This document shows, piece by piece, positions 1 to 64,000 of a stretch of DNA of 64,000 bases. Every line of letters begins with the position of its first letter. Position 1 is the first letter of the stretch. This stretch comes from Limnohabitans sp. B9-3 (lineage in GTDB: Bacteria > Pseudomonadota > Gammaproteobacteria > Burkholderiales > Burkholderiaceae_C). The stretch covers positions 62,001 to 126,000 of the forward strand of contig NZ_NESI01000005.1 of the NCBI RefSeq assembly GCF_002778325.1, given 5' to 3'. The position numbers and the translations under genes are program-made. The notes under the pieces are model-generated. The model searched no databases. It had not been told where the DNA came from and saw only the letters and a program-made list of their open reading frames with translations.

Positions 1-73
1 CACGCAACAAATGACACAGCAGCGCATGGCGGCCTTCCAGCAACAATTGCGCGACAAAGCCAAGGTGGAATAA
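1..73 (+). CDS. C-terminal end of an unidentified protein (possibly a parvulin-type peptidylprolyl isomerase)
   Basis: The window opens inside a reading frame whose codons start at base 2 and which ends at TAA 71-73, followed by a strong terminator. Only 23 residues are visible, ending in QLRDKAKVE. This charged, Gln-rich tail resembles the end of parvulin-like peptidylprolyl isomerases of Comamonadaceae, but that identification rests on general memory of the family and not on a domain. It is read as a real gene end because stop codon and terminator follow closely. Confidence 0.4.
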   Translation, partial: TQQMTQQRMAAFQQQLRDKAKVE

Positions 74-94
74 ACCTCTTGGTTTCACGCAACC

Positions 95-119
95 AGCGGC
101 CTTCGGGCCGCTTTTTTTT
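95..119 (+). terminator. Rho-independent terminator
   Basis: A stem AGCGGCC/GGCCGCT closed by TTCG is followed at once by a run of eight T. It lies 22 bases after the stop codon at 71-73 and before rlhA, so it ends transcription of the truncated first gene. Confidence 0.85.
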
Positions 120-143
120 AGAGATGTTTGAAAGCGCTGCGCC

Positions 144-2156
144 ATGTCTTTGTTGAACCACCAAATTGAGCTGCTAGCCCCTGCGCGGGACGCCGACATC
201 GGCATTGCGGCCATTCACCACGGCGCAGACGCGGTGTACATCGGCGCTCCGGCATTTGGAGCAAGGGCCAGCGCCTCTAACACGCTGCAAGACATTGAGC
301 GCTTGTGCAAGGAAGCGCACCGCTTCAACAGCAAAATCTTTATCACCCTCAACACCATTTTGCGCGACGACGAGCTCGAGGCCGCCCAAAAAATGGCGTG
401 GGATGTCTACCACGCGGGTGCCGACGTGCTCATCGTGCAAGACATGGGCTTGTTGGAGCTGGACTTGCCGCCGATTCAGCTGCACGCCAGTACGCAAACC
501 GACATTCGCACCCCTGAAAAAGCCCGCTTCATGCAAGACGTGGGCTTCTCGCAAATTGTGTTGGCGCGCGAGCTGACGCTTCCCCAAATCAAAGCCATCA
601 GCGATGTGCTCGATGCCGAGCGCTGCAACTTGGAGTTCTTTGTGCATGGCGCTTTGTGCGTGGCCTACAGCGGCCAGTGCTTCATCAGCCACGCCCACAC
701 GGGCCGCAGCGCCAACCGTGGCGACTGCAGCCAAGCCTGCCGACTGCCCTACCACGTCACCGATGCCCAAGGTCGCTTCATCGCGCACGACAAACATGTA
801 CTGTCGATGAAAGACAACAACCAAAGCGAGAACCTTGCTGCCTTGGTCGATGCCGGCGTGCGCAGCTTCAAAATCGAAGGTCGCTACAAAGACATGGCCT
901 ATGTGAAGAACATCACCGGCCACTACCGCGTGTTGATGGACGAGCTGATCGAAGCTCGTCAATACTCGGCCGACCCGGAGCGTCCACCCCTCAGCCGCGC
1001 ATCGAGCGGCAACACCACGCTGTACTTCACGCCCAACCCAGAACAAAACTTCAACCGCGAATTCACCGATTACTTTGTGCAGGGCCGCAAAGAGGACATC
1101 GGCGCGTTTGACTCGCCCAAAAACCCGGGCATCGTGCTGGGCGAAGTGACGGGCACAGGCCCAAACTGGCTTGAAGTACAGCCCTACGACAAAACCGCTG
1201 TGCTGCACAACGGCGACGGCTTGTGCTACTACGACCTGCAAAAAGAACTGGTGGGCGTGGCCATCAACCGCGCAGAAACGACTGCCAAAAAAGGTGTGTG
1301 GCGCTTGTTCCCTAAAGACCCCATCGAAGGTTTTCGTGATTTACGGGCCGGCATGGTCATCAACCGCAACCGCGACATGGACTGGGTGCGTGGCTTAGAG
1401 AAAACATCCAGCGAACGACGTATCGGTGTCTGGGTTGAGTTTTCAGAAACACCCCAAGGCTTTGTGTTGAGTCTGACCGATGAAGACGGCCACACGTCCA
1501 ACGCCACCCTCGCCTGCCAAAAAGAACTCGCCAAAGACGCGGTGCGCAACGACGCCAGCCTGCGCGAGCACTTGAGCAAATTTGGCGCGACATCTTTTGA
1601 AGTGCTCAACCTGCAAGTCAATGCCAGCCAGCCTTGGTTTGTGCCCGCTTCGTCGCTCAACGCCTTGCGCCGAGATGCGGTGGAAAAGTTGGAACTTGCC
1701 CGCCTCAAAGCGTATGCACGCCCCCAGCGCGCCGCAGCCGTTGAGCCGCCGGTGAGTTACCCAGAAGACTCACTCACCTACTTGGCCAACGTGTTCAACC
1801 AAAAAGCGCATGACTTTTACGCCAAACATGGCGTGAAAGTGATTGAAGCCGCGTACGAAAGTCACGAAGAATTGGGCGAGGCCAGCCTAATGATCACCAA
1901 ACACTGCGTGCGCTTCAGCTTGAGCCTGTGCCCCAAACAAGCCAAAGGCGTGACGGGCGTGCAAGGTACGGTCAAGGCCGAGCCGCTCATGCTCATCAAT
2001 GGCAGCGAAAAGCTCACCCTGCGTTTTGATTGCAAGCCCTGCGAAATGCATGTGGTGGGCAAGATGAAGAAATCGGTGCTCAATCAGCGCGTCAAAGAAA
2101 TGACTGAGTCGCCGATGACGTTCTTCAAAACGCGTCCTCAGACCATCTCCAGCTGA
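144..2156 (+). CDS. rlhA: 23S rRNA 5-hydroxycytidine C2501 synthase RlhA (peptidase U32 family)
   Basis: The 670-residue protein has the N-terminal U32 domain (GADAVYIG near residue 28, FVHGALCVAYSGQC near 166-179) and the long C-terminal extension that distinguishes RlhA/YdcP (about 650 residues) from the shorter TrhP/YegQ tRNA hydroxylation protein. Four cysteines, C172, C179, C195 and C199, fit the conserved set thought to hold an iron-sulfur cluster. In E. coli RlhA makes 5-hydroxycytidine at position 2501 of 23S rRNA; that role is transferred from the family. The gene stands alone between a terminator and the convergent toxin gene. The ATG at 144 lacks a strong Shine-Dalgarno, but the N-terminus matches the family. 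Confidence 0.88.
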   Translation: MSLLNHQIELLAPARDADIGIAAIHHGADAVYIGAPAFGARASASNTLQDIERLCKEAHRFNSKIFITLNTILRDDELEAAQKMAWDVYHAGADVLIVQDMGLLELDLPPIQLHASTQTDIRTPEKARFMQDVGFSQIVLARELTLPQIKAISDVLDAERCNLEFFVHGALCVAYSGQCFISHAHTGRSANRGDCSQACRLPYHVTDAQGRFIAHDKHVLSMKDNNQSENLAALVDAGVRSFKIEGRYKDMAYVKNITGHYRVLMDELIEARQYSADPERPPLSRASSGNTTLYFTPNPEQNFNREFTDYFVQGRKEDIGAFDSPKNPGIVLGEVTGTGPNWLEVQPYDKTAVLHNGDGLCYYDLQKELVGVAINRAETTAKKGVWRLFPKDPIEGFRDLRAGMVINRNRDMDWVRGLEKTSSERRIGVWVEFSETPQGFVLSLTDEDGHTSNATLACQKELAKDAVRNDASLREHLSKFGATSFEVLNLQVNASQPWFVPASSLNALRRDAVEKLELARLKAYARPQRAAAVEPPVSYPEDSLTYLANVFNQKAHDFYAKHGVKVIEAAYESHEELGEASLMITKHCVRFSLSLCPKQAKGVTGVQGTVKAEPLMLINGSEKLTLRFDCKPCEMHVVGKMKKSVLNQRVKEMTESPMTFFKTRPQTISS

Positions 2157-2185
2157 TCAAAGCGACGTTGCAAACTCAGATCAAG

Positions 2186-2671
2186 TCAAGAGGACAGCAA
2201 TAAATTCACCAAATATTTACCCCGCGCATCACGGTAAATATCAAAGTCTTTGTCAATCGACACGACATAGCTGATGCCACGCCGCGCCGCTGTTTCAGCG
2301 ATAGACGCATCGGCCAAATCTAAAGGTAAATCCGCAAAGCGCTGGCTGATTTCAAGAACTTTGGCAAGGCTCCAGCTGTCGGGTGCGTCTACTGCCACAC
2401 CCCCTTTGTCGACCCAAGATAAAAAATCAAGTGCAGCACGGTTGTGAATACGCCTTGCCAAAAGTGCACAGACCTCCGTCAAAACAGGCCAAGTGGTAAC
2501 CAAGCAAACCTGCTCGTTCGCTTGCAGCCATGCCACCACGCGCGCGTGCCAGTTATCTGAGCCATTGAACAGGGCTAGCAAGGGTCCGCTGTCTATCAGG
2601 GCTTCACGGGCAGAGGATGTAGCAATGTAGGACGCACTCGCTTCTTCAAGGGGCAGTGAACTGTTCGCCAT
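2186..2671 (-). CDS. PIN-domain ribonuclease toxin (VapC-like)
   Basis: This 161-residue protein carries the acidic PIN-domain set: D27 in ALIDSGP, E66 in VLTEV, D118/D121 in LDLADAS and D140/D142 near the end. PIN toxins are Mg-dependent RNases that cut tRNA or other RNA. The first 24 residues are an unusual extension ahead of the domain. It starts one base after the stop of the upstream antitoxin gene, so the two are translationally linked. The target RNA cannot be told from sequence. Confidence 0.85.
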   Translation of the reverse strand: MANSSLPLEEASASYIATSSAREALIDSGPLLALFNGSDNWHARVVAWLQANEQVCLVTTWPVLTEVCALLARRIHNRAALDFLSWVDKGGVAVDAPDSWSLAKVLEISQRFADLPLDLADASIAETAARRGISYVVSIDKDFDIYRDARGKYLVNLLLSS

Positions 2672-2672
2672 G

Positions 2673-2918
2673 TCAGTGGCGCTTACCGCTCCAAATGTCA
2701 GTCAATTCGGCTTTTCTGTTTTGCGCCAAATTGACAGGCCCTTGGTAAAGGCCAAATTGGTCTTTGCCAAGTCGCCACGCGGACGGTGTTTGTGGCTCAC
2801 GGGCCAAGTACGCAGTCAAGGCATCGCGCATCACCTCGCTCAGGCTGCGGCCTTCTTTGGCACAGCGCTGGCGGAGTGCATTTTCTAAATCAAAAGTGAG
2901 TTTGACTGTGGTGGTCAT
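2673..2918 (-). CDS. Ribbon-helix-helix antitoxin
   Basis: The 81-residue protein begins with a short beta strand (TVKLTFDLE) followed by two helices (LRQRCAKEG, SLSEVMRDALTAYL), the pattern of CopG/RHH DNA-binding antitoxins. The C-terminal half, rich in Trp, Gly and Asn, would wrap the toxin. It is first in the operon with the PIN toxin, preceded by a good ribosome site (AAAAGGAG) and by an inverted repeat over the -10 box, as expected for an autorepressor. The pairing and autoregulation are inferred from the layout. Confidence 0.8.
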   Translation of the reverse strand: MTTTVKLTFDLENALRQRCAKEGRSLSEVMRDALTAYLAREPQTPSAWRLGKDQFGLYQGPVNLAQNRKAELTDIWSGKRH

Positions 2919-2933
2919 AACAAGCTCCTTTTA

Positions 2934-2976
2934 GGGTAATACTGCAATTATTACCCAATGGGTCCCCCTTGATCAA
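2934..2976 (-). promoter_or_regulatory. Promoter and probable operator of the toxin-antitoxin operon
   Basis: On the minus strand TTGATC (2971-2976) and TAATAA (2948-2953) are separated by exactly 17 bases. A perfect 7-base inverted repeat, GGGTAAT at 2934-2940 and ATTACCC at 2950-2956, covers the -10 box and the start region. A second palindrome ACCCAATGGGT (2953-2963) adjoins it. This geometry fits an RHH antitoxin repressing its own promoter. Confidence 0.6.
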
Positions 2977-2983
2977 CCCCTAA

Positions 2984-5900
2984 TTAGCCCACCCACTTGC
3001 GCGCATTGCGCCACATGCGCATCCAAGGGCTAAACGCGTCCACGCCGCCAGAAGCGGCCAAGTCTGTCCAACTCATCTGCACGTTACGGAACACGCGCTC
3101 GGGGTGCGGCATCATGGCTGTGAAGCGACCGTCTGCTGTGGTGACGGATGTCAAACCACCGGCGCTGCCGTTGGGGTTGAAAGGGTAGGCTTCGGTCGCT
3201 GCGCCGTGGTTGTCCACAAAACGCATGGCTGGCAAGGCTTTGGTTGCGTTGCCACGTTGGCTGAAATTTGCAAAGCCTTCGCCGTGCGCCACGGCGATGG
3301 GCAGACGTGCACCGGCCATGCCTGCAAAGAACAGAGACGGTGATTCCAACACTTCCACCATGCTCAAACGCGCTTCAAAGCGCTCGCTTTGGTTGGTGGT
3401 GAAGCGTGGCCAGTGTTCAGCGCCAGGAATGATGTCGGCCAACTCGGCAAACATTTGGCAACCGTTGCACACGCCCAAACCGAAGGTGTCGGTGCGTGCA
3501 AAGAACTGCTGCATTTGCTCAGACAAGACGGGGTTGAACGTGATGCTTCGCGCCCAGCCAATGCCTGCGCCCAAGGTGTCGCCGTAGCTGAAGCCACCAC
3601 ACGCCACCAAGCCTTTGAAGTCTTGCAGCTTGGCGCGTCCTGTTTGCAGATCGGTCATGTGTACGTCGTAGGCATCAAAGCCGGCTTCGGCAAAGGCGTA
3701 GGCCATCTCGATGTGAGAGTTCACGCCCTGCTCGCGCAGCACGGCCACTTTGGGTTTGGCGGCCACGTTGATGAACGGGGCGGCCACGTTGTCGGTGATG
3801 CCTTCGGGCAAATGCACATGCATGCCGGGGTCGTTGGGGTTGCCAGCGGCGGCGTGTTCGGCGTCGGCGCAAGCGGGGTTGTCGCGCTGTTGGCAAATCT
3901 TCCAGCTCACGCTGTCCCACACTTGGTGCAAGTCCGCCAGCTTGGCGGTGAAGACTTCTTTGGTGTCGCGCCACACGCTGATGGCGCCTTTGCCGTGGTC
4001 CAACTGAGCTGATGCGGGACGGGTTTTGCCCACAAAGTGGCTGTGCTTGGACAGGCCATGCTCACGAAGGGTTTGCATCACTTCGTTGCGTTCAGCGGTA
4101 AGCACCTGCAGTACCACGCCCAACTCTTCGTTGAACAAGGCTTGCAGCGTCAGCTCTTCGCGACGGGCGCTCACCTGTGAAACCCAGTTCTTGGTGTCTC
4201 CATATTCGGCGCGGCTGTCGTGGATGCCGTCACCTTCGGTGATGAGCATGTCCACATTCAGCGCCACACCCACTTGGCCAGCAAAAGCCATCTCGCACAC
4301 GGCTGCCATCAAGCCACCGTCGCTGCGGTCGTGGTACGCCAAGATCTTGCCTTGCGCGCGCAAGGCGTTCACGGCATTGACGAGGTTGACCAAGTCTTGT
4401 GCATCGTCAAGGTCTGGCACTTGGTCGCCAGCTTGGTTGAGCACTTGGCCCAAGATACTGCCAGCCATGCGGCGCTTACCCTCGCCCAACTGCACCAACA
4501 CCAAGGTGGTGTCTTCGGTGTTGTTGAGCTGCGGCGTGAGCGTGCCGCGCACATCGGGGATGGACGCAAACGCGCTGATGATCAGGCTCACAGGCGACGT
4601 CACTTTTTGGGTCTCGCCGTTCTCGCTCCATTGCGTACGCATCGACAAACTGTCTTTGCCCACGGGGATGGAAATGCCCAATGTTGGGCACAGCTCTAAG
4701 CCCACGGCTTTCACGGTGTCGTACAACGCAGCGTCTTCACCGGGCTCGCCGCAAGCGGCCATCCAGTTGGCGCTGAGTTTGACGCGCGGCAACTCAAACG
4801 GAGCAGCCAACAAGTTGGTGATGGCCTCTGCCACGGCCATGCGGCCTGAGGCGGGGGCGTCGAGAGACGCGAGCGGCGTGCGCTCGCCCATGCTCATGGC
4901 TTCGCCGGCAAAGCTTTGGTAGTCGGCCAAGGTCACGGCCACGTCGGCCACGGGAACTTGCCACGGGCCCACCATTTGGTCGCGGTGCGTCAGGCCACCC
5001 ACGGCGCGGTCGCCAATGGTGATGAGGAATCGTTTGCTGGCCACGGTGGGGTGGCTCAGCACGTTGATGACGGACTCTTGCAAGCTCACGCCTGTCAAGT
5101 CCATGGGGGCGCTGGTGCGCTCAACGCGTGTGACGTCGCGGTGCATCTTGGGTGGTTTGCCTAGCAGCACGTTCATGGGCATGTTGACGGCAGCCCCCAC
5201 GCTCCCCACTGCGTGTGGGTCACTGCCCCCCGAGGGGGTGCTTAAATGGTGTGCCAACGTTGCATCTTCATTGGCAACGGTGAGATGACGCTCTTCGGTT
5301 GCCACACCCACCACCGCAAACGGGCAACGCTCACGCTCGCAGAAGGCTTTGAATTGTTCCAGCGACTCGGGCGCAATGGCCATCACGTAGCGCTCTTGGC
5401 TTTCGTTCGACCAAATTTCTTTGGGGGCCAAGCCAGATTCTTCGAGGGGTACAGCGCGCAAATCAAAACGTGCGCCACGGCCTGCGTCGTTGGTCAGCTC
5501 AGGAAACGCGTTGGACAAACCTCCCGCGCCCACGTCGTGAATGGCGAGGATGGGGTTGTTCTTGCCTTGCGCCCAGCAATGGTTGATCACCTCTTGTGCA
5601 CGACGCTCAATTTCGGGGTTGCCGCGTTGCACAGAGTCAAAGTCCAGTTCAGCCGCGTTGGTGCCGCTGGCCATCGAGCTGGCGGCGCTGCCACCCATGC
5701 CGATGCGCATGCCGGGGCCTCCGAGTTGAATCAACAAGCTGCCTGCAGGGAACTCAATCTTCTTGGTTTGTTCGCTGTCAATGACGCCCAAGCCACCCGC
5801 AATCATGATGGGCTTGTGGTAGCCGCGGGTCACGCCCGCCACGTCTTGCTCGTACTCTCGGAAGTAGCCGGTCAGGTTGGGACGGCCAAACTCGTTGTTA

Positions 5901-7048
5901 AACGCAGCGCCACCCAAAGGGCCCTCGGTCATGATTTGCAAAGGGCTGGCCATGTGTGAGGGGCGGCCCAAACTTTTGCCATCCGTGCTGCCCCACAGCT
6001 TGGACACCGTAAAGCCAGACATACCCGCCTTGGGCTTAGAGCCTCGGCCGGTAGCGCCTTCGTCGCGAATCTCGCCGCCATTGCCGGTGGAAGCACCGGG
6101 GTAAGGCGAAATGGCGGTTGGGTGGTTGTGAGTTTCGACCTTCATCAAAACATGGTTGGTGGCCGACACTTTGCCGTACTGAGGCAAGTCTTTGCCATTG
6201 TTGGTGGCCAAAAAACGTTCGACGGTGTGGCCTTCCATGATGGAGGCATTGTCCGAATACGCCACCACCGTGTATTGCGGACTGGTTTTTTCGGTGTGGC
6301 GAATCATGCCAAACAGGCTGTGCGATTGCGCTTCGCCGTCAATGGTGAACTCAGCATTGAAAATCTTGTGGCGGCAGTGTTCGCTATTGGCTTGCGCGAA
6401 CATCATCAGCTCCACATCGGTGGGGTTGCGCTTAAGTTGGGTGAAGGCATTCACCAAATACGCAATCTCGTCCTCAGCCAAAGCCAAGCCCCAACGCTTG
6501 TTGGCGTCTTGCAATGCGGCCTCGCCGCCTTGGAGCACATCCACTTGCTCCATCGGTGCAGCGTGCAGTTCGGTGAACAAGCCCAGAGCTTCGTCGCGTG
6601 TGCGCATCACGGACTCGGTCATGCGGTCGTGCAGCACATCGGCAACGGCAGCAAGTTGTTCGGGCGTGAGCGTGGCTTTGCTCAGCAAGCCGTCTTTGAG
6701 TTGAATGTGAAACTCGGTGATGCGCTCAATGCGCTTGAGCTGCAAGCCGCAGTTGTGCGCAATGTCGGTGGCCTTTGATGCCCAAGGCGACACCGTGCCA
6801 AAACGTGGCGTGACCACGAGCAAGGTGCCTGCAGGTGATTTGAGAGCGGGCTCGCCATAAGTGAGCAAGGCAGCCAAAGTTTGCTGCTGTGGGGCGTCCA
6901 ACGCGGCCTCGGTCGCAGCCAAATGCACAAAACGCGCGCTCAAGCCTTTGATTTGCGGAGAAATCGCCGCCAAACGGGGCAAAAGCTGTTGAACACGGAA
7001 ATCGCTGAGGGCGTTGCCGCCTTCGAAAATGCTGAGGTGCAGGGACAC
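2984..7048 (-). CDS. purL: Phosphoribosylformylglycinamidine synthase (PurL, large single-chain type)
   Basis: The 1354-residue enzyme makes FGAM from FGAR, glutamine and ATP, the fourth step of purine synthesis. It has the N-terminal PurS-like part, the two AIRS-type halves ([28 protein letters not shown]) and a C-terminal glutamine amidotransferase with nucleophile Cys in LGVCNGCQM and the His-Glu pair in PHPERVF. It is about 60 residues longer than E. coli PurL; about 20 of these are a repeat-encoded insertion near 5193-5245. The start is GTG at 7048, with only a weak ribosome site. It is divergent from map. Confidence 0.97.
5193..5245. repeat. GC-rich palindromic repeat element inside purL
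   Basis: The stretch GCCCCCACGCTCCCCACTGC, then GTGTGGGTCACTGCC and CCCCGAGGGGGTGC, contains the short palindromes CCCCCGAGGGGG and CCCACTGCGTGTGGG. It has the look of the intergenic palindromic repeats abundant in Comamonadaceae (from memory). Here it is read in frame within purL as [19 protein letters not shown], placed in the linker before [13 protein letters not shown]. coli PurL has about 20 fewer residues at this point. Confidence 0.6.
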
Positions 7049-7204
7049 GAGGGAGCCTTGAGAAAAAGACAGAAATCGAATTGAGTCGGGCCGCTGACTG
7101 GGGCTGATCGACGATTATTGGATTTTACGTGGCTAGGACGGTTCATCTGTACACAAAATCTACCCGCAAAAAGGTGTTTCAGCGTGAATGGGATAATCAC
7201 AACC

Positions 7205-8017
7205 ATGACCATCTCCATCAAAGACGCCCAAGGCGCACAAGGCATGCGTATCGCGGGCAAACTGGCCTCTGAAGTTCTCGACTTCCTCACCCCGCACGTG
7301 GTGCCAGGCGTGACCACCAACCAACTCGACCAGCTGGCACACGACTACATCACCCAAGTTCAACAGGCTATTCCAGCACCGTTGAACTACGACCCGTCGG
7401 GCAAGAACCCCTACCCCAAATCCATCTGCACCTCAATTAATCATCAGGTTTGTCACGGCATTCCCAATGACAAGCCGCTGAAAAAAGGTGATGTGGTGAA
7501 CATCGACATCACTGTCATCAAAAACGGCTGGCATGGCGACACCAGCCGCATGTTCTCGGTGGGCGATGTATCCATCGCGGCCAAGCGTTTGTCAAAGTTG
7601 ACCTATGAAGCCATGTGGCACGGCATCGTCAAAGTCAAGCCAGGTGCACGATTGGGTGACATCGGCTTTGCGATTCAACGTTTTGCCGAAGGTCACGGCT
7701 TCTCGGTGGTGCGCGAATTTTGTGGCCACGGCATAGGCCAAGTTTTCCACGAAGAGCCGCAAGTGCTGCATTACGGCAAAGCTGGCACTGGCGAAACGCT
7801 CCTAGAAGGCATGACCTTCACCATCGAACCCATGATCAACGCAGGTAAGAAAGACATCAAAGAGTTGGGCGATGGCTGGACCATCGTCACGCGCGACCAC
7901 TCCTTGTCAGCCCAGTGGGAACACACCATTCTCGTCACACCCACGGGCTACGAAGTGTTGACTCTCTCTGAAGGCAGCCCCGCACTGCCCGACTTCGTCA
8001 CCACCACCTGCTGCTAA
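7205..8017 (+). CDS. map: Methionine aminopeptidase type I
   Basis: The 270-residue enzyme removes the initiator methionine from new proteins. All metal ligands are visible: D101 (NIDIT), D112 (GDTS), H175 (GHGIG), E208 (TIEP) and E239 (WEHT), plus H80 of NHQVCHG. The open frame runs 29 codons further upstream, but the ATG at 7205 gives the family's usual N-terminus. A GATAAT box lies 7 bases before this ATG and no ribosome site is seen, so a leaderless or nearly leaderless message is possible. It is followed 9 bases later by glnD. Confidence 0.95.
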   Translation: MTISIKDAQGAQGMRIAGKLASEVLDFLTPHVVPGVTTNQLDQLAHDYITQVQQAIPAPLNYDPSGKNPYPKSICTSINHQVCHGIPNDKPLKKGDVVNIDITVIKNGWHGDTSRMFSVGDVSIAAKRLSKLTYEAMWHGIVKVKPGARLGDIGFAIQRFAEGHGFSVVREFCGHGIGQVFHEEPQVLHYGKAGTGETLLEGMTFTIEPMINAGKKDIKELGDGWTIVTRDHSLSAQWEHTILVTPTGYEVLTLSEGSPALPDFVTTTCC

Positions 8018-8026
8018 AAAATCGCT

Positions 8027-10623
8027 ATGAACGCCTTGGCTAACCTCTACAGGAAGGACAAGGCTGCTTTGCTGCTTGACGCGTCCAACCGCTCCACCGC
8101 TACCCGCAGCGTTCGCAGTTTGCTGCACAAGCTATGTGGCTTGACCGACGACACCCTACGGAAACTTTGGCAAGACGCAGGCTTTGACAATTCGCTGTGT
8201 TTGGCTGCCGTAGGCGGCTATGGTCGTGGCGAGTTGTACCCCTATTCAGATGTCGATGTGCTGCTGTTGCTGCCCGAAGGTGTGTCACCGGAGCAAGACG
8301 AGGTGCTCAAAGCCAAGATTGAAGCCTTCATCGGCAGTTGTTGGGACACGGGCTTAGAAATTGGCTCCAGCGTGCGCAACGTGGACGACTGCATCCATGA
8401 GTCGTCGGCCGACATCACCGTGCAAACTTCCCTGTTGGAAGCTCGTTTGATCGTGGGCAGCGCAACGCTTTTCAACACGTTTCAAACACGTTTTGATCAG
8501 GCCATGGACCCGCAGGCCTTCTTTGTGGCCAAGACCTTAGAGCTGCGACAGCGCCACACCAAGTTTGAAAACACGCCCTACTCGCTAGAACCCAATGCCA
8601 AAGAGTCACCCGGTGGGTTGCGCGATTTGCAGGTCATTTTGTGGGTGGCCAAAGCAGCTGGGCTGGGCAGCAGTTGGGACGAGTTGGCCAGCAAAGGCTT
8701 GGCCACGCCGTTTGAAGCACGCCAACTCAAGCGCAACGAAGCCACATTGGCCCTCATTCGCACCCGTTTGCACTTGGCGGCCAAGCGCCGCGAAGACCGC
8801 CTTGTGTTTGACCTGCAACACGCCGTCGCGCAAAGCTTGGGACTGGGCGTGCAAGAGGACGGCAGCTTAAATGCCCGAGTGGCCAGCGAAGCGTTGATGA
8901 AGCGCTATTACTGGGCGGCCAAAGCGGTCACGCAGCTGAATCAAATCTTGCTGCTCAACATCGAAGAACGCATTCATCCGTCAGGCCATGAACCACGGCG
9001 TATCAACGAACGATTTGCCGACAAAGCGGGCATGCTCGAAGTCACCAGCGACGACTTGTACCAGCGCGATCCCCATGCCATTTTGGAAACCTTCTGGTTG
9101 TTCGAGTCCACGGTCGGCATCAACGGTTTATCGGCCCGCACCTTGCGCGCTTTGTACAACGCACGCAGCGTGATGGACGCCAAATTCCGAGCCGACCCCT
9201 TCAACCGCGCCATGTTCATGCGTATTTTGCAAGCACCCAGCGGCATGACACATGCCATGCGGCTGATGAACCAAACTTCTGTACTTGGTCGCTATTTGTG
9301 GGCATTCCGGCGTATCGTGGGTCAAATGCAGCACGACTTGTTCCACGTTTACACCGTGGACCAACACATTTTGATGGTGCTGCGCAACGCACGCCGCTTC
9401 TTCTTGGCCGAGCATGCCCACGAGTATCCGTTTTGCTCGCAACTGGCAGCGGGTTGGGATAAGCCTTGGATTTTGTTTGCTGCTGCTTTGTTCCACGACA
9501 TTGCCAAAGGCCGTGGCGGTGACCATTCACAGCTCGGACGCGGCGAGGTGCGCAAGTTTTGCCGAGACCATGGTATTGACAAAGCCGACGCCCAGCTCAT
9601 TGAGTTTTTGGTGGCAGAACACTTGACCATGAGTCACATCGCGCAAAAGCAAGATTTGAGCGACCCCGACATCATCCAAGCCTTTGCCCAACGTGTGGGC
9701 AACGAGCGCAACTTGACCGCGCTGTATCTGCTGACCGTCGCCGACATTCGCGGTACCAGTCCCAAAGTATGGAACGCGTGGAAAGGTAAGTTGCTCGAAG
9801 ACTTGTACCGCTACACCCTGCGCGCTTTGGGTGGCCGCGCCCCTGATGCTGACGCTGAAGTGGAAGCCCGCAAGCGCGAAGCCCTGACCATGTTGGCGCT
9901 TTACGCCCTGCCCTTTGAGGCACACAAAGACTTGTGGAACACCTTGGACGTAGGCTACTTCATGCGTCACGATGCCTCCGACATTGCTTGGCACACCCGC
10001 CAACTGTCACGAGGCTTGTTCAACGCCAAGAAAGAAGACCGATCCATGGGGGTAACCGTGCGTGCCCGTTTGTCACCCGTCGGCGAAGGTTTGCAGGTGA
10101 TGGTGTACTCGCCTGATCAGGCCGACCTGTTTGCGCGCATTTGCGGCTACTTTGACCAAGCCAGCTTCAACATCTTGGATGCCAAAGTGCACACTGCCTC
10201 CAATGGCTTCGCGCTTGACACCTTTCAAGTGGTGACCTCGCTGACCCATGAGCATTACCGTGATCTCATCAACATGGTGGAGAGCGGTTTGACGGAAGCG
10301 CTTCAAGCGGCCAAACCGTTGCCCTCAGTGGGACGTGGTCGCGTGTCGCGCCGTGTGAAAAGTTTCCCAATCGCGCCGCGTGTGTCCTTGCAACCTGATG
10401 AGCGTGCCCAAAAGTGGGTGCTCAGCATCTCGGCCAGCGACCATGTGGGCCTGCTGTACAGCGTGGCCCGCGTTCTAGCCAATCACAACGTGAACTTGTT
10501 GCTGGCCAAAATCAGCACCTTGGGCGAGCGCGTGGAGGACACTTTTTTGATCGACGGCGCCGAGTTGCAACAAAACAAAGCGCAGTTGGCGATTGAGACG
10601 GAGTTGTTGACGGCGTTGGGGGC

Positions 10624-10627
<4 letters not shown>
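8027..10627 (+). CDS. glnD: Bifunctional PII uridylyltransferase/uridylyl-removing enzyme
   Basis: GlnD (866 residues) senses glutamine and adds or removes UMP on PII proteins, controlling nitrogen metabolism. It has the nucleotidyltransferase motif [15 protein letters not shown] near residues 63-77, a central HD hydrolase domain ([13 protein letters not shown] near 490) and two C-terminal ACT domains (from about 675 and 785). It lies 9 bases after map and ends convergent with def, the two stops overlapping by 4 bases with no terminator between them. Confidence 0.96.
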
Positions 10628-14782
<4,155 letters not shown>

Positions 14783-14798
14783 GCTGATGTTTAAAGGT

Positions 14799-17700
14799 TC
14801 AAACGGACTCGACCATCGAGACGGCCGACTCCATGTCAACAGCCACGATGCGAGAAACGCCTTGTTCCTGCATGGTCACGCCGATGAGTTGTTCTGCCAT
14901 TTCCATGGCAATCTTATTGTGAGAAATAAAGAGGAATTGCGTCTCTTTGGACATGCTCGACACCAGTTTGGCGTAACGCTCGGTGTTGGCGTCGTCCAGC
15001 GGCGCGTCCACCTCGTCGAGCAAACAAAACGGGGCGGGGTTGAGCTGAAAAATGGCAAACACCAAGGCAATCGCGGTCAACGCTTTTTCGCCACCGGACA
15101 GCAAGTGAATGGTTTGGTTTTTCTTGCCAGGTGGCTGGGCCAGCACTTGCACGCCCGCATCCAAAATCTCGTCGCCCGTCATCACCAGTTTGGCATTGCC
15201 GCCACCGAACAGTTCGGGGAACATGCGGCCAAAGTGCTCGTTGACGATCTTGAAAGTGCCGCCCAAGAGCTCGCGGGTTTCGCCGTCGATCTTGCGAATG
15301 GCGTCTTCCAGCGTGTTCATGGCGTCGGTCAAATCTTTGGTTTGTGAGTCCAAAAATACCTTGCGTTCGCTGGCAATGGCCAACTCGTCCAAGGCGGCCA
15401 AGTTGACGGCTCCCAAAGCCGTGATGTCGCGGTTCAAGCGGTCAATCTCGCCTTGCAAACCGCCTAAGCGCACGTTGTTGACTTGGATGGAGGCGCCCAC
15501 GGCCTCGAGGTCGGCTTGGGCATCGGCCAGCAATTGGGTGTATTGCTCCAGCCCCAAACGCGCGGCTTGTTCTTTCAGTTGGAAATCGGTGATGCGTTGG
15601 CGCAAAGGCTCCAACTCGCGCTCCAACTGCAAGCGGCGCTCGTCGCTGGCACGCAGTTTGGTGGTGAGGTCGTCGTACTCGCTGCGCTTGGCACTCAAGG
15701 CAGCTTCGCGCGCCATCTTGATGTTCAAGGCGTTTTGCAGGCCGGCTTGCGCAGCGGCGTCGGTCAAACGGGTGAGGTCTTCTTGCACGCGCGTTTCTTC
15801 GGCAGCCACCGAGGCGGCTTGCTGGGTGGCGGTGTCGATGATGCGTTTGAGTTCGGCCTCACGGTTGGCCAAGCTGCGTTGCGAGAACTGCGCTTCTTGG
15901 GCTTGACGCTCCAAGCTGCGTTGTTGTTCGCGGCTGTCGTTCAAGCGACGCTCGGCGTTGATGACGGCGTCGTCGAGCTGGGCGTGGCGCTCTTGGCTGT
16001 CGGCCAATTGCATGTCGAGTTCTTCAAAGCGACCTTCCGCGTTCACGCGGCGCTCTTGCAAGTCAGCCAATTGGGCCTCAACTTCTGCCAAATCGCCACT
16101 CAGCTGAGCACTACGAGCGCGGGTTTGTTCGGCCAATTGTGTGAGGCGCAAGGTTTCGACTTGCAACTCATGGGCGCGCGCTTGGGCAGCCGTGGCTTCG
16201 GCACGGATGCTGACCAAACGCTGCGACGACTCGCTATACGCAGCCTCAGCACGCACCAAGTTGTGGCGCGCTTCATCGCTGATGAAAGCTTGCGCTTTGG
16301 TGCTTTTGTCGAGGTTTTCGATTTCTTGGGCACGGGCCAGCAAGCCCGATTGGGCGCTGTCTTGGGCGTAAAACGTGACGCTGTGGGCGCTGATGGCGTG
16401 GCCACTGGGCACATACATCACTTGCCCAGGCTGCAAACTGGCGCGTTTGGCCAAGGCCTCGTCCAAGTTGGGCGCGGTGAAGCAGCCACTCAGCCATTCG
16501 GTGAGCAAGCCTTGCAGGCCCGCATCATTCAAACGCAGCAAGTCAGACAAGCGCGGCATGGCGCTGGAGGTGCTTGGCGCTGAGGCGATCGGTGGTGTGT
16601 AAAACGCCAGTTTGGCGGGTGGCGCGTCGGTTTGAAAAGCGCGCACGATGTCCAAACGGCTGACTTCGAGCGAAGCCATGCGCTCCCGCAAGGCGGCTTC
16701 AAGCGCGTTTTCCCAACCGGCGTCGATGTGGATGCGGCTCCACAAAGCTTGCAACCCGTCCAAGCCGTGCTTGGTCAACCAAGGCTTGAGCTTGTCGTCG
16801 GTTTGGACCTTTTCTTGCAGGGCTTTGAGGGCTTCCAAGCGAGCAGAAATGTCGGCTTGCTTGGCTTGCTCGGTGTTGACGTTTTGCTGCGCGGTGCGAC
16901 GGGCTTCGTCGAGTTGCGGCACGTTGGCTTGCAACTCTTCGAGCTGCGCGGCCGTGATTTCGGCGGTGGCTTGCGCGTCTTGCAACTGCTCTTGCAGGTG
17001 GGTCAAGCGCACTTCATCGGGCGATGCCAAGGCGTTGCGGTCGGCGCTCAAGCGCTCGTGGCGGGCGTTGAGGGTGCGGCTTTGCTCTTCAATGTTGCGC
17101 TGGTCAGCGGCCAAGACCTGAATTTGCTGCTGCACCTGCGACACGGAAGCACGTTGTTCGTTGCTGCGTTGTTGGGCGTTGCGCACGGCATCTTCCAAGT
17201 CGGGCAGCTGCATGGCTTGCTCTTCCACCTGGGCGGCGAGCATGACGGCGCGTTCTTCGCCATCCATGGCAGCCGAGGCCAAGTTTTCGATTTCTTCCAG
17301 CGCTGTTTCGGACTGTGACGCCCAATGCGCGGTTTGTTCTTTGATTTGCACCAAACGGGCTTCGGCCCTTTGGCGGCCTTCCACCACAAAACGAATTTCG
17401 GCCTCCAAGCGCCCCACTTCGGCGCTTGCCTCGTACAGCGCGCCTTGGGCTTGGTTCACCTGATCGCCTGCCGCGTAGTGGGCTTGGCGAACGGTTTCAA
17501 GATCGGCTTCGATGTGGCGCAAGTCGGCAATGCGCGACTCCAAGTCGTTCACGGCTTTGTCGGCTTGGGTTTTCAAACCCGATTGGTCGACCTCGGCCTC
17601 GGCACGGCGCAAGAACCACAGCTGGTGCTGTTTGAGCGTGACATCGCCTTGCAGGGCGTGGTAACGCTGGGCCACTTCGGCCTGCTTTTCCAGCTTTTCA

Positions 17701-18314
17701 AGGTTGGCGTTCAACTCGCGCAAGATGTCTTCGACGCGGGTCAAGTTCTCGCGAGTGTCACTCAGGCGGTTTTCGGTTTCGCGACGGCGCTCTTTGTATT
17801 TAGAAACGCCAGCCGCCTCTTCCAAGAACAAACGCAGCTCTTCAGGGCGCGATTCGATGATGCGGCTGATGGTGCCCTGGCCAATGATGGCGTAAGCGCG
17901 TGGGCCCAAACCCGTGCCCAAGAACACATCTTGCACGTCGCGGCGACGCACGGGTTGGTTGTTGATGAAGTAGCTGGAGCCACCATCTCGGGTCAGCACA
18001 CGCTTGACCGCAATCTCGGGGAACTGGCTCCACTGACCGCCGGCGCGGTGATCCGCGTTGTCAAACACCAACTCGACGCTGGAGCGGCTGGCCGGTTTAC
18101 GGGTGTTGGTGCCGTTGAAAATCACGTCTTGCATGGACTCGCCACGCAGCTCGCTGGCTTTGCTCTCGCCCAGCACCCAGCGCACGGCATCCATGATGTT
18201 GGATTTGCCGCAGCCATTGGGCCCCACTACGCCGACCAATTGGCCGGGCAGCAGAAAATTAGTGGGTTCCGCGAAGGACTTGAAACCCGATAACTTGATT
18301 GAATTCAGACGCAC
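14799..18314 (-). CDS. smc: Chromosome partition protein SMC
   Basis: SMC (1171 residues) is the condensin ATPase that organises and segregates the chromosome. Walker A GPNGCGKSN is near residue 32, the two coiled coils flank a hinge at roughly residues 500-650, and the C-terminal head has the signature LLSGGEKALTA and Walker B FCLLDEVDAPLDD. The start is GTG at 18314, preceded by AAGAGG at a good distance. It leads the operon with zipA, ligA and def. No scpA/scpB lies beside it. Confidence 0.97.
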   Translation of the reverse strand: MRLNSIKLSGFKSFAEPTNFLLPGQLVGVVGPNGCGKSNIMDAVRWVLGESKASELRGESMQDVIFNGTNTRKPASRSSVELVFDNADHRAGGQWSQFPEIAVKRVLTRDGGSSYFINNQPVRRRDVQDVFLGTGLGPRAYAIIGQGTISRIIESRPEELRLFLEEAAGVSKYKERRRETENRLSDTRENLTRVEDILRELNANLEKLEKQAEVAQRYHALQGDVTLKQHQLWFLRRAEAEVDQSGLKTQADKAVNDLESRIADLRHIEADLETVRQAHYAAGDQVNQAQGALYEASAEVGRLEAEIRFVVEGRQRAEARLVQIKEQTAHWASQSETALEEIENLASAAMDGEERAVMLAAQVEEQAMQLPDLEDAVRNAQQRSNEQRASVSQVQQQIQVLAADQRNIEEQSRTLNARHERLSADRNALASPDEVRLTHLQEQLQDAQATAEITAAQLEELQANVPQLDEARRTAQQNVNTEQAKQADISARLEALKALQEKVQTDDKLKPWLTKHGLDGLQALWSRIHIDAGWENALEAALRERMASLEVSRLDIVRAFQTDAPPAKLAFYTPPIASAPSTSSAMPRLSDLLRLNDAGLQGLLTEWLSGCFTAPNLDEALAKRASLQPGQVMYVPSGHAISAHSVTFYAQDSAQSGLLARAQEIENLDKSTKAQAFISDEARHNLVRAEAAYSESSQRLVSIRAEATAAQARAHELQVETLRLTQLAEQTRARSAQLSGDLAEVEAQLADLQERRVNAEGRFEELDMQLADSQERHAQLDDAVINAERRLNDSREQQRSLERQAQEAQFSQRSLANREAELKRIIDTATQQAASVAAEETRVQEDLTRLTDAAAQAGLQNALNIKMAREAALSAKRSEYDDLTTKLRASDERRLQLERELEPLRQRITDFQLKEQAARLGLEQYTQLLADAQADLEAVGASIQVNNVRLGGLQGEIDRLNRDITALGAVNLAALDELAIASERKVFLDSQTKDLTDAMNTLEDAIRKIDGETRELLGGTFKIVNEHFGRMFPELFGGGNAKLVMTGDEILDAGVQVLAQPPGKKNQTIHLLSGGEKALTAIALVFAIFQLNPAPFCLLDEVDAPLDDANTERYAKLVSSMSKETQFLFISHNKIAMEMAEQLIGVTMQEQGVSRIVAVDMESAVSMVESV

Positions 18315-18342
18315 CGAAAAACCTCTTGTTGGAGAGGGTCCA

Positions 18343-18678
18343 TCATAAAGCGGCGAGCCAAGCGCGAACCTCGGTCAACAAGCTCAACAAGTCAGGAACG
18401 AGGTTCATGTAAGCGGCACGGGTCACTGCCAGCGGCTCTTGGCGGCTGGTTTGGTACAGGTCGGTCATGGCTTGCGCCAAAGTCTCGGTCGTAAACAAGG
18501 GCATGAACCCTTTCAAAGCATGCAAGGCGTGCTCAACCTTCAACGCGTCTTGCGCTGTAAGCGCAGCCTCAATGATGGCCATTTCTTGACCCAAACTTTG
18601 TTCAAACGTCACCATCAACTCTCGGAGCTGGTCTGGGTCAAACGCAAACTCTTTGGCACTGTTTAAATTGAGGAGCAT
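18343..18678 (-). CDS. Small Hpt-domain phosphotransfer protein
   Basis: The 111-residue all-helical protein has the Hpt signature ALHALKGF with H53 as the likely phosphorylated histidine, preceded and followed by helices of the right length for a stand-alone histidine phosphotransfer domain. No sensor kinase or response regulator is nearby, so the partner system is unknown. It is encoded just upstream of smc (28 bases) and divergent from dapC. A simple helical-bundle protein without phosphotransfer activity is the alternative. Confidence 0.6.
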   Translation of the reverse strand: MLLNLNSAKEFAFDPDQLRELMVTFEQSLGQEMAIIEAALTAQDALKVEHALHALKGFMPLFTTETLAQAMTDLYQTSRQEPLAVTRAAYMNLVPDLLSLLTEVRAWLAAL

Positions 18679-18743
18679 GGCAAAAATAGGGGGTCAAGGA
18701 ATAGGCGGTGGGACTTGCATCAAGCGCGGGGATAATAGCAGTC

Positions 18744-19979
18744 ATGAACCCCTTGCTTTTGAGTCTACAGCCCTATCCTTTCGAGCGGCTGAAACAACTT
18801 TTTGCCCCTGTCACTCCGAACCCAGCCTTTGCGCCAATCAGTCTGGGTATTGGCGAGCCGCGCCACGCCACGCCAGCCTTGGTGCTGGAGGCTTTGTCCA
18901 AGGCCACAGGTCAGTTGGCCGCCTACCCAGCCACAGCCGGCTTGCCTGCCCTGCGCGCCTCTTGCGCAGCATGGGTGCAGCGCCGCTACGGGTTAAAGCT
19001 GGATGCCGCCACCCAAGTGCTGCCCGTTAACGGTTCACGTGAGGCCTTATTTGCTTTCGCTCAAACCGTGATTGACCCCTCCAAGACCGACGCGCATGGA
19101 AGCCCCCTTGAAGCGGTGGTGGTCTGCCCCAACCCCTTTTATCAAATTTATGAGGGTGCCGCGATTTTGGCCGGAGCCAAACCCTATTACGCCCCCAGCG
19201 ACCCCGCATTGAACTTCAACGTCGATTGGGCCCAAGTACCTGACTACGTGTGGGCCAAGACCCAATTGCTGTTTGTGTGCTCACCGGGCAACCCGACGGG
19301 TGCCGTGATGCCGCTCAGCGACTGGGAAAAACTCTTTGCCTTGAGCGACCAATACGGCTTCGTCATTGCCAGCGACGAGTGCTACAGCGAGATTTATTTC
19401 CGCGAAGAAGCGCCGTTGGGTGGCCTAGAAGCCGCCGCCAAATTGGGCCGCACCGACTTCAAAAACTTGGTGGCCTTCACCAGCTTGTCCAAGCGCAGCA
19501 ACGTGCCGGGCATGCGCAGCGGTTTTGTAGCGGGTGACGCCAACATCCTCAAACAGTTCTTGCTCTACCGCACCTACCATGGCAGCGCCATGAGCGGCAT
19601 GGTGCAAGAAGCCAGCATCGCGGCTTGGAACGATGAGGCGCATGTGGTGGCCAATCGTGAGCAATACCGCCAAAAGTTTGCGGCTGTGACCCCCCTGTTG
19701 GCCGAGGTGATGGATGTACGCTTGCCCGACGCCGGTTTTTACCTGTGGGCTGCAGTCCCAGGTGGGGACGACGTCGCATTCGCACGCGACTTGCTGGCTC
19801 AATACAATGTGACGGTTTTGCCAGGCAGCTACCTAGCGCGTGAAGGTCACGGTTTAGGTGAAGCCCAAGGGTTCAACCCGGGGGCAGGTCGTATTCGCAT
19901 GGCCTTGGTAGCCGAAACCGCCGAATGCTTAGAAGCGGCGCAACGCATTGTGGCGTTCGTCAAACAACTCAACCCTTAA
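18744..19979 (+). CDS. dapC: Succinyldiaminopimelate transaminase
   Basis: The 411-residue class I/II PLP aminotransferase converts N-succinyl-2-amino-6-oxopimelate to N-succinyl-LL-diaminopimelate in lysine and peptidoglycan synthesis. The PLP lysine is in [11 protein letters not shown], the DE(C)Y motif is [11 protein letters not shown] and the C-terminal Arg is in GRIRMALV. Position ahead of dapD and dapE supports DapC over other aminotransferases. The start at 18744 is chosen over an ATG 36 bases upstream; a GATAAT box sits 7 bases before it and no ribosome site is seen. Confidence 0.93.
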
Positions 19980-20001
19980 TTACAACGTAGAGAAGACAAC
20001 C

Positions 20002-20838
20002 ATGACTCAGCACCAACTCCAACACGTCATTGACAACGCTTGGGACAACCGCGCCAACATCAATCCCGCCAATGCCTCCGCCGAAGTGCGCGATGCCGTC
20101 GACCATGTGATCGCCGAACTCAATGCCGGTCGGGTACGCGTGGCAACCCGTGAATCCGTGGGCCAATGGACCGTGCACCAATGGCTGAAGAAGGCCGTGT
20201 TGTTGTCATTCCGTTTGAAAGACAACCAAATCATCAAAGCTGGTGACTTGGGCTTCTACGACAAAGTGGAAACCAAATTTGCCCATTTGAGCGAAGAAGA
20301 AATGAAAGAAAGCGGCGTGCGCGTGGTGCCTCCTGCTGTGGCCCGTCGCGGCAGCTATATCGCACCCGGTGCGATTTTGATGCCCTCGTACGTGAACATC
20401 GGCGCTTATGTCGACTCAGGCACCATGGTCGACACATGGGCTACCGTGGGTTCATGCGCACAAGTGGGCAAGAACGTGCACTTGTCTGGGGGCGTGGGCT
20501 TGGGCGGTGTGTTGGAGCCTTTGCAAGCCAACCCCACCATCATTGAAGACAACTGCTTCATCGGCGCACGTTCTGAAGTGGTCGAAGGCGTCATCGTCGA
20601 AGAAAACTCGGTGTTGGGCATGGGCGTGTACATCGGCCAGAGCACGCCTTTGTTCGACCGTGCCACAGGCGAAATCAGCTACGGTCGCGTGCCGAGTGGC
20701 TCGGTGGTGGTCAGCGGCAACATTCCTAAAGTGGCGGCCAACGGCGCGCCTTACAGCATGTACGCTGCCATCATCGTCAAGCGTGTAGATGCACAAACCC
20801 GATCGAAGACCAGCATCAACGACTTGTTGCGCGATTAA
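20002..20838 (+). CDS. dapD: Tetrahydrodipicolinate N-succinyltransferase
   Basis: DapD (278 residues) transfers succinyl from succinyl-CoA to tetrahydrodipicolinate. The left-handed beta-helix hexapeptide repeats are visible from about residue 110 ([20 protein letters not shown]...[16 protein letters not shown]). Start 20002 gives the canonical N-terminus and follows AGAAGA 9 bases upstream; the longer frame would overlap dapC. It lies 22 bases after dapC and 33 before dapE. Confidence 0.97.
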
Positions 20839-20871
20839 TTCGTTTCAAAGCCAAAATTAGAAGTCTTTTCG

Positions 20872-22050
20872 ATGTCTCGCACCCTCCAGCTCACCGAGCA
20901 ACTCATCTCGCGCCCTTCGGTCACCCCCGAGGACGCGGGCTGTTTGGACGTCATTGCCGCGCGGCTTTCGCCGCTCGGTTTTGAGTGTGAGCGCATCGAC
21001 AGCGGGCCAGACACCTTTCGCGTGAGCAACCTGTGGGCGATCAAACGCAGCACGCACGCCAACGCCAAAACACTGGTGTTTGCAGGCCACACCGATGTGG
21101 TGCCCACTGGACCCGTGGACAAGTGGACCAGCGACCCCTTCACCCCTACTCACCGCGACGGCAAATTGTTTGGCCGTGGTGCAAGCGACATGAAAGCGTC
21201 GTTGGCGGCGATGGTGGTGGCGTGTGAAGAGTTTGCTCAAACGGGCAAAGACCCAGCCATCAACATCGCCTTCTTGCTCACCAGCGACGAAGAAGGCCCA
21301 GCCCTAGATGGCACGGTGAAGGTTTGCGAAGCCCTCACAGCACGCGGCGAAAAACTCGACTGGTGCATCGTTGGCGAACCCACCTCGGTAGAGCGCACCG
21401 GCGACATGATCAAAAACGGCAGACGCGGCACGATGAGTGGCAAGCTCACCGTCAAAGGCGTGCAAGGCCACATCGCCTACCCGCAACTCGCTAAAAATCC
21501 CATCCATTTGCTAAGCCCTGCATTGGCAGAGTTAGTGGCGATTGAGTGGGACAAAGGCAACGACTTTTTCCAACCCACCAGCTGGCAAGTGAGCAACATC
21601 CACGCTGGCACGGGTGCGAGCAACGTGATTCCAGGTGAATGCGTGGTGGACTTTAACTTCCGCTTCTGCACCGAATCAACGCCTGAGCAATTGCAACAGC
21701 GCCTCACGGCTGTGCTGAACAAACACAATTTAGAGTTCGATCTCAAATGGACCATCGGCGGATTGCCCTTTCTCACCACACCCGGTGACTTGGTCGGTGC
21801 CGTGCAACGCGCTATCCATGACGAAACTGGCATTGACACAGAGCTGTCCACCACCGGGGGCACCAGCGACGGTCGTTTTATTGCGCAAGTTTGCCCACAA
21901 GTCATTGAGCTGGGCCCACCCAATGCCACCATCCACAAAATCAACGAGTTTGTGGCTGTGGCTGATTTGGATCCCCTGAAAAATATCTATCGCCGTGTGC
22001 TGGAACAGCTGCACGGCTTGGCCTCACAGGCCAACACGTCCCCCCAATGA
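20872..22050 (+). CDS. dapE: Succinyl-diaminopimelate desuccinylase
   Basis: The 392-residue M20 metallohydrolase removes succinate from N-succinyl-LL-DAP. Zinc ligands lie in [17 protein letters not shown] and the general base pair in [11 protein letters not shown], with a later ligand in the VGEPTS region. It completes the dapC-dapD-dapE run and overlaps prmB by 4 bases (ATGA), implying translational coupling. Confidence 0.97.
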
Positions 22051-22955
22051 ACCTATCTTTGACACTCAGCGCGCTCATTGCTCAGAGCGCGCAGCAGCTT
22101 GATGCTGCCCACACTGCAGGCAATTTGAGCTTCGGTCACGGCACCACCAACGCCGCCGACGAAGCCGCTTGGCTGGTGCTGTGGAAGCTGGGTTTGCCAC
22201 TCGACACCGATGTGTCGGACGAAGTGCACAACATCGAGCTGCCCGCCACCCAAGTGGCCAGCGTGCAAGCCTTCATTGCGCACCGCATCGCCAGCCGCAA
22301 GCCTGCGGCTTACCTCACACAAGAGGCATGGTTGCAAGGTGTGTCGTTCTACATCGACGAGCGCGCCATCGTGCCGCGCTCGCTCATTGCCGAAGTCTTG
22401 GCCGAAGGCAGCATCGACCCTTGGCTTGACCCCAACACTAACCGCGTGCTTGACCTGTGCACAGGCAACGGCAGCCTGGGCATCTTGGCGGCACTCGCTT
22501 TCCCAGACATCACGGTGCAAGGCTTGGACTTGTCCAATGACGCTTTGGCTGTGGCGCAAATCAACATCGAACGCCACGGCCTTGAAGCCCGCATGACGCT
22601 GGCCGAATCGGATGGTTTGGCACAAGCCGATGGTGCGTTTGACCTGATCTTGTGCAACCCACCCTACGTGAACGCACACAGCATGACCGAGCTGCCCGCC
22701 GAATTCAAAGCTGAGCCCGCGCTCGCGTTGGCTGGCGGCACAGACGGCATGGACTTTATTCGCCAAATGCTGCGCGACGCCCCAGCACACATGAGCGAAC
22801 ACGCGGTTTTGGTTTTAGAAATTGGCCACGAACGCGATTACTTTGAAGCAGCCTTTCCTCATCTAGATGTCGTGTGGCTATCGACCAGTGCTGGTGACGA
22901 CCAGGTCTTACTCCTCACACGCCAGGCGATTGTCGAAGGCGCAAATAAAAAATGA
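22047..22955 (+). CDS. prmB: Ribosomal protein L3 glutamine methyltransferase PrmB
   Basis: The 302-residue SAM-dependent methyltransferase has the SAM loop [12 protein letters not shown] and the catalytic NPPY in [11 protein letters not shown]. The region [25 protein letters not shown] fits PrmB better than the release-factor enzyme PrmC, as it has Y and P preceding RS. PrmB methylates a glutamine of L3 during ribosome assembly. It overlaps dapE and the following ABC-F gene by 4 bases each. Confidence 0.9.
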
Positions 22956-24928
22956 TCACGATTAAAAATGTCACCTTGCGCCGCAGTGCCAAGGTGTTGC
23001 TCGAAGGCGCCACCGTCACCCTGAACCCCGGTGAAAAAGTAGGCTTGGTGGGCCGCAACGGCGCAGGTAAATCGTCGCTGTTTGCGTTGCTCAACGGCAA
23101 CTTGCAAGAAGACACGGGCGAGTTCTACATTCCCACGCAATGGCGCATGGGCCAGGTGTCTCAAGACATGCCCGAGACCGAGCAAAGTGCCACCGAGTTC
23201 GTGATTGAAGGCGACACCGTCTTGAACGACGCGCGCGCCGAAGTGGCTGCCGCAGAAACGACCGAAGACGGCGAACGCTTGGGCAACGCCTACATGGCGC
23301 TGTACGACGCAGGCGAGCATGATGCGCAGTCACGCGCACAAGCGCTCATCTTGGGATTGGGCTTTAAAACCACCGAGCTCGACAACCCTGTGAACAGCTT
23401 CTCTGGCGGTTGGCGCATGCGTTTGCAATTGGCGCGTGCGCTGATGTGCCCGTCTGATTTGCTACTACTTGACGAACCGACCAACCACTTGGACTTGGAC
23501 GCGTTGGTGTGGTTGGAAGCTTGGCTCAAGCGCTATGAGGGCACGATGGTCGTCATCAGCCATGACCGCGAATTCTTGGATGCGGTGACCAACGTCACCC
23601 TGCACATCGATGCCGGCAAGCTGGTGCGCTACGGCGGCAACTACAGCAAATTTGAGGACATGCGCGCCGAGCAAATGGAGCTGCAACAAAACGCGTTTGC
23701 TAAGCAGCAAGACAAGATTGCGCATTTGCAAAAGTTCATTGCACGCTTCAAGGCCAAGGCCAGCAAAGCCAAGCAAGCGCAAAGCCGTGTCAAGGCTTTG
23801 GACCGCATGGAAAAGATTGCGCCGTTGTTGGCCGAGGCCGACTTCAGCTTCGAGTTCAAAGAACCTGCCAACTTGCCCAACCCCATGCTGAGCATGCAAG
23901 GTGTGAGCGTGGGCTACCCTGCCCCCGCCGACGCGCCTGCGGGAACGCCACCCACGGTCATCGTGCAAAACGTCAGCCGCTCGGTGCTGGCTGGGCAACG
24001 CATTGGCATCTTGGGTGCCAACGGCCAAGGTAAATCCACGCTGGTGAAAACCATCGCACGCGATTTGCAAGCCATCGGCGGCGATATGACCGAAGGCAAA
24101 GGCCTGAACATCGGCTACTTTGCGCAGCAAGAACTCGACGTGCTGCACCCCGCCGACAACCCGCTCGACCACATGATTGGATTGGCGAAAAAACTCACCA
24201 ACGACGGAAAGCTGGCCGGCCAAGCCACACGCGAGCAAGACTTGCGCAGTTTCTTGGGCCAGTTCAACTTTGGCGGCGACATGGTCAAGCAAGCTGTGGG
24301 CAGCATGAGCGGTGGCGAAAAAGCCCGCTTGGTGCTGTGCATGTTGGTGTGGCAACGCCCCAACCTCTTGCTGATGGACGAGCCTACCAACCACTTGGAC
24401 TTGGCCACCCGCGAAGCGCTGAGCATGGCGCTCAATGAATTTGAAGGCACCGTGATGCTGGTCAGCCACGACCGTGCTTTGTTGCGTGCCGTGTGTGACG
24501 AGTTCTGGATGGTGTCACGCGGTGGTGTCGAACCCTTTGACGGCGACTTGGACGACTACCAACGCTACCTGCTGGACGAAGGCAAACGTCTGCGTGCCGA
24601 AGCTGTGGCGGCGGCAAATGCGGCTGCATCGAAGCCTGCGGTGGTCGCTCCTGTGGTGGTGGCCAAAGACAACGGTCAGGTTCGAAAAGACATCAACGAG
24701 AAAAAACGTCCGTTGAAAAAAGAGATGGATGGCGTGGAAAAAAACATGGCCACCCTCGAGTCTGAGAAGACGGCGCTCCACGACAAACTCGCCACACCGC
24801 TTCCCCCTGCGGATATTGCAGAAGCAGGCAAACGTCTCAAAGCAGTCGAAGATGAGTTGGCGGCGCTAGAACTGCGGTGGCTAGAACTGACCGAAGCCAT
24901 GGATGCGATTGAAAGCGCGATGGCCTAA
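22952..24928 (+). CDS. ABC-F family ATPase (YheS-like)
   Basis: A 658-residue soluble protein with two ABC domains in tandem: Walker A GRNGAGKSS and GANGQGKST, signatures SFSGGWRMR and SMSGGEKAR, Walker B LLLLDEPTNHLDLD and LLLMDEPTNHLDLA. The linker (ERMEKIAPLLAE) and overall size match YheS of E. coli. ABC-F proteins act on stalled ribosomes; which stall this one relieves is not known. A charged coiled coil follows the second domain (residues about 570-655). Confidence 0.93.
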   Translation: MITIKNVTLRRSAKVLLEGATVTLNPGEKVGLVGRNGAGKSSLFALLNGNLQEDTGEFYIPTQWRMGQVSQDMPETEQSATEFVIEGDTVLNDARAEVAAAETTEDGERLGNAYMALYDAGEHDAQSRAQALILGLGFKTTELDNPVNSFSGGWRMRLQLARALMCPSDLLLLDEPTNHLDLDALVWLEAWLKRYEGTMVVISHDREFLDAVTNVTLHIDAGKLVRYGGNYSKFEDMRAEQMELQQNAFAKQQDKIAHLQKFIARFKAKASKAKQAQSRVKALDRMEKIAPLLAEADFSFEFKEPANLPNPMLSMQGVSVGYPAPADAPAGTPPTVIVQNVSRSVLAGQRIGILGANGQGKSTLVKTIARDLQAIGGDMTEGKGLNIGYFAQQELDVLHPADNPLDHMIGLAKKLTNDGKLAGQATREQDLRSFLGQFNFGGDMVKQAVGSMSGGEKARLVLCMLVWQRPNLLLMDEPTNHLDLATREALSMALNEFEGTVMLVSHDRALLRAVCDEFWMVSRGGVEPFDGDLDDYQRYLLDEGKRLRAEAVAAANAAASKPAVVAPVVVAKDNGQVRKDINEKKRPLKKEMDGVEKNMATLESEKTALHDKLATPLPPADIAEAGKRLKAVEDELAALELRWLELTEAMDAIESAMA

Positions 24929-24929
24929 C

Positions 24930-24961
24930 CTTCAAGCGCATCTCATAAGCTGCGCTTGAAG
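24930..24961. terminator. Hairpin between convergent genes
   Basis: An 11-base perfect stem, CTTCAAGCGCA and TGCGCTTGAAG, with a 10-base loop lies between the ABC-F stop and the convergent HTTM gene stop. There is no T run on either side, so it may be a stabilising hairpin more than an intrinsic terminator. Confidence 0.5.
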
Positions 24962-24967
24962 CGGAGG

Positions 24968-25810
24968 TTACAGACTCAACACGCGTGCACTGAACTCCGC
25001 GCTGCACCAAATGATGGCTGGGAACGAACATAGCCATGCCCAGAAGAATCGGTTCAAGCCAAAGAACCAAAACACCAAGAAGTGAAAGAACGCCGCCACG
25101 GCGCAAAACACGGCGGCCAATCGTGGGTCTAGCAAACTGAGGGGAAACATAATTTCCCACCCAATGAAGCACCACGAGCTCAACATGGCGAGCCACTTGT
25201 TACGCAGCGGGTGTGTGGGCGACAACGGGCCGTAAATCGCACCATTCAAGAAGATGGTCAGGGCCGAGCCGTTGCGCCACTCAGGCCGCAGCAGCTTCAC
25301 CGCACCCGACATGAAGTAAGACGTGATGGATTGAATGGCGATGTACCAAAAGCCAGCTTGCCAGCCCAGCTGTGGGTTTGCAAAGATGCTGACCACTTGC
25401 GCAATGAGCAAACCTGTGAGCACCACCAGCGTCATGAAATCACTGCCGCCGTTAAACGCGCCGCGCCAACGAATGAGAATAAGCAGGTTGCCTACAAACA
25501 AAAAACCAATGAGGCTTATTGATGCGCCTTGCACCGCCAGCCACAGAGCGGCCAGCAAACGCAGGATCAAGTGCAGTTGATGCATGCGGGCTTTGAACAG
25601 CACATCCAAAAAAGCACGCACTGTGGCGCTCGGAATGTCGGCCCGTTGTAACTGCCAAGACCAAAGGCCATCGTCTGCAGTCACCTTCCCCATGCGCAAA
25701 TACTCTAGGGTCTGAATGAGCAAGCTGCAAGCGAACAAAATTTCAGTGCCGCGAATGGCCATCAGCGTTGGTGCGTTGATCAGTGCGTCAAGGGAAGGAC
25801 GGATCAGCAT
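24968..25810 (-). CDS. HTTM-type multipass membrane protein
   Basis: This 280-residue protein has about six to seven hydrophobic segments and few polar stretches. Its pattern (SLLIQTLEYLR, a mid-protein PEWRNGSALTIFL loop and several Trp/Phe-rich helices) resembles HTTM/vitamin K carboxylase-like membrane proteins of bacteria, most of which have no known function. It overlaps its upstream partner by 7 bases. The family call is by architecture only. Confidence 0.55.
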   Translation of the reverse strand: MLIRPSLDALINAPTLMAIRGTEILFACSLLIQTLEYLRMGKVTADDGLWSWQLQRADIPSATVRAFLDVLFKARMHQLHLILRLLAALWLAVQGASISLIGFLFVGNLLILIRWRGAFNGGSDFMTLVVLTGLLIAQVVSIFANPQLGWQAGFWYIAIQSITSYFMSGAVKLLRPEWRNGSALTIFLNGAIYGPLSPTHPLRNKWLAMLSSWCFIGWEIMFPLSLLDPRLAAVFCAVAAFFHFLVFWFFGLNRFFWAWLCSFPAIIWCSAEFSARVLSL

Positions 25811-26316
25811 GGCACCACCGGCGAGGTCATCATCACCTGTGTATCTGATTTCCCAGTTGGCCTATCTAGCACCATGCGCAGCTCAAACTGGCTGTGGGTA
25901 AAGTTGGCATCGCGCGCGCGTAACACTTGTTCGGCGAGCCGGGCAATCATGGCGTAAGTCACCAACTCACGAGGATCAGCACCTTCAGGCAAGTCATACA
26001 AATCGGCCCAAAAGTGATCAACCAAATTTTGTTGCCCCAGTCCTAAATTGGTATCAGCGTTGTGAAAGAGATGGTGCAAACGGCGATGGCAACGTGGATA
26101 AATCAGCACCCACTCCGCCCAAAGCAACTCTCCCGGGCCTTGCTGCGCAGCGGATCGCGCATACAAATGCGGCACATATCCAACTGCATGAAAGAACTTC
26201 CAATTCGGAAAAAACGCTCGCATCAAAAACAGCCATGGCCCCTTGACCACAGGACCCTTGAGCAGCAGCGTGGCCAGCAGCACCAAGAAATAAAAGACAA
26301 ATAAAAGTTCTGTCAT
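25804..26316 (-). CDS. Unknown protein with one N-terminal membrane helix, partner of the HTTM protein
   Basis: From the ATG at 26316 the product has 170 residues. The first 22 form a hydrophobic helix (LLFVFYFLVLLATLLL); the rest is soluble, with a His/Trp-rich middle (RLHHLFHNAD). I do not recognise a family. Its 3' end overlaps the HTTM gene, so the two are probably made together and may form a membrane complex. A longer frame opens upstream but adds 26 residues with no ribosome site. Confidence 0.55.
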   Translation of the reverse strand: MTELLFVFYFLVLLATLLLKGPVVKGPWLFLMRAFFPNWKFFHAVGYVPHLYARSAAQQGPGELLWAEWVLIYPRCHRRLHHLFHNADTNLGLGQQNLVDHFWADLYDLPEGADPRELVTYAMIARLAEQVLRARDANFTHSQFELRMVLDRPTGKSDTQVMMTSPVVPC

Positions 26317-26395
26317 GTGCGAACTCAGATATAAATAATCTGATGCCCATTTGACGCGATAAACGGGCTGAAAAATTTTGAAAATAAAAAGCAAA

Positions 26396-26425
26396 AAGGG
26401 TTAGCAAATTACTTTGCTAACCCTT
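26396..26425 (-). terminator. Original terminator of the tRNA-Lys gene, now displaced
   Basis: A perfect 13-base stem AAGGGTTAGCAAA/TTTGCTAACCCTT with loop TTAC is followed on the minus strand by a T-rich tail (TTTTGCTTTTT). It lies just beyond the distal copy of the 47-base tRNA repeat, exactly where the terminator of the minus-strand tRNA gene would be before the island inserted. Confidence 0.75.
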
Positions 26426-26431
26426 GAATAC

Positions 26432-26478
26432 TTGGTGGGACCAGCGGGGGTCGAACCCACGACAAACGGATTAAAAGT
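26432..26478. repeat. Distal attachment-site repeat (47 bp)
   Basis: This copy contains the tRNA-Lys sequence from the anticodon loop to the CCA end plus two bases, but the 5' half of the tRNA is missing: after AAAAGT the sequence is GTTGAACTC, unrelated to tRNA. It is therefore the att copy without a functional gene. It matches 32723-32769 at all 47 positions. Confidence 0.92.
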
Positions 26479-26743
26479 GTTGAACTCTGTACCACTATTC
26501 TGTACATTATCAACGTTTTTCAGCGTGGATAAAAAGTGGTGTGCGAGTTTTAGCATTGTACCCACCGTGCTAAAACAAAAAACTTTGCGTGAAGGTATTT
26601 TAACTATGCCTCTCATCCCCTCCACCATCATTTTCGCAAACACTATGTTTTTCACCACAAACCGTGCGTTTTCAGCGTGATTTGCGGCATTTACAAAACG
26701 TGGTGTGCGTAGCAACACGCTGTCACCCCCAACACAACGCACC
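26479..26743. other. Island end without genes; two partial direct repeats
   Basis: No plausible gene is seen in these 265 bases. The block GTTTT(T)CAGCGTG followed by GTGGTGTGCG occurs twice, at 26515-26545 and at 26668-26709, with different spacing (8 versus 20 bases). A 9-base stem GTTTTAGCA/TGCTAAAAC lies at 26547-26576. Repeats this close to the crossover site could be arm-type binding sites of the recombinase, which is a guess from position. Confidence 0.4.
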
Positions 26744-27082
26744 TTAGAAGCGTTGCTGTTGTTGCTTACGTAAGCGTTCAGCGTCACGCTGTCTGCGTTG
26801 CCTGTCACGTTCTGCCTGTAGTTGTTGTCTATCACGTTCAACATTGTTCTTCAGCCCTTGTATTCTTGCCTGTTCAGGCGATAACGGCGGCTTGGGTTTA
26901 ATGGTGCTGTCAAGCAACGTGTTGTCATCATCTCCCTCGTTAGTTTGTACTGGTGATGTAGCAACGCTATTCATCCCGTACTTGTATTGAAGAAGTAGTT
27001 TTGCGTGAATGGTGCTGTCAGCAAACACAATCGTTTTAACCAACTGCCCACCAACACGCACGGTAGCCAAGTATTTGTTCAT
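26744..27082 (-). CDS. Unknown small protein with a basic Gln/Arg coiled-coil tail
   Basis: From the ATG at 27082 (11 codons inside the longest frame) the product has 112 residues. The N-terminal half (YLATVRVGGQLVKTIVFADS, then a helix) looks like a compact alpha/beta fold; the second half is a highly charged helix of Arg, Gln, Asp and Lys ending in a Gln run. I recognise no family. It follows a hairpin terminator, so it is probably transcribed on its own. The start is uncertain as the ribosome site (GGGGG) is about 13 bases away. Confidence 0.5.
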   Translation of the reverse strand: MNKYLATVRVGGQLVKTIVFADSTIHAKLLLQYKYGMNSVATSPVQTNEGDDDNTLLDSTIKPKPPLSPEQARIQGLKNNVERDRQQLQAERDRQRRQRDAERLRKQQQQRF

Positions 27083-27135
27083 ACAAATATTTAGTACCCC
27101 CTGCCAACGCATCACCCAACCCCCTGTTTATCCAT

Positions 27136-27186
27136 AAGCACGGTTTTTCACCCCCACCAACTTGCGTGGCAAAAACCGTGCTTTTT
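27136..27186. terminator. Bidirectional hairpin terminator, copy 1
   Basis: A 13-base perfect stem, AAGCACGGTTTTT (27136-27148) and AAAAACCGTGCTT (27171-27183), encloses a 22-base loop and is followed by CTTTTT. It lies after the DUF6641-like gene on the minus strand. The same stem recurs at 29546-29599. Confidence 0.7.
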
Positions 27187-27213
27187 AATAAACCCTACCC
27201 TTACCCCCTACTT

Positions 27214-27654
27214 TTACCCACCAAACCCATCACGCAGTTTGTTAGCGGCGTTCTCAATCGCTGTGTCCAACTCACCTGCCAACACAGCCGCTTTAATCAC
27301 CTCCAACACCCCCACCAAGTCCTTTTCAGCCCCCACCTCAACAGCGTGTTTGCCCTTCGCCAGTTCCAACACCTTCGTTCCATAACGCACTGACAGCGAC
27401 AACTTGCCGTTATCAGCAACAAACCACCAAGCCTTTACACGCTTGTTCGTTTCTACTTGCTTGCGTAAGCCCGTTTCGTTGTCTGCAATAGTGCGGAACT
27501 TGGTTGCTGTGTATTGCGTCCCTGCTTGCTGTGCCTTCGCCAGTTCCATCTGTTCCCACAGCCGTTTTGCCAACTTGTTGCGTCGTTGCTGTACTGGCGA
27601 CATTTGGGTTGGTTTCTGTGCGGCTGTCAGTTTCAAAGTGCTCATCGTTGTCAT
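27214..27654 (-). CDS. DUF6641-like protein
   Basis: The 146-residue protein has the features I associate with the DUF6641 family: a polar N-terminus (SPVQQRRNKLAKRLWEQMELAKAQ), then KFRTIADNETG, KRVKAWWFVADNGKLSLSVRYGTKVLELAKGK and a helical C-terminus. No function is known. Family assignment is from memory of its conserved blocks. GAAAGGGAAA lies 6-7 bases before the first ATG, supporting 27654 as start; a second ATG three codons in is possible. Confidence 0.6.
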   Translation of the reverse strand: MTTMSTLKLTAAQKPTQMSPVQQRRNKLAKRLWEQMELAKAQQAGTQYTATKFRTIADNETGLRKQVETNKRVKAWWFVADNGKLSLSVRYGTKVLELAKGKHAVEVGAEKDLVGVLEVIKAAVLAGELDTAIENAANKLRDGFGG

Positions 27655-27776
27655 TGCGTTTCCCTTTCGTTAGTAGCAATGAACTAACTTTATTTTCGGT
27701 CTTCTGGTTTGGACAACCTCTATTTGGCAAACACTTTGGCAACCAAACAAAAAGCCACTTTTAGTCGCCTGTTCTT

Positions 27777-28136
27777 ATGTCGTTGCTAAATAGATGTATG
27801 AACGCATACAAGAACTACAAAGACGACGCACTGACAGCGGATTGGCTACGTGACATTGGTTTGAACGACAAAACTTTCAACACAGCCAAACTCAACGTTG
27901 TTAGGGCACAAACAATGGCACACACATTACTCACGCAACATCGTGCTCTGTTGTCCAACAGCCAACTCCATTCGCTTACAGCGTTTGAACAGGCTTGCGG
28001 CAACAAACGAGAACGCCAACGCATTACGGATGCTTTCTGTCATTGCGTTATGAACATCAACACCAACATCAATCGCAAACTATTCAAACAGCACCGAAAA
28101 CTAAACAAACCAAACATTACGGCAACCAACATCTAA
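27777..28136 (+). CDS. Unknown helical protein
   Basis: A 119-residue frame on the plus strand, the opposite direction to the two genes before it. It is Asn-, Lys- and His-rich and predicted largely helical (LNVVRAQTMAHTLLTQHRALL). No family is recognised and no good ribosome site precedes either the ATG at 27777 or that at 27798, so the start is open. Its codon use (AAC, CAA, ACA) matches the other island genes, which supports its being real. Confidence 0.45.
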   Translation: MSLLNRCMNAYKNYKDDALTADWLRDIGLNDKTFNTAKLNVVRAQTMAHTLLTQHRALLSNSQLHSLTAFEQACGNKRERQRITDAFCHCVMNINTNINRKLFKQHRKLNKPNITATNI

Positions 28137-28208
28137 ACAACTTAGGCAACGACAGCAGATAAACAACTGCTACATCAAAGTGTAAAAACCCAGTTTGTAA
28201 TATGACGG

Positions 28209-28580
28209 CTAATGAGACTGGACTTGTCGCACAACACTATGGAGGCGTGCGACGTATAAGTGAATGCCGCAAAGTTTCACACCAATCAAGTCAATGCTGA
28301 AGTGTGTTGAGAGTTTCAATACGATCGTCTCTCATAAAACTTATCCATAGTCGTGTCGATGGGCAATCGCTATCAACACTATGCGACGGACTGATGTGAC
28401 TTTTTCAAGTCGCATAGCCGTCGTATGCTCCAAACAATCATCGAACTTCAAACATCAACTTGTTAAAAAATGTGCTGAACAAAACACAGAGCGACAGCGA
28501 AAGTGTTTTGTGACAGCACAAGCGTACGCAGTACGCTCTTAAACGTTTAGTACTGGTGTTAGATTAAATCACCAGCATCA
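28209..28580. ncRNA. Candidate large structured RNA (or structured origin) in the island
   Basis: No plausible gene is present. Instead there is a dense series of complementary segments. GACTTG 28221-28226 pairs with CAAGTC 28287-28292 and encloses GTCGCAC 28226-28232/GTGCGAC 28247-28253 and GTGAA 28260-28264/TTCAC 28276-28280, a three-way junction. ATGAGA 28212-28217 pairs with TCTCAT 28330-28335. ATGCGACGG 28381-28389/CCGTCGTAT 28418-28426 encloses ATGTGACT/AGTCGCAT. TGTGCTG 28471/CAGCACA 28514 encloses ACAAAACAC/GTGTTTTGT. AGCGTAC/GTACGCT 28521-28537 and CTGGTG/CACCAG 28553-28575 follow. The 10-mer CAACACTATG occurs twice (28232, 28374). Strand and function are unknown; a single-strand, replication or transfer origin is the alternative. 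Confidence 0.4.
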
Positions 28581-28940
28581 TTATTTTCTGTATCACGCAA
28601 AAACTACAGCCCAAAAATTCTGTATGTACAAATGGGATTTCACGGCTAAACGCACAGCAACGCATCAAAACGCTGTTTTAAGCAATCGTTTTAATGTCGT
28701 TGTCCGCTACGAACACGAGCAACAAAAAGATAGCGTGTAGGGCGTTTTAAGCGTTCTTTCCGTTTTGTGTCCGTTATGCCACGCATCACCTTAAATACTA
28801 CGAGATAACAGAATACGCAAACTACTTGGTCTGCGTTTTAAGTTGTTGATTTTGAACAAATCAGCATCAACCCGCCAACTTATCGGGTTTCACTTGTCCA
28901 AACACCAACAAAGAAAACATACTTAAAGCACACAACTTAT
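28581..28940. other. Gene-free stretch with CGTTTTAA repeats upstream of the second recombinase
   Basis: No plausible gene is seen. The octamer CGTTTTAA occurs at 28687, 28743 and 28834, with TGTTTTAA at 28674. A 6-base stem AACCCG/CGGGTT with a 9-base loop lies at 28869-28889. Spacing of the repeats (56 and 91 bases) is not regular enough for classic iterons; they could be recombinase or regulator binding sites. Confidence 0.35.
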
Positions 28941-28952
28941 TTGGAGAACATT

Positions 28953-29525
28953 ATGGCAACAGCAAAATCACTTACCCCAGCAGAACTTGAGAAAGTTTTG
29001 TCACACATCGCACAACACCCAAACGCAGAACGCAATCGACTGATGCTGATGATTGGTGTAATGGCAGGTCTGCGTGTTGGCGAGATTTCAGGTTTGACAC
29101 TTGGTGACGTACTTGACGCAGATGGCAAGGTACGTAGTGAGATTTATTTGGCAAGTCACCGCGTCAAACACGGAAATGCTCGCACTATCTTTTTGAACAC
29201 ACGCATTCAGCAAGAACTGACCAAGTTCATCGCAACCAAAATATTACGAGACGAACACTTACCTTTGTTCTCGACACATCGTGGCGTTCGTTGCTCGTTC
29301 AGCCCAAACACACTTGCCCAGCACTTTTATTGGTTGTTTAAAAACGCAGGTGTAAAAGGTGCCAGCAGTCACTCTTGCCGCAAGACGTTTTTGACATCAC
29401 TAGCATCACAAGGTGTCAGCGTATTCGTTCTCGCAAGTTTGGCAGGACATAAATCCATCACAACCACCCAACGCTATATCACCACAAACGATGACGTGAA
29501 ACGCAAGGCTGTTGAACTTGTCTAA
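28953..29525 (+). CDS. Short tyrosine recombinase, catalytic domain only (FimB-size)
   Basis: The 190-residue protein contains the full active-site set of tyrosine recombinases: R41 (AGLRVGEI), K72, H140 and R143 (SHSCRKTF), H166 (LAGHKS) and nucleophile Y175 (RYI). It lacks the N-terminal core-binding domain, as do FimB/FimE-type invertases of about 200 residues. The ATG at 28953 is chosen because TTGGAG lies 6 bases upstream; a TTG four codons earlier would bury that site. It is a second recombinase beside the 421-residue integrase and may act in inversion, excision or resolution. Which, is not visible. Confidence 0.8.
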   Translation: MATAKSLTPAELEKVLSHIAQHPNAERNRLMLMIGVMAGLRVGEISGLTLGDVLDADGKVRSEIYLASHRVKHGNARTIFLNTRIQQELTKFIATKILRDEHLPLFSTHRGVRCSFSPNTLAQHFYWLFKNAGVKGASSHSCRKTFLTSLASQGVSVFVLASLAGHKSITTTQRYITTNDDVKRKAVELV

Positions 29526-29545
29526 CTTAAAGGTGTAGGTTTAAC

Positions 29546-29599
29546 AAAAAGCACGGTTTTTCACGCAACCAAACAGCATTGGCAAAAACCGTGCTTTTT
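29546..29599. terminator. Bidirectional hairpin terminator, copy 2
   Basis: A 16-base perfect stem, AAAAAGCACGGTTTTT and AAAAACCGTGCTTTTT, with a 22-base loop. T runs occur on both strands, so it can end both the plus-strand recombinase message and minus-strand transcription coming from 30291. Its stem core is identical to that of 27136-27186. Confidence 0.8.
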
Positions 29600-29670
29600 A
29601 ATAAACCGTGTCCTACCTGACCATCAGACCAACAAGACCAAGCCGACCAACCCCTGCCAAGCCCCTATTT

Positions 29671-30291
29671 TTAAGGCTTCCCAGCCCTACCCCCTGCTTT
29701 ACCCCTGCCTTTAGCCAGTTCTCGCTCGTGCTCTTCAAGCATCTCAAGTTGCTCTAACTCTTCAGGTGTCATTTTTTTTCGAATCTCCGCTCGTATTACA
29801 TCTTCCATAGCATCCAGTTCATCACGCCTTCTTGTCATCGCATCAGTTTGTGCCACATCCACTTTTGCCAAGTGTGCTCGTTTCAATTCATTGTTTGCGG
29901 CTAAGTGTGCTTGATACGCTTCTTTTCCCTCATCTCTTGCGGCAAAGTATGCATCCAAGTAAATCCGTGCCGCTCTTACTTCTGCTCTTTCAAGTCGCTC
30001 ATCAAGTGCATCACCAATATCTTCATTTGCTTCACTTAAAGCCTTTTCATAAGCCTCAATATAAATCTCACGCTTCGTCTTCCAACCAAGTTCTCGCTCT
30101 TCTTCTTTTGTACGTGCTCGTTTTACTTTTCTCAACGCTTGTTGTTCAGTCCAAGCCGCATCCATTGCCGCAATCTGTTCATCACTCAGCAAAGCCTTTA
30201 CATCTCGTGCGGCAACTTCTTTATCTGCCTTCAAGTCAGCAAGTCTTTGTGCCAGCCGTTCTGGCAAGTGTGTTCCATCAAGTTTTGGCAT
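29671..30291 (-). CDS. Unknown charged, helical coiled-coil protein
   Basis: The 206-residue product is almost entirely Ala, Glu, Lys, Arg, Asp and Leu with heptad-like spacing, so it should form long helices or a coiled coil. The C-terminus ends in a Gly/Lys/Arg tail (KGRGKAGGRAGK). There is no signal peptide, membrane helix or recognisable catalytic motif. It follows a hairpin terminator and ends before copy 2 of the bidirectional terminator, so it is a single-gene unit. Its function is unknown. Confidence 0.6.
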   Translation of the reverse strand: MPKLDGTHLPERLAQRLADLKADKEVAARDVKALLSDEQIAAMDAAWTEQQALRKVKRARTKEEERELGWKTKREIYIEAYEKALSEANEDIGDALDERLERAEVRAARIYLDAYFAARDEGKEAYQAHLAANNELKRAHLAKVDVAQTDAMTRRRDELDAMEDVIRAEIRKKMTPEELEQLEMLEEHERELAKGRGKAGGRAGKP

Positions 30292-30299
30292 AAATGAAA

Positions 30300-30326
30300 A
30301 CAGCGTGATTTTTTACGTCACGCTGT
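30300..30326 (-). terminator. Hairpin terminator
   Basis: A 9-base stem ACAGCGTGA/TCACGCTGT with a 9-base loop is followed on the minus strand by TTTCATTT. It lies after the stop of the small membrane protein gene at 30343 and ends the block that starts at the island integrase side. Confidence 0.6.
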
Positions 30327-30342
30327 CCTTTGTATTTAGGTT

Positions 30343-30549
30343 TTACCATCTTGTATTGGAAATACACCACCACTCGTTATCTTCAAATCTCAAACAATTT
30401 TGATATGGAGAGAACAAGTAATACCCCATTACAAGTAGAACTGAAATAAACAGCACTCTTACAAAGAATTTTTTATCAGCGTTGAATTCATCTTTCAACT
30501 TACTTTTGAAAGATTTTTCTTCTTCAATATTGATTGATTCTTTATCCAT
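30343..30549 (-). CDS. Small single-span membrane protein of unknown function
   Basis: The 68-residue product has an acidic/basic cytosolic N-terminus (about 27 residues), one hydrophobic segment (VRVLFISVLLVMGYYLF) and a short outer tail with two cysteines and a Trp pair. It lies 7 bases after the H-NS-like gene. Small membrane proteins are common in phage-related islands, as superinfection exclusion factors or toxins among others, but nothing here shows which. Confidence 0.5.
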   Translation of the reverse strand: MDKESINIEEEKSFKSKLKDEFNADKKFFVRVLFISVLLVMGYYLFSPYQNCLRFEDNEWWCISNTRW

Positions 30550-30556
30550 TCATCAG

Positions 30557-30802
30557 TCACTTCTTTGCTGGTGCTTTTTTAGCGGCTGTCTTTTTTGCCG
30601 CCGCTTTGTCACCAGTTGCTTTAGGTTTTCCTTTAACTTTCAAGCATCCACGCAGTTGCGTCGCAGTGAAACCGTGTTGCTTACACAACTTCTTTACCAT
30701 TTCCAAGTCAGCATCTTTTGACGCTTCAAGCAACTTCTTCTTTTCATCAGCAAGTGCTTTTTCTTGTGCTTCAATTTCACTCAATCGTTGGCTTGTACTC
30801 AT
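30557..30802 (-). CDS. H-NS-like small protein with a Lys/Ala tail
   Basis: From the ATG at 30802, which has AAAGGAG 8 bases upstream, the product has 81 residues. The first half is a helical, charged segment like the H-NS oligomerisation coil, followed by KKLCKQHGFTATQLRGCL, close in pattern to the EYGLTAxDLG linker of betaproteobacterial H-NS proteins. In place of the usual C-terminal DNA-binding loop there is a histone-H1-like tail of Lys, Ala and Pro. It may bind DNA through this tail and silence or compact the island. The H-NS link is by pattern only. Confidence 0.5.
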   Translation of the reverse strand: MSTSQRLSEIEAQEKALADEKKKLLEASKDADLEMVKKLCKQHGFTATQLRGCLKVKGKPKATGDKAAAKKTAAKKAPAKK

Positions 30803-30818
30803 TTCAGTTTCTCCTTTG

Positions 30819-31277
30819 TTAGCGTTTATTTTTAGCCGATAAAAATCTAAGTAATGTAGTTTTACCAATCAACTTCAAACCTACTGAATTTGACATTGGA
30901 TACTTTTCAAAAGCCCCAACACCTAAATTCAACATTCTTACGCTTTCCCCAAAAAATGTACCTATGTTTCGTATATTTTTAGAGAAATCACCCCTTAGTG
31001 AGGCCGCAATAAAACACATTGCTTCTAAACTTATGCTTCCAGTTTCCTCAATATGTTCAGCAACACCTTGTATATAAAAGGTGTAGAAATCGCTTTCATT
31101 TAATTTCTTTTCATTTGCGTAAAGCAAAGCACCAAAAATAGCAGATTCCATCAAAACGTTTTCTGGTTCTCTTTCATCTGTGTTGTACGCAGGATCGCAA
31201 AACAAATTCTTGTACGAACTCAAAATGTGCCACACCACCCGCTCCATATCTTTTTTTTCAAAAAAACCAGAAAACAT
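30819..31277 (-). CDS. Unknown 152-residue protein
   Basis: The frame ends 16 bases before the H-NS-like gene. It has a mixed helical composition with many Phe and Tyr residues (ESDFYTFYIQGVAEH, IGTFFGESVRMLNLG) and no membrane helix. No family is recognised. AT-rich codon use is stronger here than in other island genes, and a long A/T run lies over its start region. Confidence 0.5.
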   Translation of the reverse strand: MFSGFFEKKDMERVVWHILSSYKNLFCDPAYNTDEREPENVLMESAIFGALLYANEKKLNESDFYTFYIQGVAEHIEETGSISLEAMCFIAASLRGDFSKNIRNIGTFFGESVRMLNLGVGAFEKYPMSNSVGLKLIGKTTLLRFLSAKNKR

Positions 31278-31341
31278 AAAGCCATCCTTTAATAGTCATT
31301 TTTTTTCAATCATACCCAACTCAAAACAATAAGCAAGCACC

Positions 31342-32607
31342 CTACGCCAACTTATCTGCCGCCATCGTCGCCGTTAGTTTGCTGTAGTGCTTTTCTATCA
31401 TTGCGGCAGAGTTGCCCATCTGTTTTGACAAGGTGTGGATGTCCGTGCTGTTGCGTAGCAGTTCAAACGTGGCGTAGGTATGACGTAAAGAGTACAGCGT
31501 CCTTGTCTGCCCTTCCGTGTTCTTCAACAAGCCTGTGTCACGCATCAGCCGTCTAAACGTGCCGTTCATACTAGGCGGCTGATAACCGTCAGTAAAACGG
31601 AACAGCAAGTGCGGCACACGTTCAGCAAACAAGTCGTCAAAACTTATGTGCCCAATATCCGTTTGTCGTGCGTGTAGCCGTTTCAGCACATCAACTGCCC
31701 TGTGTTTTGCTATCAACCAACGCCCGCCAGTCTTGCCATCAACCCAAATCCGCAAGTACCTAACGCCCTTGTCCGTGTGCCACTCAATGTGCCGCCAACA
31801 AATACCCATTGCTTCTGTGCCGTGTCGCATTCCCGTTAGCAACAGCATCTCAATGTAGTCACGCAACAAGGGGCGTATTTCCTTTTCAACATCTCGCAAG
31901 CCCTTGTGTTGCCACGTTTCCATAAACGCCAACAACTGCGTGATTTCTTCTTCGCTGAACGCTGGGCGTGTTGTGCCCTTCTCGCCCTTTGTGGTTAGTT
32001 TTGGCACAGGCACACGCTCGCTGATGTAGCCACGCGACACAGCAACAGACAACAACTTGTTCCAAGCACTGGCGAAGTTCATCAACGTACTTGCTTTGGG
32101 TTTGCGACGCATCTGCCTGTCCCGCCACAACTCAAACTCAACGATGTCTGTGTGCGAGAGTTCTTCCAGCCGCTTGTCTTTGAAGTAGGGCAAAAAATAC
32201 TTCTCAATACATCCCACGTAGTCGCTGTAAGCAGTTCTTCCAGTGCTTGCGTCAATCTTCACTCTCAGTTCTGCCAGCGTCACCGCCGCAATCTGTGCGA
32301 ACGTGTGTGTTTGGTGTGCTAAACCTAACCGTTGTCTGTACCGTGCTTCGTCGTACAAGTCACAAGCAACGGCAACGGCGTGTTCTATGCTGGCTTTACG
32401 TGTGCTTTGGCGATACCAAGTGCCATCAGCAAGTTTGTAGCGGCATTGATACAAGAGGCTGCGGCTTCGTCTGTACAGCACCACTTCACCATCACGCAAA
32501 TGGATGTGCTGTGCGTTTGCTGTGGCAAGCGAAGCAAGTGCGTGTGACGTTTGTTTTGTCGTGTGGGGCTGTCGTGTGTTTTTGGGTGTTCGTTGCTGGG
32601 CTGACAT
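31342..32607 (-). CDS. int: Tyrosine recombinase (integrase) of the island
   Basis: The 421-residue protein has an N-terminal arm-binding part (residues about 35-100), a core-binding SAM-like domain (about 100-200) and the catalytic domain with R261 (TGMRHGTE), K292 (DGKTGG), R375-H376 in LYSLRHTY, N399 in MGNSAAM and nucleophile Y408 (EKHYSK). Tyr and Asn replace the usual His in two active-site positions, as in the phage-integrase subfamily with LYSLRHT and MGTSVAM. It is encoded 117 bases from the tRNA-Lys 3' end and points away from it, the normal place for a tRNA-targeting integrase. No clear ribosome site precedes the ATG. Confidence 0.93.
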   Translation of the reverse strand: MSAQQRTPKNTRQPHTTKQTSHALASLATANAQHIHLRDGEVVLYRRSRSLLYQCRYKLADGTWYRQSTRKASIEHAVAVACDLYDEARYRQRLGLAHQTHTFAQIAAVTLAELRVKIDASTGRTAYSDYVGCIEKYFLPYFKDKRLEELSHTDIVEFELWRDRQMRRKPKASTLMNFASAWNKLLSVAVSRGYISERVPVPKLTTKGEKGTTRPAFSEEEITQLLAFMETWQHKGLRDVEKEIRPLLRDYIEMLLLTGMRHGTEAMGICWRHIEWHTDKGVRYLRIWVDGKTGGRWLIAKHRAVDVLKRLHARQTDIGHISFDDLFAERVPHLLFRFTDGYQPPSMNGTFRRLMRDTGLLKNTEGQTRTLYSLRHTYATFELLRNSTDIHTLSKQMGNSAAMIEKHYSKLTATMAADKLA

Positions 32608-32680
32608 TTAGCAACGACGATGAACAGCGTGGAACTTAAAGTGCTGACTGAGTGTTTTGTTTGTACAGCACGGACGAAAA

Positions 32681-32712
32681 AAAACACCCCATACAGACGT
32701 ATGAGGTGTTTT
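32681..32712 (-). terminator. Replacement terminator for tRNA-Lys supplied by the island
   Basis: A 14-base stem AAAACACCCCATAC/GTATGAGGTGTTTT (one G-T pair) with loop AGAC is followed on the minus strand by TTTTCG. It starts 12 bases after the tRNA CCA end, inside the island, and so replaces the native terminator now at 26396. Confidence 0.8.
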
Positions 32713-32722
32713 CAGTTTTATT

Positions 32723-32769
32723 TTGGTGGGACCAGCGGGGGTCGAACCCACGACAAACGGATTAAAAGT
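32723..32769. repeat. Proximal attachment-site repeat (47 bp) within tRNA-Lys
   Basis: This copy is identical to 26432-26478 and forms the 3' half of the intact tRNA-Lys gene. The repeat begins at the anticodon loop, so strand exchange most likely takes place between anticodon loop and T arm, a common target zone for tRNA-specific integrases. Confidence 0.92.
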
Positions 32770-32799
32770 CCGCTGCTCTACCAACTGAGCTATGGTCCC
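32724..32799 (-). tRNA. tRNA-Lys (anticodon TTT)
   Basis: The 76-base gene has a complete cloverleaf: acceptor stem GGGACCA/TGGTCCC, D arm AGCTCAGTTGGTAGAGC, anticodon stem-loop GCGGACTTTTAATCCGT with TTT, T arm GTGGGTTCGACCCCC, and encoded CCA. It lies 56 bases after tcdA on the same strand, downstream of the tol-pal unit. Its 3' half is the integration site of the island. Confidence 0.97.
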
Positions 32800-32855
32800 A
32801 TCACGCTTAGTAAACAGTGTTAACTGTGTACCCTGCGAAGCCTCAAAGTATACTG

Positions 32856-33644
32856 CTATTTTGACTGCTTTGCCAATGGCCGCGAAGAAATTTCATCAAT
32901 TATCCAACCCGCTGCGCATTGGCCAAACGTGGCTGTCACGCTGACCACAGAGCCGTAACCTTGGCAGTTCAAGCTCCCATCGCCCTCAACGGCGCAGCTG
33001 GCGTCGGGTGGGGCCACGGCCTCCCGACTGAACACGCAAGCCACCCCAATTTTTTTTCCTTCGCGGGCCGCACCGTGTTCTTTGCGCAAACGGTAACGCA
33101 GTTGGGCCAACAAAGGGTCGTGCGTGGTGAGTGACAAGTCGTCAATGTCCACTTTGTGTGCCAAACGTTTGCCACCGGCGGCACCCACGCTGATGAACAG
33201 GGGTTTGGTACGCAAAGCCCAGGCGGCCATCGCCGTTTTAGCTTTGACTTGGTCGCACGCATCAATCACCGCGTCTACCGTGTCGAGTGCTTGTCCCAAC
33301 AGGCCCGGCCAATTGGCAGGTTCTACGAAGTCGTCAATGCAAGTCACCACGCAATCGGGGTTGATGTGAGTGATACGCTCGCGCATGGCCTCAACTTTGG
33401 CCAGTCCTACCGTGGTGTCGAGCGCGTGAATTTGTCGGTTGATGTTGGATTCAGACACATGGTCGAGGTCAATCAAGGTCAAGCGTCCCACACCACTTCT
33501 GGCCAGGGCTTCAACGGTCCAAGAGCCTACACCCCCAATACCAACCACCACCACATGCGCGGCGCGAATGCGATGCGCACCATCAACACCGTAGAGTCTT
33601 TCAAGGCCACCAAAACGACGCTGCTGCAAAGCCGCATCAAGCAC
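32856..33644 (-). CDS. tcdA: tRNA threonylcarbamoyladenosine dehydratase
   Basis: TcdA (CsdL) is an E1-like ATP enzyme that cyclises t6A in tRNA to ct6A. The nucleotide loop VVGIGGVGSW, the QRRFGG and RLYG N-terminal blocks and SNINRQIHA are typical. The longest frame starts at 33722 inside the previous gene; the GTG at 33644, with GGAAG about 10 bases upstream, gives the usual N-terminus and 262 residues. It overlaps the YeeE-like gene by 8 bases. Confidence 0.9.
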   Translation of the reverse strand: MLDAALQQRRFGGLERLYGVDGAHRIRAAHVVVVGIGGVGSWTVEALARSGVGRLTLIDLDHVSESNINRQIHALDTTVGLAKVEAMRERITHINPDCVVTCIDDFVEPANWPGLLGQALDTVDAVIDACDQVKAKTAMAAWALRTKPLFISVGAAGGKRLAHKVDIDDLSLTTHDPLLAQLRYRLRKEHGAAREGKKIGVACVFSREAVAPPDASCAVEGDGSLNCQGYGSVVSVTATFGQCAAGWIIDEISSRPLAKQSK

Positions 33645-34752
33645 AGTAACTGGCTTCCATGCGTGCCGCTTGCTGACGCAAGGCCACCACAGCACCGACC
33701 AAAATAGCGGCCACTGCCACAAAAGCGTTGAGACTGAGGGTAGAAATACCGCTCAACCCTTGGCCAAAGGTACAACCCATCGCGGTGACACCGCCTACGC
33801 CCATGAGCACGCTGCCCATCAAATGGTTGGCCAGATCTCGTTGATTCGCAAAGCTTTCCCATCGAAAGGTCTTGCTCAACAACGCCGAAGCCGCTGCACC
33901 CAAAATGATGCCCACCACAGACACAACGCCAGCAGTCAAAACTTTAGATTTGTCGCTGAAAAACATCAGCCAATCCAGGGTGTGTGCAACAGGCGCCACG
34001 AACGTGAGCGCTTCAATGCGTCCTGAATTGGTCGCAACATAAACAGCCTCTAGAGTTTCGGGGTGTTCCGCGACAAACCCGAAATGCCCACTGATCCACC
34101 AAAGTACCACAACCACAGTCCCCACACCAAAACTAGCGAGTAGGTTGTCCAATCTCCAAAAGTCTTTGTGACGCAAAGCCAACGCCAAAAACACGGCGCC
34201 CAACACGAACCCGGCATAAACGGCCGCAGCGTCAGGATTCAAACCCACCACAGCGCTAAGCAGCGTCCCTAAATGGGCGCCAGTCGGCATATCCAAAGCC
34301 ACGGCATCAACCGTATTCACACGCAAAACAGCGGTAATGCCCTTGAGCGTGGCAAATCCACTCACCCCCATCACCACAAACACCACCACCGATTTGAGGT
34401 TGCCGCCGCCAATACGCACCAAAGTTTTGTTGCCGCAACCCGATGAAATGACCATGCCATAACCAAACATGAAGCCGCCCACAAGGGTCGACAACCAAAT
34501 AAAGCGTGAACCGGCATACAAAGTTTTGCTGACGTCGATTTGGCCAGATCCGGACAGCGCTGCAAAGCCAATCATGGCCACGCCCACGGCGGCCATCCAT
34601 TGGCGCGCACGGGTCCAGTCCCCTAGGTTCACGACATCAGAAACGGCACCCATGGTGCAAAAGTGGGTACGTTGGCTGATCACGCCGAGCACGAATGACA
34701 TCAAAAAAAAGGCCCCGAGGACCTGTTGGGTGAGTGACTGAATGTCGGTCAT
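33637..34752 (-). CDS. YeeE/YedE family sulfur-compound transporter
   Basis: This 371-residue membrane protein has about ten hydrophobic helices and the conserved cysteines of the family: THFCTMGA, SSGCGNKTLVRIGGGN and AMGCTFGQGLSG. E. coli YeeE (TsuA) takes up thiosulfate by handing it between such cysteines; the substrate here is inferred. It overlaps cpoB by 4 bases (ATGA) and tcdA by 8, so it is expressed with the tol-pal genes, an unusual partner. Confidence 0.85.
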   Translation of the reverse strand: MTDIQSLTQQVLGAFFLMSFVLGVISQRTHFCTMGAVSDVVNLGDWTRARQWMAAVGVAMIGFAALSGSGQIDVSKTLYAGSRFIWLSTLVGGFMFGYGMVISSGCGNKTLVRIGGGNLKSVVVFVVMGVSGFATLKGITAVLRVNTVDAVALDMPTGAHLGTLLSAVVGLNPDAAAVYAGFVLGAVFLALALRHKDFWRLDNLLASFGVGTVVVVLWWISGHFGFVAEHPETLEAVYVATNSGRIEALTFVAPVAHTLDWLMFFSDKSKVLTAGVVSVVGIILGAAASALLSKTFRWESFANQRDLANHLMGSVLMGVGGVTAMGCTFGQGLSGISTLSLNAFVAVAAILVGAVVALRQQAARMEASYCA

Positions 34753-35516
34753 TTGAGTTTGCTCAAGCGTTCACGGGCAGCGTTGGCGGCCTCGGATTGG
34801 GGGTACATCTTGATGACGTCTTCGAAAGTTTTGCGAGCAGCCTTGATGTCTTTCAACTCCAATTGGCAGTTCGCGACCGACAGCATGGCTTCAGGCGCGC
34901 GCAGATGGTTGGGCGAGCCAACCAACAGGACCGAGAAGTTACGAATGGCTTCTTTGTACTCACGGTTGGCATATTGCGCATTGCCTAGCCAAAACAGCGA
35001 GGTATTGGCAAAACCGCTTTTGGGGTAACGGCGAATGAAATCACCCAAACTCGCGCTGGCGGAGGTGAAGTCGCCTTTGCGAAACTCAGCCACGGCCTCG
35101 TCATACGCACGCACCTCTGCGGGCTCGGCCAAAAACTCGACGCCATCCACTTTGGCTTTGACGGGTTCGAACTTACGCAAACGCTCGTCCACACCTTGCG
35201 CCAAATCTTTAGCTAAATTTTGTTGCTTGATGATTTCTTGTTTCAGCTCTTGTTTGAACTCTTGTTTCAGTTCTTCTTTTTCACCGCGCAACTGGGCCGC
35301 CTCTTTGCGAAGTGCCTCAAATTGGACTTGCTGGTCAAGCAAACTGCGTTGGAAAAGTTTGATTTCTTCACCTTGACGCTCCACCCGCTCACGCAAATCA
35401 ATGATGGCACGGCGAGCTTCGTCGTCAGAAAACAAGGCGGCATGGGCAATAGGCGTGAGCCAAAGGCCCATGGCCAAGGCTGCAACGCGCAAAGTCAAAG
35501 CAACAGGGGTTTTCAT
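34749..35516 (-). CDS. cpoB: Cell division coordinator CpoB (YbgF)
   Basis: The 255-residue periplasmic protein has a signal peptide (residues 1-26, ending AHA), an N-terminal coiled coil (about 30-110, with repeated LKQE/FKQE units) and C-terminal TPR repeats (about 130-250). CpoB links PBP1B and the Tol system during constriction. It overlaps pal by 4 bases. Confidence 0.92.
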   Translation of the reverse strand: MKTPVALTLRVAALAMGLWLTPIAHAALFSDDEARRAIIDLRERVERQGEEIKLFQRSLLDQQVQFEALRKEAAQLRGEKEELKQEFKQELKQEIIKQQNLAKDLAQGVDERLRKFEPVKAKVDGVEFLAEPAEVRAYDEAVAEFRKGDFTSASASLGDFIRRYPKSGFANTSLFWLGNAQYANREYKEAIRNFSVLLVGSPNHLRAPEAMLSVANCQLELKDIKAARKTFEDVIKMYPQSEAANAARERLSKLK

Positions 35517-36040
35517 CGGTAAGTGATCTCAGCACGACGGTTTTTAGCAAAAGCAGCTTCATCGCCCCCCTGAGCGGCTGGCTTTTCTTTGCCGTAACTC
35601 ACCGCTTCCATTTGGTTATCTGGCACGCCCAAGACGCTCAACGCACGGCGCACGGCCTCGGAACGCTTCTGGCCCAAGCCCAAGTTGTACTCGCGGCCAC
35701 CACGGTCGTCGGTATGGCCCTCGATGTTGGCGCGCAGGGTGCTGTCACCGCGCAAGTAACGCGCGTGGGCAGCCAAAGTTGCTTGGTAATCGGCACGCAC
35801 GGTGAAGCTGTCGTAATCAAACAAGATCACGTTATCGACGCCCGCAGGACCTGGGCGCATGCCATTCGCGTTCAAGCCATTCAGACCCCGGGCGTCGAGG
35901 GCAGCACCTGCTGCACCGCTGCCTGGCAAATTAGCAGGTGAGCCAGAACGCTCGTCCACAGGCACCTCATCGAGCTTGACGCCCGATGCACAGCCTGACA
36001 AAACAGCGATCAAAGAAAGAAGCAAAAGGAATTTTTTCAT
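35513..36040 (-). CDS. pal: Peptidoglycan-associated lipoprotein Pal
   Basis: The 175-residue outer-membrane lipoprotein has a signal with lipobox LSGC (Cys 17), a short linker and a C-terminal OmpA-like peptidoglycan-binding domain (ANIEGHTDDRGGREYNLGLGQKRSEAV). Pal ties the outer membrane to the wall and works with TolB. It lies 28 bases after tolB. Confidence 0.96.
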   Translation of the reverse strand: MKKFLLLLSLIAVLSGCASGVKLDEVPVDERSGSPANLPGSGAAGAALDARGLNGLNANGMRPGPAGVDNVILFDYDSFTVRADYQATLAAHARYLRGDSTLRANIEGHTDDRGGREYNLGLGQKRSEAVRRALSVLGVPDNQMEAVSYGKEKPAAQGGDEAAFAKNRRAEITYR

Positions 36041-36068
36041 AGAGGTCAGTGGTCAAAAAAAGAAGAAA

Positions 36069-37352
36069 TTAAGGCTGGGCTTTGATAAAAGGGCCCCAAT
36101 GCGGTTCACGCAAATCGCCCCCCTTGCCCGACAAACGCGCTTTGATGCGGCCGTCGAGAGTGGTGGTCATCAAGGCTTCACGCCCTTCTTGTTGCGTGGC
36201 AAAGGCAATCAAACGGCTGTTCGGTGCGAAGCTGGGGCGCTCGTCCGCGGAGGTGTCGCTGATGGCGCTCACGTTGCCGCTGGCAATGTCCATGATTTGC
36301 AATTTATAGGCGCTACCAATGCGTGACACGTAAGCCAGCCAACGCCCGTCAGGACTGACAGCTGGCGAAATGTTGTAAGAGCCATTGAACGTCACGCGAT
36401 TGGCTGGGCCACCTTGCGCTGGCATGCGGTAAATCTGAGGTGAACCGCCACGGTCGCTGACAAAGTAAATGGCGGTGCCATCAGGAGAGAAAACTGGCTC
36501 GGTGTCGATGCCCGTGGACTGCGTCAAGCGGCGAGGTTCACCGCCTTTGGCGTCGATCACGAAAAGTTGTGAACCTCCATCGCGGGTCAAAGTCACCGCA
36601 AGGCTACGACCATCCGGCGACCAACTGGGCGAGCTGTTTGAGCCGCGGAAATTTGCCGCCACATGGCGCTTGCCGCTGGACACATCGTGCACATACACCA
36701 CAGGCTTGCGTGACTCAAAAGACACATAGGCCAGCTGCCCACCTTGCGGCGACCAGCTGGGCGAAATGATGGGTTCGGGGCTGGTCAAGGCCGATTGCGC
36801 GTTTTCGCCATCGGCATCCGCAACCCACAAGTTATAACGGCCAGCGGCTTTGGTCACATAGGCAATCCGCGTCGAAAAAACGCCACGGTCACCTGTGAGT
36901 TTTTCGTACACAAAATCAGCAATGCGGTGGGCGGCCAAACGCAAATCGGCAGGGGGCACGGTGTAGCTCATCGCGCCCAAGTCTTGGTTACGCACCGCGT
37001 CCCACAAGCGAATGCGCACATCAAAACGGCCGTCGTTCATGCGGCTCACGCTGCCCGTCAGCAAAGCATCTGCGCCTTTTTGACGCAAACCGCTGAGGTC
37101 TGGACGTTCGGTTTCGTCGGACGAACGGTCGGCCGTTAACCCACGAAATTGACCGCTACGCTCCAAGTCGGCTTGCACGATGGCGGCCATCTTCTGGGGT
37201 GAGGCGTCTTCGCCACGCAAAGGCGCAAAGGCAATGGGCACTTGGGTCATACCCACGCCAGAAACTTCGACGCGGAACTGCGCCCATGCGGGCACGGCCA
37301 ACACGCAGGCCGTCAAAAAGCTAAGAGCGGTTCGCAAGCATTTCAAGGTCAT
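36069..37352 (-). CDS. tolB: Tol-Pal system protein TolB
   Basis: TolB (427 residues) is a periplasmic beta-propeller that binds Pal. It has a signal peptide ending AWA, the N-terminal domain and repeated propeller blades (SPSWSPDGRSLAVT, EPVFSPDGTAIYFVSDR, SPAVSPDGRWLAYVS). The ATG at 37352 is chosen because it begins the signal peptide. tolQ, tolR and tolA do not precede it; the divergent gene is msbA. Confidence 0.96.
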   Translation of the reverse strand: MTLKCLRTALSFLTACVLAVPAWAQFRVEVSGVGMTQVPIAFAPLRGEDASPQKMAAIVQADLERSGQFRGLTADRSSDETERPDLSGLRQKGADALLTGSVSRMNDGRFDVRIRLWDAVRNQDLGAMSYTVPPADLRLAAHRIADFVYEKLTGDRGVFSTRIAYVTKAAGRYNLWVADADGENAQSALTSPEPIISPSWSPQGGQLAYVSFESRKPVVYVHDVSSGKRHVAANFRGSNSSPSWSPDGRSLAVTLTRDGGSQLFVIDAKGGEPRRLTQSTGIDTEPVFSPDGTAIYFVSDRGGSPQIYRMPAQGGPANRVTFNGSYNISPAVSPDGRWLAYVSRIGSAYKLQIMDIASGNVSAISDTSADERPSFAPNSRLIAFATQQEGREALMTTTLDGRIKARLSGKGGDLREPHWGPFIKAQP

Positions 37353-37444
37353 GTGGTTTTCAGCAGTCAGTGAGTGAACGCCTGATTTTAGTGCGTGAGC
37401 GAGTGGCGATAATGTGACATAACTCGCTGAACGACAAATCTTCC

Positions 37445-39250
37445 ATGATTCATCCCGAAAACACCGTTGCAACCGACTCTTTGTGGATCAGACTGCGACG
37501 TGTTGCACCTTGGTTTTCGGGACACCCAGGCACCTTGGTTTTGGCCATATTGGGCATTTTGATTGGTTCAGCGACAGAGCCTGCCATTCCGGCCTTGATG
37601 AAACCCTTGTTGGACAAAGGCTTCCAGCAAGGCGATTTAGACCTCTGGAAAATCCCTGTGGTCTTGCTGCTGCTCTTTGGCGTGCGCGGTTTTGCGGGTT
37701 TTGTGGCCAGTTATTGCTTGGCCCGTATCACCAACGCCTCGCTCGAAACCATTCGTCAGCGCTTGTTTGAAAAGCTGTTGCGTGCCGACCCTCATTTGTT
37801 TCAAAACAAACACGCCAGTGGGCTCACGAACTCCATCGTCTATGAGGTCAATGCTGGCGCATCGCAATTGGTTTCCACCATGCTGGCTTTGGCCAAAGAC
37901 TCGGTCACCTTGGTGGCGCTGCTGGGTTACTTGCTTTATATCAATTGGCATCTGACCCTGATTGTGTTCGCCATTTTTCCACCTATCGCTTGGGTGGTTA
38001 AAACGCTAACGCGTCGCCTAGACCGCGTCATGCGTGCCGGCCAAGACGCCACCGACGCTTTGGCTTATGTGGTGGAAGAAAACGTGCTGGCTTACCGCAT
38101 GGTGCGGTTGCACAACGCACAAACCAGTCAAACCGCCAAGTTTTCTGACGTCAACCACAAGCTACGCCAGTTGGCGCTCAAGTCGGTCGTGGCCAATTCG
38201 GTCATGACGCCGTTGATCCAAATGCTGGCTGCCTTGGCGCTGTCAGCTGTGATCACCATGGCCATTTGGCAAGGCACGCATAGCCCCAGTCAACCCGCGG
38301 TGACGGTGGGCAGTTTTGCCGCGTTCATCACCGCCATGCTGATGCTCATTTCGCCCATCAAGCATTTGTCCGAGGTGGTGGCCAGCTTGACGCGTGGCAT
38401 CACCTCACTCGAACGTGGCCTCAACCTGCTGACACAAGTGGCAGACGAAAGCCAAGGCACGCATACCAGCACGCAAGTGCGCGGCGAAATCAGGTTTGAC
38501 AACGTCACTTTGCAGTACCCCAGTGCCACGCAACCGGCCCTGAACAACGTCAGCTTGACCATTTATCCTGGCCAAACGGTGGCTTTGGTCGGCCCCTCCG
38601 GCTCAGGCAAAACCAGTTTGGCTAACTTGCTGCCCCGCTTTTTAGAACCCACCCGTGGCCAAGTCAGTTTGGACGGCGTGAAGTTGCAAGACTGGTCGCT
38701 GGCCAGCCTGCGCAGCCAAGTGGCCTATGTCAGCCAAGATGTGGTGATGTTCAACGACACCGTGGCGCACAACATTGCCCTTGGCGAAGTGTTGGACACA
38801 GACCGCCTATGGCGCGCCCTAGAAGCCGCCAATTTGGCCGACTTTGTGCGCGCCCTTCCCTCGCAAGAAAAAACCTTGGTTGGCCACAACGCCACGCAGC
38901 TCTCGGGCGGCCAGCGTCAACGTTTGGCCATTGCCCGCGCCCTTTACAAGGACGCTCCTGTGTTGATCTTGGACGAAGCCACCTCAGCGCTGGACACGGC
39001 CTCAGAGCAAGCCGTCAAAAACGCACTCAAGACCTTGATGCAAGGCCGCACCTCGCTGGTCATTGCGCATCGTTTGTCCACCATTGAGCATGCCGATGTG
39101 ATCGTGGTGATGCAAGCGGGGGAAGTGGTGGAGATGGGAACGCATGAGGCGCTCATGAACCGGCAGGGTTCTTATGCAGCACTCCACACGGCAAACGATG
39201 TGATCACCTCCTCTTCCACGCCTTTTATTTCAGATAGCGAGCCAGTATGA
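37445..39250 (+). CDS. msbA: Lipid A export ATP-binding/permease protein MsbA
   Basis: The 601-residue half-transporter has six membrane helices in the first 320 residues and an ABC domain with Walker A GPSGSGKTS, signature LSGGQRQRLAIARAL and Walker B VLILDEATSALD. MsbA flips lipid A-core across the inner membrane as a homodimer. A GCGATAAT box lies at 37406-37413. The following glycosyltransferase overlaps by 4 bases, which fits a role in lipopolysaccharide assembly. Confidence 0.9.
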   Translation: MIHPENTVATDSLWIRLRRVAPWFSGHPGTLVLAILGILIGSATEPAIPALMKPLLDKGFQQGDLDLWKIPVVLLLLFGVRGFAGFVASYCLARITNASLETIRQRLFEKLLRADPHLFQNKHASGLTNSIVYEVNAGASQLVSTMLALAKDSVTLVALLGYLLYINWHLTLIVFAIFPPIAWVVKTLTRRLDRVMRAGQDATDALAYVVEENVLAYRMVRLHNAQTSQTAKFSDVNHKLRQLALKSVVANSVMTPLIQMLAALALSAVITMAIWQGTHSPSQPAVTVGSFAAFITAMLMLISPIKHLSEVVASLTRGITSLERGLNLLTQVADESQGTHTSTQVRGEIRFDNVTLQYPSATQPALNNVSLTIYPGQTVALVGPSGSGKTSLANLLPRFLEPTRGQVSLDGVKLQDWSLASLRSQVAYVSQDVVMFNDTVAHNIALGEVLDTDRLWRALEAANLADFVRALPSQEKTLVGHNATQLSGGQRQRLAIARALYKDAPVLILDEATSALDTASEQAVKNALKTLMQGRTSLVIAHRLSTIEHADVIVVMQAGEVVEMGTHEALMNRQGSYAALHTANDVITSSSTPFISDSEPV

Positions 39251-40119
39251 GCCTAGCGTCCATCAGCGGTTTCACCTTCATACGCAACGGCGTAGAACTC
39301 GGTTTTCCATTTGAGGCGTCCATTCGGTCTTTGCTGCCTTTGGTCGATGAGTTTGTGGTGGTCGTTGGCCACAGCAACGACGACACGTTAGCGCGTGTGA
39401 TAGCCATCGACTCACCCAAAATTCGCATCATCGAAACCATCTGGAACGAACGCATGGCAGACCGTGGCTTTGTTTACGCCCAGCAAAAAATGATCGCCCA
39501 ATACGCGTGCACAGGCGATTGGGCGTTTTATTTAGAAGGCGACGAGTTGGTGCATGAAGCGGAGTTAGCCAAGATTCGCACCAGCGTTGAGCAGCACCAT
39601 GGCAACCCCGCAGTCGAGGCATTGGTCTTTGATTACTTCCACTTTTATGGAACGCCCGAGTTTGTGGCCAACAGCCCTGCTTGGTATCGCCGTGAATGCC
39701 GCTTGATTCGCAACACCATTCGCTCCTATGCACCTGATGGCCAATATTGGTTGATCACGGGTGACCATAAAAAACCGCGCAATCCTCAGGCTGCTTTGGC
39801 CAATGCGCATATCTACCACTACGGTTGGGTGCGTAGCAACGAGGCGATGCAAAAGAAACTCGACCAAGTCAGCAAGTTTTGGTCGCACGGCGCACCCGTC
39901 GTTCGTTACAGTCAATTTGATGCGCAAGTCTTGCAGCCATTCACGGGAACGCATCCAGAGCTGGTCAAACCTTGGCTAGAGAGCTCAGCAGAAACAAGCT
40001 TCACGATTGACCCCGCTTACCAGCTTAGTAAGCGCGAAAAACGTCATCGCTGGTTGATGAAGCTTGAAAAAGCGTTCGGATTAGATTTCAGCCGCAAACA
40101 CTTCAAACTGGTCGCGTGA
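39247..40119 (+). CDS. Family 2-type glycosyltransferase
   Basis: The 290-residue protein has the beginning of a GT-A fold (ASISGFTFIRNG, DEFVVVVGHSNDDT) and the acidic motif LEGDELV around residue 98, in the place of DxD. No membrane helix is present. It overlaps msbA, so it probably adds a sugar in lipopolysaccharide core synthesis. Donor and acceptor are not known. Confidence 0.8.
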   Translation: MSLASISGFTFIRNGVELGFPFEASIRSLLPLVDEFVVVVGHSNDDTLARVIAIDSPKIRIIETIWNERMADRGFVYAQQKMIAQYACTGDWAFYLEGDELVHEAELAKIRTSVEQHHGNPAVEALVFDYFHFYGTPEFVANSPAWYRRECRLIRNTIRSYAPDGQYWLITGDHKKPRNPQAALANAHIYHYGWVRSNEAMQKKLDQVSKFWSHGAPVVRYSQFDAQVLQPFTGTHPELVKPWLESSAETSFTIDPAYQLSKREKRHRWLMKLEKAFGLDFSRKHFKLVA

Positions 40120-40125
40120 GAACAA

Positions 40126-40149
40126 ACTGCGCATGAACACAAGCGCAGT
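40126..40149. terminator. Hairpin between convergent genes
   Basis: A 7-base stem ACTGCGC/GCGCAGT with a 10-base loop lies between the glycosyltransferase and the convergent rng stop. No T run follows, so its role as a terminator is weakly supported. Confidence 0.35.
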
Positions 40150-40156
40150 AAACGCT

Positions 40157-41653
40157 TTACAGCAGCACAATATCGTATTGCTCCTGCGCCATCGCCGCCT
40201 CCGGCTGCAGAGAAATGGGTTTGCCGATGAAGTCGCTCAAGCCAGCCAAGTGCTGACTTTCTTCATCCAACAGCACGTCGATCACGCCCGGCGAGGCAAT
40301 TACGCGGAACTCGCGGGGGTTGAACTGACGAGCTTCGCGCAAGATTTCGCGCAAGATGTCGTAAGTCACCGTGCGGGCCGTCTTGACGCTGCCTTTGCCC
40401 TCGCACACGGGGCAGGCTTCACACAGCATGTGGGCCAGTGATTCGCGGGTGCGCTTGCGCGTCATCTCCACCAAACCCAAGGCTGAAAACCCGCTGACCA
40501 TGGTTTTGACGCGGTCACGCGCGAGTTGTTTGCGGAACTCGGCCAACACGGCCTCGCGGTGGTCTTCACGGGTCATGTCGATGAAGTCGGCAATGACGAT
40601 GCCACCCAAATTGCGCAAGCGCAGTTGACGCGCAATCGCGCCTGCAGCTTCCAGGTTGGTTTTGAAAATGGTTTCGTCAAAATTGCGCGCACCGACAAAG
40701 CCACCGGTGTTCACATCCACCGTGGTCAGCGCCTCGGTTTGGTCCACGATGAGGTAGCCGCCGGATTTGAGGTCCACGCGTCGGCCCAAGGCTTTGGCCA
40801 CTTCTTCGTCGATGTTGAAGAGGTCAAAAATCGGCCGCTCACCTTTGTAGAGTTGCAGCTTTTGCACCGATGAGGGCGTGAACTCCACGCCAAAGGCTTG
40901 CAGCTTGGCAAATTGCTCGGCCGAGTCAATGCGAATGGTTTGTGTGGCTTCACCCACCAAGTCGCGCAGCACGCGCTGCAACAAACTCAGATCTTGGTGC
41001 AGCAGCGACTTTGGCGGCATACGGGTCGAAGCGTCTTTGATGCGTGCCCACGTCTTTCGCAGATAAGCAATGTCTTCACCCAAGGCCGCATCATCGGCCT
41101 CTTCACCATTGGTGCGCAAAATGAAGCCACCGGTTTGTCCGTTCGGAGCACCCGCATCGGCCAGGGCTTGCAGGCGACGACGCAGGGCTTCGCGCTGTTC
41201 GAGCGGAATTTTTTGAGATACGCCAATGTGTTGGTCTTGCGGCAAAAACACCAGCAAGCGCCCCGCGATGCTGATTTGTGACGACAAACGCGCGCCTTTG
41301 GTGCCAATCGGGTCTTTGATGACTTGCACCAAGATGGACTGGCCTTCAAACACCTGTTTCTCAATGGGCACCACAGGCGCTGGCTCACCTTTTTCGGTGT
41401 CGGCATGACGGGCAGACACGCTGCTCATTAAATCCGCCACATGCAAGAACGCGGCGCGCTCTAAGCCAATGTCGATGAAGGCCGATTGCATGCCTGGCAG
41501 CACACGCGCCACTTTGCCTAAATAGACGTTGCCCACCAAACCGCGCTCTAAGGTGCGCTCTACATGCAACTCTTGCACAGCGCCCGTTTCGACCACCGCC
41601 ACGCGGGTTTCTTGGGGCGACCAGTTGATCAAAATATCTTGTTGCATGGACAT
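40157..41653 (-). CDS. rng: Ribonuclease G
   Basis: RNase G (498 residues) is the E/G-type endoribonuclease that matures the 16S rRNA 5' end. It has the S1-like domain (NVYLGKVARVLPGMQSAFIDIG), the DNase I-like catalytic region with DVNTGGFVG and the Zn-link CPVCEGKG. It lacks the long C-terminal scaffold of RNase E. It is the last gene of the yebC-to-rng unit and lies 21 bases after maf. Confidence 0.95.
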   Translation of the reverse strand: MSMQQDILINWSPQETRVAVVETGAVQELHVERTLERGLVGNVYLGKVARVLPGMQSAFIDIGLERAAFLHVADLMSSVSARHADTEKGEPAPVVPIEKQVFEGQSILVQVIKDPIGTKGARLSSQISIAGRLLVFLPQDQHIGVSQKIPLEQREALRRRLQALADAGAPNGQTGGFILRTNGEEADDAALGEDIAYLRKTWARIKDASTRMPPKSLLHQDLSLLQRVLRDLVGEATQTIRIDSAEQFAKLQAFGVEFTPSSVQKLQLYKGERPIFDLFNIDEEVAKALGRRVDLKSGGYLIVDQTEALTTVDVNTGGFVGARNFDETIFKTNLEAAGAIARQLRLRNLGGIVIADFIDMTREDHREAVLAEFRKQLARDRVKTMVSGFSALGLVEMTRKRTRESLAHMLCEACPVCEGKGSVKTARTVTYDILREILREARQFNPREFRVIASPGVIDVLLDEESQHLAGLSDFIGKPISLQPEAAMAQEQYDIVLL

Positions 41654-41674
41654 GGACTGAGCGTTGAACCGCGG

Positions 41675-42313
41675 TTAAGCCTTGAAACCAAACTCACGCA
41701 ACAGCTGCGCAGTCTCGAACATCGGCAAACCCATGATGCCAGAGTAACTGCCACTGATGTGCTCGATGTAGGCCGCCGCCCTGCCCTGCACCGCATAGGC
41801 GCCGGCTTTGCCCATGGGCTCGCCGCTGGCCACATAAGCTTGGATTTGGGCGCGTGTGAGCGTGGCAAAGCGCACGTTGGATACGCTTAAAGCTTGCGCG
41901 ATCTTTGGCGGTTTACCGGTTTTAGAAGCCGTTTTTGTTGCACACCCCATCGCCACCGATGTCAGCACGCGGTGGGTCTGTCCGCTCAATGCACCCAAAA
42001 TTTGGGCGGCATGCTTGGCGTCATCCGGTTTGCCCAAAATGGTTTTACCCAAAGCCACCGTGGTGTCACTGCACAGCACGGGTGCAAGCGGCAAGCCACG
42101 ACGCGCCATGCGGCTCAGCGCAGCGTCGAGTTTGAGCAGGGTCACGCGCTGCACATAGGCACGCGGGGCTTCCCCGGGCAACACCACCTCAAGCGCTTCA
42201 GCGTCTTCGGAGTCGTCGGCCAACAGCAACTCGTAACGCACCCCCAATTGCTCCAGCAACTGGCGGCGGCGTGGGCTTTGAGAAGCCAAATAAACGAATT
42301 GAGATGCAGGCAT
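41675..42313 (-). CDS. maf: Maf family nucleotide pyrophosphatase (YhdE type)
   Basis: From the ATG at 42313 the protein has 212 residues and starts with the Maf motif [16 protein letters not shown]; other conserved blocks are CSDTTVALG and [16 protein letters not shown]. YhdE-type Maf proteins cleave dTTP, UTP and modified pyrimidine nucleotides. The longer frame overlaps the region before rlmH and is rejected. Confidence 0.92.
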
Positions 42314-42387
42314 GGTGAGTTTTTTTGGCGAGGTTTGTGGAAGAAGCAGATTTCTAAAGCGCTGTGATCTCGGCAAACAGGCGCTGT

Positions 42388-42855
42388 TCACTCGCGGTGA
42401 TACGGGTGGTTCGCGTTGATCGACCATGCGCGGTAAAGCTGCTCCACCAACAACACGCGCACCATGGCATGTGGCAAGGTCAAATCGGAAATGCGAATGC
42501 GCTCATGTGCGGCTTGTTTGAACGCGGGGTCTAAGCCATCGGGTCCGCCAATCACCAAGGCCACATCTTCGGCTTCGATTTGCCAATGTTTGAGCTTGGC
42601 AGCCAAGGCCACGGTGGTGAGGTTGGTGCCACGCTCGTCTAAGGCCACGATGCGGCAGCCACGCGGAATAGCGGCCTCAATGCGCTCGCGCTCGGCGGCG
42701 TAGATGGTTTCTAGCGTTTTAGAGCTGCGCGGCTCGGTTTTAACGGCCTTGAGCTCGACTTTGATCTCCGAAGGAAACCGCTTGGCGTAATCGTCCCAAG
42801 CGGTTTGCGCCCAGTCGGGCACACGTTGGCCGACGGCGACCACCCACAGCTTCAT
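42388..42855 (-). CDS. rlmH: 23S rRNA pseudouridine-1915 N3-methyltransferase RlmH
   Basis: The 155-residue SPOUT-class enzyme methylates pseudouridine 1915 in 23S rRNA of the 70S ribosome. The knotted C-terminus shows [14 protein letters not shown] and [20 protein letters not shown]. Its ATG overlaps the rsfS stop by 4 bases (ATGA). Confidence 0.95.
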
Positions 42856-43631
42856 GCTTTGCGGGCAGGTGTCTTCTTCGCAGCCACACGGTTACCAGCA
42901 GGCTTGCCTGCTGGCTTACCTGCGGAGGTCGAGGCGGTACGTGCAGCAGTTTTGGAGGCCGATTTAGCGCCCTTCAAACCCACCGTTTTCACGGGCAGCT
43001 TGGCTGCGGGTTTGTCGGCTGTCTTGGCGGCCGGCTTGCGAGTTGCCGTTGTTTTAGCGGCTGCAGCTTTGGGCGCAGCGCTCTTGGCTGCAGGTTTAGC
43101 GGCCGACTTGGCGGAAGCAGCTTTGGCAGCAGCACCGCGAGCAGCTTTAGGAGCTGCTTTGTCAAAGGCTTTGTCAGCAGTTTTACCCGCTGATTTAGCA
43201 CCTGCTTTTTTGGCCGCAGCCTTCTTAGGCGCTGGCTCTTTGGGTTCTGGTGCGGCAGGTTTGGGCGCGCCAAACTTCAAACGCACAGGCTTGCTGCCCC
43301 AAATTTCTTCGAGGTTGTAGTAGCCACGGATGGTCGGCTGCATGATGTGAACCACCACAGCGCCGCAATCCACAATGATCCATTCGCCGTTGTCTTCGCC
43401 TTCGATGCGTGGCTTAGAAAAGCCTGCATCGCGCACCTTGTCGCGCACGCTGGCGGCCAAGGCTTTGGTTTGACGGTTCGAGGTACCCGAGGCGATGATC
43501 ACGCGCTCAAACAGTGAGGACAGTTGCTCGGTGTCGTACACCCCCAAGTCTTGGGCCTTCACATCCTCCAAAGCATCCACAACGATGCGTTGCAGTTTTT
43601 GAACATCTTTTTTGCCAGCGGTTTCGGTCAT
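42852..43631 (-). CDS. rsfS: Ribosomal silencing factor RsfS with a long basic tail
   Basis: From the ATG at 43631 the product has 259 residues. Residues 1 to about 115 are the RsfS domain ([39 protein letters not shown]), which binds L14 and blocks subunit joining in starvation. The remaining 140 or so residues are Ala/Lys/Pro-rich like histone H1. Typical RsfS is 105-130 residues, so the tail more than doubles it. It overlaps nadD and rlmH by 4 bases each. Confidence 0.92.
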
Positions 43632-44266
43632 CGGTCTAATCGGTAAAGTCTGTGTTGATCTACGTAGTGCTGCACAGGGGCAGACAACCACTCATGCAGA
43701 GGTGCAACTTGGGTTTGCGAGCCGTGAGCCAGGTGCGACCGAATTTCGGTGGCGCTGATGGGCAAGCTCGGCATGTCCAAGATTTGTACGTCGGGGGATA
43801 CCGCATTGTGCCACTGTGCGTCGGTCTTGCGATTTTCGCCCACGTCATCTAACGGCCGTTGGGCCACCACCAAGGTGGCCAGCTGCAAAATTTCTTGCCA
43901 ACGGTGCCAAGTTTGGAAGGCACGCGCTTGGTCGGCACCGATGAACAAAAACAACTTGGCGTTGGGGTATTCAAGCTGCAAGTCGTTCAGAGTGTCCACC
44001 GTGAAGGTTGGGCCATCGCGTTCGATTTCACGGGCGTCCACCCAGGCTTGAGGCAGTTCGGCAAAGGCCAAACGCGTCATGGCCAATCGGTGCGGTGCGG
44101 CCGTGAGTGAGCGGGTTTTATGCCACGCTTGCCCCGTGGGAATGATCAACAAACGATCCAGCGCAAACTGCGCCACCGCACGTCGCGCCAGCGCCAAATG
44201 TGCCAAATGCGGCGGGTCAAACGCCCCGCCAAATACCCCCAACCGAACGATGTCGGTGTCAGGCAT
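43628..44266 (-). CDS. nadD: Nicotinate-nucleotide adenylyltransferase
   Basis: NadD (212 residues) makes deamido-NAD from nicotinate mononucleotide and ATP. It has the nucleotidyltransferase start [19 protein letters not shown] and the second motif SATEIRSHL. It overlaps hemF by 8 bases and rsfS by 4, the usual nadD-rsfS-rlmH order. Confidence 0.95.
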
Positions 44267-45209
44267 GCGAACCCAACCAGTCGCGTGGCACTAAAAATTC
44301 ATGCAGCAAGGCGTGTTCTGGCGAGCCGGGCTCGGGCTGGTGTTGGTACGACCAGCTCACCAACGGTGGCATGGACAACAAAATAGACTCGGTGCGCCCG
44401 CCCGACTGCAAGCCAAAGTGGGTGCCGCGGTCCCACACCAAGTTGAACTCCACATAGCGGCCCCGGCGATACAGCTGGTGCGCGCGCTCGCGCTCACCAT
44501 AAGGCGTGTGCTCGCGACGCTCCACAATGGGCATGTAGGCATGGATCAAAGCGTCGCCGACGCTGCGCAGCATGTCAAAGCTGCGTTCAAAGCCAAGCTC
44601 GGAAAAATCGTCAAAGAAGATGCCGCCAACGCCGCGCTGCTCGTTGCGGTGCTTGTTGCAAAAATAGTCGTCACACCAAGTTTTAAAGCGTGGGTAAAGT
44701 CCCTCGCCAAACGGCGCCAGCGCGTCGCGACAGGTTTGGTGGAAATGGACCGCGTCTTCAGCAAAGCCGTAATACGGCGTCAGGTCCATGCCACCACCAA
44801 ACCAAGCCACGGTCTTACCATTGGCAGGGGTCGCTGCAATCATGCGCACGTTCATGTGAACCGTGGGCACATATGGGTTGCGCGGATGAAACACCAACGA
44901 CATGCCCATGGCCTCAAACGGCGCACCGGCCAGCTCGGGGCGGTGCTGCGTGGCCGAGGGTGGCAACTTAGGGCCAGACACATGCGAGAAGCCGCAACCT
45001 GCGCGCTCGAACACAGGGCCATTTTCTAAAATTTGGGTGATCCCGTTGCCTTGCAACTGCTCGCCTGGGCCTTTTTCCCACGGATCAACCAAGAAAGTAC
45101 CGCCGTCTTTGGCCGCAATTGCGCTTGTGATGCGGCTTTGCAAACCCATCAAGTAATCGCGGGCGGCTGTAACGACACGGGTGTGGGAGGAAGAGTCAGA
45201 AGTGCTCAT
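44259..45209 (-). CDS. hemF: Oxygen-dependent coproporphyrinogen III oxidase
   Basis: HemF (316 residues) oxidatively decarboxylates coproporphyrinogen III in haem synthesis and needs oxygen. The conserved blocks are [31 protein letters not shown] and [21 protein letters not shown]. It suggests an aerobic life. It lies 13 bases after the acyltransferase gene. Confidence 0.96.
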
Positions 45210-45222
45210 ACGATGCGCGTGG

Positions 45223-45861
45223 TTAAGGGTTAGATCGAGGGGGCAATGGCTGTATGGGCGCGACCTGCGACGGATGAAAACCGCCTACGCCGGCATAGGC
45301 TTTGGCCAAGTGCGCGTAGTCCGCCTGCACATCTCCCGTGAGGTGCATGAACTGGTCAAAATGCGCCTCTTTTTTGGCGTAATCAATGCGCAGCATACAC
45401 ACAGGTACATCGGCACCAAGCGCCAATTGGTAAAAGCCACTGCGCCAGCCTGGGGTGAGTTTGCGTGTGCCCTCAGGCGACAGTGCCAGCCACAAATAGC
45501 GGCCGTCTTGTTTGTATTGTTTGAGCACATTCACCATCTCACCCACCACCCCTTTGGGCGACGAGCGGTCGATGGGTGTGCCACCAATCCAACGCAGCCA
45601 CCGTCCAAAGACAGGGATGCGAAACAAACTGTCTTTGGCGAAAAACTGCACCTGCAAGCCAATGGCCCACTTGACCGGCATCATCACCACGAAATCCCAG
45701 TTGCTGGTGTGCGGGTAACCCACGAGCACACCTTGCGCGGCCGGTAAGCCGTTGAACACATAACGCCAGCCAATCAGCCTCAGAAAAGCGCGCGCTAAAC
45801 GGCTGCCTTTGAACTCAATGGATGCGTCAACAGGCGACTTTGCGCGGGTATCAACTGACAT
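45223..45861 (-). CDS. Acyltransferase of the PlsC type
   Basis: The protein (212 residues from the ATG at 45861; a GTG directly after the purD stop is an alternative start) has the acyltransferase His-Asp box as HTSNWDF, the following PIDRSS block and LSPEGTRK. It probably acylates lysophosphatidic acid or another lipid at the inner membrane. No N-terminal membrane helix is clear. Confidence 0.8.
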
Positions 45862-45873
45862 ATCCGCGAACAC

Positions 45874-47166
45874 TCAACGCGCAATGGCGCGGTAGCCAAT
45901 GTCGGTGCGGTACTGCACACCGTCAAAATGAATGCCTTTGGCAGCGTCATACGCCAATTGCTGCGCTAGCTTGATGGTGCCGCCCAAAGCGGTCACGCAC
46001 AACACGCGTCCACCGGTGGTGGTGATCAAACCATCCACCATCTGGGTGCCTGCGTGGAACACCACAGCGTCGTCGGTGTCTTGGGGCAAACCACCAATGA
46101 CATCGCCTTTGCGCGGGTTCATGGGATAGCCGAAGGCCGCCATCACCACGCCGACGGCGGTGCGACGGTCCCAATCCAGCGCAAAGTCGTCAAAACGATC
46201 TTCGGTGTTGTTGGCTGTGGCGGCCATCAACACATCGACCAAATCGGTCTTCAAGCGCATCATGATGGGTTGCGTTTCGGGGTCGCCCATGCGGCAGTTG
46301 AACTCCAGCGTTTTAACTTGACCTTGTGGGTCAATCATCAAGCCTGCGTACAAGAAGCCAGTGAACGGAATGCCGTCTTTTTCCATGCCCTTGATGGTAG
46401 GCAAAATGATTTCGCGCATGGCGCGGGCGTGTACTTCGGGTGTGACCACGGGGGCTGGCGAATACGCGCCCATGCCGCCGGTATTGGGGCCAAGGTCTGC
46501 GTCAAGCAAGCGCTTGTGGTCTTGGCTGGTGGCCAAAGGCAACACGGTTTTGCCATCGCACATGACGATGAAACTGGCTTCTTCACCTTGCAAAAACTCT
46601 TCGATGACGACCCTTGCGCCACCTTCGTTGTGGCTCACACCCAGCTTGTTGTCGAGCAGCATGAAGTCAATCGCTTCGTGGGCCTCGGCGGCGGTCATCG
46701 CTACCACCACGCCCTTGCCGGCCGCCAAACCATCGGCCTTCACCACAATCGGTGCACCCTTGGCGTTGACGTAATCGTGCGCGGCTTGCGCGTCAGTGAA
46801 GGTGTCGTATTCAGCTGTTGGGATGTTGTGACGCTTCATGAACGCTTTGCTGAACGCCTTTGAGCTTTCCAGCTGCGCTGCGGCCTTGGTCGGGCCAAAT
46901 ATGCGCATGCCGTGGGCGCGAAACTCGTCGACCACGCCAGCAGCCAAAGGCGTTTCGGGACCAACAACGGTCAACTCAACGCCCTCGGCTTGCGCAAACT
47001 CGCGCAAGGCTTTGACATCGGTGATGGGTACATTTTGCAAGCGCTTGTCGCGTGCCGTGCCGCCGTTGCCGGGGGCCACAAACACTTTTTGCACCTTGTT
47101 GGATTGGGCAATCTTCCAAGCCAACGCGTGCTCGCGGCCACCGCCGCCAATGACTAAGACGTTCAT
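45874..47166 (-). CDS. purD: Phosphoribosylamine-glycine ligase
   Basis: PurD (430 residues) makes glycinamide ribonucleotide from phosphoribosylamine, glycine and ATP. It starts with [16 protein letters not shown] and has the ATP-grasp core ([48 protein letters not shown]). It overlaps yebC by 4 bases (ATGA). Confidence 0.97.
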
Positions 47167-47882
47167 AGTGCAGCGTTGTGATAGACCTCTTGCACATCGT
47201 CAAGGTCTTCCAGCGCGTCCAGGAGTTTTTGCATTTTCACAGCGTCATCACCTTCGATCTCGATGGTGTTGTCTGCACGGTAAGTCACCTCGGCCACCTC
47301 AGGCTTGAGGCCCGCAGCTTCCAAAGCGTTTTTGACAGCTTCAAAGCTGGTGGGCGGCGTCAGCACTTCAATGGCGCCATCGTCATCGGTGATCACATCG
47401 TCCGCACCCGCTTCAAGCGCGATTTCCATGATTTGGTCTTCGTTGCTGCCCGGCGCAAAAATCATCTGGCCGCAATGCTTGAACTGAAAAGCCACCGACC
47501 CTTCGGTGCCCATGTTGCCGCCGTGCTTGCTGAACGCAAAACGCACATCGGCCACGGTACGCACGCGGTTGTCGGTCATGGTGTCGACGATGATCGCCGC
47601 GCCACCAATGCCGTAGCCCTCGTAACGAATCTCTTCGTAGCTCACGCCTTCGAGGTTGCCCGTAGCCTTGTCGATGTTGCGCTTGATGTTGTCAGCGGGC
47701 ATGTTGGCCGCTTTGGCTTTTTCAACCGCCAAACGCAGGCGGGGGTTGATGTCCAACTCGGCACCGCCTAGACGGGCAGCCACCATGATTTCGCGGATCA
47801 GACGCGTCCAGATGCGCCCGCGTTTGTCGTCTTGTCGACCCTTGCGGTGTTGAATATTTGCCCATTTGCTATGGCCGGCCAT
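47163..47882 (-). CDS. yebC: YebC/PmpR family protein
   Basis: The 239-residue protein starts with [18 protein letters not shown] and has the family's three-domain pattern ([25 protein letters not shown]). Family members were described as transcription regulators; recent work ties some of them to translation of proline runs. It heads the long minus-strand unit to rng. GAGGATTT precedes the ATG. Confidence 0.93.
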
Positions 47883-47950
47883 CAGAAATCCTCATGAGTT
47901 GAATTAACCTTAAGACATTATTTTACTTTTCAAGTGATGGAGAACTTTCG

Positions 47951-49519
47951 ATGGCCGAACCGATGCTGATTGCGCTGCACAAGACTACGGAATGCCACAT
48001 GCTTCCAGCACTCGCCAACCGCCACGGTCTCATCACCGGTGCCACCGGAACAGGCAAAACCGTCACCCTGCAAACGCTGGCCGAAGGCTTCTCCAAAATG
48101 GGCGTGCCGGTGTTCATGGCCGACGTGAAAGGTGACTTAGCTGGCATCAGCCAGTCGGGGGCGATTCCTCCGAAATTAGCAGCCTCGCTGCAAGAGCGCG
48201 GTGTGCCCATGCCTACACCGCTCGCCTGCCCCACCACGCTGTGGGACGTGTTCGGCAAAACCGGACATCCCGTGCGCGCCACCATCACCGACATGGGGCC
48301 GCTGCTCTTGGGCCGCATGCTCAACCTGAACGACACACAAGCTGGTGTGCTCAACCTCGTGTTCAAAATCGCCGACGACCAAGGCTTGCTGCTGCTCGAC
48401 CTCAAAGACCTGCGCGCCATGCTGCAACATGTGGGCGAACATGCGCGCGACTTCACCACCCAATACGGCAACGTCAGCGCCGCCAGCATTGGCGCCATTC
48501 AACGCGGCTTGCTTGAAATTGAAACACAGGGTGGCGACGCCTTTTTTGGCGAGCCCATGCTCAACATCCAAGACTTCATGCAAACCGACGCCAAAGGCAT
48601 GGGTGTGATCAACCTCTTGTCTGCCGACAAGTTGATGAACGCGCCGCGCCTGTACGGCACCTTTTTGCTATGGATGCTGTCGGAGTTGTTCGAGCAACTG
48701 CCAGAGATTGGCGACCCTGAAAAACCCAAAATGGTGTTCTTCTTTGATGAGGCGCATTTGTTGTTCAACGAAGCGCCCAAGGTGCTGATTGAGCGCATCG
48801 AACTGCTGGTGCGCCTGATTCGCTCCAAAGGCGTGGGTGTGTATTTTGTGACGCAAAACCCGCTGGACGTGCCCGACACCGTGCTGGGCCAGTTGGGCAA
48901 CCGCGTGCAGCACGCCCTACGTGCCTTTACACCGCGTGACCAAAAAGCCGTCAAAGCCACCGCGCAAACCATGCGCGGCAAAGCAGGCCTCGACATTGAA
49001 AAAGCCATCACCGAGCTGGGCGTAGGCGAAGCCTTGGTCAGCTTGCTCGACGCCAAAGGCCGCCCATCTGAGACCGAACAGGTCTATGTGCTGCTGCCCG
49101 GCAGCCAACTCGGCCCCATCACGTCGGAACAACGCCAAGCCTTGCTGGCCAACTCGCTGGTGGCGGGGGTGTACGAGCAAGTGATCGACCGCGAATCAGC
49201 CTACGAGCGCCTCAAAGGTGCTGGGCCAGCCAACAGCACAAACAGCACGACAAGTGGTTCAGCAACTTCAGATGCACAAGGCCAAGGTGCGTCTGTCGCG
49301 AACACCCCTGCCGGCCTACCCGCCGCTCCCTCGATGACAGACCAAGTACTGTCTGGCTTAGGCGACGCCCTCTTTGGCTCCACCGGTCCACGCGGTGGCC
49401 AACACCAAGGTTTGGCACAAATGATGGTGAAGTCTGCCGTACGCAACATCGGCTCAGCTGTGGGCCGAGAAATTGTGCGGGGGGTAATGGGCAGTATTTT
49501 GGGTGGACGTAAGCGTTAA
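47951..49519 (+). CDS. HerA-like P-loop ATPase (DUF853/YjgR)
   Basis: The 522-residue protein has Walker [11 protein letters not shown] near residue 33, Walker [17 protein letters not shown] and the middle part typical of the DUF853 family ([24 protein letters not shown]). These are relatives of HerA/FtsK ATPases without known role in bacteria. A Ser/Ala/Thr-rich linker near residue 425 precedes a C-terminal segment (GRGQHQG to GGRKR). It stands alone, convergent with clpA. Confidence 0.88.
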
Positions 49520-49553
49520 GCCACTTCAACCAGGCTCAAGATAGGTGCAATAA

Positions 49554-49587
49554 AAAACGCCGCCTGTGTAAACACAGACGGCGTTTT
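49554..49587. terminator. Bidirectional terminator between the HerA-like gene and clpA
   Basis: AAAACGCCG (49554-49562) pairs with CGGCGTTTT (49579-49587), with an inner CTGTG/CACAG stem and loop TAAA. A/T runs on both sides allow termination in both directions. Confidence 0.8.
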
Positions 49588-49632
49588 GACTTATCAGGCG
49601 TGATCGGAGCGGGTTGGAACCCGCAGCCCGCC

Positions 49633-51963
49633 TTAACTTGCAGCCGACTCTTCAGAAGCCGCTTGCTCGCCCTTCGCAGCCTTTTCCTTCTTAGGCAGAG
49701 GCGTGATGTCGAGCTGCACTTCGTCTTTGTCGTCAATATCCACGCTCAGGCGACCACCGTCAATGAGGCGGCCGAACAGCAACTCGTCGGCCAAGGCACG
49801 ACGGATCGTGTCTTGAATGAGGCGTTGCATGGGGCGCGCACCCATGAGCGGGTCGAAGCCTTTCTTGGCCAAATGCTTGCGCAATGCGTCGCTGAAGGTG
49901 ACGTCGACTTTCTTTTCAGCCAACTGGCCTTCGAGTTGCAGCAAGAACTTGTCGACCACACGCATGATGATGTTTTCGTCCAACGCCTTGAAGCCCACGA
50001 TGGCATCCAAACGGTTGCGGAACTCTGGCGTGAACAAGCGCTTGATGTCGCCCATTTCATCGCCCGCCGCGCGCGGGTTGGTAAAGCCAATGGTGGCCTT
50101 GTTCATGGTCTCAGCGCCAGCATTCGTCGTCATGATGAGAATGACGTTGCGGAAGTCAGCTTTGCGGCCGTTGTTGTCGGTCAGCGTGCCGTGGTCCATC
50201 ACCTGCAACAGCACGTTGAAGATGTCGGGGTGGGCTTTTTCGATTTCGTCGAGCAACAGCACGCAATGCGGCTTCTTAGTCACGGCCTCGGTCAGCAAGC
50301 CACCTTGGTCGAAGCCCACATAGCCGGGAGGCGCGCCAATCAGGCGGCTCACAGCATGGCGCTCCATGTACTCGGACATGTCAAATCGAACCAGGTCAAT
50401 GCCCATGATGTAGGCCAACTGCTTGGCCGCTTCGGTCTTGCCCACGCCGGTAGGGCCGCTGAACAAGAACGCACCAATTGGCTTGTCGCCCTTGCCCAAG
50501 CCCGAACGTGCCATCTTCACCGAAGACGCCAACACTTCGAGAGCTTTGTCTTGACCGAACACCACGCTCTTCAAATCACGTTCCAGCGTTTGCAGCTTGC
50601 TGCGGTCGTCGTTGGACACGTTGGCGGGGGGGATGCGCGCAATCTTGGCCACGATCTCTTCAATCTCGGCCTTGCCAATGGTTTTCTTGCGCTTGGACGG
50701 CACCATGATGCGTTGTGCCGCACCGGCTTCGTCAATCACGTCAATCGCCTTATCGGGCAAATGGCGGTCGTTGATGTACTTGGCGCTCAACTCAGCAGCC
50801 GCTTGCAACGCAGCCACGGCGTACTTGACGTTGTGGTGCTCTTCAAAGCGCGATTTCAGACCTTTGAGGATGTCCACCGTCTCTTGAACTGTCGGTTCGA
50901 CCACATCCACTTTTTGGAAACGACGGCTCAAGGCGGCGTCTTTTTCGAAAATGCCACGGTATTCCGTGAAAGTCGTGGCGCCAATGCACTTGAGCTGACC
51001 GCTCGACAACGCGGGCTTCAACAAATTGGACGCATCCAACGTACCGCCCGAAGCTGCACCCGCACCAATCAGCGTGTGAATTTCGTCGATGAACAAAATC
51101 GCGTTGGGTTTGCTTTGCAGGTTCTTGATCACGCCCTTCAAGCGCTGCTCAAAGTCGCCGCGGTACTTGGTACCGGCCAACAAAGCACCCATGTCCAGCG
51201 AATAGACCACGGCTTCAGCCAAGATCTCGGGGACGTCTTTCTGCGTGATGCGCCATGCCAAACCCTCAGCAATCGCGGTTTTACCCACACCGGCTTCGCC
51301 CACCAACAGCGGGTTGTTTTTGCGGCGACGACACAAAATTTGAATCGTGCGTTCTACCTCGTACTCACGACCAATCAGCGGGTCAATCTTGCCGTCTTTG
51401 GCCATTTGGTTCAGGTTCTGGGTGAACTGCTCCAAGGGTGAGGCTTTTTCGTTCTTTTCAGATGAGCCGCCTTCTTCCTGCTCGGCAGGGCTAGGTTCCG
51501 CGCCTTTCACGGCTTCAGGTGGGTCGCTCTTTTTGATGCCGTGGGCAATGAAGTTCACCACGTCCAAACGGGTCACGCCTTGTTGGTGGAGGTAGTACAC
51601 CGCGTGCGAGTCTTTTTCGCCAAAGATCGCGACCAGCACGTTGGCGCCAGTCACTTCTTTTTTGCCATTGCCTGTGGACTGCACATGCATGATGGCGCGC
51701 TGGATCACGCGCTGAAAACCCAAGGTGGGCTGTGTGTCTACTTCTTCGGTGCCAGACACCTGAGGCGTGTTGTCAGCGATGAAGTTGGACAAAGACTTGC
51801 GTAAGTCGTCGATGTTGGCCGAACAAGCGCGCAACACTTCAGCAGCGCTGGGGTTGTCGAGCAAGGCGAGCAGCAGATGCTCAACGGTGATGAATTCGTG
51901 ACGTTGCTGACGAGCCTCGACAAAGGCCATGTGCAAGCTGACTTCTAGTTCCTGGGCGATCAT
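49633..51963 (-). CDS. clpA: ATP-dependent Clp protease ATP-binding subunit ClpA
   Basis: ClpA (776 residues) unfolds substrates for ClpP. It has two N-terminal Clp repeats, Walker A boxes GEAGVGKTA and GPTGVGKTE, Walker [11 protein letters not shown] and [13 protein letters not shown], and a C-terminal D2-small domain. The acidic/Ser-rich linker near residue 160 is variable in the family. The last 20 residues ([15 protein letters not shown]) are an extra charged tail. It follows clpS by 112 bases. Confidence 0.96.
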
Positions 51964-52075
51964 GTGTTTTTCCTTCTTGCTTGCAACTGAGATTCAACTG
52001 TATATGGAAACGAAACCCGTTTATTCAATGGGTTTGTTTGTTTGGCAGAAAAGATACATATTGTTTGGCTAAAAC

Positions 52076-52423
52076 CTACTCAATGGGCTCAGCCACAGAC
52101 TGCAACGGATGGCCAGCCTTGCGGGCGGCATCCATGACTTGGTCGACCTTGGTGGCAGCCACATCTTTGCTGTACACGCCGCACACGCCTTTGCCGTCTA
52201 AATGAATTTTCAGCATGATTTGCGTGGCGGCCTCACGGTCTTTGCTGAAAAACTCTTGCAGCACCATCACGACAAACTCCATAGGCGTGAAGTCGTCGTT
52301 GAGCATGAGCACCTGAAACATCTGCGGCGGCTTGGTGCGCAGCGTTTTTCGTTCTAAAACGACCGAGTTGCCATCGTCACGGTCGGGAATCTGGACATTG
52401 GGGTTGGGTTTTTGAGTGGCCAT
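52076..52423 (-). CDS. clpS: ClpS adaptor for N-degron substrates
   Basis: ClpS (115 residues) brings N-degron proteins to ClpAP. Conserved blocks are [21 protein letters not shown], with the pocket Asn-Asp-Asp, and [16 protein letters not shown]. It lies upstream of clpA on the same strand. A weak AAACCC/GGGTTT hairpin at 52013-52035 lies between them and could lower clpA expression. Confidence 0.95.
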
Positions 52424-52504
52424 TTTTTGATTCTATCGGGCCAGCCAAGCAAAGGTTTAGCTTTGGTTAGCCCTTTGCTTAAAAACAAAAACCAGAGTTG
52501 CCAG

Positions 52505-53761
52505 TTACATACTATCGATCACCACCTGCCCAAAACCCGAGCAACTGACTTGCGTGGCGCCGTCCATCAAGCGGGCAAAATCGTAGGTCACACGGTGGCT
52601 GGCAATGGCGGCTTCCATCGACGAGATGATCAGATCAGCCGCCTCGGTCCAGCCCATATGGCGCAGCATCATCTCTGCTGACAAGATCATGGAGCCTGGG
52701 TTGACGTAGTCTTTGCCAGCGTATTTGGGCGCGGTGCCGTGGGTGGCTTCGAAGCAAGCCACGCTGTCGGACAGGTTGGCGCCGGGGGCGATGCCAATGC
52801 CGCCGACCTGCGCGGCCACGGCGTCAGAGATGTAGTCGCCGTTCAAGTTGAGGGTGGCCAGAACTGAGTACTCGGCAGGACGCATCAAGACTTGCTGCAA
52901 GAAGGCGTCAGCAATGACGTCTTTGATGATGATTTGCTGGCCCGTTTTGGGGTTTTTGAACTTGCACCAAGGCCCGCCGTCGATGAGGGTGGCGCCAAAC
53001 TCTTTTTGCGCCAAGGCCATGGCCCAATCACGGAAACCACCTTCGGTGAATTTCATGATGTTGCCCTTGTGCACGATGGTGACGCTGGGTTTGTCATGGT
53101 CGATGGCGTACTGAATGGCTTTGCGAATCAAGCGCTCGGTGCCCTCAATGGACACGGGTTTGATGCCGATGGCCGAGGTGTTGGGGAAACGGATGGTGGT
53201 GGCGCCCATGTCGTTGACCAAGAAGCCGATGAGCTTTTTGGCTTCGTCGCTTTGGGCGGCGAACTCAATGCCGGCGTAGATGTCTTCCGAGTTCTCTCGG
53301 AAGATGACCATGTTGGTTTTTTCGGGCTCTTTCAAGGGCGAAGGCACGCCTTTGAAGTACTGCACAGGGCGTAAGCACACGTAGAGGTCGAGCTCTTGGC
53401 GCAGAGCCACGTTGAGGGAACGAATGCCGCCGCCCACAGGCGTGTTGAGCGGACCTTTGATGGACACCACGTAGTCGCGCAAAACGTCGACGGTTTCTTG
53501 GGGCAGCCACACGTCGGGGCCGTAGATTTGGGTGGATTTTTCGCCTGCAAAGACTTCCATCCACTGAATTTGGCGCTCACCGCCGTAGGCTTTGGCGATG
53601 GCAGCGTCGACCACTTTGCGCATGACGGGGGTCACGTCTTGGCCAACGCCATCGCCTTGAATGAAAGGCACGATGGGCTGATGGGGCACGTTCAGCGACA
53701 TGTCGGCGTTGACGGTGATTTTTTGACCTTGGGTCGGCACCTGAATGTGCTGGTAAGACAT
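52505..53761 (-). CDS. icd: NADP-dependent isocitrate dehydrogenase
   Basis: The 418-residue enzyme of the citric acid cycle matches the E. coli type: [10 protein letters not shown], the phosphorylatable Ser region ([17 protein letters not shown]), [14 protein letters not shown] and the Mg site [14 protein letters not shown] use is assumed from the family type. It lies 81 bases upstream of clpS on the plus axis but is transcribed away from it as a separate unit. Confidence 0.95.
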
Positions 53762-53890
53762 GCGAGAAGCTCCGATGAGATTTAGTTATGTCAGATAATT
53801 TTAGGTGCAGGCTAACTCGCACTGAGACGCGCAGCCCAGCGGTCGGCAGAAGAAAAATACGTCCTCAAGCCTCAGCTATATTTGTTAGCT

Positions 53891-54334
53891 ATGAAACGAC
53901 TTTTTCTCACTTTGCTGATGGCGTTGAGCGCCGCAACAGCCAACGCCCAAGACACGCCCCAAACCAACCTGCCCCGCATCAAGCTGCAAGCAGGCATGCA
54001 CCAAATGGATGTGCAAGTAGCGCAAACGCCTGATCAACGCAGCATTGGCTTGATGTTTCGCGCAGAAATGCCTACGCACGAAGGCATGCTGTTTGTGTTC
54101 GAACAACCCAGCGTGCAATGTTTTTGGATGAAAAACACCCTGCTGCCCCTGACCGCCGCTTTTGTGGCCGACGACGGCACCATCGTGAACTTGGCGGATA
54201 TGAAGCCCCAAACCACCGATTCACATTGCTCGACCAAGCCCGTGCGCTTTGTGCTGGAGATGAACCAAGGCTGGTTTGCAAAAAAAGGGCTGAAGGCGGG
54301 CAGCCGATTGGCTGGGGTGGCGTTTAAGCCTTAA
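53891..54334 (+). CDS. DUF192 family secreted protein
   Basis: From the ATG at 53891 (147 residues) a signal peptide of about 19 residues ends in TANA; a TTG three codons earlier is less likely. The mature part holds the family blocks QRSIGLMFRAEMPTHEGMLFVF and CFWMKNTLLPLTAAFVADDG. No function has been shown for DUF192 proteins. It is divergent from icd and ends at a shared terminator before sodB. Confidence 0.88.
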   Translation: MKRLFLTLLMALSAATANAQDTPQTNLPRIKLQAGMHQMDVQVAQTPDQRSIGLMFRAEMPTHEGMLFVFEQPSVQCFWMKNTLLPLTAAFVADDGTIVNLADMKPQTTDSHCSTKPVRFVLEMNQGWFAKKGLKAGSRLAGVAFKP

Positions 54335-54340
54335 AGAAAA

Positions 54341-54370
54341 AAAGCCCGCACGCCAAGGCGTGCAGGCTTT
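54341..54370. terminator. Bidirectional terminator between DUF192 gene and sodB
   Basis: AAAGCC/GGCTTT and GCACGCC/GGCGTGC stems separated by one mismatch form a 13-pair hairpin with a 2-base loop. An A run lies before it and TTTT after it, so it can serve both convergent genes. Confidence 0.8.
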
Positions 54371-54388
54371 TGAAGAAATTAGCGCGCT

Positions 54389-54970
54389 TTAAGCGAAGTT
54401 GGCTTCAGCGAACGACCAGTTCACCAAGTTGCTGAGGAATGTCTCAACGAACTTGGGGCGCATGTTGCGGTAGTCGATGTAGTAAGCGTGTTCCCACACG
54501 TCCACGGTCAACAAGGCTGTGTCGCCTGTTGTCAAAGGTGTACCAGCGGCGCCCATGTTGACGATGTCAACGGTGCCGTCGGCCTTTTTGACCAACCAAG
54601 TCCAGCCCGAACCGAAGTTGCCGACGGCGCTCTTGACGAAGGCTTCTTTGAAGGCTGCGTAGCTGCCGAATTTGGCGTTGATGGCGTCAGCCAAGGCACC
54701 TGTGGGCTCGCCACCGCCTTGTGGCTTCATGCAATTCCAGAAAAAGGTGTGGTTCCAGATTTGGGCAGAGTTGTTGTACACGCCGCCGCTGGACTTCTTG
54801 ATGATCTCTTCGAGCGACATGGCTTCGAATTCGGTGCCTTTTTGCAGGTTGTTCAGGTTGACCACGTAAGCGTTGTGGTGCTTGCCGTGGTGAAACTCCA
54901 AGGTTTCTTGCGAGTAGTGGGGGGCCAATGCGTCGATGGCGTAAGGCAGTGCGGGGAGTGTGTGTTCCAT
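54389..54970 (-). CDS. sodB: Iron superoxide dismutase
   Basis: SodB (193 residues) turns superoxide into peroxide and oxygen. Metal ligands are in [14 protein letters not shown] and DVWEHAYY. The length and GGGEPTG loop fit the iron-dependent form, but the metal cannot be proved by sequence. AGAGGAC precedes the ATG at a good distance. Confidence 0.94.
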
Positions 54971-55018
54971 GGAGTCCTCTGAGTAAAAAATCTGAACAAG
55001 AAAGCTGAATTGTAAAAA

Positions 55019-56302
55019 CTAAATGCGACTGGGTGCAGCAACCCGCAAATCAACCACGCCATCGGCGAGGGTGGCCTGTAATGCTTGGCCCTCTTGGGTT
55101 TGGTCCACCGAGGTGATGGCCTGGCCTTGCGCGTCATTGAGCCACGCAAAACCGCGTTGCAAGACCAACTTTGGATCGAGCAAATCGAGTCTCAATGCGG
55201 CGCGTTGCAAGCGCTCGCGGGCCTTGGCAGGGGTCTGTTGCACGCCACGGGTCAAGCGGGCTGCGAAGTTGCTGACGTCGTTGTGGCCACGTTGGGTCCG
55301 GGTTTGCACGGCACTGTGCAGGCGCTGCTGCAGGCGCAACAGTTGCATTTTTTCGGTGGTGATGCCCTGTGACGGGCGACCCAAGCGGGCCTGAGCTCGG
55401 TCAAGGCGCTGCTCTTGGGTGTCTAAGTAGCGGTGGGTGAAGCCCTCAAGGGCAGCGTGCCATTGGCCGAGGTTGGCCAGCAAATCGGCCTGCGGCAAGG
55501 CGCACATTTCTGCGGCAGCCGTGGGCGTTGGGGCGCGCAGATCGGCACAAAAATCGGCAATGGTGAAGTCGGTCTCGTGGCCCACGCCACAAATGATGGG
55601 CACGGGGCTGTTGACGATGGTGCGGGCCAGGGTTTCGTCGTTGAAGGCCCAGAGGTCTTCCATCGAGCCTCCGCCGCGCACGAGCAAGATGACGTCCATC
55701 TCGGGCTGCTGACTGAGTTGCTGCAAAGCTTTAACCAAGCCCGGCGCGGCGTCAGGCCCTTGCACGGGTGAGGCGGCCAAGACGACAGGAATGTGCGGAA
55801 CACGGCGTTGCAACGCGGTCGACACGTCGTGCAGTGCCGCCGCGCCCAAAGACGTGACGATGCCAATGCGACGCGGCATGGTGCGAATGGGGCGTTTGCG
55901 GTCGGGGTCAAACAAACCTTCGGCATCAAGTTTGGCTTTAAGTTGCAAGAACTGCTCAAACCAAGCGCCCTGCCCCGCACGGCGCAAGCTTTCGACGATC
56001 AGTTGCAGCTCGCCTCGTGGCTCATACACACCCAAGCGACCGCGCAACTCGACCAGTTCACCATCAACGGGGCGAAAGTCGAGCAATTGGGCAGCGCGTT
56101 TGAACATGGCGCAGCGCAGTTGCCCGCCCGCGTCCTTGATGGTGAAGTAGCAATGACCGCTGGCGGCACGCGTGAAGCCCGTGATCTCGCCGCGCACGGC
56201 GACGGGGTTGAAGCGCGCCTCCAAAGCATCAGCAACGGCGCGGCACAGCGCCCCAACTGCCCAGATTCGGGGCGTCAAACTGGGCGATTCGGTGAGGGGC
56301 AT
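55019..56302 (-). CDS. xseA: Exodeoxyribonuclease VII large subunit
   Basis: XseA (427 residues from the ATG at 56302; a GTG five codons earlier is possible) has the N-terminal OB domain (VRGEITGFTRAASGHCYFTIKD), the catalytic region (GIVTSLGAAALHDV, VRGGGSMEDLWAFNDE, GVGHETDFTIADF) and a C-terminal coiled coil. With XseB it degrades single-stranded DNA. xseB is not nearby. Confidence 0.95.
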   Translation of the reverse strand: MPLTESPSLTPRIWAVGALCRAVADALEARFNPVAVRGEITGFTRAASGHCYFTIKDAGGQLRCAMFKRAAQLLDFRPVDGELVELRGRLGVYEPRGELQLIVESLRRAGQGAWFEQFLQLKAKLDAEGLFDPDRKRPIRTMPRRIGIVTSLGAAALHDVSTALQRRVPHIPVVLAASPVQGPDAAPGLVKALQQLSQQPEMDVILLVRGGGSMEDLWAFNDETLARTIVNSPVPIICGVGHETDFTIADFCADLRAPTPTAAAEMCALPQADLLANLGQWHAALEGFTHRYLDTQEQRLDRAQARLGRPSQGITTEKMQLLRLQQRLHSAVQTRTQRGHNDVSNFAARLTRGVQQTPAKARERLQRAALRLDLLDPKLVLQRGFAWLNDAQGQAITSVDQTQEGQALQATLADGVVDLRVAAPSRI

Positions 56303-56553
56303 GCGACAGTCATCCACAAATTTGAAAAGCGGTCAATGCGTAAATACGAAAATTGCAAGATTGTCGATTTCTCATAGCAAGTGATTGATTTTATTAGGTT
56401 TTTTACTGCTGAAAATTCAGTCAATCTGTCAAAAACACGTATTCATGCGGGTTTGGACGGGTCTCAGACCAACTTACCCACAAAGTTATCCACAGAAAAT
56501 GTGAATCTTCACTCAGCGATAATCCGACTGCGTTTTAAAGAGGGAGTAAGCGT

Positions 56554-57186
56554 TTGTTTTCAATCATACAAGCGGCAGGTTGGCCGATTTGGCCGTTGCT
56601 GGGCTGTTCTGTGGTGGCGTTGGCGGTGATCATTGAACGCTTGCTGAGTCTGCGCATCCACTTGGTCGCGCCAGTGGGCTTGTTGAACGAGGCCATTCAA
56701 GCGTCCCAACAGAGCTTGCCCACACAAGACGTGGTGATGAAATTCAGCGCACACTCCGTTTTGGGGGGTGTTTTGGCCAGCGGTTGGCAGACCTTGCAGG
56801 CTGAGCCCCGCATCAGCGACGACGATTTGCGCGCGAGCATGGAAGCTGCAGGCCGTCAAGCCGCTCACACCCTAGACAAACACTTGGGCGCACTGGCCAC
56901 CATTGCGTCGGCCGCACCCCTGTTGGGTTTGTTGGGCACCGTGGTGGGCATGATCGAGATTTTTGGCGCGCAATCAGCCCAAGGCGCTGCCGCCAACCCC
57001 GTGCAGTTGGCGCACGGCATTTCCATCGCGCTGTACAACACGGCGTTTGGCTTGATCGTGGCCATCCCTGCCCTGATGTTTTGGCGCTACCTCCGCGCCC
57101 GCGTCGATGCCTATGTGCTGGGCTTGGAGTTGGATGCAGACCGTTTTCTGCGTCATTTGCTGATTTTGCGCAGCAAACTGCGTTGA
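56554..57186 (+). CDS. exbB: MotA/TolQ/ExbB proton channel family protein
   Basis: The 210-residue inner-membrane protein has three membrane helices (about 10-30, 110-135 and 150-175) and the family block LLGLLGTVVGMIEIF. The start is TTG at 56554, with AGAGGGAG 6 bases upstream and no in-frame ATG that keeps the first helix. It forms a proton channel with ExbD. A GATAAT box is at 56518-56523. The 250 bases between it and xseA hold no gene. Confidence 0.88.
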   Translation: MFSIIQAAGWPIWPLLGCSVVALAVIIERLLSLRIHLVAPVGLLNEAIQASQQSLPTQDVVMKFSAHSVLGGVLASGWQTLQAEPRISDDDLRASMEAAGRQAAHTLDKHLGALATIASAAPLLGLLGTVVGMIEIFGAQSAQGAAANPVQLAHGISIALYNTAFGLIVAIPALMFWRYLRARVDAYVLGLELDADRFLRHLLILRSKLR

Positions 57187-57196
57187 GCCGCTCGTC

Positions 57197-57622
57197 ATGA
57201 AGTTTCAACGTGCACCTAGCCCTGAGCCGGAAATCAACCTGATCCCGTTCATTGACGTGTTGTTGGTGGTGTTGATCTTTTTGATGCTTTCCACCACCTA
57301 CAGCAAGTTCACCGAAATTCAAATGAATTTGCCAATCGCTGACACCGCCCAAAAGCAGCAACACCCCCGCGAGCTCAAAGTGTCCGTCACCCGTGATGGG
57401 CGGTTCAGTGTGAACCGCCAAGCCCTGAATGGCCGCGATGTACCCGCCCTGTCACGCGCCATGGTGAGCGCGTCGCAAGGCGTGGAGAACCCCATGGTGG
57501 TGATCAGCGCCGATGCGCAAGCCCCCCACCAATCCGTGATGATGGTGATGGAAGCGGCCAGGCGCAGCAACTTGAACCAACTCACGTTTGCGGCCCAATC
57601 GTCGTCGGCCAAAGCCGACTGA
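57197..57622 (+). CDS. exbD: ExbD/TolR family protein
   Basis: The 141-residue protein has one membrane helix with the key Asp (INLIPFIDVLLVVLIFLML) and a periplasmic domain. It lies 10 bases after exbB. With no tonB or tolA next to it, the pair may energise either TonB receptors or the Tol system. Confidence 0.88.
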   Translation: MKFQRAPSPEPEINLIPFIDVLLVVLIFLMLSTTYSKFTEIQMNLPIADTAQKQQHPRELKVSVTRDGRFSVNRQALNGRDVPALSRAMVSASQGVENPMVVISADAQAPHQSVMMVMEAARRSNLNQLTFAAQSSSAKAD

Positions 57623-57675
57623 GCCCTGCCAAGCGCGCAGGCCTTTGCCATGACAAACCTTTTGCCTTGGGCCAC

Positions 57676-58749
57676 ATGATGAACAGCTTGCGCCGTGCAC
57701 TCATGCAAGCTTGGGTCGGTCAACGTGCGCAAGACCGTGGGCTGGCGATGGCACTTTGGCCCATCAGTGCGGTTTTTGGCGCATTGGTTTGGCTCAGGCG
57801 AGCGCTCTACAGGCTGGGGGGGTTCAAACAACATGTTTTGCCTGTGCCGGTGCTGGTGGTGGGCAATGTGCTGGTCGGTGGCGTGGGCAAAACCCCCATC
57901 GTCATGGCGCTGGTGCAGCACCTGACGCACCAAGGCTGGCGCGTGGGCGTGCTGTCTCGCGGTTACGGACGCTTGCCCAACTCAGACAAAAAACAGCCCG
58001 ACATTCGCCCCGTGCTGCCAGACAGCGCCGCGCAAGACGTGGGTGATGAGCCCTTGCTGATAGCCCGCAACTGCCAAGTGCCGGTTTGGGTGGGCTCGAA
58101 CCGCGCGGCAGCGGGCTTGGCGTTACTGAAACAACATCCGGACGTGGACGTATTGGTCTGCGACGACGGCTTGCAGCACTGGCTGCTGGCGCGCGACTTG
58201 GAACTGTGCGTGTTTGACGAACGCGGCGTTGGCAACGGTTGTTTGTTACCTGCCGGACCCTTGCGCGAGCCTTGGCCACGCAGCGCTTGGCGGCACCCCG
58301 TCACAAGACGTGATGTGCCAATGTGGGTGGTGCAAACCTCAGGGCAAACGCCACCAGGCGCTTTTACCGTGCGCCGTGAATTGGCCACGTTTGCACGACA
58401 AGCCGACGGCACCCAACGCAGTTTGCAAAGCTGGGTCAACACCCCTGTGCAAGCGCTGGCGGGCATTGCCAAACCCGAGGTGTTTTTTGACATGCTGCGC
58501 GCCCAAGGGCTGCAGCTGGCGCACACCCAAGCCCTGCCCGACCACGCCGATGTGCGCGGCCTCACCCTCAACCTAGCTTGGGGCGATGTGCTGTGTACCG
58601 AAAAAGATGCCGTCAAACTCTGGGCCCAACACCCGCAAGCTTGGGCGGTACCGCTTTTGACCGAATTACCCAGCGCCCTGTTGCAGGCCATTGACACAGC
58701 ACTTCCATCCACGAAGAACCCAAAGTTATCATCACCCCATGGACACTAA
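57676..58749 (+). CDS. lpxK: Tetraacyldisaccharide 4'-kinase
   Basis: LpxK phosphorylates the lipid A precursor disaccharide at the inner membrane. It has an N-terminal membrane-associated helix, Walker [13 protein letters not shown] and the later [20 protein letters not shown]. The ATG at 57676 is chosen (the frame opens at TTG 57667; another ATG is at 57679); the product is 357 residues. It overlaps the following small gene by 11 bases. Confidence 0.94.
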
Positions 58750-58921
58750 ATTGCTTGAACTCTTGGTCTGCCCTGTCACCAAAGGCCCGCTCGAATTTGA
58801 CCGCGAGCGTCAAGAACTGATCTCGCGCAGCGCGCGTTTGGCTTACCCCGTGCGCGACGGCATTCCGGTCTTGCTGGAAAACGAGGCGCGCACGCTGACG
58901 GACGAAGAATTGGGGCTTTGA
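58739..58921 (+). CDS. ycaR: Trm112/YcaR family small protein
   Basis: From the ATG at 58739 the product has 60 residues: [18 protein letters not shown], then a domain ending in [16 protein letters not shown]. It has one of the usual Cys pairs (CP) and lacks the second, so zinc binding is doubtful. It sits between lpxK and kdsB as in many proteobacteria; the ATG of kdsB shares its stop-codon A. Confidence 0.88.
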
Positions 58922-59673
58922 TGTCGTTTTGTGTCTTGATTCCGGCCCGCATGGCCTCCTCGCGCTTGCCTGACAAACCCTTGGCCGATTTAGGCGGTGT
59001 GCCCATGGTGGTGCGCGTGGCGCAACGTGCGCTGCTGTCTAGCGCCTCGCGGGTGGTGGTGGCTGCAGACGATGCGCGCATCGTGCAGGCCTGCCAAGCC
59101 CATCAGATCGAAGCCGTGCTGACCCGCACCGACCATCCCTCGGGCAGCGACCGTTTGGCCGAAGCCTGCGACTTGCTGGGCCTGAACGACACCGACGTGG
59201 TGGTGAACGTGCAAGGCGATGAGCCCTTGATCGACCCCGATTCCATTGACGCCGCCGCCCAGCTGCTGCAAGAACGCGACGACTGCAGCATGAGCACGCT
59301 GGCCCACGCCATCGATAACGTGGCCGACTTTGCCAACCCCAACGTGGTGAAAGTGGTGCTCGACGCCCGCAACACCGCGCTGTATTTCAGCCGTGCTCCG
59401 ATTGCTTGGTGGCGCGATGGCGGCATCACGGCTCTGCCGGACCCCGCCCCACTGCGTCATGTGGGTTTGTACGGCTACCGCGTGGGGTTTTTGCGTGAAT
59501 TCCCCAAGTTGGCGATTTCGCCGCTGGAAGTGACCGAATCGCTGGAGCAATTGCGCGCCATGTGGCACGGGCATCGCATTGCGGTGCACATCAGCCCACA
59601 TTCGCCAGGTCCCGGCGTCGACACGCCCGAAGACTTGACACGGGTTCGCGCCCACTTTGAAGCGCAGGCGTAA
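58921..59673 (+). CDS. kdsB: 3-deoxy-manno-octulosonate cytidylyltransferase
   Basis: KdsB (250 residues) activates Kdo as CMP-Kdo for lipopolysaccharide synthesis. It begins with [19 protein letters not shown] and has [13 protein letters not shown] and [12 protein letters not shown]. The ATG at 58921 overlaps the previous stop by one base. Confidence 0.96.
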
Positions 59674-59724
59674 GCATTCTGGGGGGTACGCATGCTATCC
59701 TTGACTTCAAAATATCAACACTAA

Positions 59725-60402
<678 letters not shown>

Positions 60403-60423
60403 TTCTTTTCAGTTTTTCAAACT

Positions 60424-60450
60424 ACAAAGCCCCGCAATGCGGGGCTTTGT
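60424..60450. terminator. Terminator after adk
   Basis: A perfect 12-base stem ACAAAGCCCCGC/GCGGGGCTTTGT with loop AAT is followed by GGTTTTTG. It separates adk from the convergent asparaginase gene. Confidence 0.85.
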
Positions 60451-60498
60451 GGTTTTTGGATCAACATGCGCTTTCTTTGAAAGCCTTACTCGGCGGAC

Positions 60499-61455
60499 TT
60501 AGCCCATCAAATCCAGCATCAAACTGACCCGCGCCTTGAACGCATTCAAGCCACGCGGCGCAGTTGGCAATTCAGAGACCGCCCCCACGATTTGCCCTTC
60601 GGCGCAGCGGGTGGTCAAGCGCACGGCCACACCTTGATCTTGCGCTTGGGTCAGCGCTGCCAACAAGCTGTGATGCACGGTGCCGTTGCCCGTGCCAGCT
60701 AACACAATGCCTTGCACGCCAGCCGCCATCAAAGCATGCACTTGGCGGGCATCAGGATTCGCGTGGTTGTGCAACACGGCCACCCAAGGCCATTGGGCGA
60801 CAGGACGCTCGAGCACCTGGTGGGCGTTGGCATGCTTCAAAGGCCAACTACCAGGATCGGCCCAGCGCACGCGCCCCTGCTCGACCCAACCACGCGGGCC
60901 TGCGTCGCCAGAGCTGAAAGCATCAAGTCGGTAGGTATGAACCTTTTGAACATCGCGCGCGCTGTGAATCCGACCTGCGCAAACAGCCATCACACCGTGC
61001 ACCATGACATCGCGCGCTACAGCGATGGCATCCCATAAGTTTTGTGGGCCATCAGGCATCAGCGCTGTAGCTGGGCGCATGGCACAGGTGAGCACCACTG
61101 GCTTGGTCGGACCCAACACCATTTGTAAAAACCACGCGGTTTCTTCTAACGTATCGGTGCCGTGGGTGATGACGATGCCGCCCACATCGGGCTGAGACAG
61201 CCAGTACGCACAACGCTGGGCGAGTGTCTGCCACGTGGCGTGGTCCATGTCTTTGCTGTCGAGCTGGACGACTTGCTCGCACACCAAAACGTCACCTTGC
61301 AGGGCGTCATTCAACGTGGGAATGGCGTCGAGCAAATGCTGTACGCCCAGCTGCGCAGCGGTATAACCGGTGTGGTCACTGCCGTTGGCCGCTGTGCCGG
61401 CGATGGTGCCGCCTGTGGCTAAAACCACAACTTTTTGACTTTTTTTTCCATTCAT
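60499..61455 (-). CDS. Asparaginase
   Basis: The 318-residue enzyme has both catalytic triad regions: VLATGGTIAGT with the first Thr, and VITHGTDTLEETAWFL with the Thr-Asp pair. There is no signal peptide, so it is probably cytosolic. It hydrolyses asparagine to aspartate; glutamine may also be used. It is divergent from lexA, whose first SOS box ends 35 bases from the start codon, so SOS control of both is possible. Confidence 0.9.
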   Translation of the reverse strand: MNGKKSQKVVVLATGGTIAGTAANGSDHTGYTAAQLGVQHLLDAIPTLNDALQGDVLVCEQVVQLDSKDMDHATWQTLAQRCAYWLSQPDVGGIVITHGTDTLEETAWFLQMVLGPTKPVVLTCAMRPATALMPDGPQNLWDAIAVARDVMVHGVMAVCAGRIHSARDVQKVHTYRLDAFSSGDAGPRGWVEQGRVRWADPGSWPLKHANAHQVLERPVAQWPWVAVLHNHANPDARQVHALMAAGVQGIVLAGTGNGTVHHSLLAALTQAQDQGVAVRLTTRCAEGQIVGAVSELPTAPRGLNAFKARVSLMLDLMG

Positions 61456-61474
61456 GTGGTGCAGAACTCAAAAA

Positions 61475-61490
61475 CTGGTTAAAAATACAG
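61475..61490. promoter_or_regulatory. LexA-binding SOS box 1
   Basis: CTGGTTAAAAATACAG matches CTG-N10-CAG with an A/T-rich centre and lies 57 bases before the lexA start. It is close to the E. coli consensus. Confidence 0.75.
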
Positions 61491-61493
61491 GTA

Positions 61494-61509
61494 CTGGATG
61501 CCCAAACAG
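61494..61509. promoter_or_regulatory. LexA-binding SOS box 2
   Basis: CTGGATGCCCAAACAG also fits CTG-N10-CAG and starts 19 bases after box 1. The centre is GC-richer than usual, so binding should be weaker. E. coli lexA likewise has two boxes. Confidence 0.5.
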
Positions 61510-61547
61510 CTTAACCAGTCCACCCCCATTGTGCAGGAGTCGCAACG

Positions 61548-62213
61548 ATGATCGAGATGCCAAAACTTACGCCCCGCCAGCAGCAAATTCTGGAGCTGAT
61601 TCAATCGGCCATCGCCAACACCGGCTCACCCCCTACCCGTGCAGAAATTGCCAATGAGCTGGGTTTTAAATCCGCCAACGCGGCTGAAGAGCATTTGCAA
61701 GCCTTGGCCCGCAAAGGCGCAATCGAATTGGTCAGCGGCACTTCACGCGGCATTCGCCTCAAAGGCAACAACCTGCGCGCCATGCAAGACAACATGGCCA
61801 ACACGATCAACCAAACCATTTCTGGATTTTCGCTGCCCTTGGTGGGGCGCGTGGCCGCTGGCTCGCCCATCTTGGCCCAAGAGCATGTGGACCAGACCTA
61901 TTACGTGGAGAGCAGCTTGTTCCAGCGCAAGCCCGATTACTTGTTGCGCGTGCGGGGCATGTCTATGCGTGACGCCGGCATCATGGACGGCGACTTGCTC
62001 GCTGTGCAATCGACCCGCGATGCCAAAAACGGCCAAATCGTGGTGGCCCGCTTGGGCGATGACGTGACCGTCAAGCGCTACCGCCGCACCCCAGACCGCA
62101 TTGAGTTATTGCCAGAAAACCCCGACTTCAAGACCATCGTGGTCGAACCCGGTGAGCCCTTTGAAATCGAAGGCCTCGCTGTGGGCCTGATTCGCAGCAC
62201 CATGTTGATGTAA
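61548..62213 (+). CDS. lexA: SOS regulon repressor LexA
   Basis: LexA (221 residues) has the winged helix-turn-helix N-terminus ([34 protein letters not shown]), the Ala-Gly cleavage site in [11 protein letters not shown] and the catalytic Ser (GMSMRDAG) and Lys ([10 protein letters not shown]). CAGGAG precedes the ATG. The tandem boxes upstream support autoregulation. Confidence 0.96.
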
Positions 62214-62226
62214 AGAAAGTACGACC

Positions 62227-62466
62227 ATGAGCCTCGCAATTTTTGGCGCTTACCGCCTCCTGAATCCGCTGCAAAACGTTGTCCGTGGCTTTTTGCCCGC
62301 CCAAGCTTTACAGAGCACCGCCACTCGCCACTTACCTTTGCGTGTGGCTCGCGTGGTCGATGCCCAACAAAATCGCCACAGTGCAGGTCGTATGGTGATT
62401 TCAGGCCGCATGGCCGATGTGTGCGCCGAACTCGACCGTTTGGCCGAATTGGAAAGCCGCCACTGA
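62227..62466 (+). CDS. Unknown small protein after lexA
   Basis: The 79-residue product (GAYRLLNPLQNVVRGFL, then a basic middle and a helical end) starts 14 bases after lexA with AAAGAAAG upstream, so it is in the lexA message and probably SOS-induced. No family is recognised. The position is where cell-division inhibitors are often encoded in other bacteria, but nothing in the sequence shows this. Confidence 0.5.
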   Translation: MSLAIFGAYRLLNPLQNVVRGFLPAQALQSTATRHLPLRVARVVDAQQNRHSAGRMVISGRMADVCAELDRLAELESRH

Positions 62467-62477
62467 ATCAGTGGCGG
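62457..62477. terminator. Hairpin after the lexA unit
   Basis: A 9-base stem CCGCCACTG/CAGTGGCGG with loop AAT includes the stop codon of the small gene. No T run follows. Confidence 0.4.
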
Positions 62478-62489
62478 GTGGCTAAGCCC

Positions 62490-63005
62490 TTAAGCGTTGG
62501 AGCCCAGCAAAAAGTCACCCTTGCCCACGTCGACCCCGTTGTGTCGCAAGATCACGTAGGCCGTGGTGACGTGAAAGAACACGTTCGGGATGGCCCAGTG
62601 TTTGAGGTAATCCTCGCCCAGCATGGTGCGCGTTTTGTCTTTGCCCATGGGGAAGGTGATGCTCTTGGCTTCAGTGCCATCCAAAGCCGAAGCGGGCACT
62701 GTTTGCAACCATTCCAAGGTTTTTTGAATTCGGCCGATCAAATCAGCCAGCGTGGTTTCGGTGTCGTCAAACTTGGGAGCCTCTAGCCCAGCCAGTCGCG
62801 CGACGCAGAGTTTGGCCGCATCGCACGCAATCAACACTTGGCGCGTGAACGGCAGCATGTCGGGTGCCAAACGGTATTGCGCCAACACCAAAGAATCAAA
62901 CTTTTTAGCATCCGCATGGGCTTGGCCCTTGGCCAACAAGTGGCTGAGGTTGGTCAGCGCGGTTTGAAAGACAGGCAAGCTTGCCGACGACATCGAGATG
63001 GTCAT
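62490..63005 (-). CDS. DUF1993 family protein
   Basis: The 171-residue helical protein matches the DUF1993 pattern (MTISMSSASLPVFQTAL, ARLAPDMLPFTRQV, NVFFHVTTAYVILRHNGVDVGK). Its helical-bundle fold resembles DinB-like proteins, but no activity is established. It is divergent from the dehydrogenase at 63058. Confidence 0.88.
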   Translation of the reverse strand: MTISMSSASLPVFQTALTNLSHLLAKGQAHADAKKFDSLVLAQYRLAPDMLPFTRQVLIACDAAKLCVARLAGLEAPKFDDTETTLADLIGRIQKTLEWLQTVPASALDGTEAKSITFPMGKDKTRTMLGEDYLKHWAIPNVFFHVTTAYVILRHNGVDVGKGDFLLGSNA

Positions 63006-63057
63006 AAATTACTCCGGAATCAAAAATCCCAAGATAGGGACAAGGCACAATTGGGGG

Positions 63058-64000
63058 ATGAACATTGTCATCCTAGACGACTACCAAGATGTCGTACGCA
63101 AGCTGCCTTGCGCCTCCAAATTAGAAGCTTACCCAGCCAAGGTTTACACCAACACCATCAAAGGTGTGGGCCAACTGTCTGTGCGTCTCAAAGACGCCGA
63201 AATTTTGGTGCTGATTCGCGAACGCACGCAGATCACACGCCAGCTGATCGAAAAGCTGCCCAAACTCAAAATGATTTCGCAAACCGGCAAAGTCAGTGGT
63301 CACATCGACATGGCCGCTTGCACCGAACGCGGCATTGTGGTCGCCGAGGGCACGGGCTCACCCACGGCGCCCGCTGAGTTGACGTGGGCGCTGATCATGG
63401 CGGCCATGCGACGCATTCCGCAATACATCACGCATTTGAAACACGGCGCTTGGCAACAAGCGGGTCTGAAAGCGGGCTCCATGCCCAACAACTTTGGTTT
63501 GGGTCAAGTCTTGCGCGGCAAGACCTTAGGCATTTGGGGTTACGGCAAGATTGGTCAATTGCTCGCCGGCTATGGCAAGGCTTTTGGCATGCGCGTTTTG
63601 CTGTGGGGCAGCGAAGCCTCTCGCGAATTGGGCGCCAAAGACGGCTTGAACATTGCCGAGTCACGCGAAGCCTTCTTTGAGGAAGCCGACATCCTCAGCC
63701 TGCATTTGCGCTTAACGGACACCACGCGTGGCATCGTCACCTTGGCCGATTTGACGCGCATGAAACCCACCTCGTTGCTGGTGAACACCTCGCGCGCTGA
63801 GTTGATTGAGCCCGACGCTTTGTTGGCTGGCCTCAACCGTGGCCGCCCCGGCATGGCCGCCATTGACGTGTTTGAAAGCGAACCCATTTTGCAGGGCCAC
63901 GCGCTCTTGCGTTTGGAAAATTGCATTTGCACGCCACACATTGGCTACGTCGAGCAAGACAGCTACGAGTTGTACTTTGGCACCGCGTTTGACAACGTGG
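63058..64000 (+). CDS. D-2-hydroxyacid dehydrogenase family protein (truncated by window end)
   Basis: An open frame from the ATG at 63058 runs off the window (314 residues seen). It has the Rossmann motif LGIWGYGKIGQ (one Gly differs from GxGxxG), the catalytic Arg in VNTSRAELI, Glu in FESEP and His in TPHIGYVE. These NAD enzymes reduce 2-oxoacids; the substrate (phosphoglycerate, glyoxylate or other) cannot be decided. Confidence 0.9.
   Translation, partial: MNIVILDDYQDVVRKLPCASKLEAYPAKVYTNTIKGVGQLSVRLKDAEILVLIRERTQITRQLIEKLPKLKMISQTGKVSGHIDMAACTERGIVVAEGTGSPTAPAELTWALIMAAMRRIPQYITHLKHGAWQQAGLKAGSMPNNFGLGQVLRGKTLGIWGYGKIGQLLAGYGKAFGMRVLLWGSEASRELGAKDGLNIAESREAFFEEADILSLHLRLTDTTRGIVTLADLTRMKPTSLLVNTSRAELIEPDALLAGLNRGRPGMAAIDVFESEPILQGHALLRLENCICTPHIGYVEQDSYELYFGTAFDNV

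Follow-up and report, generated by a model that had tools for sequence, protein, structure and literature searches.

What sustains a small chromosomal island that is inserted at a tRNA gene and in which no recognisable cargo is found? The question is raised by a unit of 6,291 bp in the 64,000-nt stretch of DNA analysed here (the window; all coordinates are window positions). The original prediction reported exact 47-bp repeats with an integrase at tRNA-Lys, took the unit for a site-specific mobile element resembling a phage satellite or a mobilisable element wholly reliant on a helper, and pointed to a large gene-free zone within it. The borders, protein genes and palindromes are the following:

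26432..26478: att repeat on the left, 47 bp, an exact copy of the tRNA-Lys 3' end
26744..27115, minus strand: 123-aa ORF, related or fragmentary versions of which occur in many sister loci
27126-27201: palindrome copy 1, 76 bp, at the 3' end of the DUF6641 gene
27214..27654, minus strand: DUF6641 protein (PF20346, E 3.2e-11; phrog_31551, E 1.7e-21), divergent from ORF119
27777..28136, plus strand: ORF119, the partner gene of the RNA described below; from its likely start at 27798 it encodes 112 aa with a net charge of +9 and a predicted helical structure
28655..28952, plus strand: conserved leader of the small recombinase gene
28953-29525, plus strand: small tyrosine recombinase without the N-terminal domain (PF00589, E 1.5e-23)
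29539-29614: palindrome copy 2, 76 bp
29671..30291, minus strand: 206-aa ORF, recurring in L033, L034, L035, L044 and L070
30343..30549, minus strand: 68-aa ORF; no match in Pfam or PHROGs, an NCBIfam match at chance level
30557..30805, minus strand: 82-aa protein with a lysine-rich tail
30819..31277, minus strand: 152-aa ORF matching no family in Pfam, PHROGs or NCBIfam
31342-32607, minus strand: integrase, 421 aa (PF00589, E 2.1e-7; phrog_1, E 9.9e-31)
32723..32769: right att copy, 47 bp, overlapping the 3' end of tRNA-Lys
32724-32799, minus strand: tRNA-Lys(ttt) (RF00005, 72.7 bits)

The att repeats are exact over 47 bp, and their spacing of 6291 bp is the length of the unit. An empty site was found in a relative (L107, genome G848), in which a single 47-bp att copy and a complete tRNA (76/76) are present and the flanks are contiguous through the tRNA (left, 77% over 634 bp; right, 82% over 1504 bp). 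Related islands with repeats of 45-53 bp lie at other tRNA genes, the sister islands being inserted in tRNA-Lys, tRNA-Phe and tRNA-Met genes, and two units stand in tandem in genome G708, 8.9 kb apart. Relatives of the integrase, 74-88% identical, were detected in L033, L034, L035, L042 and L070 with tRNA-Phe, -Met or -Lys nearby. The unit is thus integrated into the 3' end of tRNA-Lys beside a dedicated integrase, as the repeats, the integrase and the relative's empty site demonstrate, and its description as a mobile element is further supported by the related islands and the tandem pair. The original prediction had also been made to depend on related units existing elsewhere; a relative of the small recombinase is encoded in 37 loci, many of which share several of the same genes.

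The predicted gene content was largely borne out. Both recombinases match the same Pfam family, and the DUF6641-like protein was correctly named. No capsid, relaxase or replicase family appeared among the ten ORFs scanned with Pfam and PHROGs and no defence family among the window ORFs scanned with them, while the sole methylase match, of the 206-aa ORF to phrog_6380, is at chance level (E 0.88). The label "H-NS-like" given earlier to the 82-aa protein is not retained, since Pfam, PHROGs and NCBIfam yield no H-NS family for it; the protein recurs at 37-84% identity in six sister loci (L033, L034, L041, L042, L046 and L070). In the small recombinase, R41, K72, H140, R143, H166 and Y175 are invariant in four aligned sequences (the window and three relatives). 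When the island was scanned for promoters and terminators, the counts were near or below those of shuffles.

The two 76-bp palindromes had not been mentioned previously. Similar palindromes occur at the 3' end of DUF6641 in L033, L034, L039 and L070; among 18 loci with DUF6641, a palindrome follows DUF6641 in five and the recombinase in the window alone. The idea that the pair forms the recombination sites of the small recombinase was rejected as the main one, as only the DUF6641-side copy recurs, and an integron cassette with attC-like palindromes was likewise discarded, as in the relatives the module is not bounded by such palindromes on both sides. Copy 2 is probably a two-way terminator, which fits better than a recombination site.

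As had been claimed, no protein gene was recognised in the gene-free zone, but the zone is not empty: it encodes a conserved structured RNA with the following parts:

28187 to about 28545, plus strand: core of the structured RNA, about 360 nt, 3' end approximate
28187-28342, plus strand: R1, the modelled domain of the RNA
28201..28214, plus strand: motif m1, TATGACGGCTAATG, within the loop of hairpin P1
28236..28243, plus strand: 5' strand of pseudoknot P3, within the P2 loop
28344..28351, plus strand: 3' strand of pseudoknot P3
28381..28426, plus strand: hairpin P8, whose 3' arm contains motif m2 (28415-28427)

Motif m2 is complementary to m1 as well as being part of P8. In a sequence-only alignment of 13 island sequences, 88.4% of cells were paired and covariation reached 0.457 against 0.179 in shuffles (0/500); with 26 sequences, in an alignment fitted to the model, the values were 92.2% and 0.690 against 0.203 (0/500). 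Pseudoknot P3, which is absent from the model, gave a mean helix score of 7.85 against 4.96 +/- 0.25 with swapped partners (0/20000). When P8 was scored symmetrically, G-T pairs (37) far exceeded A-C pairs (4), which favours an RNA transcribed from the plus strand, though outside P8 the ratio is only 12 : 6. Folding of the phage sequences alone recovered P2 and P6 and preferred the m1-m2 pairing; P1, P4 and P8 were not returned. Motif m1 is exact in 14/35 upstream regions examined, those 14 having been selected by m1 itself. Rfam 15 gave no match to this RNA, either for the window at the gathering score or for 26400-32850 at relaxed E-values, and only tRNAs and chance-level matches in six island loci and seven phage contigs. 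A literature search with motif letters brought up no related paper, judged by title. There is accordingly little doubt that the zone represents a new structured RNA class.

The RNA does not stand alone. In 26/26 loci the stop codon of a small ORF lies between 19 nt inside and 63 nt before the RNA start, so that the module consists of a gene for a basic protein followed within about 60 nt by the structured RNA, and it has relatives in phages. The island and the longer phage small proteins are related by profile comparison (hhalign probability 91.8%, E 7.2e-7), a claim that covers the longer phage proteins and leaves out those of 72-73 aa (L087, L089, L091, L095); the link rests on profiles because tblastn of ORF119 on the first 11 phage contigs found no match. 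The AlphaFold model of ORF119 is helical (pLDDT 86.7), and fold comparison gave nothing at E <= 0.001 in the PDB or among viral models; the best viral match, an uncharacterised Caudovirales protein at E 0.21, was not counted.

The RNA and its small ORF were found in 12 distinct versions of uncultured phages, with phage hallmarks in 7/12, and the phage contig stretches examined carry neither the island recombinases nor DUF6641. R1, built from islands only, matched 11/11 of the first phage contigs at 37-106 bits and 4/4 further ones at 86-94 bits; these contigs were preselected by short motifs also present in R1, and only the remaining score is independent. A module common to islands and phages is therefore very probable. 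In the phages it sits among late-type genes, often after tail and lysis-type genes (several genes were named by eye). The idea that the RNA lies strictly next to the terminase was rejected: terL is about 0.6 kb away from it in L093, but 3.6 kb in L090 and 13-16 kb in four others, and such variation does not point to a direct packaging role in particular. Phage and island RNAs split cleanly in a tree of 28 sequences (support 0.937), giving no sign of recent exchange. No named phage was reached: blastn of the zone against phages and plasmids gave no match, two phage RNAs used as queries against named phages gave chance-level matches only, tblastn with two small phage proteins against named phages found none, and a pattern built on P6-P8 found none in virus contigs. 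In the genus, R1 was matched in 5/84 genomes, each time in an island of the tRNA-island family, so that no resident helper prophage was seen among the 84 genomes; at further tRNA-Lys loci in the genus (L108-L111), different genes lie between flank and tRNA, and there is no R1.

Among the 37 loci with a relative of the small recombinase, those with the RNA are a minority of 10, a count in which one is included through its twin L023 and several of the other loci are incomplete. Sister islands have alternatives in the slot bounded by DUF6641 and the recombinase. In L037, L041, L057 and L058, Polynucleobacter-1 RNA (RF01718) adjoins DUF6641 instead of the new RNA; L040 and L050 have a 150-aa protein preceded by GTTAC/GTAAC half-site arrays (seen by eye), and L045, L060 and L063 have other ORFs. 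In the available text of PMC2864571, Polynucleobacter-1 RNA is a structured RNA of fresh-water and estuary Burkholderiales listed in 2010. It resembles the new RNA in being structured and in its neighbour, and is distinct from it, as RF01718 matches only sister loci and not the window. A search for RF01718 in 250 genomes of the family gave no match, with the controls of the same search equally silent, and a pattern from three members matched no virus contig. The host of the island is itself a freshwater-type bacterium.

The zone could be thought a long leader that regulates the small recombinase gene in cis, as in islands it lies directly upstream of that gene on the same strand. This is extremely improbable, for the phage stretches examined have the RNA without the recombinase, and a separate leader of about 300 nt is kept even where other content fills the slot and the RNA is absent (L037, L040, L041). 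That leader is conserved as sequence, RNAalifold giving no supported consensus RNA structure for it. A DNA site acting as a single-strand origin, packaging or recombination site is only slightly less improbable: such elements often need sites of that kind and m1 and m2 are highly conserved, but the complex pseudoknotted covariation and the G-T excess of P8, though unclear elsewhere, speak for RNA.

Two functional alternatives, both of which we consider unlikely, deserve more weight. In ColE1-type plasmids an RNA primer and a small helical protein take part in origin control, and the pair could similarly be a replication or maintenance module, an RNA-based origin control of the excised island and likewise of the phages. 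The filling of the slot by alternatives fits this proposal, since the slot looks like a core function and not cargo; however, the alternative slot proteins match no replication family, late-type genes are an unusual place for an origin, and ORF119 has no confident fold match. The pair could instead be cargo of phage warfare (superinfection exclusion, defence or counter-defence), a moron in phages and a fixed gene pair in islands. The region after tail and lysis-type genes, where the phage pair is often found, is the usual place of morons, and the lack of a defence family among the scanned window ORFs is also counted on this side; against it, the pair in islands goes with the conserved core and not with the variable part beside the integrase.

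Our preferred reading, which we hold to be evenly poised, is that the unit may be a minimal tRNA-integrating, satellite-like element, with the RNA module as its means of exploiting a tailed phage at a late stage of infection. Against this reading weigh the minority of recombinase loci with the RNA, the variable distance from terL, the weak G-T excess outside P8, the helices not returned by folding of the phage sequences alone, the failure of tblastn with ORF119, the absence of a match in named phages or of a resident helper prophage in the genomes searched, and the clean split between phage and island RNAs. The phage-related pair suggests that the island may live off phages, and to a satellite-like life as such we would give the same even chance. 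What the RNA does we infer as follows. The small basic protein would bind the RNA during its synthesis, and the resulting particle may act late in phage infection, because the phage module lies among late-type genes. With its own copy, the excised island DNA could benefit from, or divert, the late machinery of the helper (replication, packaging or late expression), and the small recombinase with its leader might resolve or process the excised DNA. A bolder version, possible though clearly below even chances, is that the phages possess an undescribed RNA-protein particle (the pseudoknotted RNA of about 360 nt and the small basic protein) serving late in packaging or cell takeover, which was captured once by tRNA islands that parasitise those phages; with Polynucleobacter-1 RNA in the same place in sister islands, a single satellite function would then be served by two or more unrelated classes of RNA.

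Phage satellites such as P4, PICI and PLE are recognisable by satellite or packaging proteins. The island resembles them in being small, and the suggestion of a phage satellite is strengthened by the module held in common with phages, whereas no satellite hallmark or packaging protein was recognised among the ten ORFs (Pfam, PHROGs). According to the available text of PMC7567579, a noncoding transcript is abundant in PLEs, and ICP1, their helper, has one of about 800 nt; the predicted RNA of the island would be a parallel, and no kinship of the RNAs is claimed. GOLLD and ROOL, which occur in phages and prophages, are large structured RNAs of unknown function that often lie near tRNAs, and many GOLLD RNAs exceed 800 nt (PMC12286853 and PMC7567579, in the sections available). 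The island RNA is shorter than many GOLLD RNAs, has a small gene adjoining it in every locus, unlike GOLLD and ROOL, and matched neither in the Rfam searches above. The island shares its tRNA border and tyrosine recombinase with tycheposons, elements of aquatic bacteria so characterised in the available part of PMC10872708; tycheposons and VEIMEs are named as proposed marine satellites in that of PMC11389934. The examples described there carry metabolic cargo, and those parts mention no structured RNA module for them.

Phages and small chromosomal islands are thus connected by a class of structured RNA for which Rfam 15 gave no match at the thresholds used, and Polynucleobacter-1 RNA gains a recurring genomic context in mobile islands, adjoining DUF6641. 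Since the new RNA is carried by several named strains, among them Limnohabitans sp. 2KL-51, Limnohabitans sp. Rim28 and L. parvus II-B4, the module is open to experimental test. If it does work through a helper phage, it would represent a satellite strategy built on RNA, not on capsid or terminase proteins.

The limits of the island (26432..32769) are as predicted: its two 47-bp repeats are identical and spaced 6291 bp apart, the right copy terminates the tRNA-Lys gene, and an integrase of 421 aa adjoins that gene. The second recombinase of the original prediction is a tyrosine recombinase of 190 aa without an N-terminal domain, in which R41, K72, H140, R143, H166, and Y175, presumably the catalytic residues, are unchanged across an alignment of four sequences. 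The empty site was found in a related genome (L107), where left flank, one att copy, complete tRNA, and right flank are contiguous. At the same chromosomal site in three relatives, L108, L109, and L110, what by eye appears to be an efflux-pump operon separates the flank from tRNA-Lys; in L110 the tRNA is matched over 46 bp only, followed by a distant integrase relative. The features discussed here are the following.

27214..27654 (-), DUF6641 protein
27777..28136 (+), ORF119, small basic protein
28187..28545 (+), RNA core; domain of covariance model R1 at 28187-28342 (+)
28201..28214, motif m1
28381..28426, P8 hairpin
28415-28427, motif m2
28655..28952 (+), recombinase leader
28953..29525 (+), small recombinase
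31342..32607 (-), integrase

The gene-free zone of the island is an RNA. The large zone noticed earlier is real and lies between ORF119 and the small recombinase, but covariation shows that it encodes a structured RNA. It is more stable than 20 shuffles on either strand (z -3.8 and -4.8). The motif m1, TATGACGGCTAATG, is exact in 14 of the 35 upstream regions examined, and the stem around it shows paired substitutions across these 14 regions, themselves selected by m1. R1, a model of 150 positions, was built from 13 of them, L023 being omitted for its odd 3' end. When these 13 were aligned by sequence only, 88.4% of the cells were paired and covariation was 0.457 vs 0.179 in shuffled alignments (reached in 0 of 500); shifting the partner by 1-3 columns lowered it to 0.126 or less. 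With 26 sequences aligned to R1, the values were 92.2% paired and 0.690 vs 0.203. Outside the model, the P2 loop forms a pseudoknot with the stretch following P4; its helix scores at least 6.3 in 25/26 sequences, the exception being L091, and the observed 7.85 (4.96 +/- 0.25 with partners swapped between sequences) was unreached in 20000 trials.

The hairpin P8 was scored in 25 of the 26 sequences (L091, in which the motif was not found, was dropped), both mismatch types being treated equally. Its cells comprise 444 Watson-Crick, 37 G-T, 4 A-C, and 16 other pairs, against a G-T : A-C ratio of 12 : 6 outside P8, an excess that gives a direction and not a probability because these are related sequences, with one conserved G-T position repeated among them. 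The 3' arm of P8 is m2, to which m1 is complementary. Folding of the phage versions alone preferred the m1-m2 pairing and recovered P2 and P6 but did not return P1, P4, or P8; thus, P8 and the m1-m2 pairing may be alternatives. A T run of at least seven occupies the P8 loop in 11 of 12 phage versions (L087, L089-L093, L095, L096, L098, L118, L121) and is shorter in most islands.

Twelve virus contigs carry m1 plus a GCCGC pattern, and R1 matches all of them at 37 to 119 bits; as they were chosen by exact motifs, the counts give no frequency among phages, and a match to R1 is in part a consequence of how the contigs were picked. One, L088, is the previously found island contig L070. In the stretches examined of the 11 others, the island recombinase, DUF6641, and integrase are absent, and ORF119 was not found by tblastn. 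Another pattern yielded four more contigs, all matched by R1 and without these three genes; only L119 and L120 match ORF119, and weakly. In the phages L118 and L121, found by a looser pattern, m1 has one extra T. After near-identical pairs were merged (L090/L094, L096/L097, L119/L120), 12 distinct phage versions remained, and phage hallmark genes were found in seven of them.

Phage hallmark genes in records carrying the RNA
L093: terS, terL, and portal directly after the RNA
L089, L090, L091, L095: terL in the record
L092: head-tail adaptor
L096: tail fibre protein

The terL gene occurs in 6/10 records searched, the sixth being L097, partner of L096. In L097 (record G1237) the terL match at 17415-18059 is interrupted in frame by six TAG codons and a TAA, which may reflect amber recoding or a broken gene. 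The phage status of L087, L098, L118, L119, and L121 was taken from IMG/VR membership and genes named by eye. Phage and island RNAs form two groups with none misplaced (n = 28, L091 omitted; support 0.937), which would fit either a single capture or an early divergence.

A small protein accompanies the RNA. In all 26 R1 loci (a raw count), the longest ORF with a stop -160 to +40 nt from the RNA start encodes 72 to 149 aa, and its end falls anywhere from 19 nt within the RNA to 63 nt ahead of it; three further phages have the same arrangement. The net charge is +8 to +18 (n = 25, L091 not among them). Profile comparison covered the island proteins and the longer form of five phages and related the two (91.8%, E 7.2e-7); the other phage form has 72-73 aa. 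For the ORF119 protein of the window, structure prediction gives several helices (pLDDT 86.7), and fold comparison of this prediction gave no confident match.

A search for other tRNA-Lys insertions with the same gene set had been proposed; a scan of genome contigs gave 37 loci with the small recombinase, by record title mostly Limnohabitans, with other Comamonadaceae/Burkholderiales and Polynucleobacter. In many of them the parts run as follows: 123-aa ORF, DUF6641, ORF119, non-coding zone, recombinase, variable genes, integrase. Att repeats were looked for in eleven sequences that contain a tRNA and were absent from L066, L058, and L062.

Att repeats in the other tRNA-bearing sequences
Window: exact, 47 bp
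L034, tRNA-Met: exact, 53 bp
L035, tRNA-Lys: exact, 46 bp
L042 and L070, tRNA-Phe: exact, 45 bp
L033, tRNA-Phe: inexact, 46 bp, 89% identity
L081: 75-bp repeat, 97%, part of a tandem arrangement
L048: repeat pieces of 68-69 bp

L035 holds a 4.0-kb unit at tRNA-Lys (567-4659) with an 88% identical integrase, a partial small recombinase, and no R1 match; it may be related to the window island by deletion. Contigs L039 and L057, titled as Akkermansia muciniphila and Syntrophobacter MAGs, carry a Burkholderiales-type island of this family; the binning may be wrong or the island may have spread widely. R1 was found (E <= 0.001, own genome counted) in 5/399 family, 5/84 genus, and 1/369 class genomes, with filters that may miss weak matches; it occurs twice in G708, the copies 8.9 kb apart.

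R1 is present in 10/37 recombinase loci (L036 counted via its twin L023). Between DUF6641 and the small recombinase, L037, L041, and L057 have the Polynucleobacter-1 RNA (RF01718); in L058 it lies just after DUF6641 but distant from the recombinase.

Starts of the Polynucleobacter-1 RNA (RF01718)
L037:4278
L041:2732
L057:5923
L058:920

The distance between these starts and that of DUF6641 is about 180-250 nt; L037 and L041 share a conserved stretch of ~500 nt, the Rfam model being shorter (141 positions). The interval holds a 150-169-aa protein in L040, L047, L050, L052, and L054, with Pfam/PHROGs matches at chance level only, and other ORFs in L045, L060, and L063. GTTAC/GTAAC half-site arrays precede the protein in L040 and L050, the two inspected; by eye they are dense and iteron-like (gaps 5444-5930 and 1443-1780, respectively). 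The 173-aa protein that occupies the interval in L063 (5037-5558) has an HFH motif recalling, by eye, rolling-circle Rep proteins, and its family matches are chance-level only. The leader motif was found in 14/35 regions, the L038 match being spurious, and starts 297-311 nt upstream of the recombinase gene in 12 of the 14 and 267 nt in L070. Since sister loci fill the same interval with another RNA or with proteins, the RNA is an exchangeable part at a core position of the island.

No description of the island RNA was found in the literature searched, most subscription journals lying outside its coverage. Structured RNAs with a link to phages and unknown function include GOLLD and ROOL (PMC12286853), and noncoding transcripts are abundant both for PLE and for its helper (PMC7567579). 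The Polynucleobacter-1 RNA is a table row in PMC2864571; PMC11389934 and PMC10872708 deal with satellites and tycheposons.

Judged by its anatomy, the island would integrate, excise, and draw on something from outside, because none of its proteins was recognised as serving replication or packaging. The RNA module is common to phages, where it is located among late-type genes, which points to a helper phage. The main alternatives are that it is a replication module or warfare cargo. A satellite-like life of the island has, in our judgment, about an even chance of being correct.
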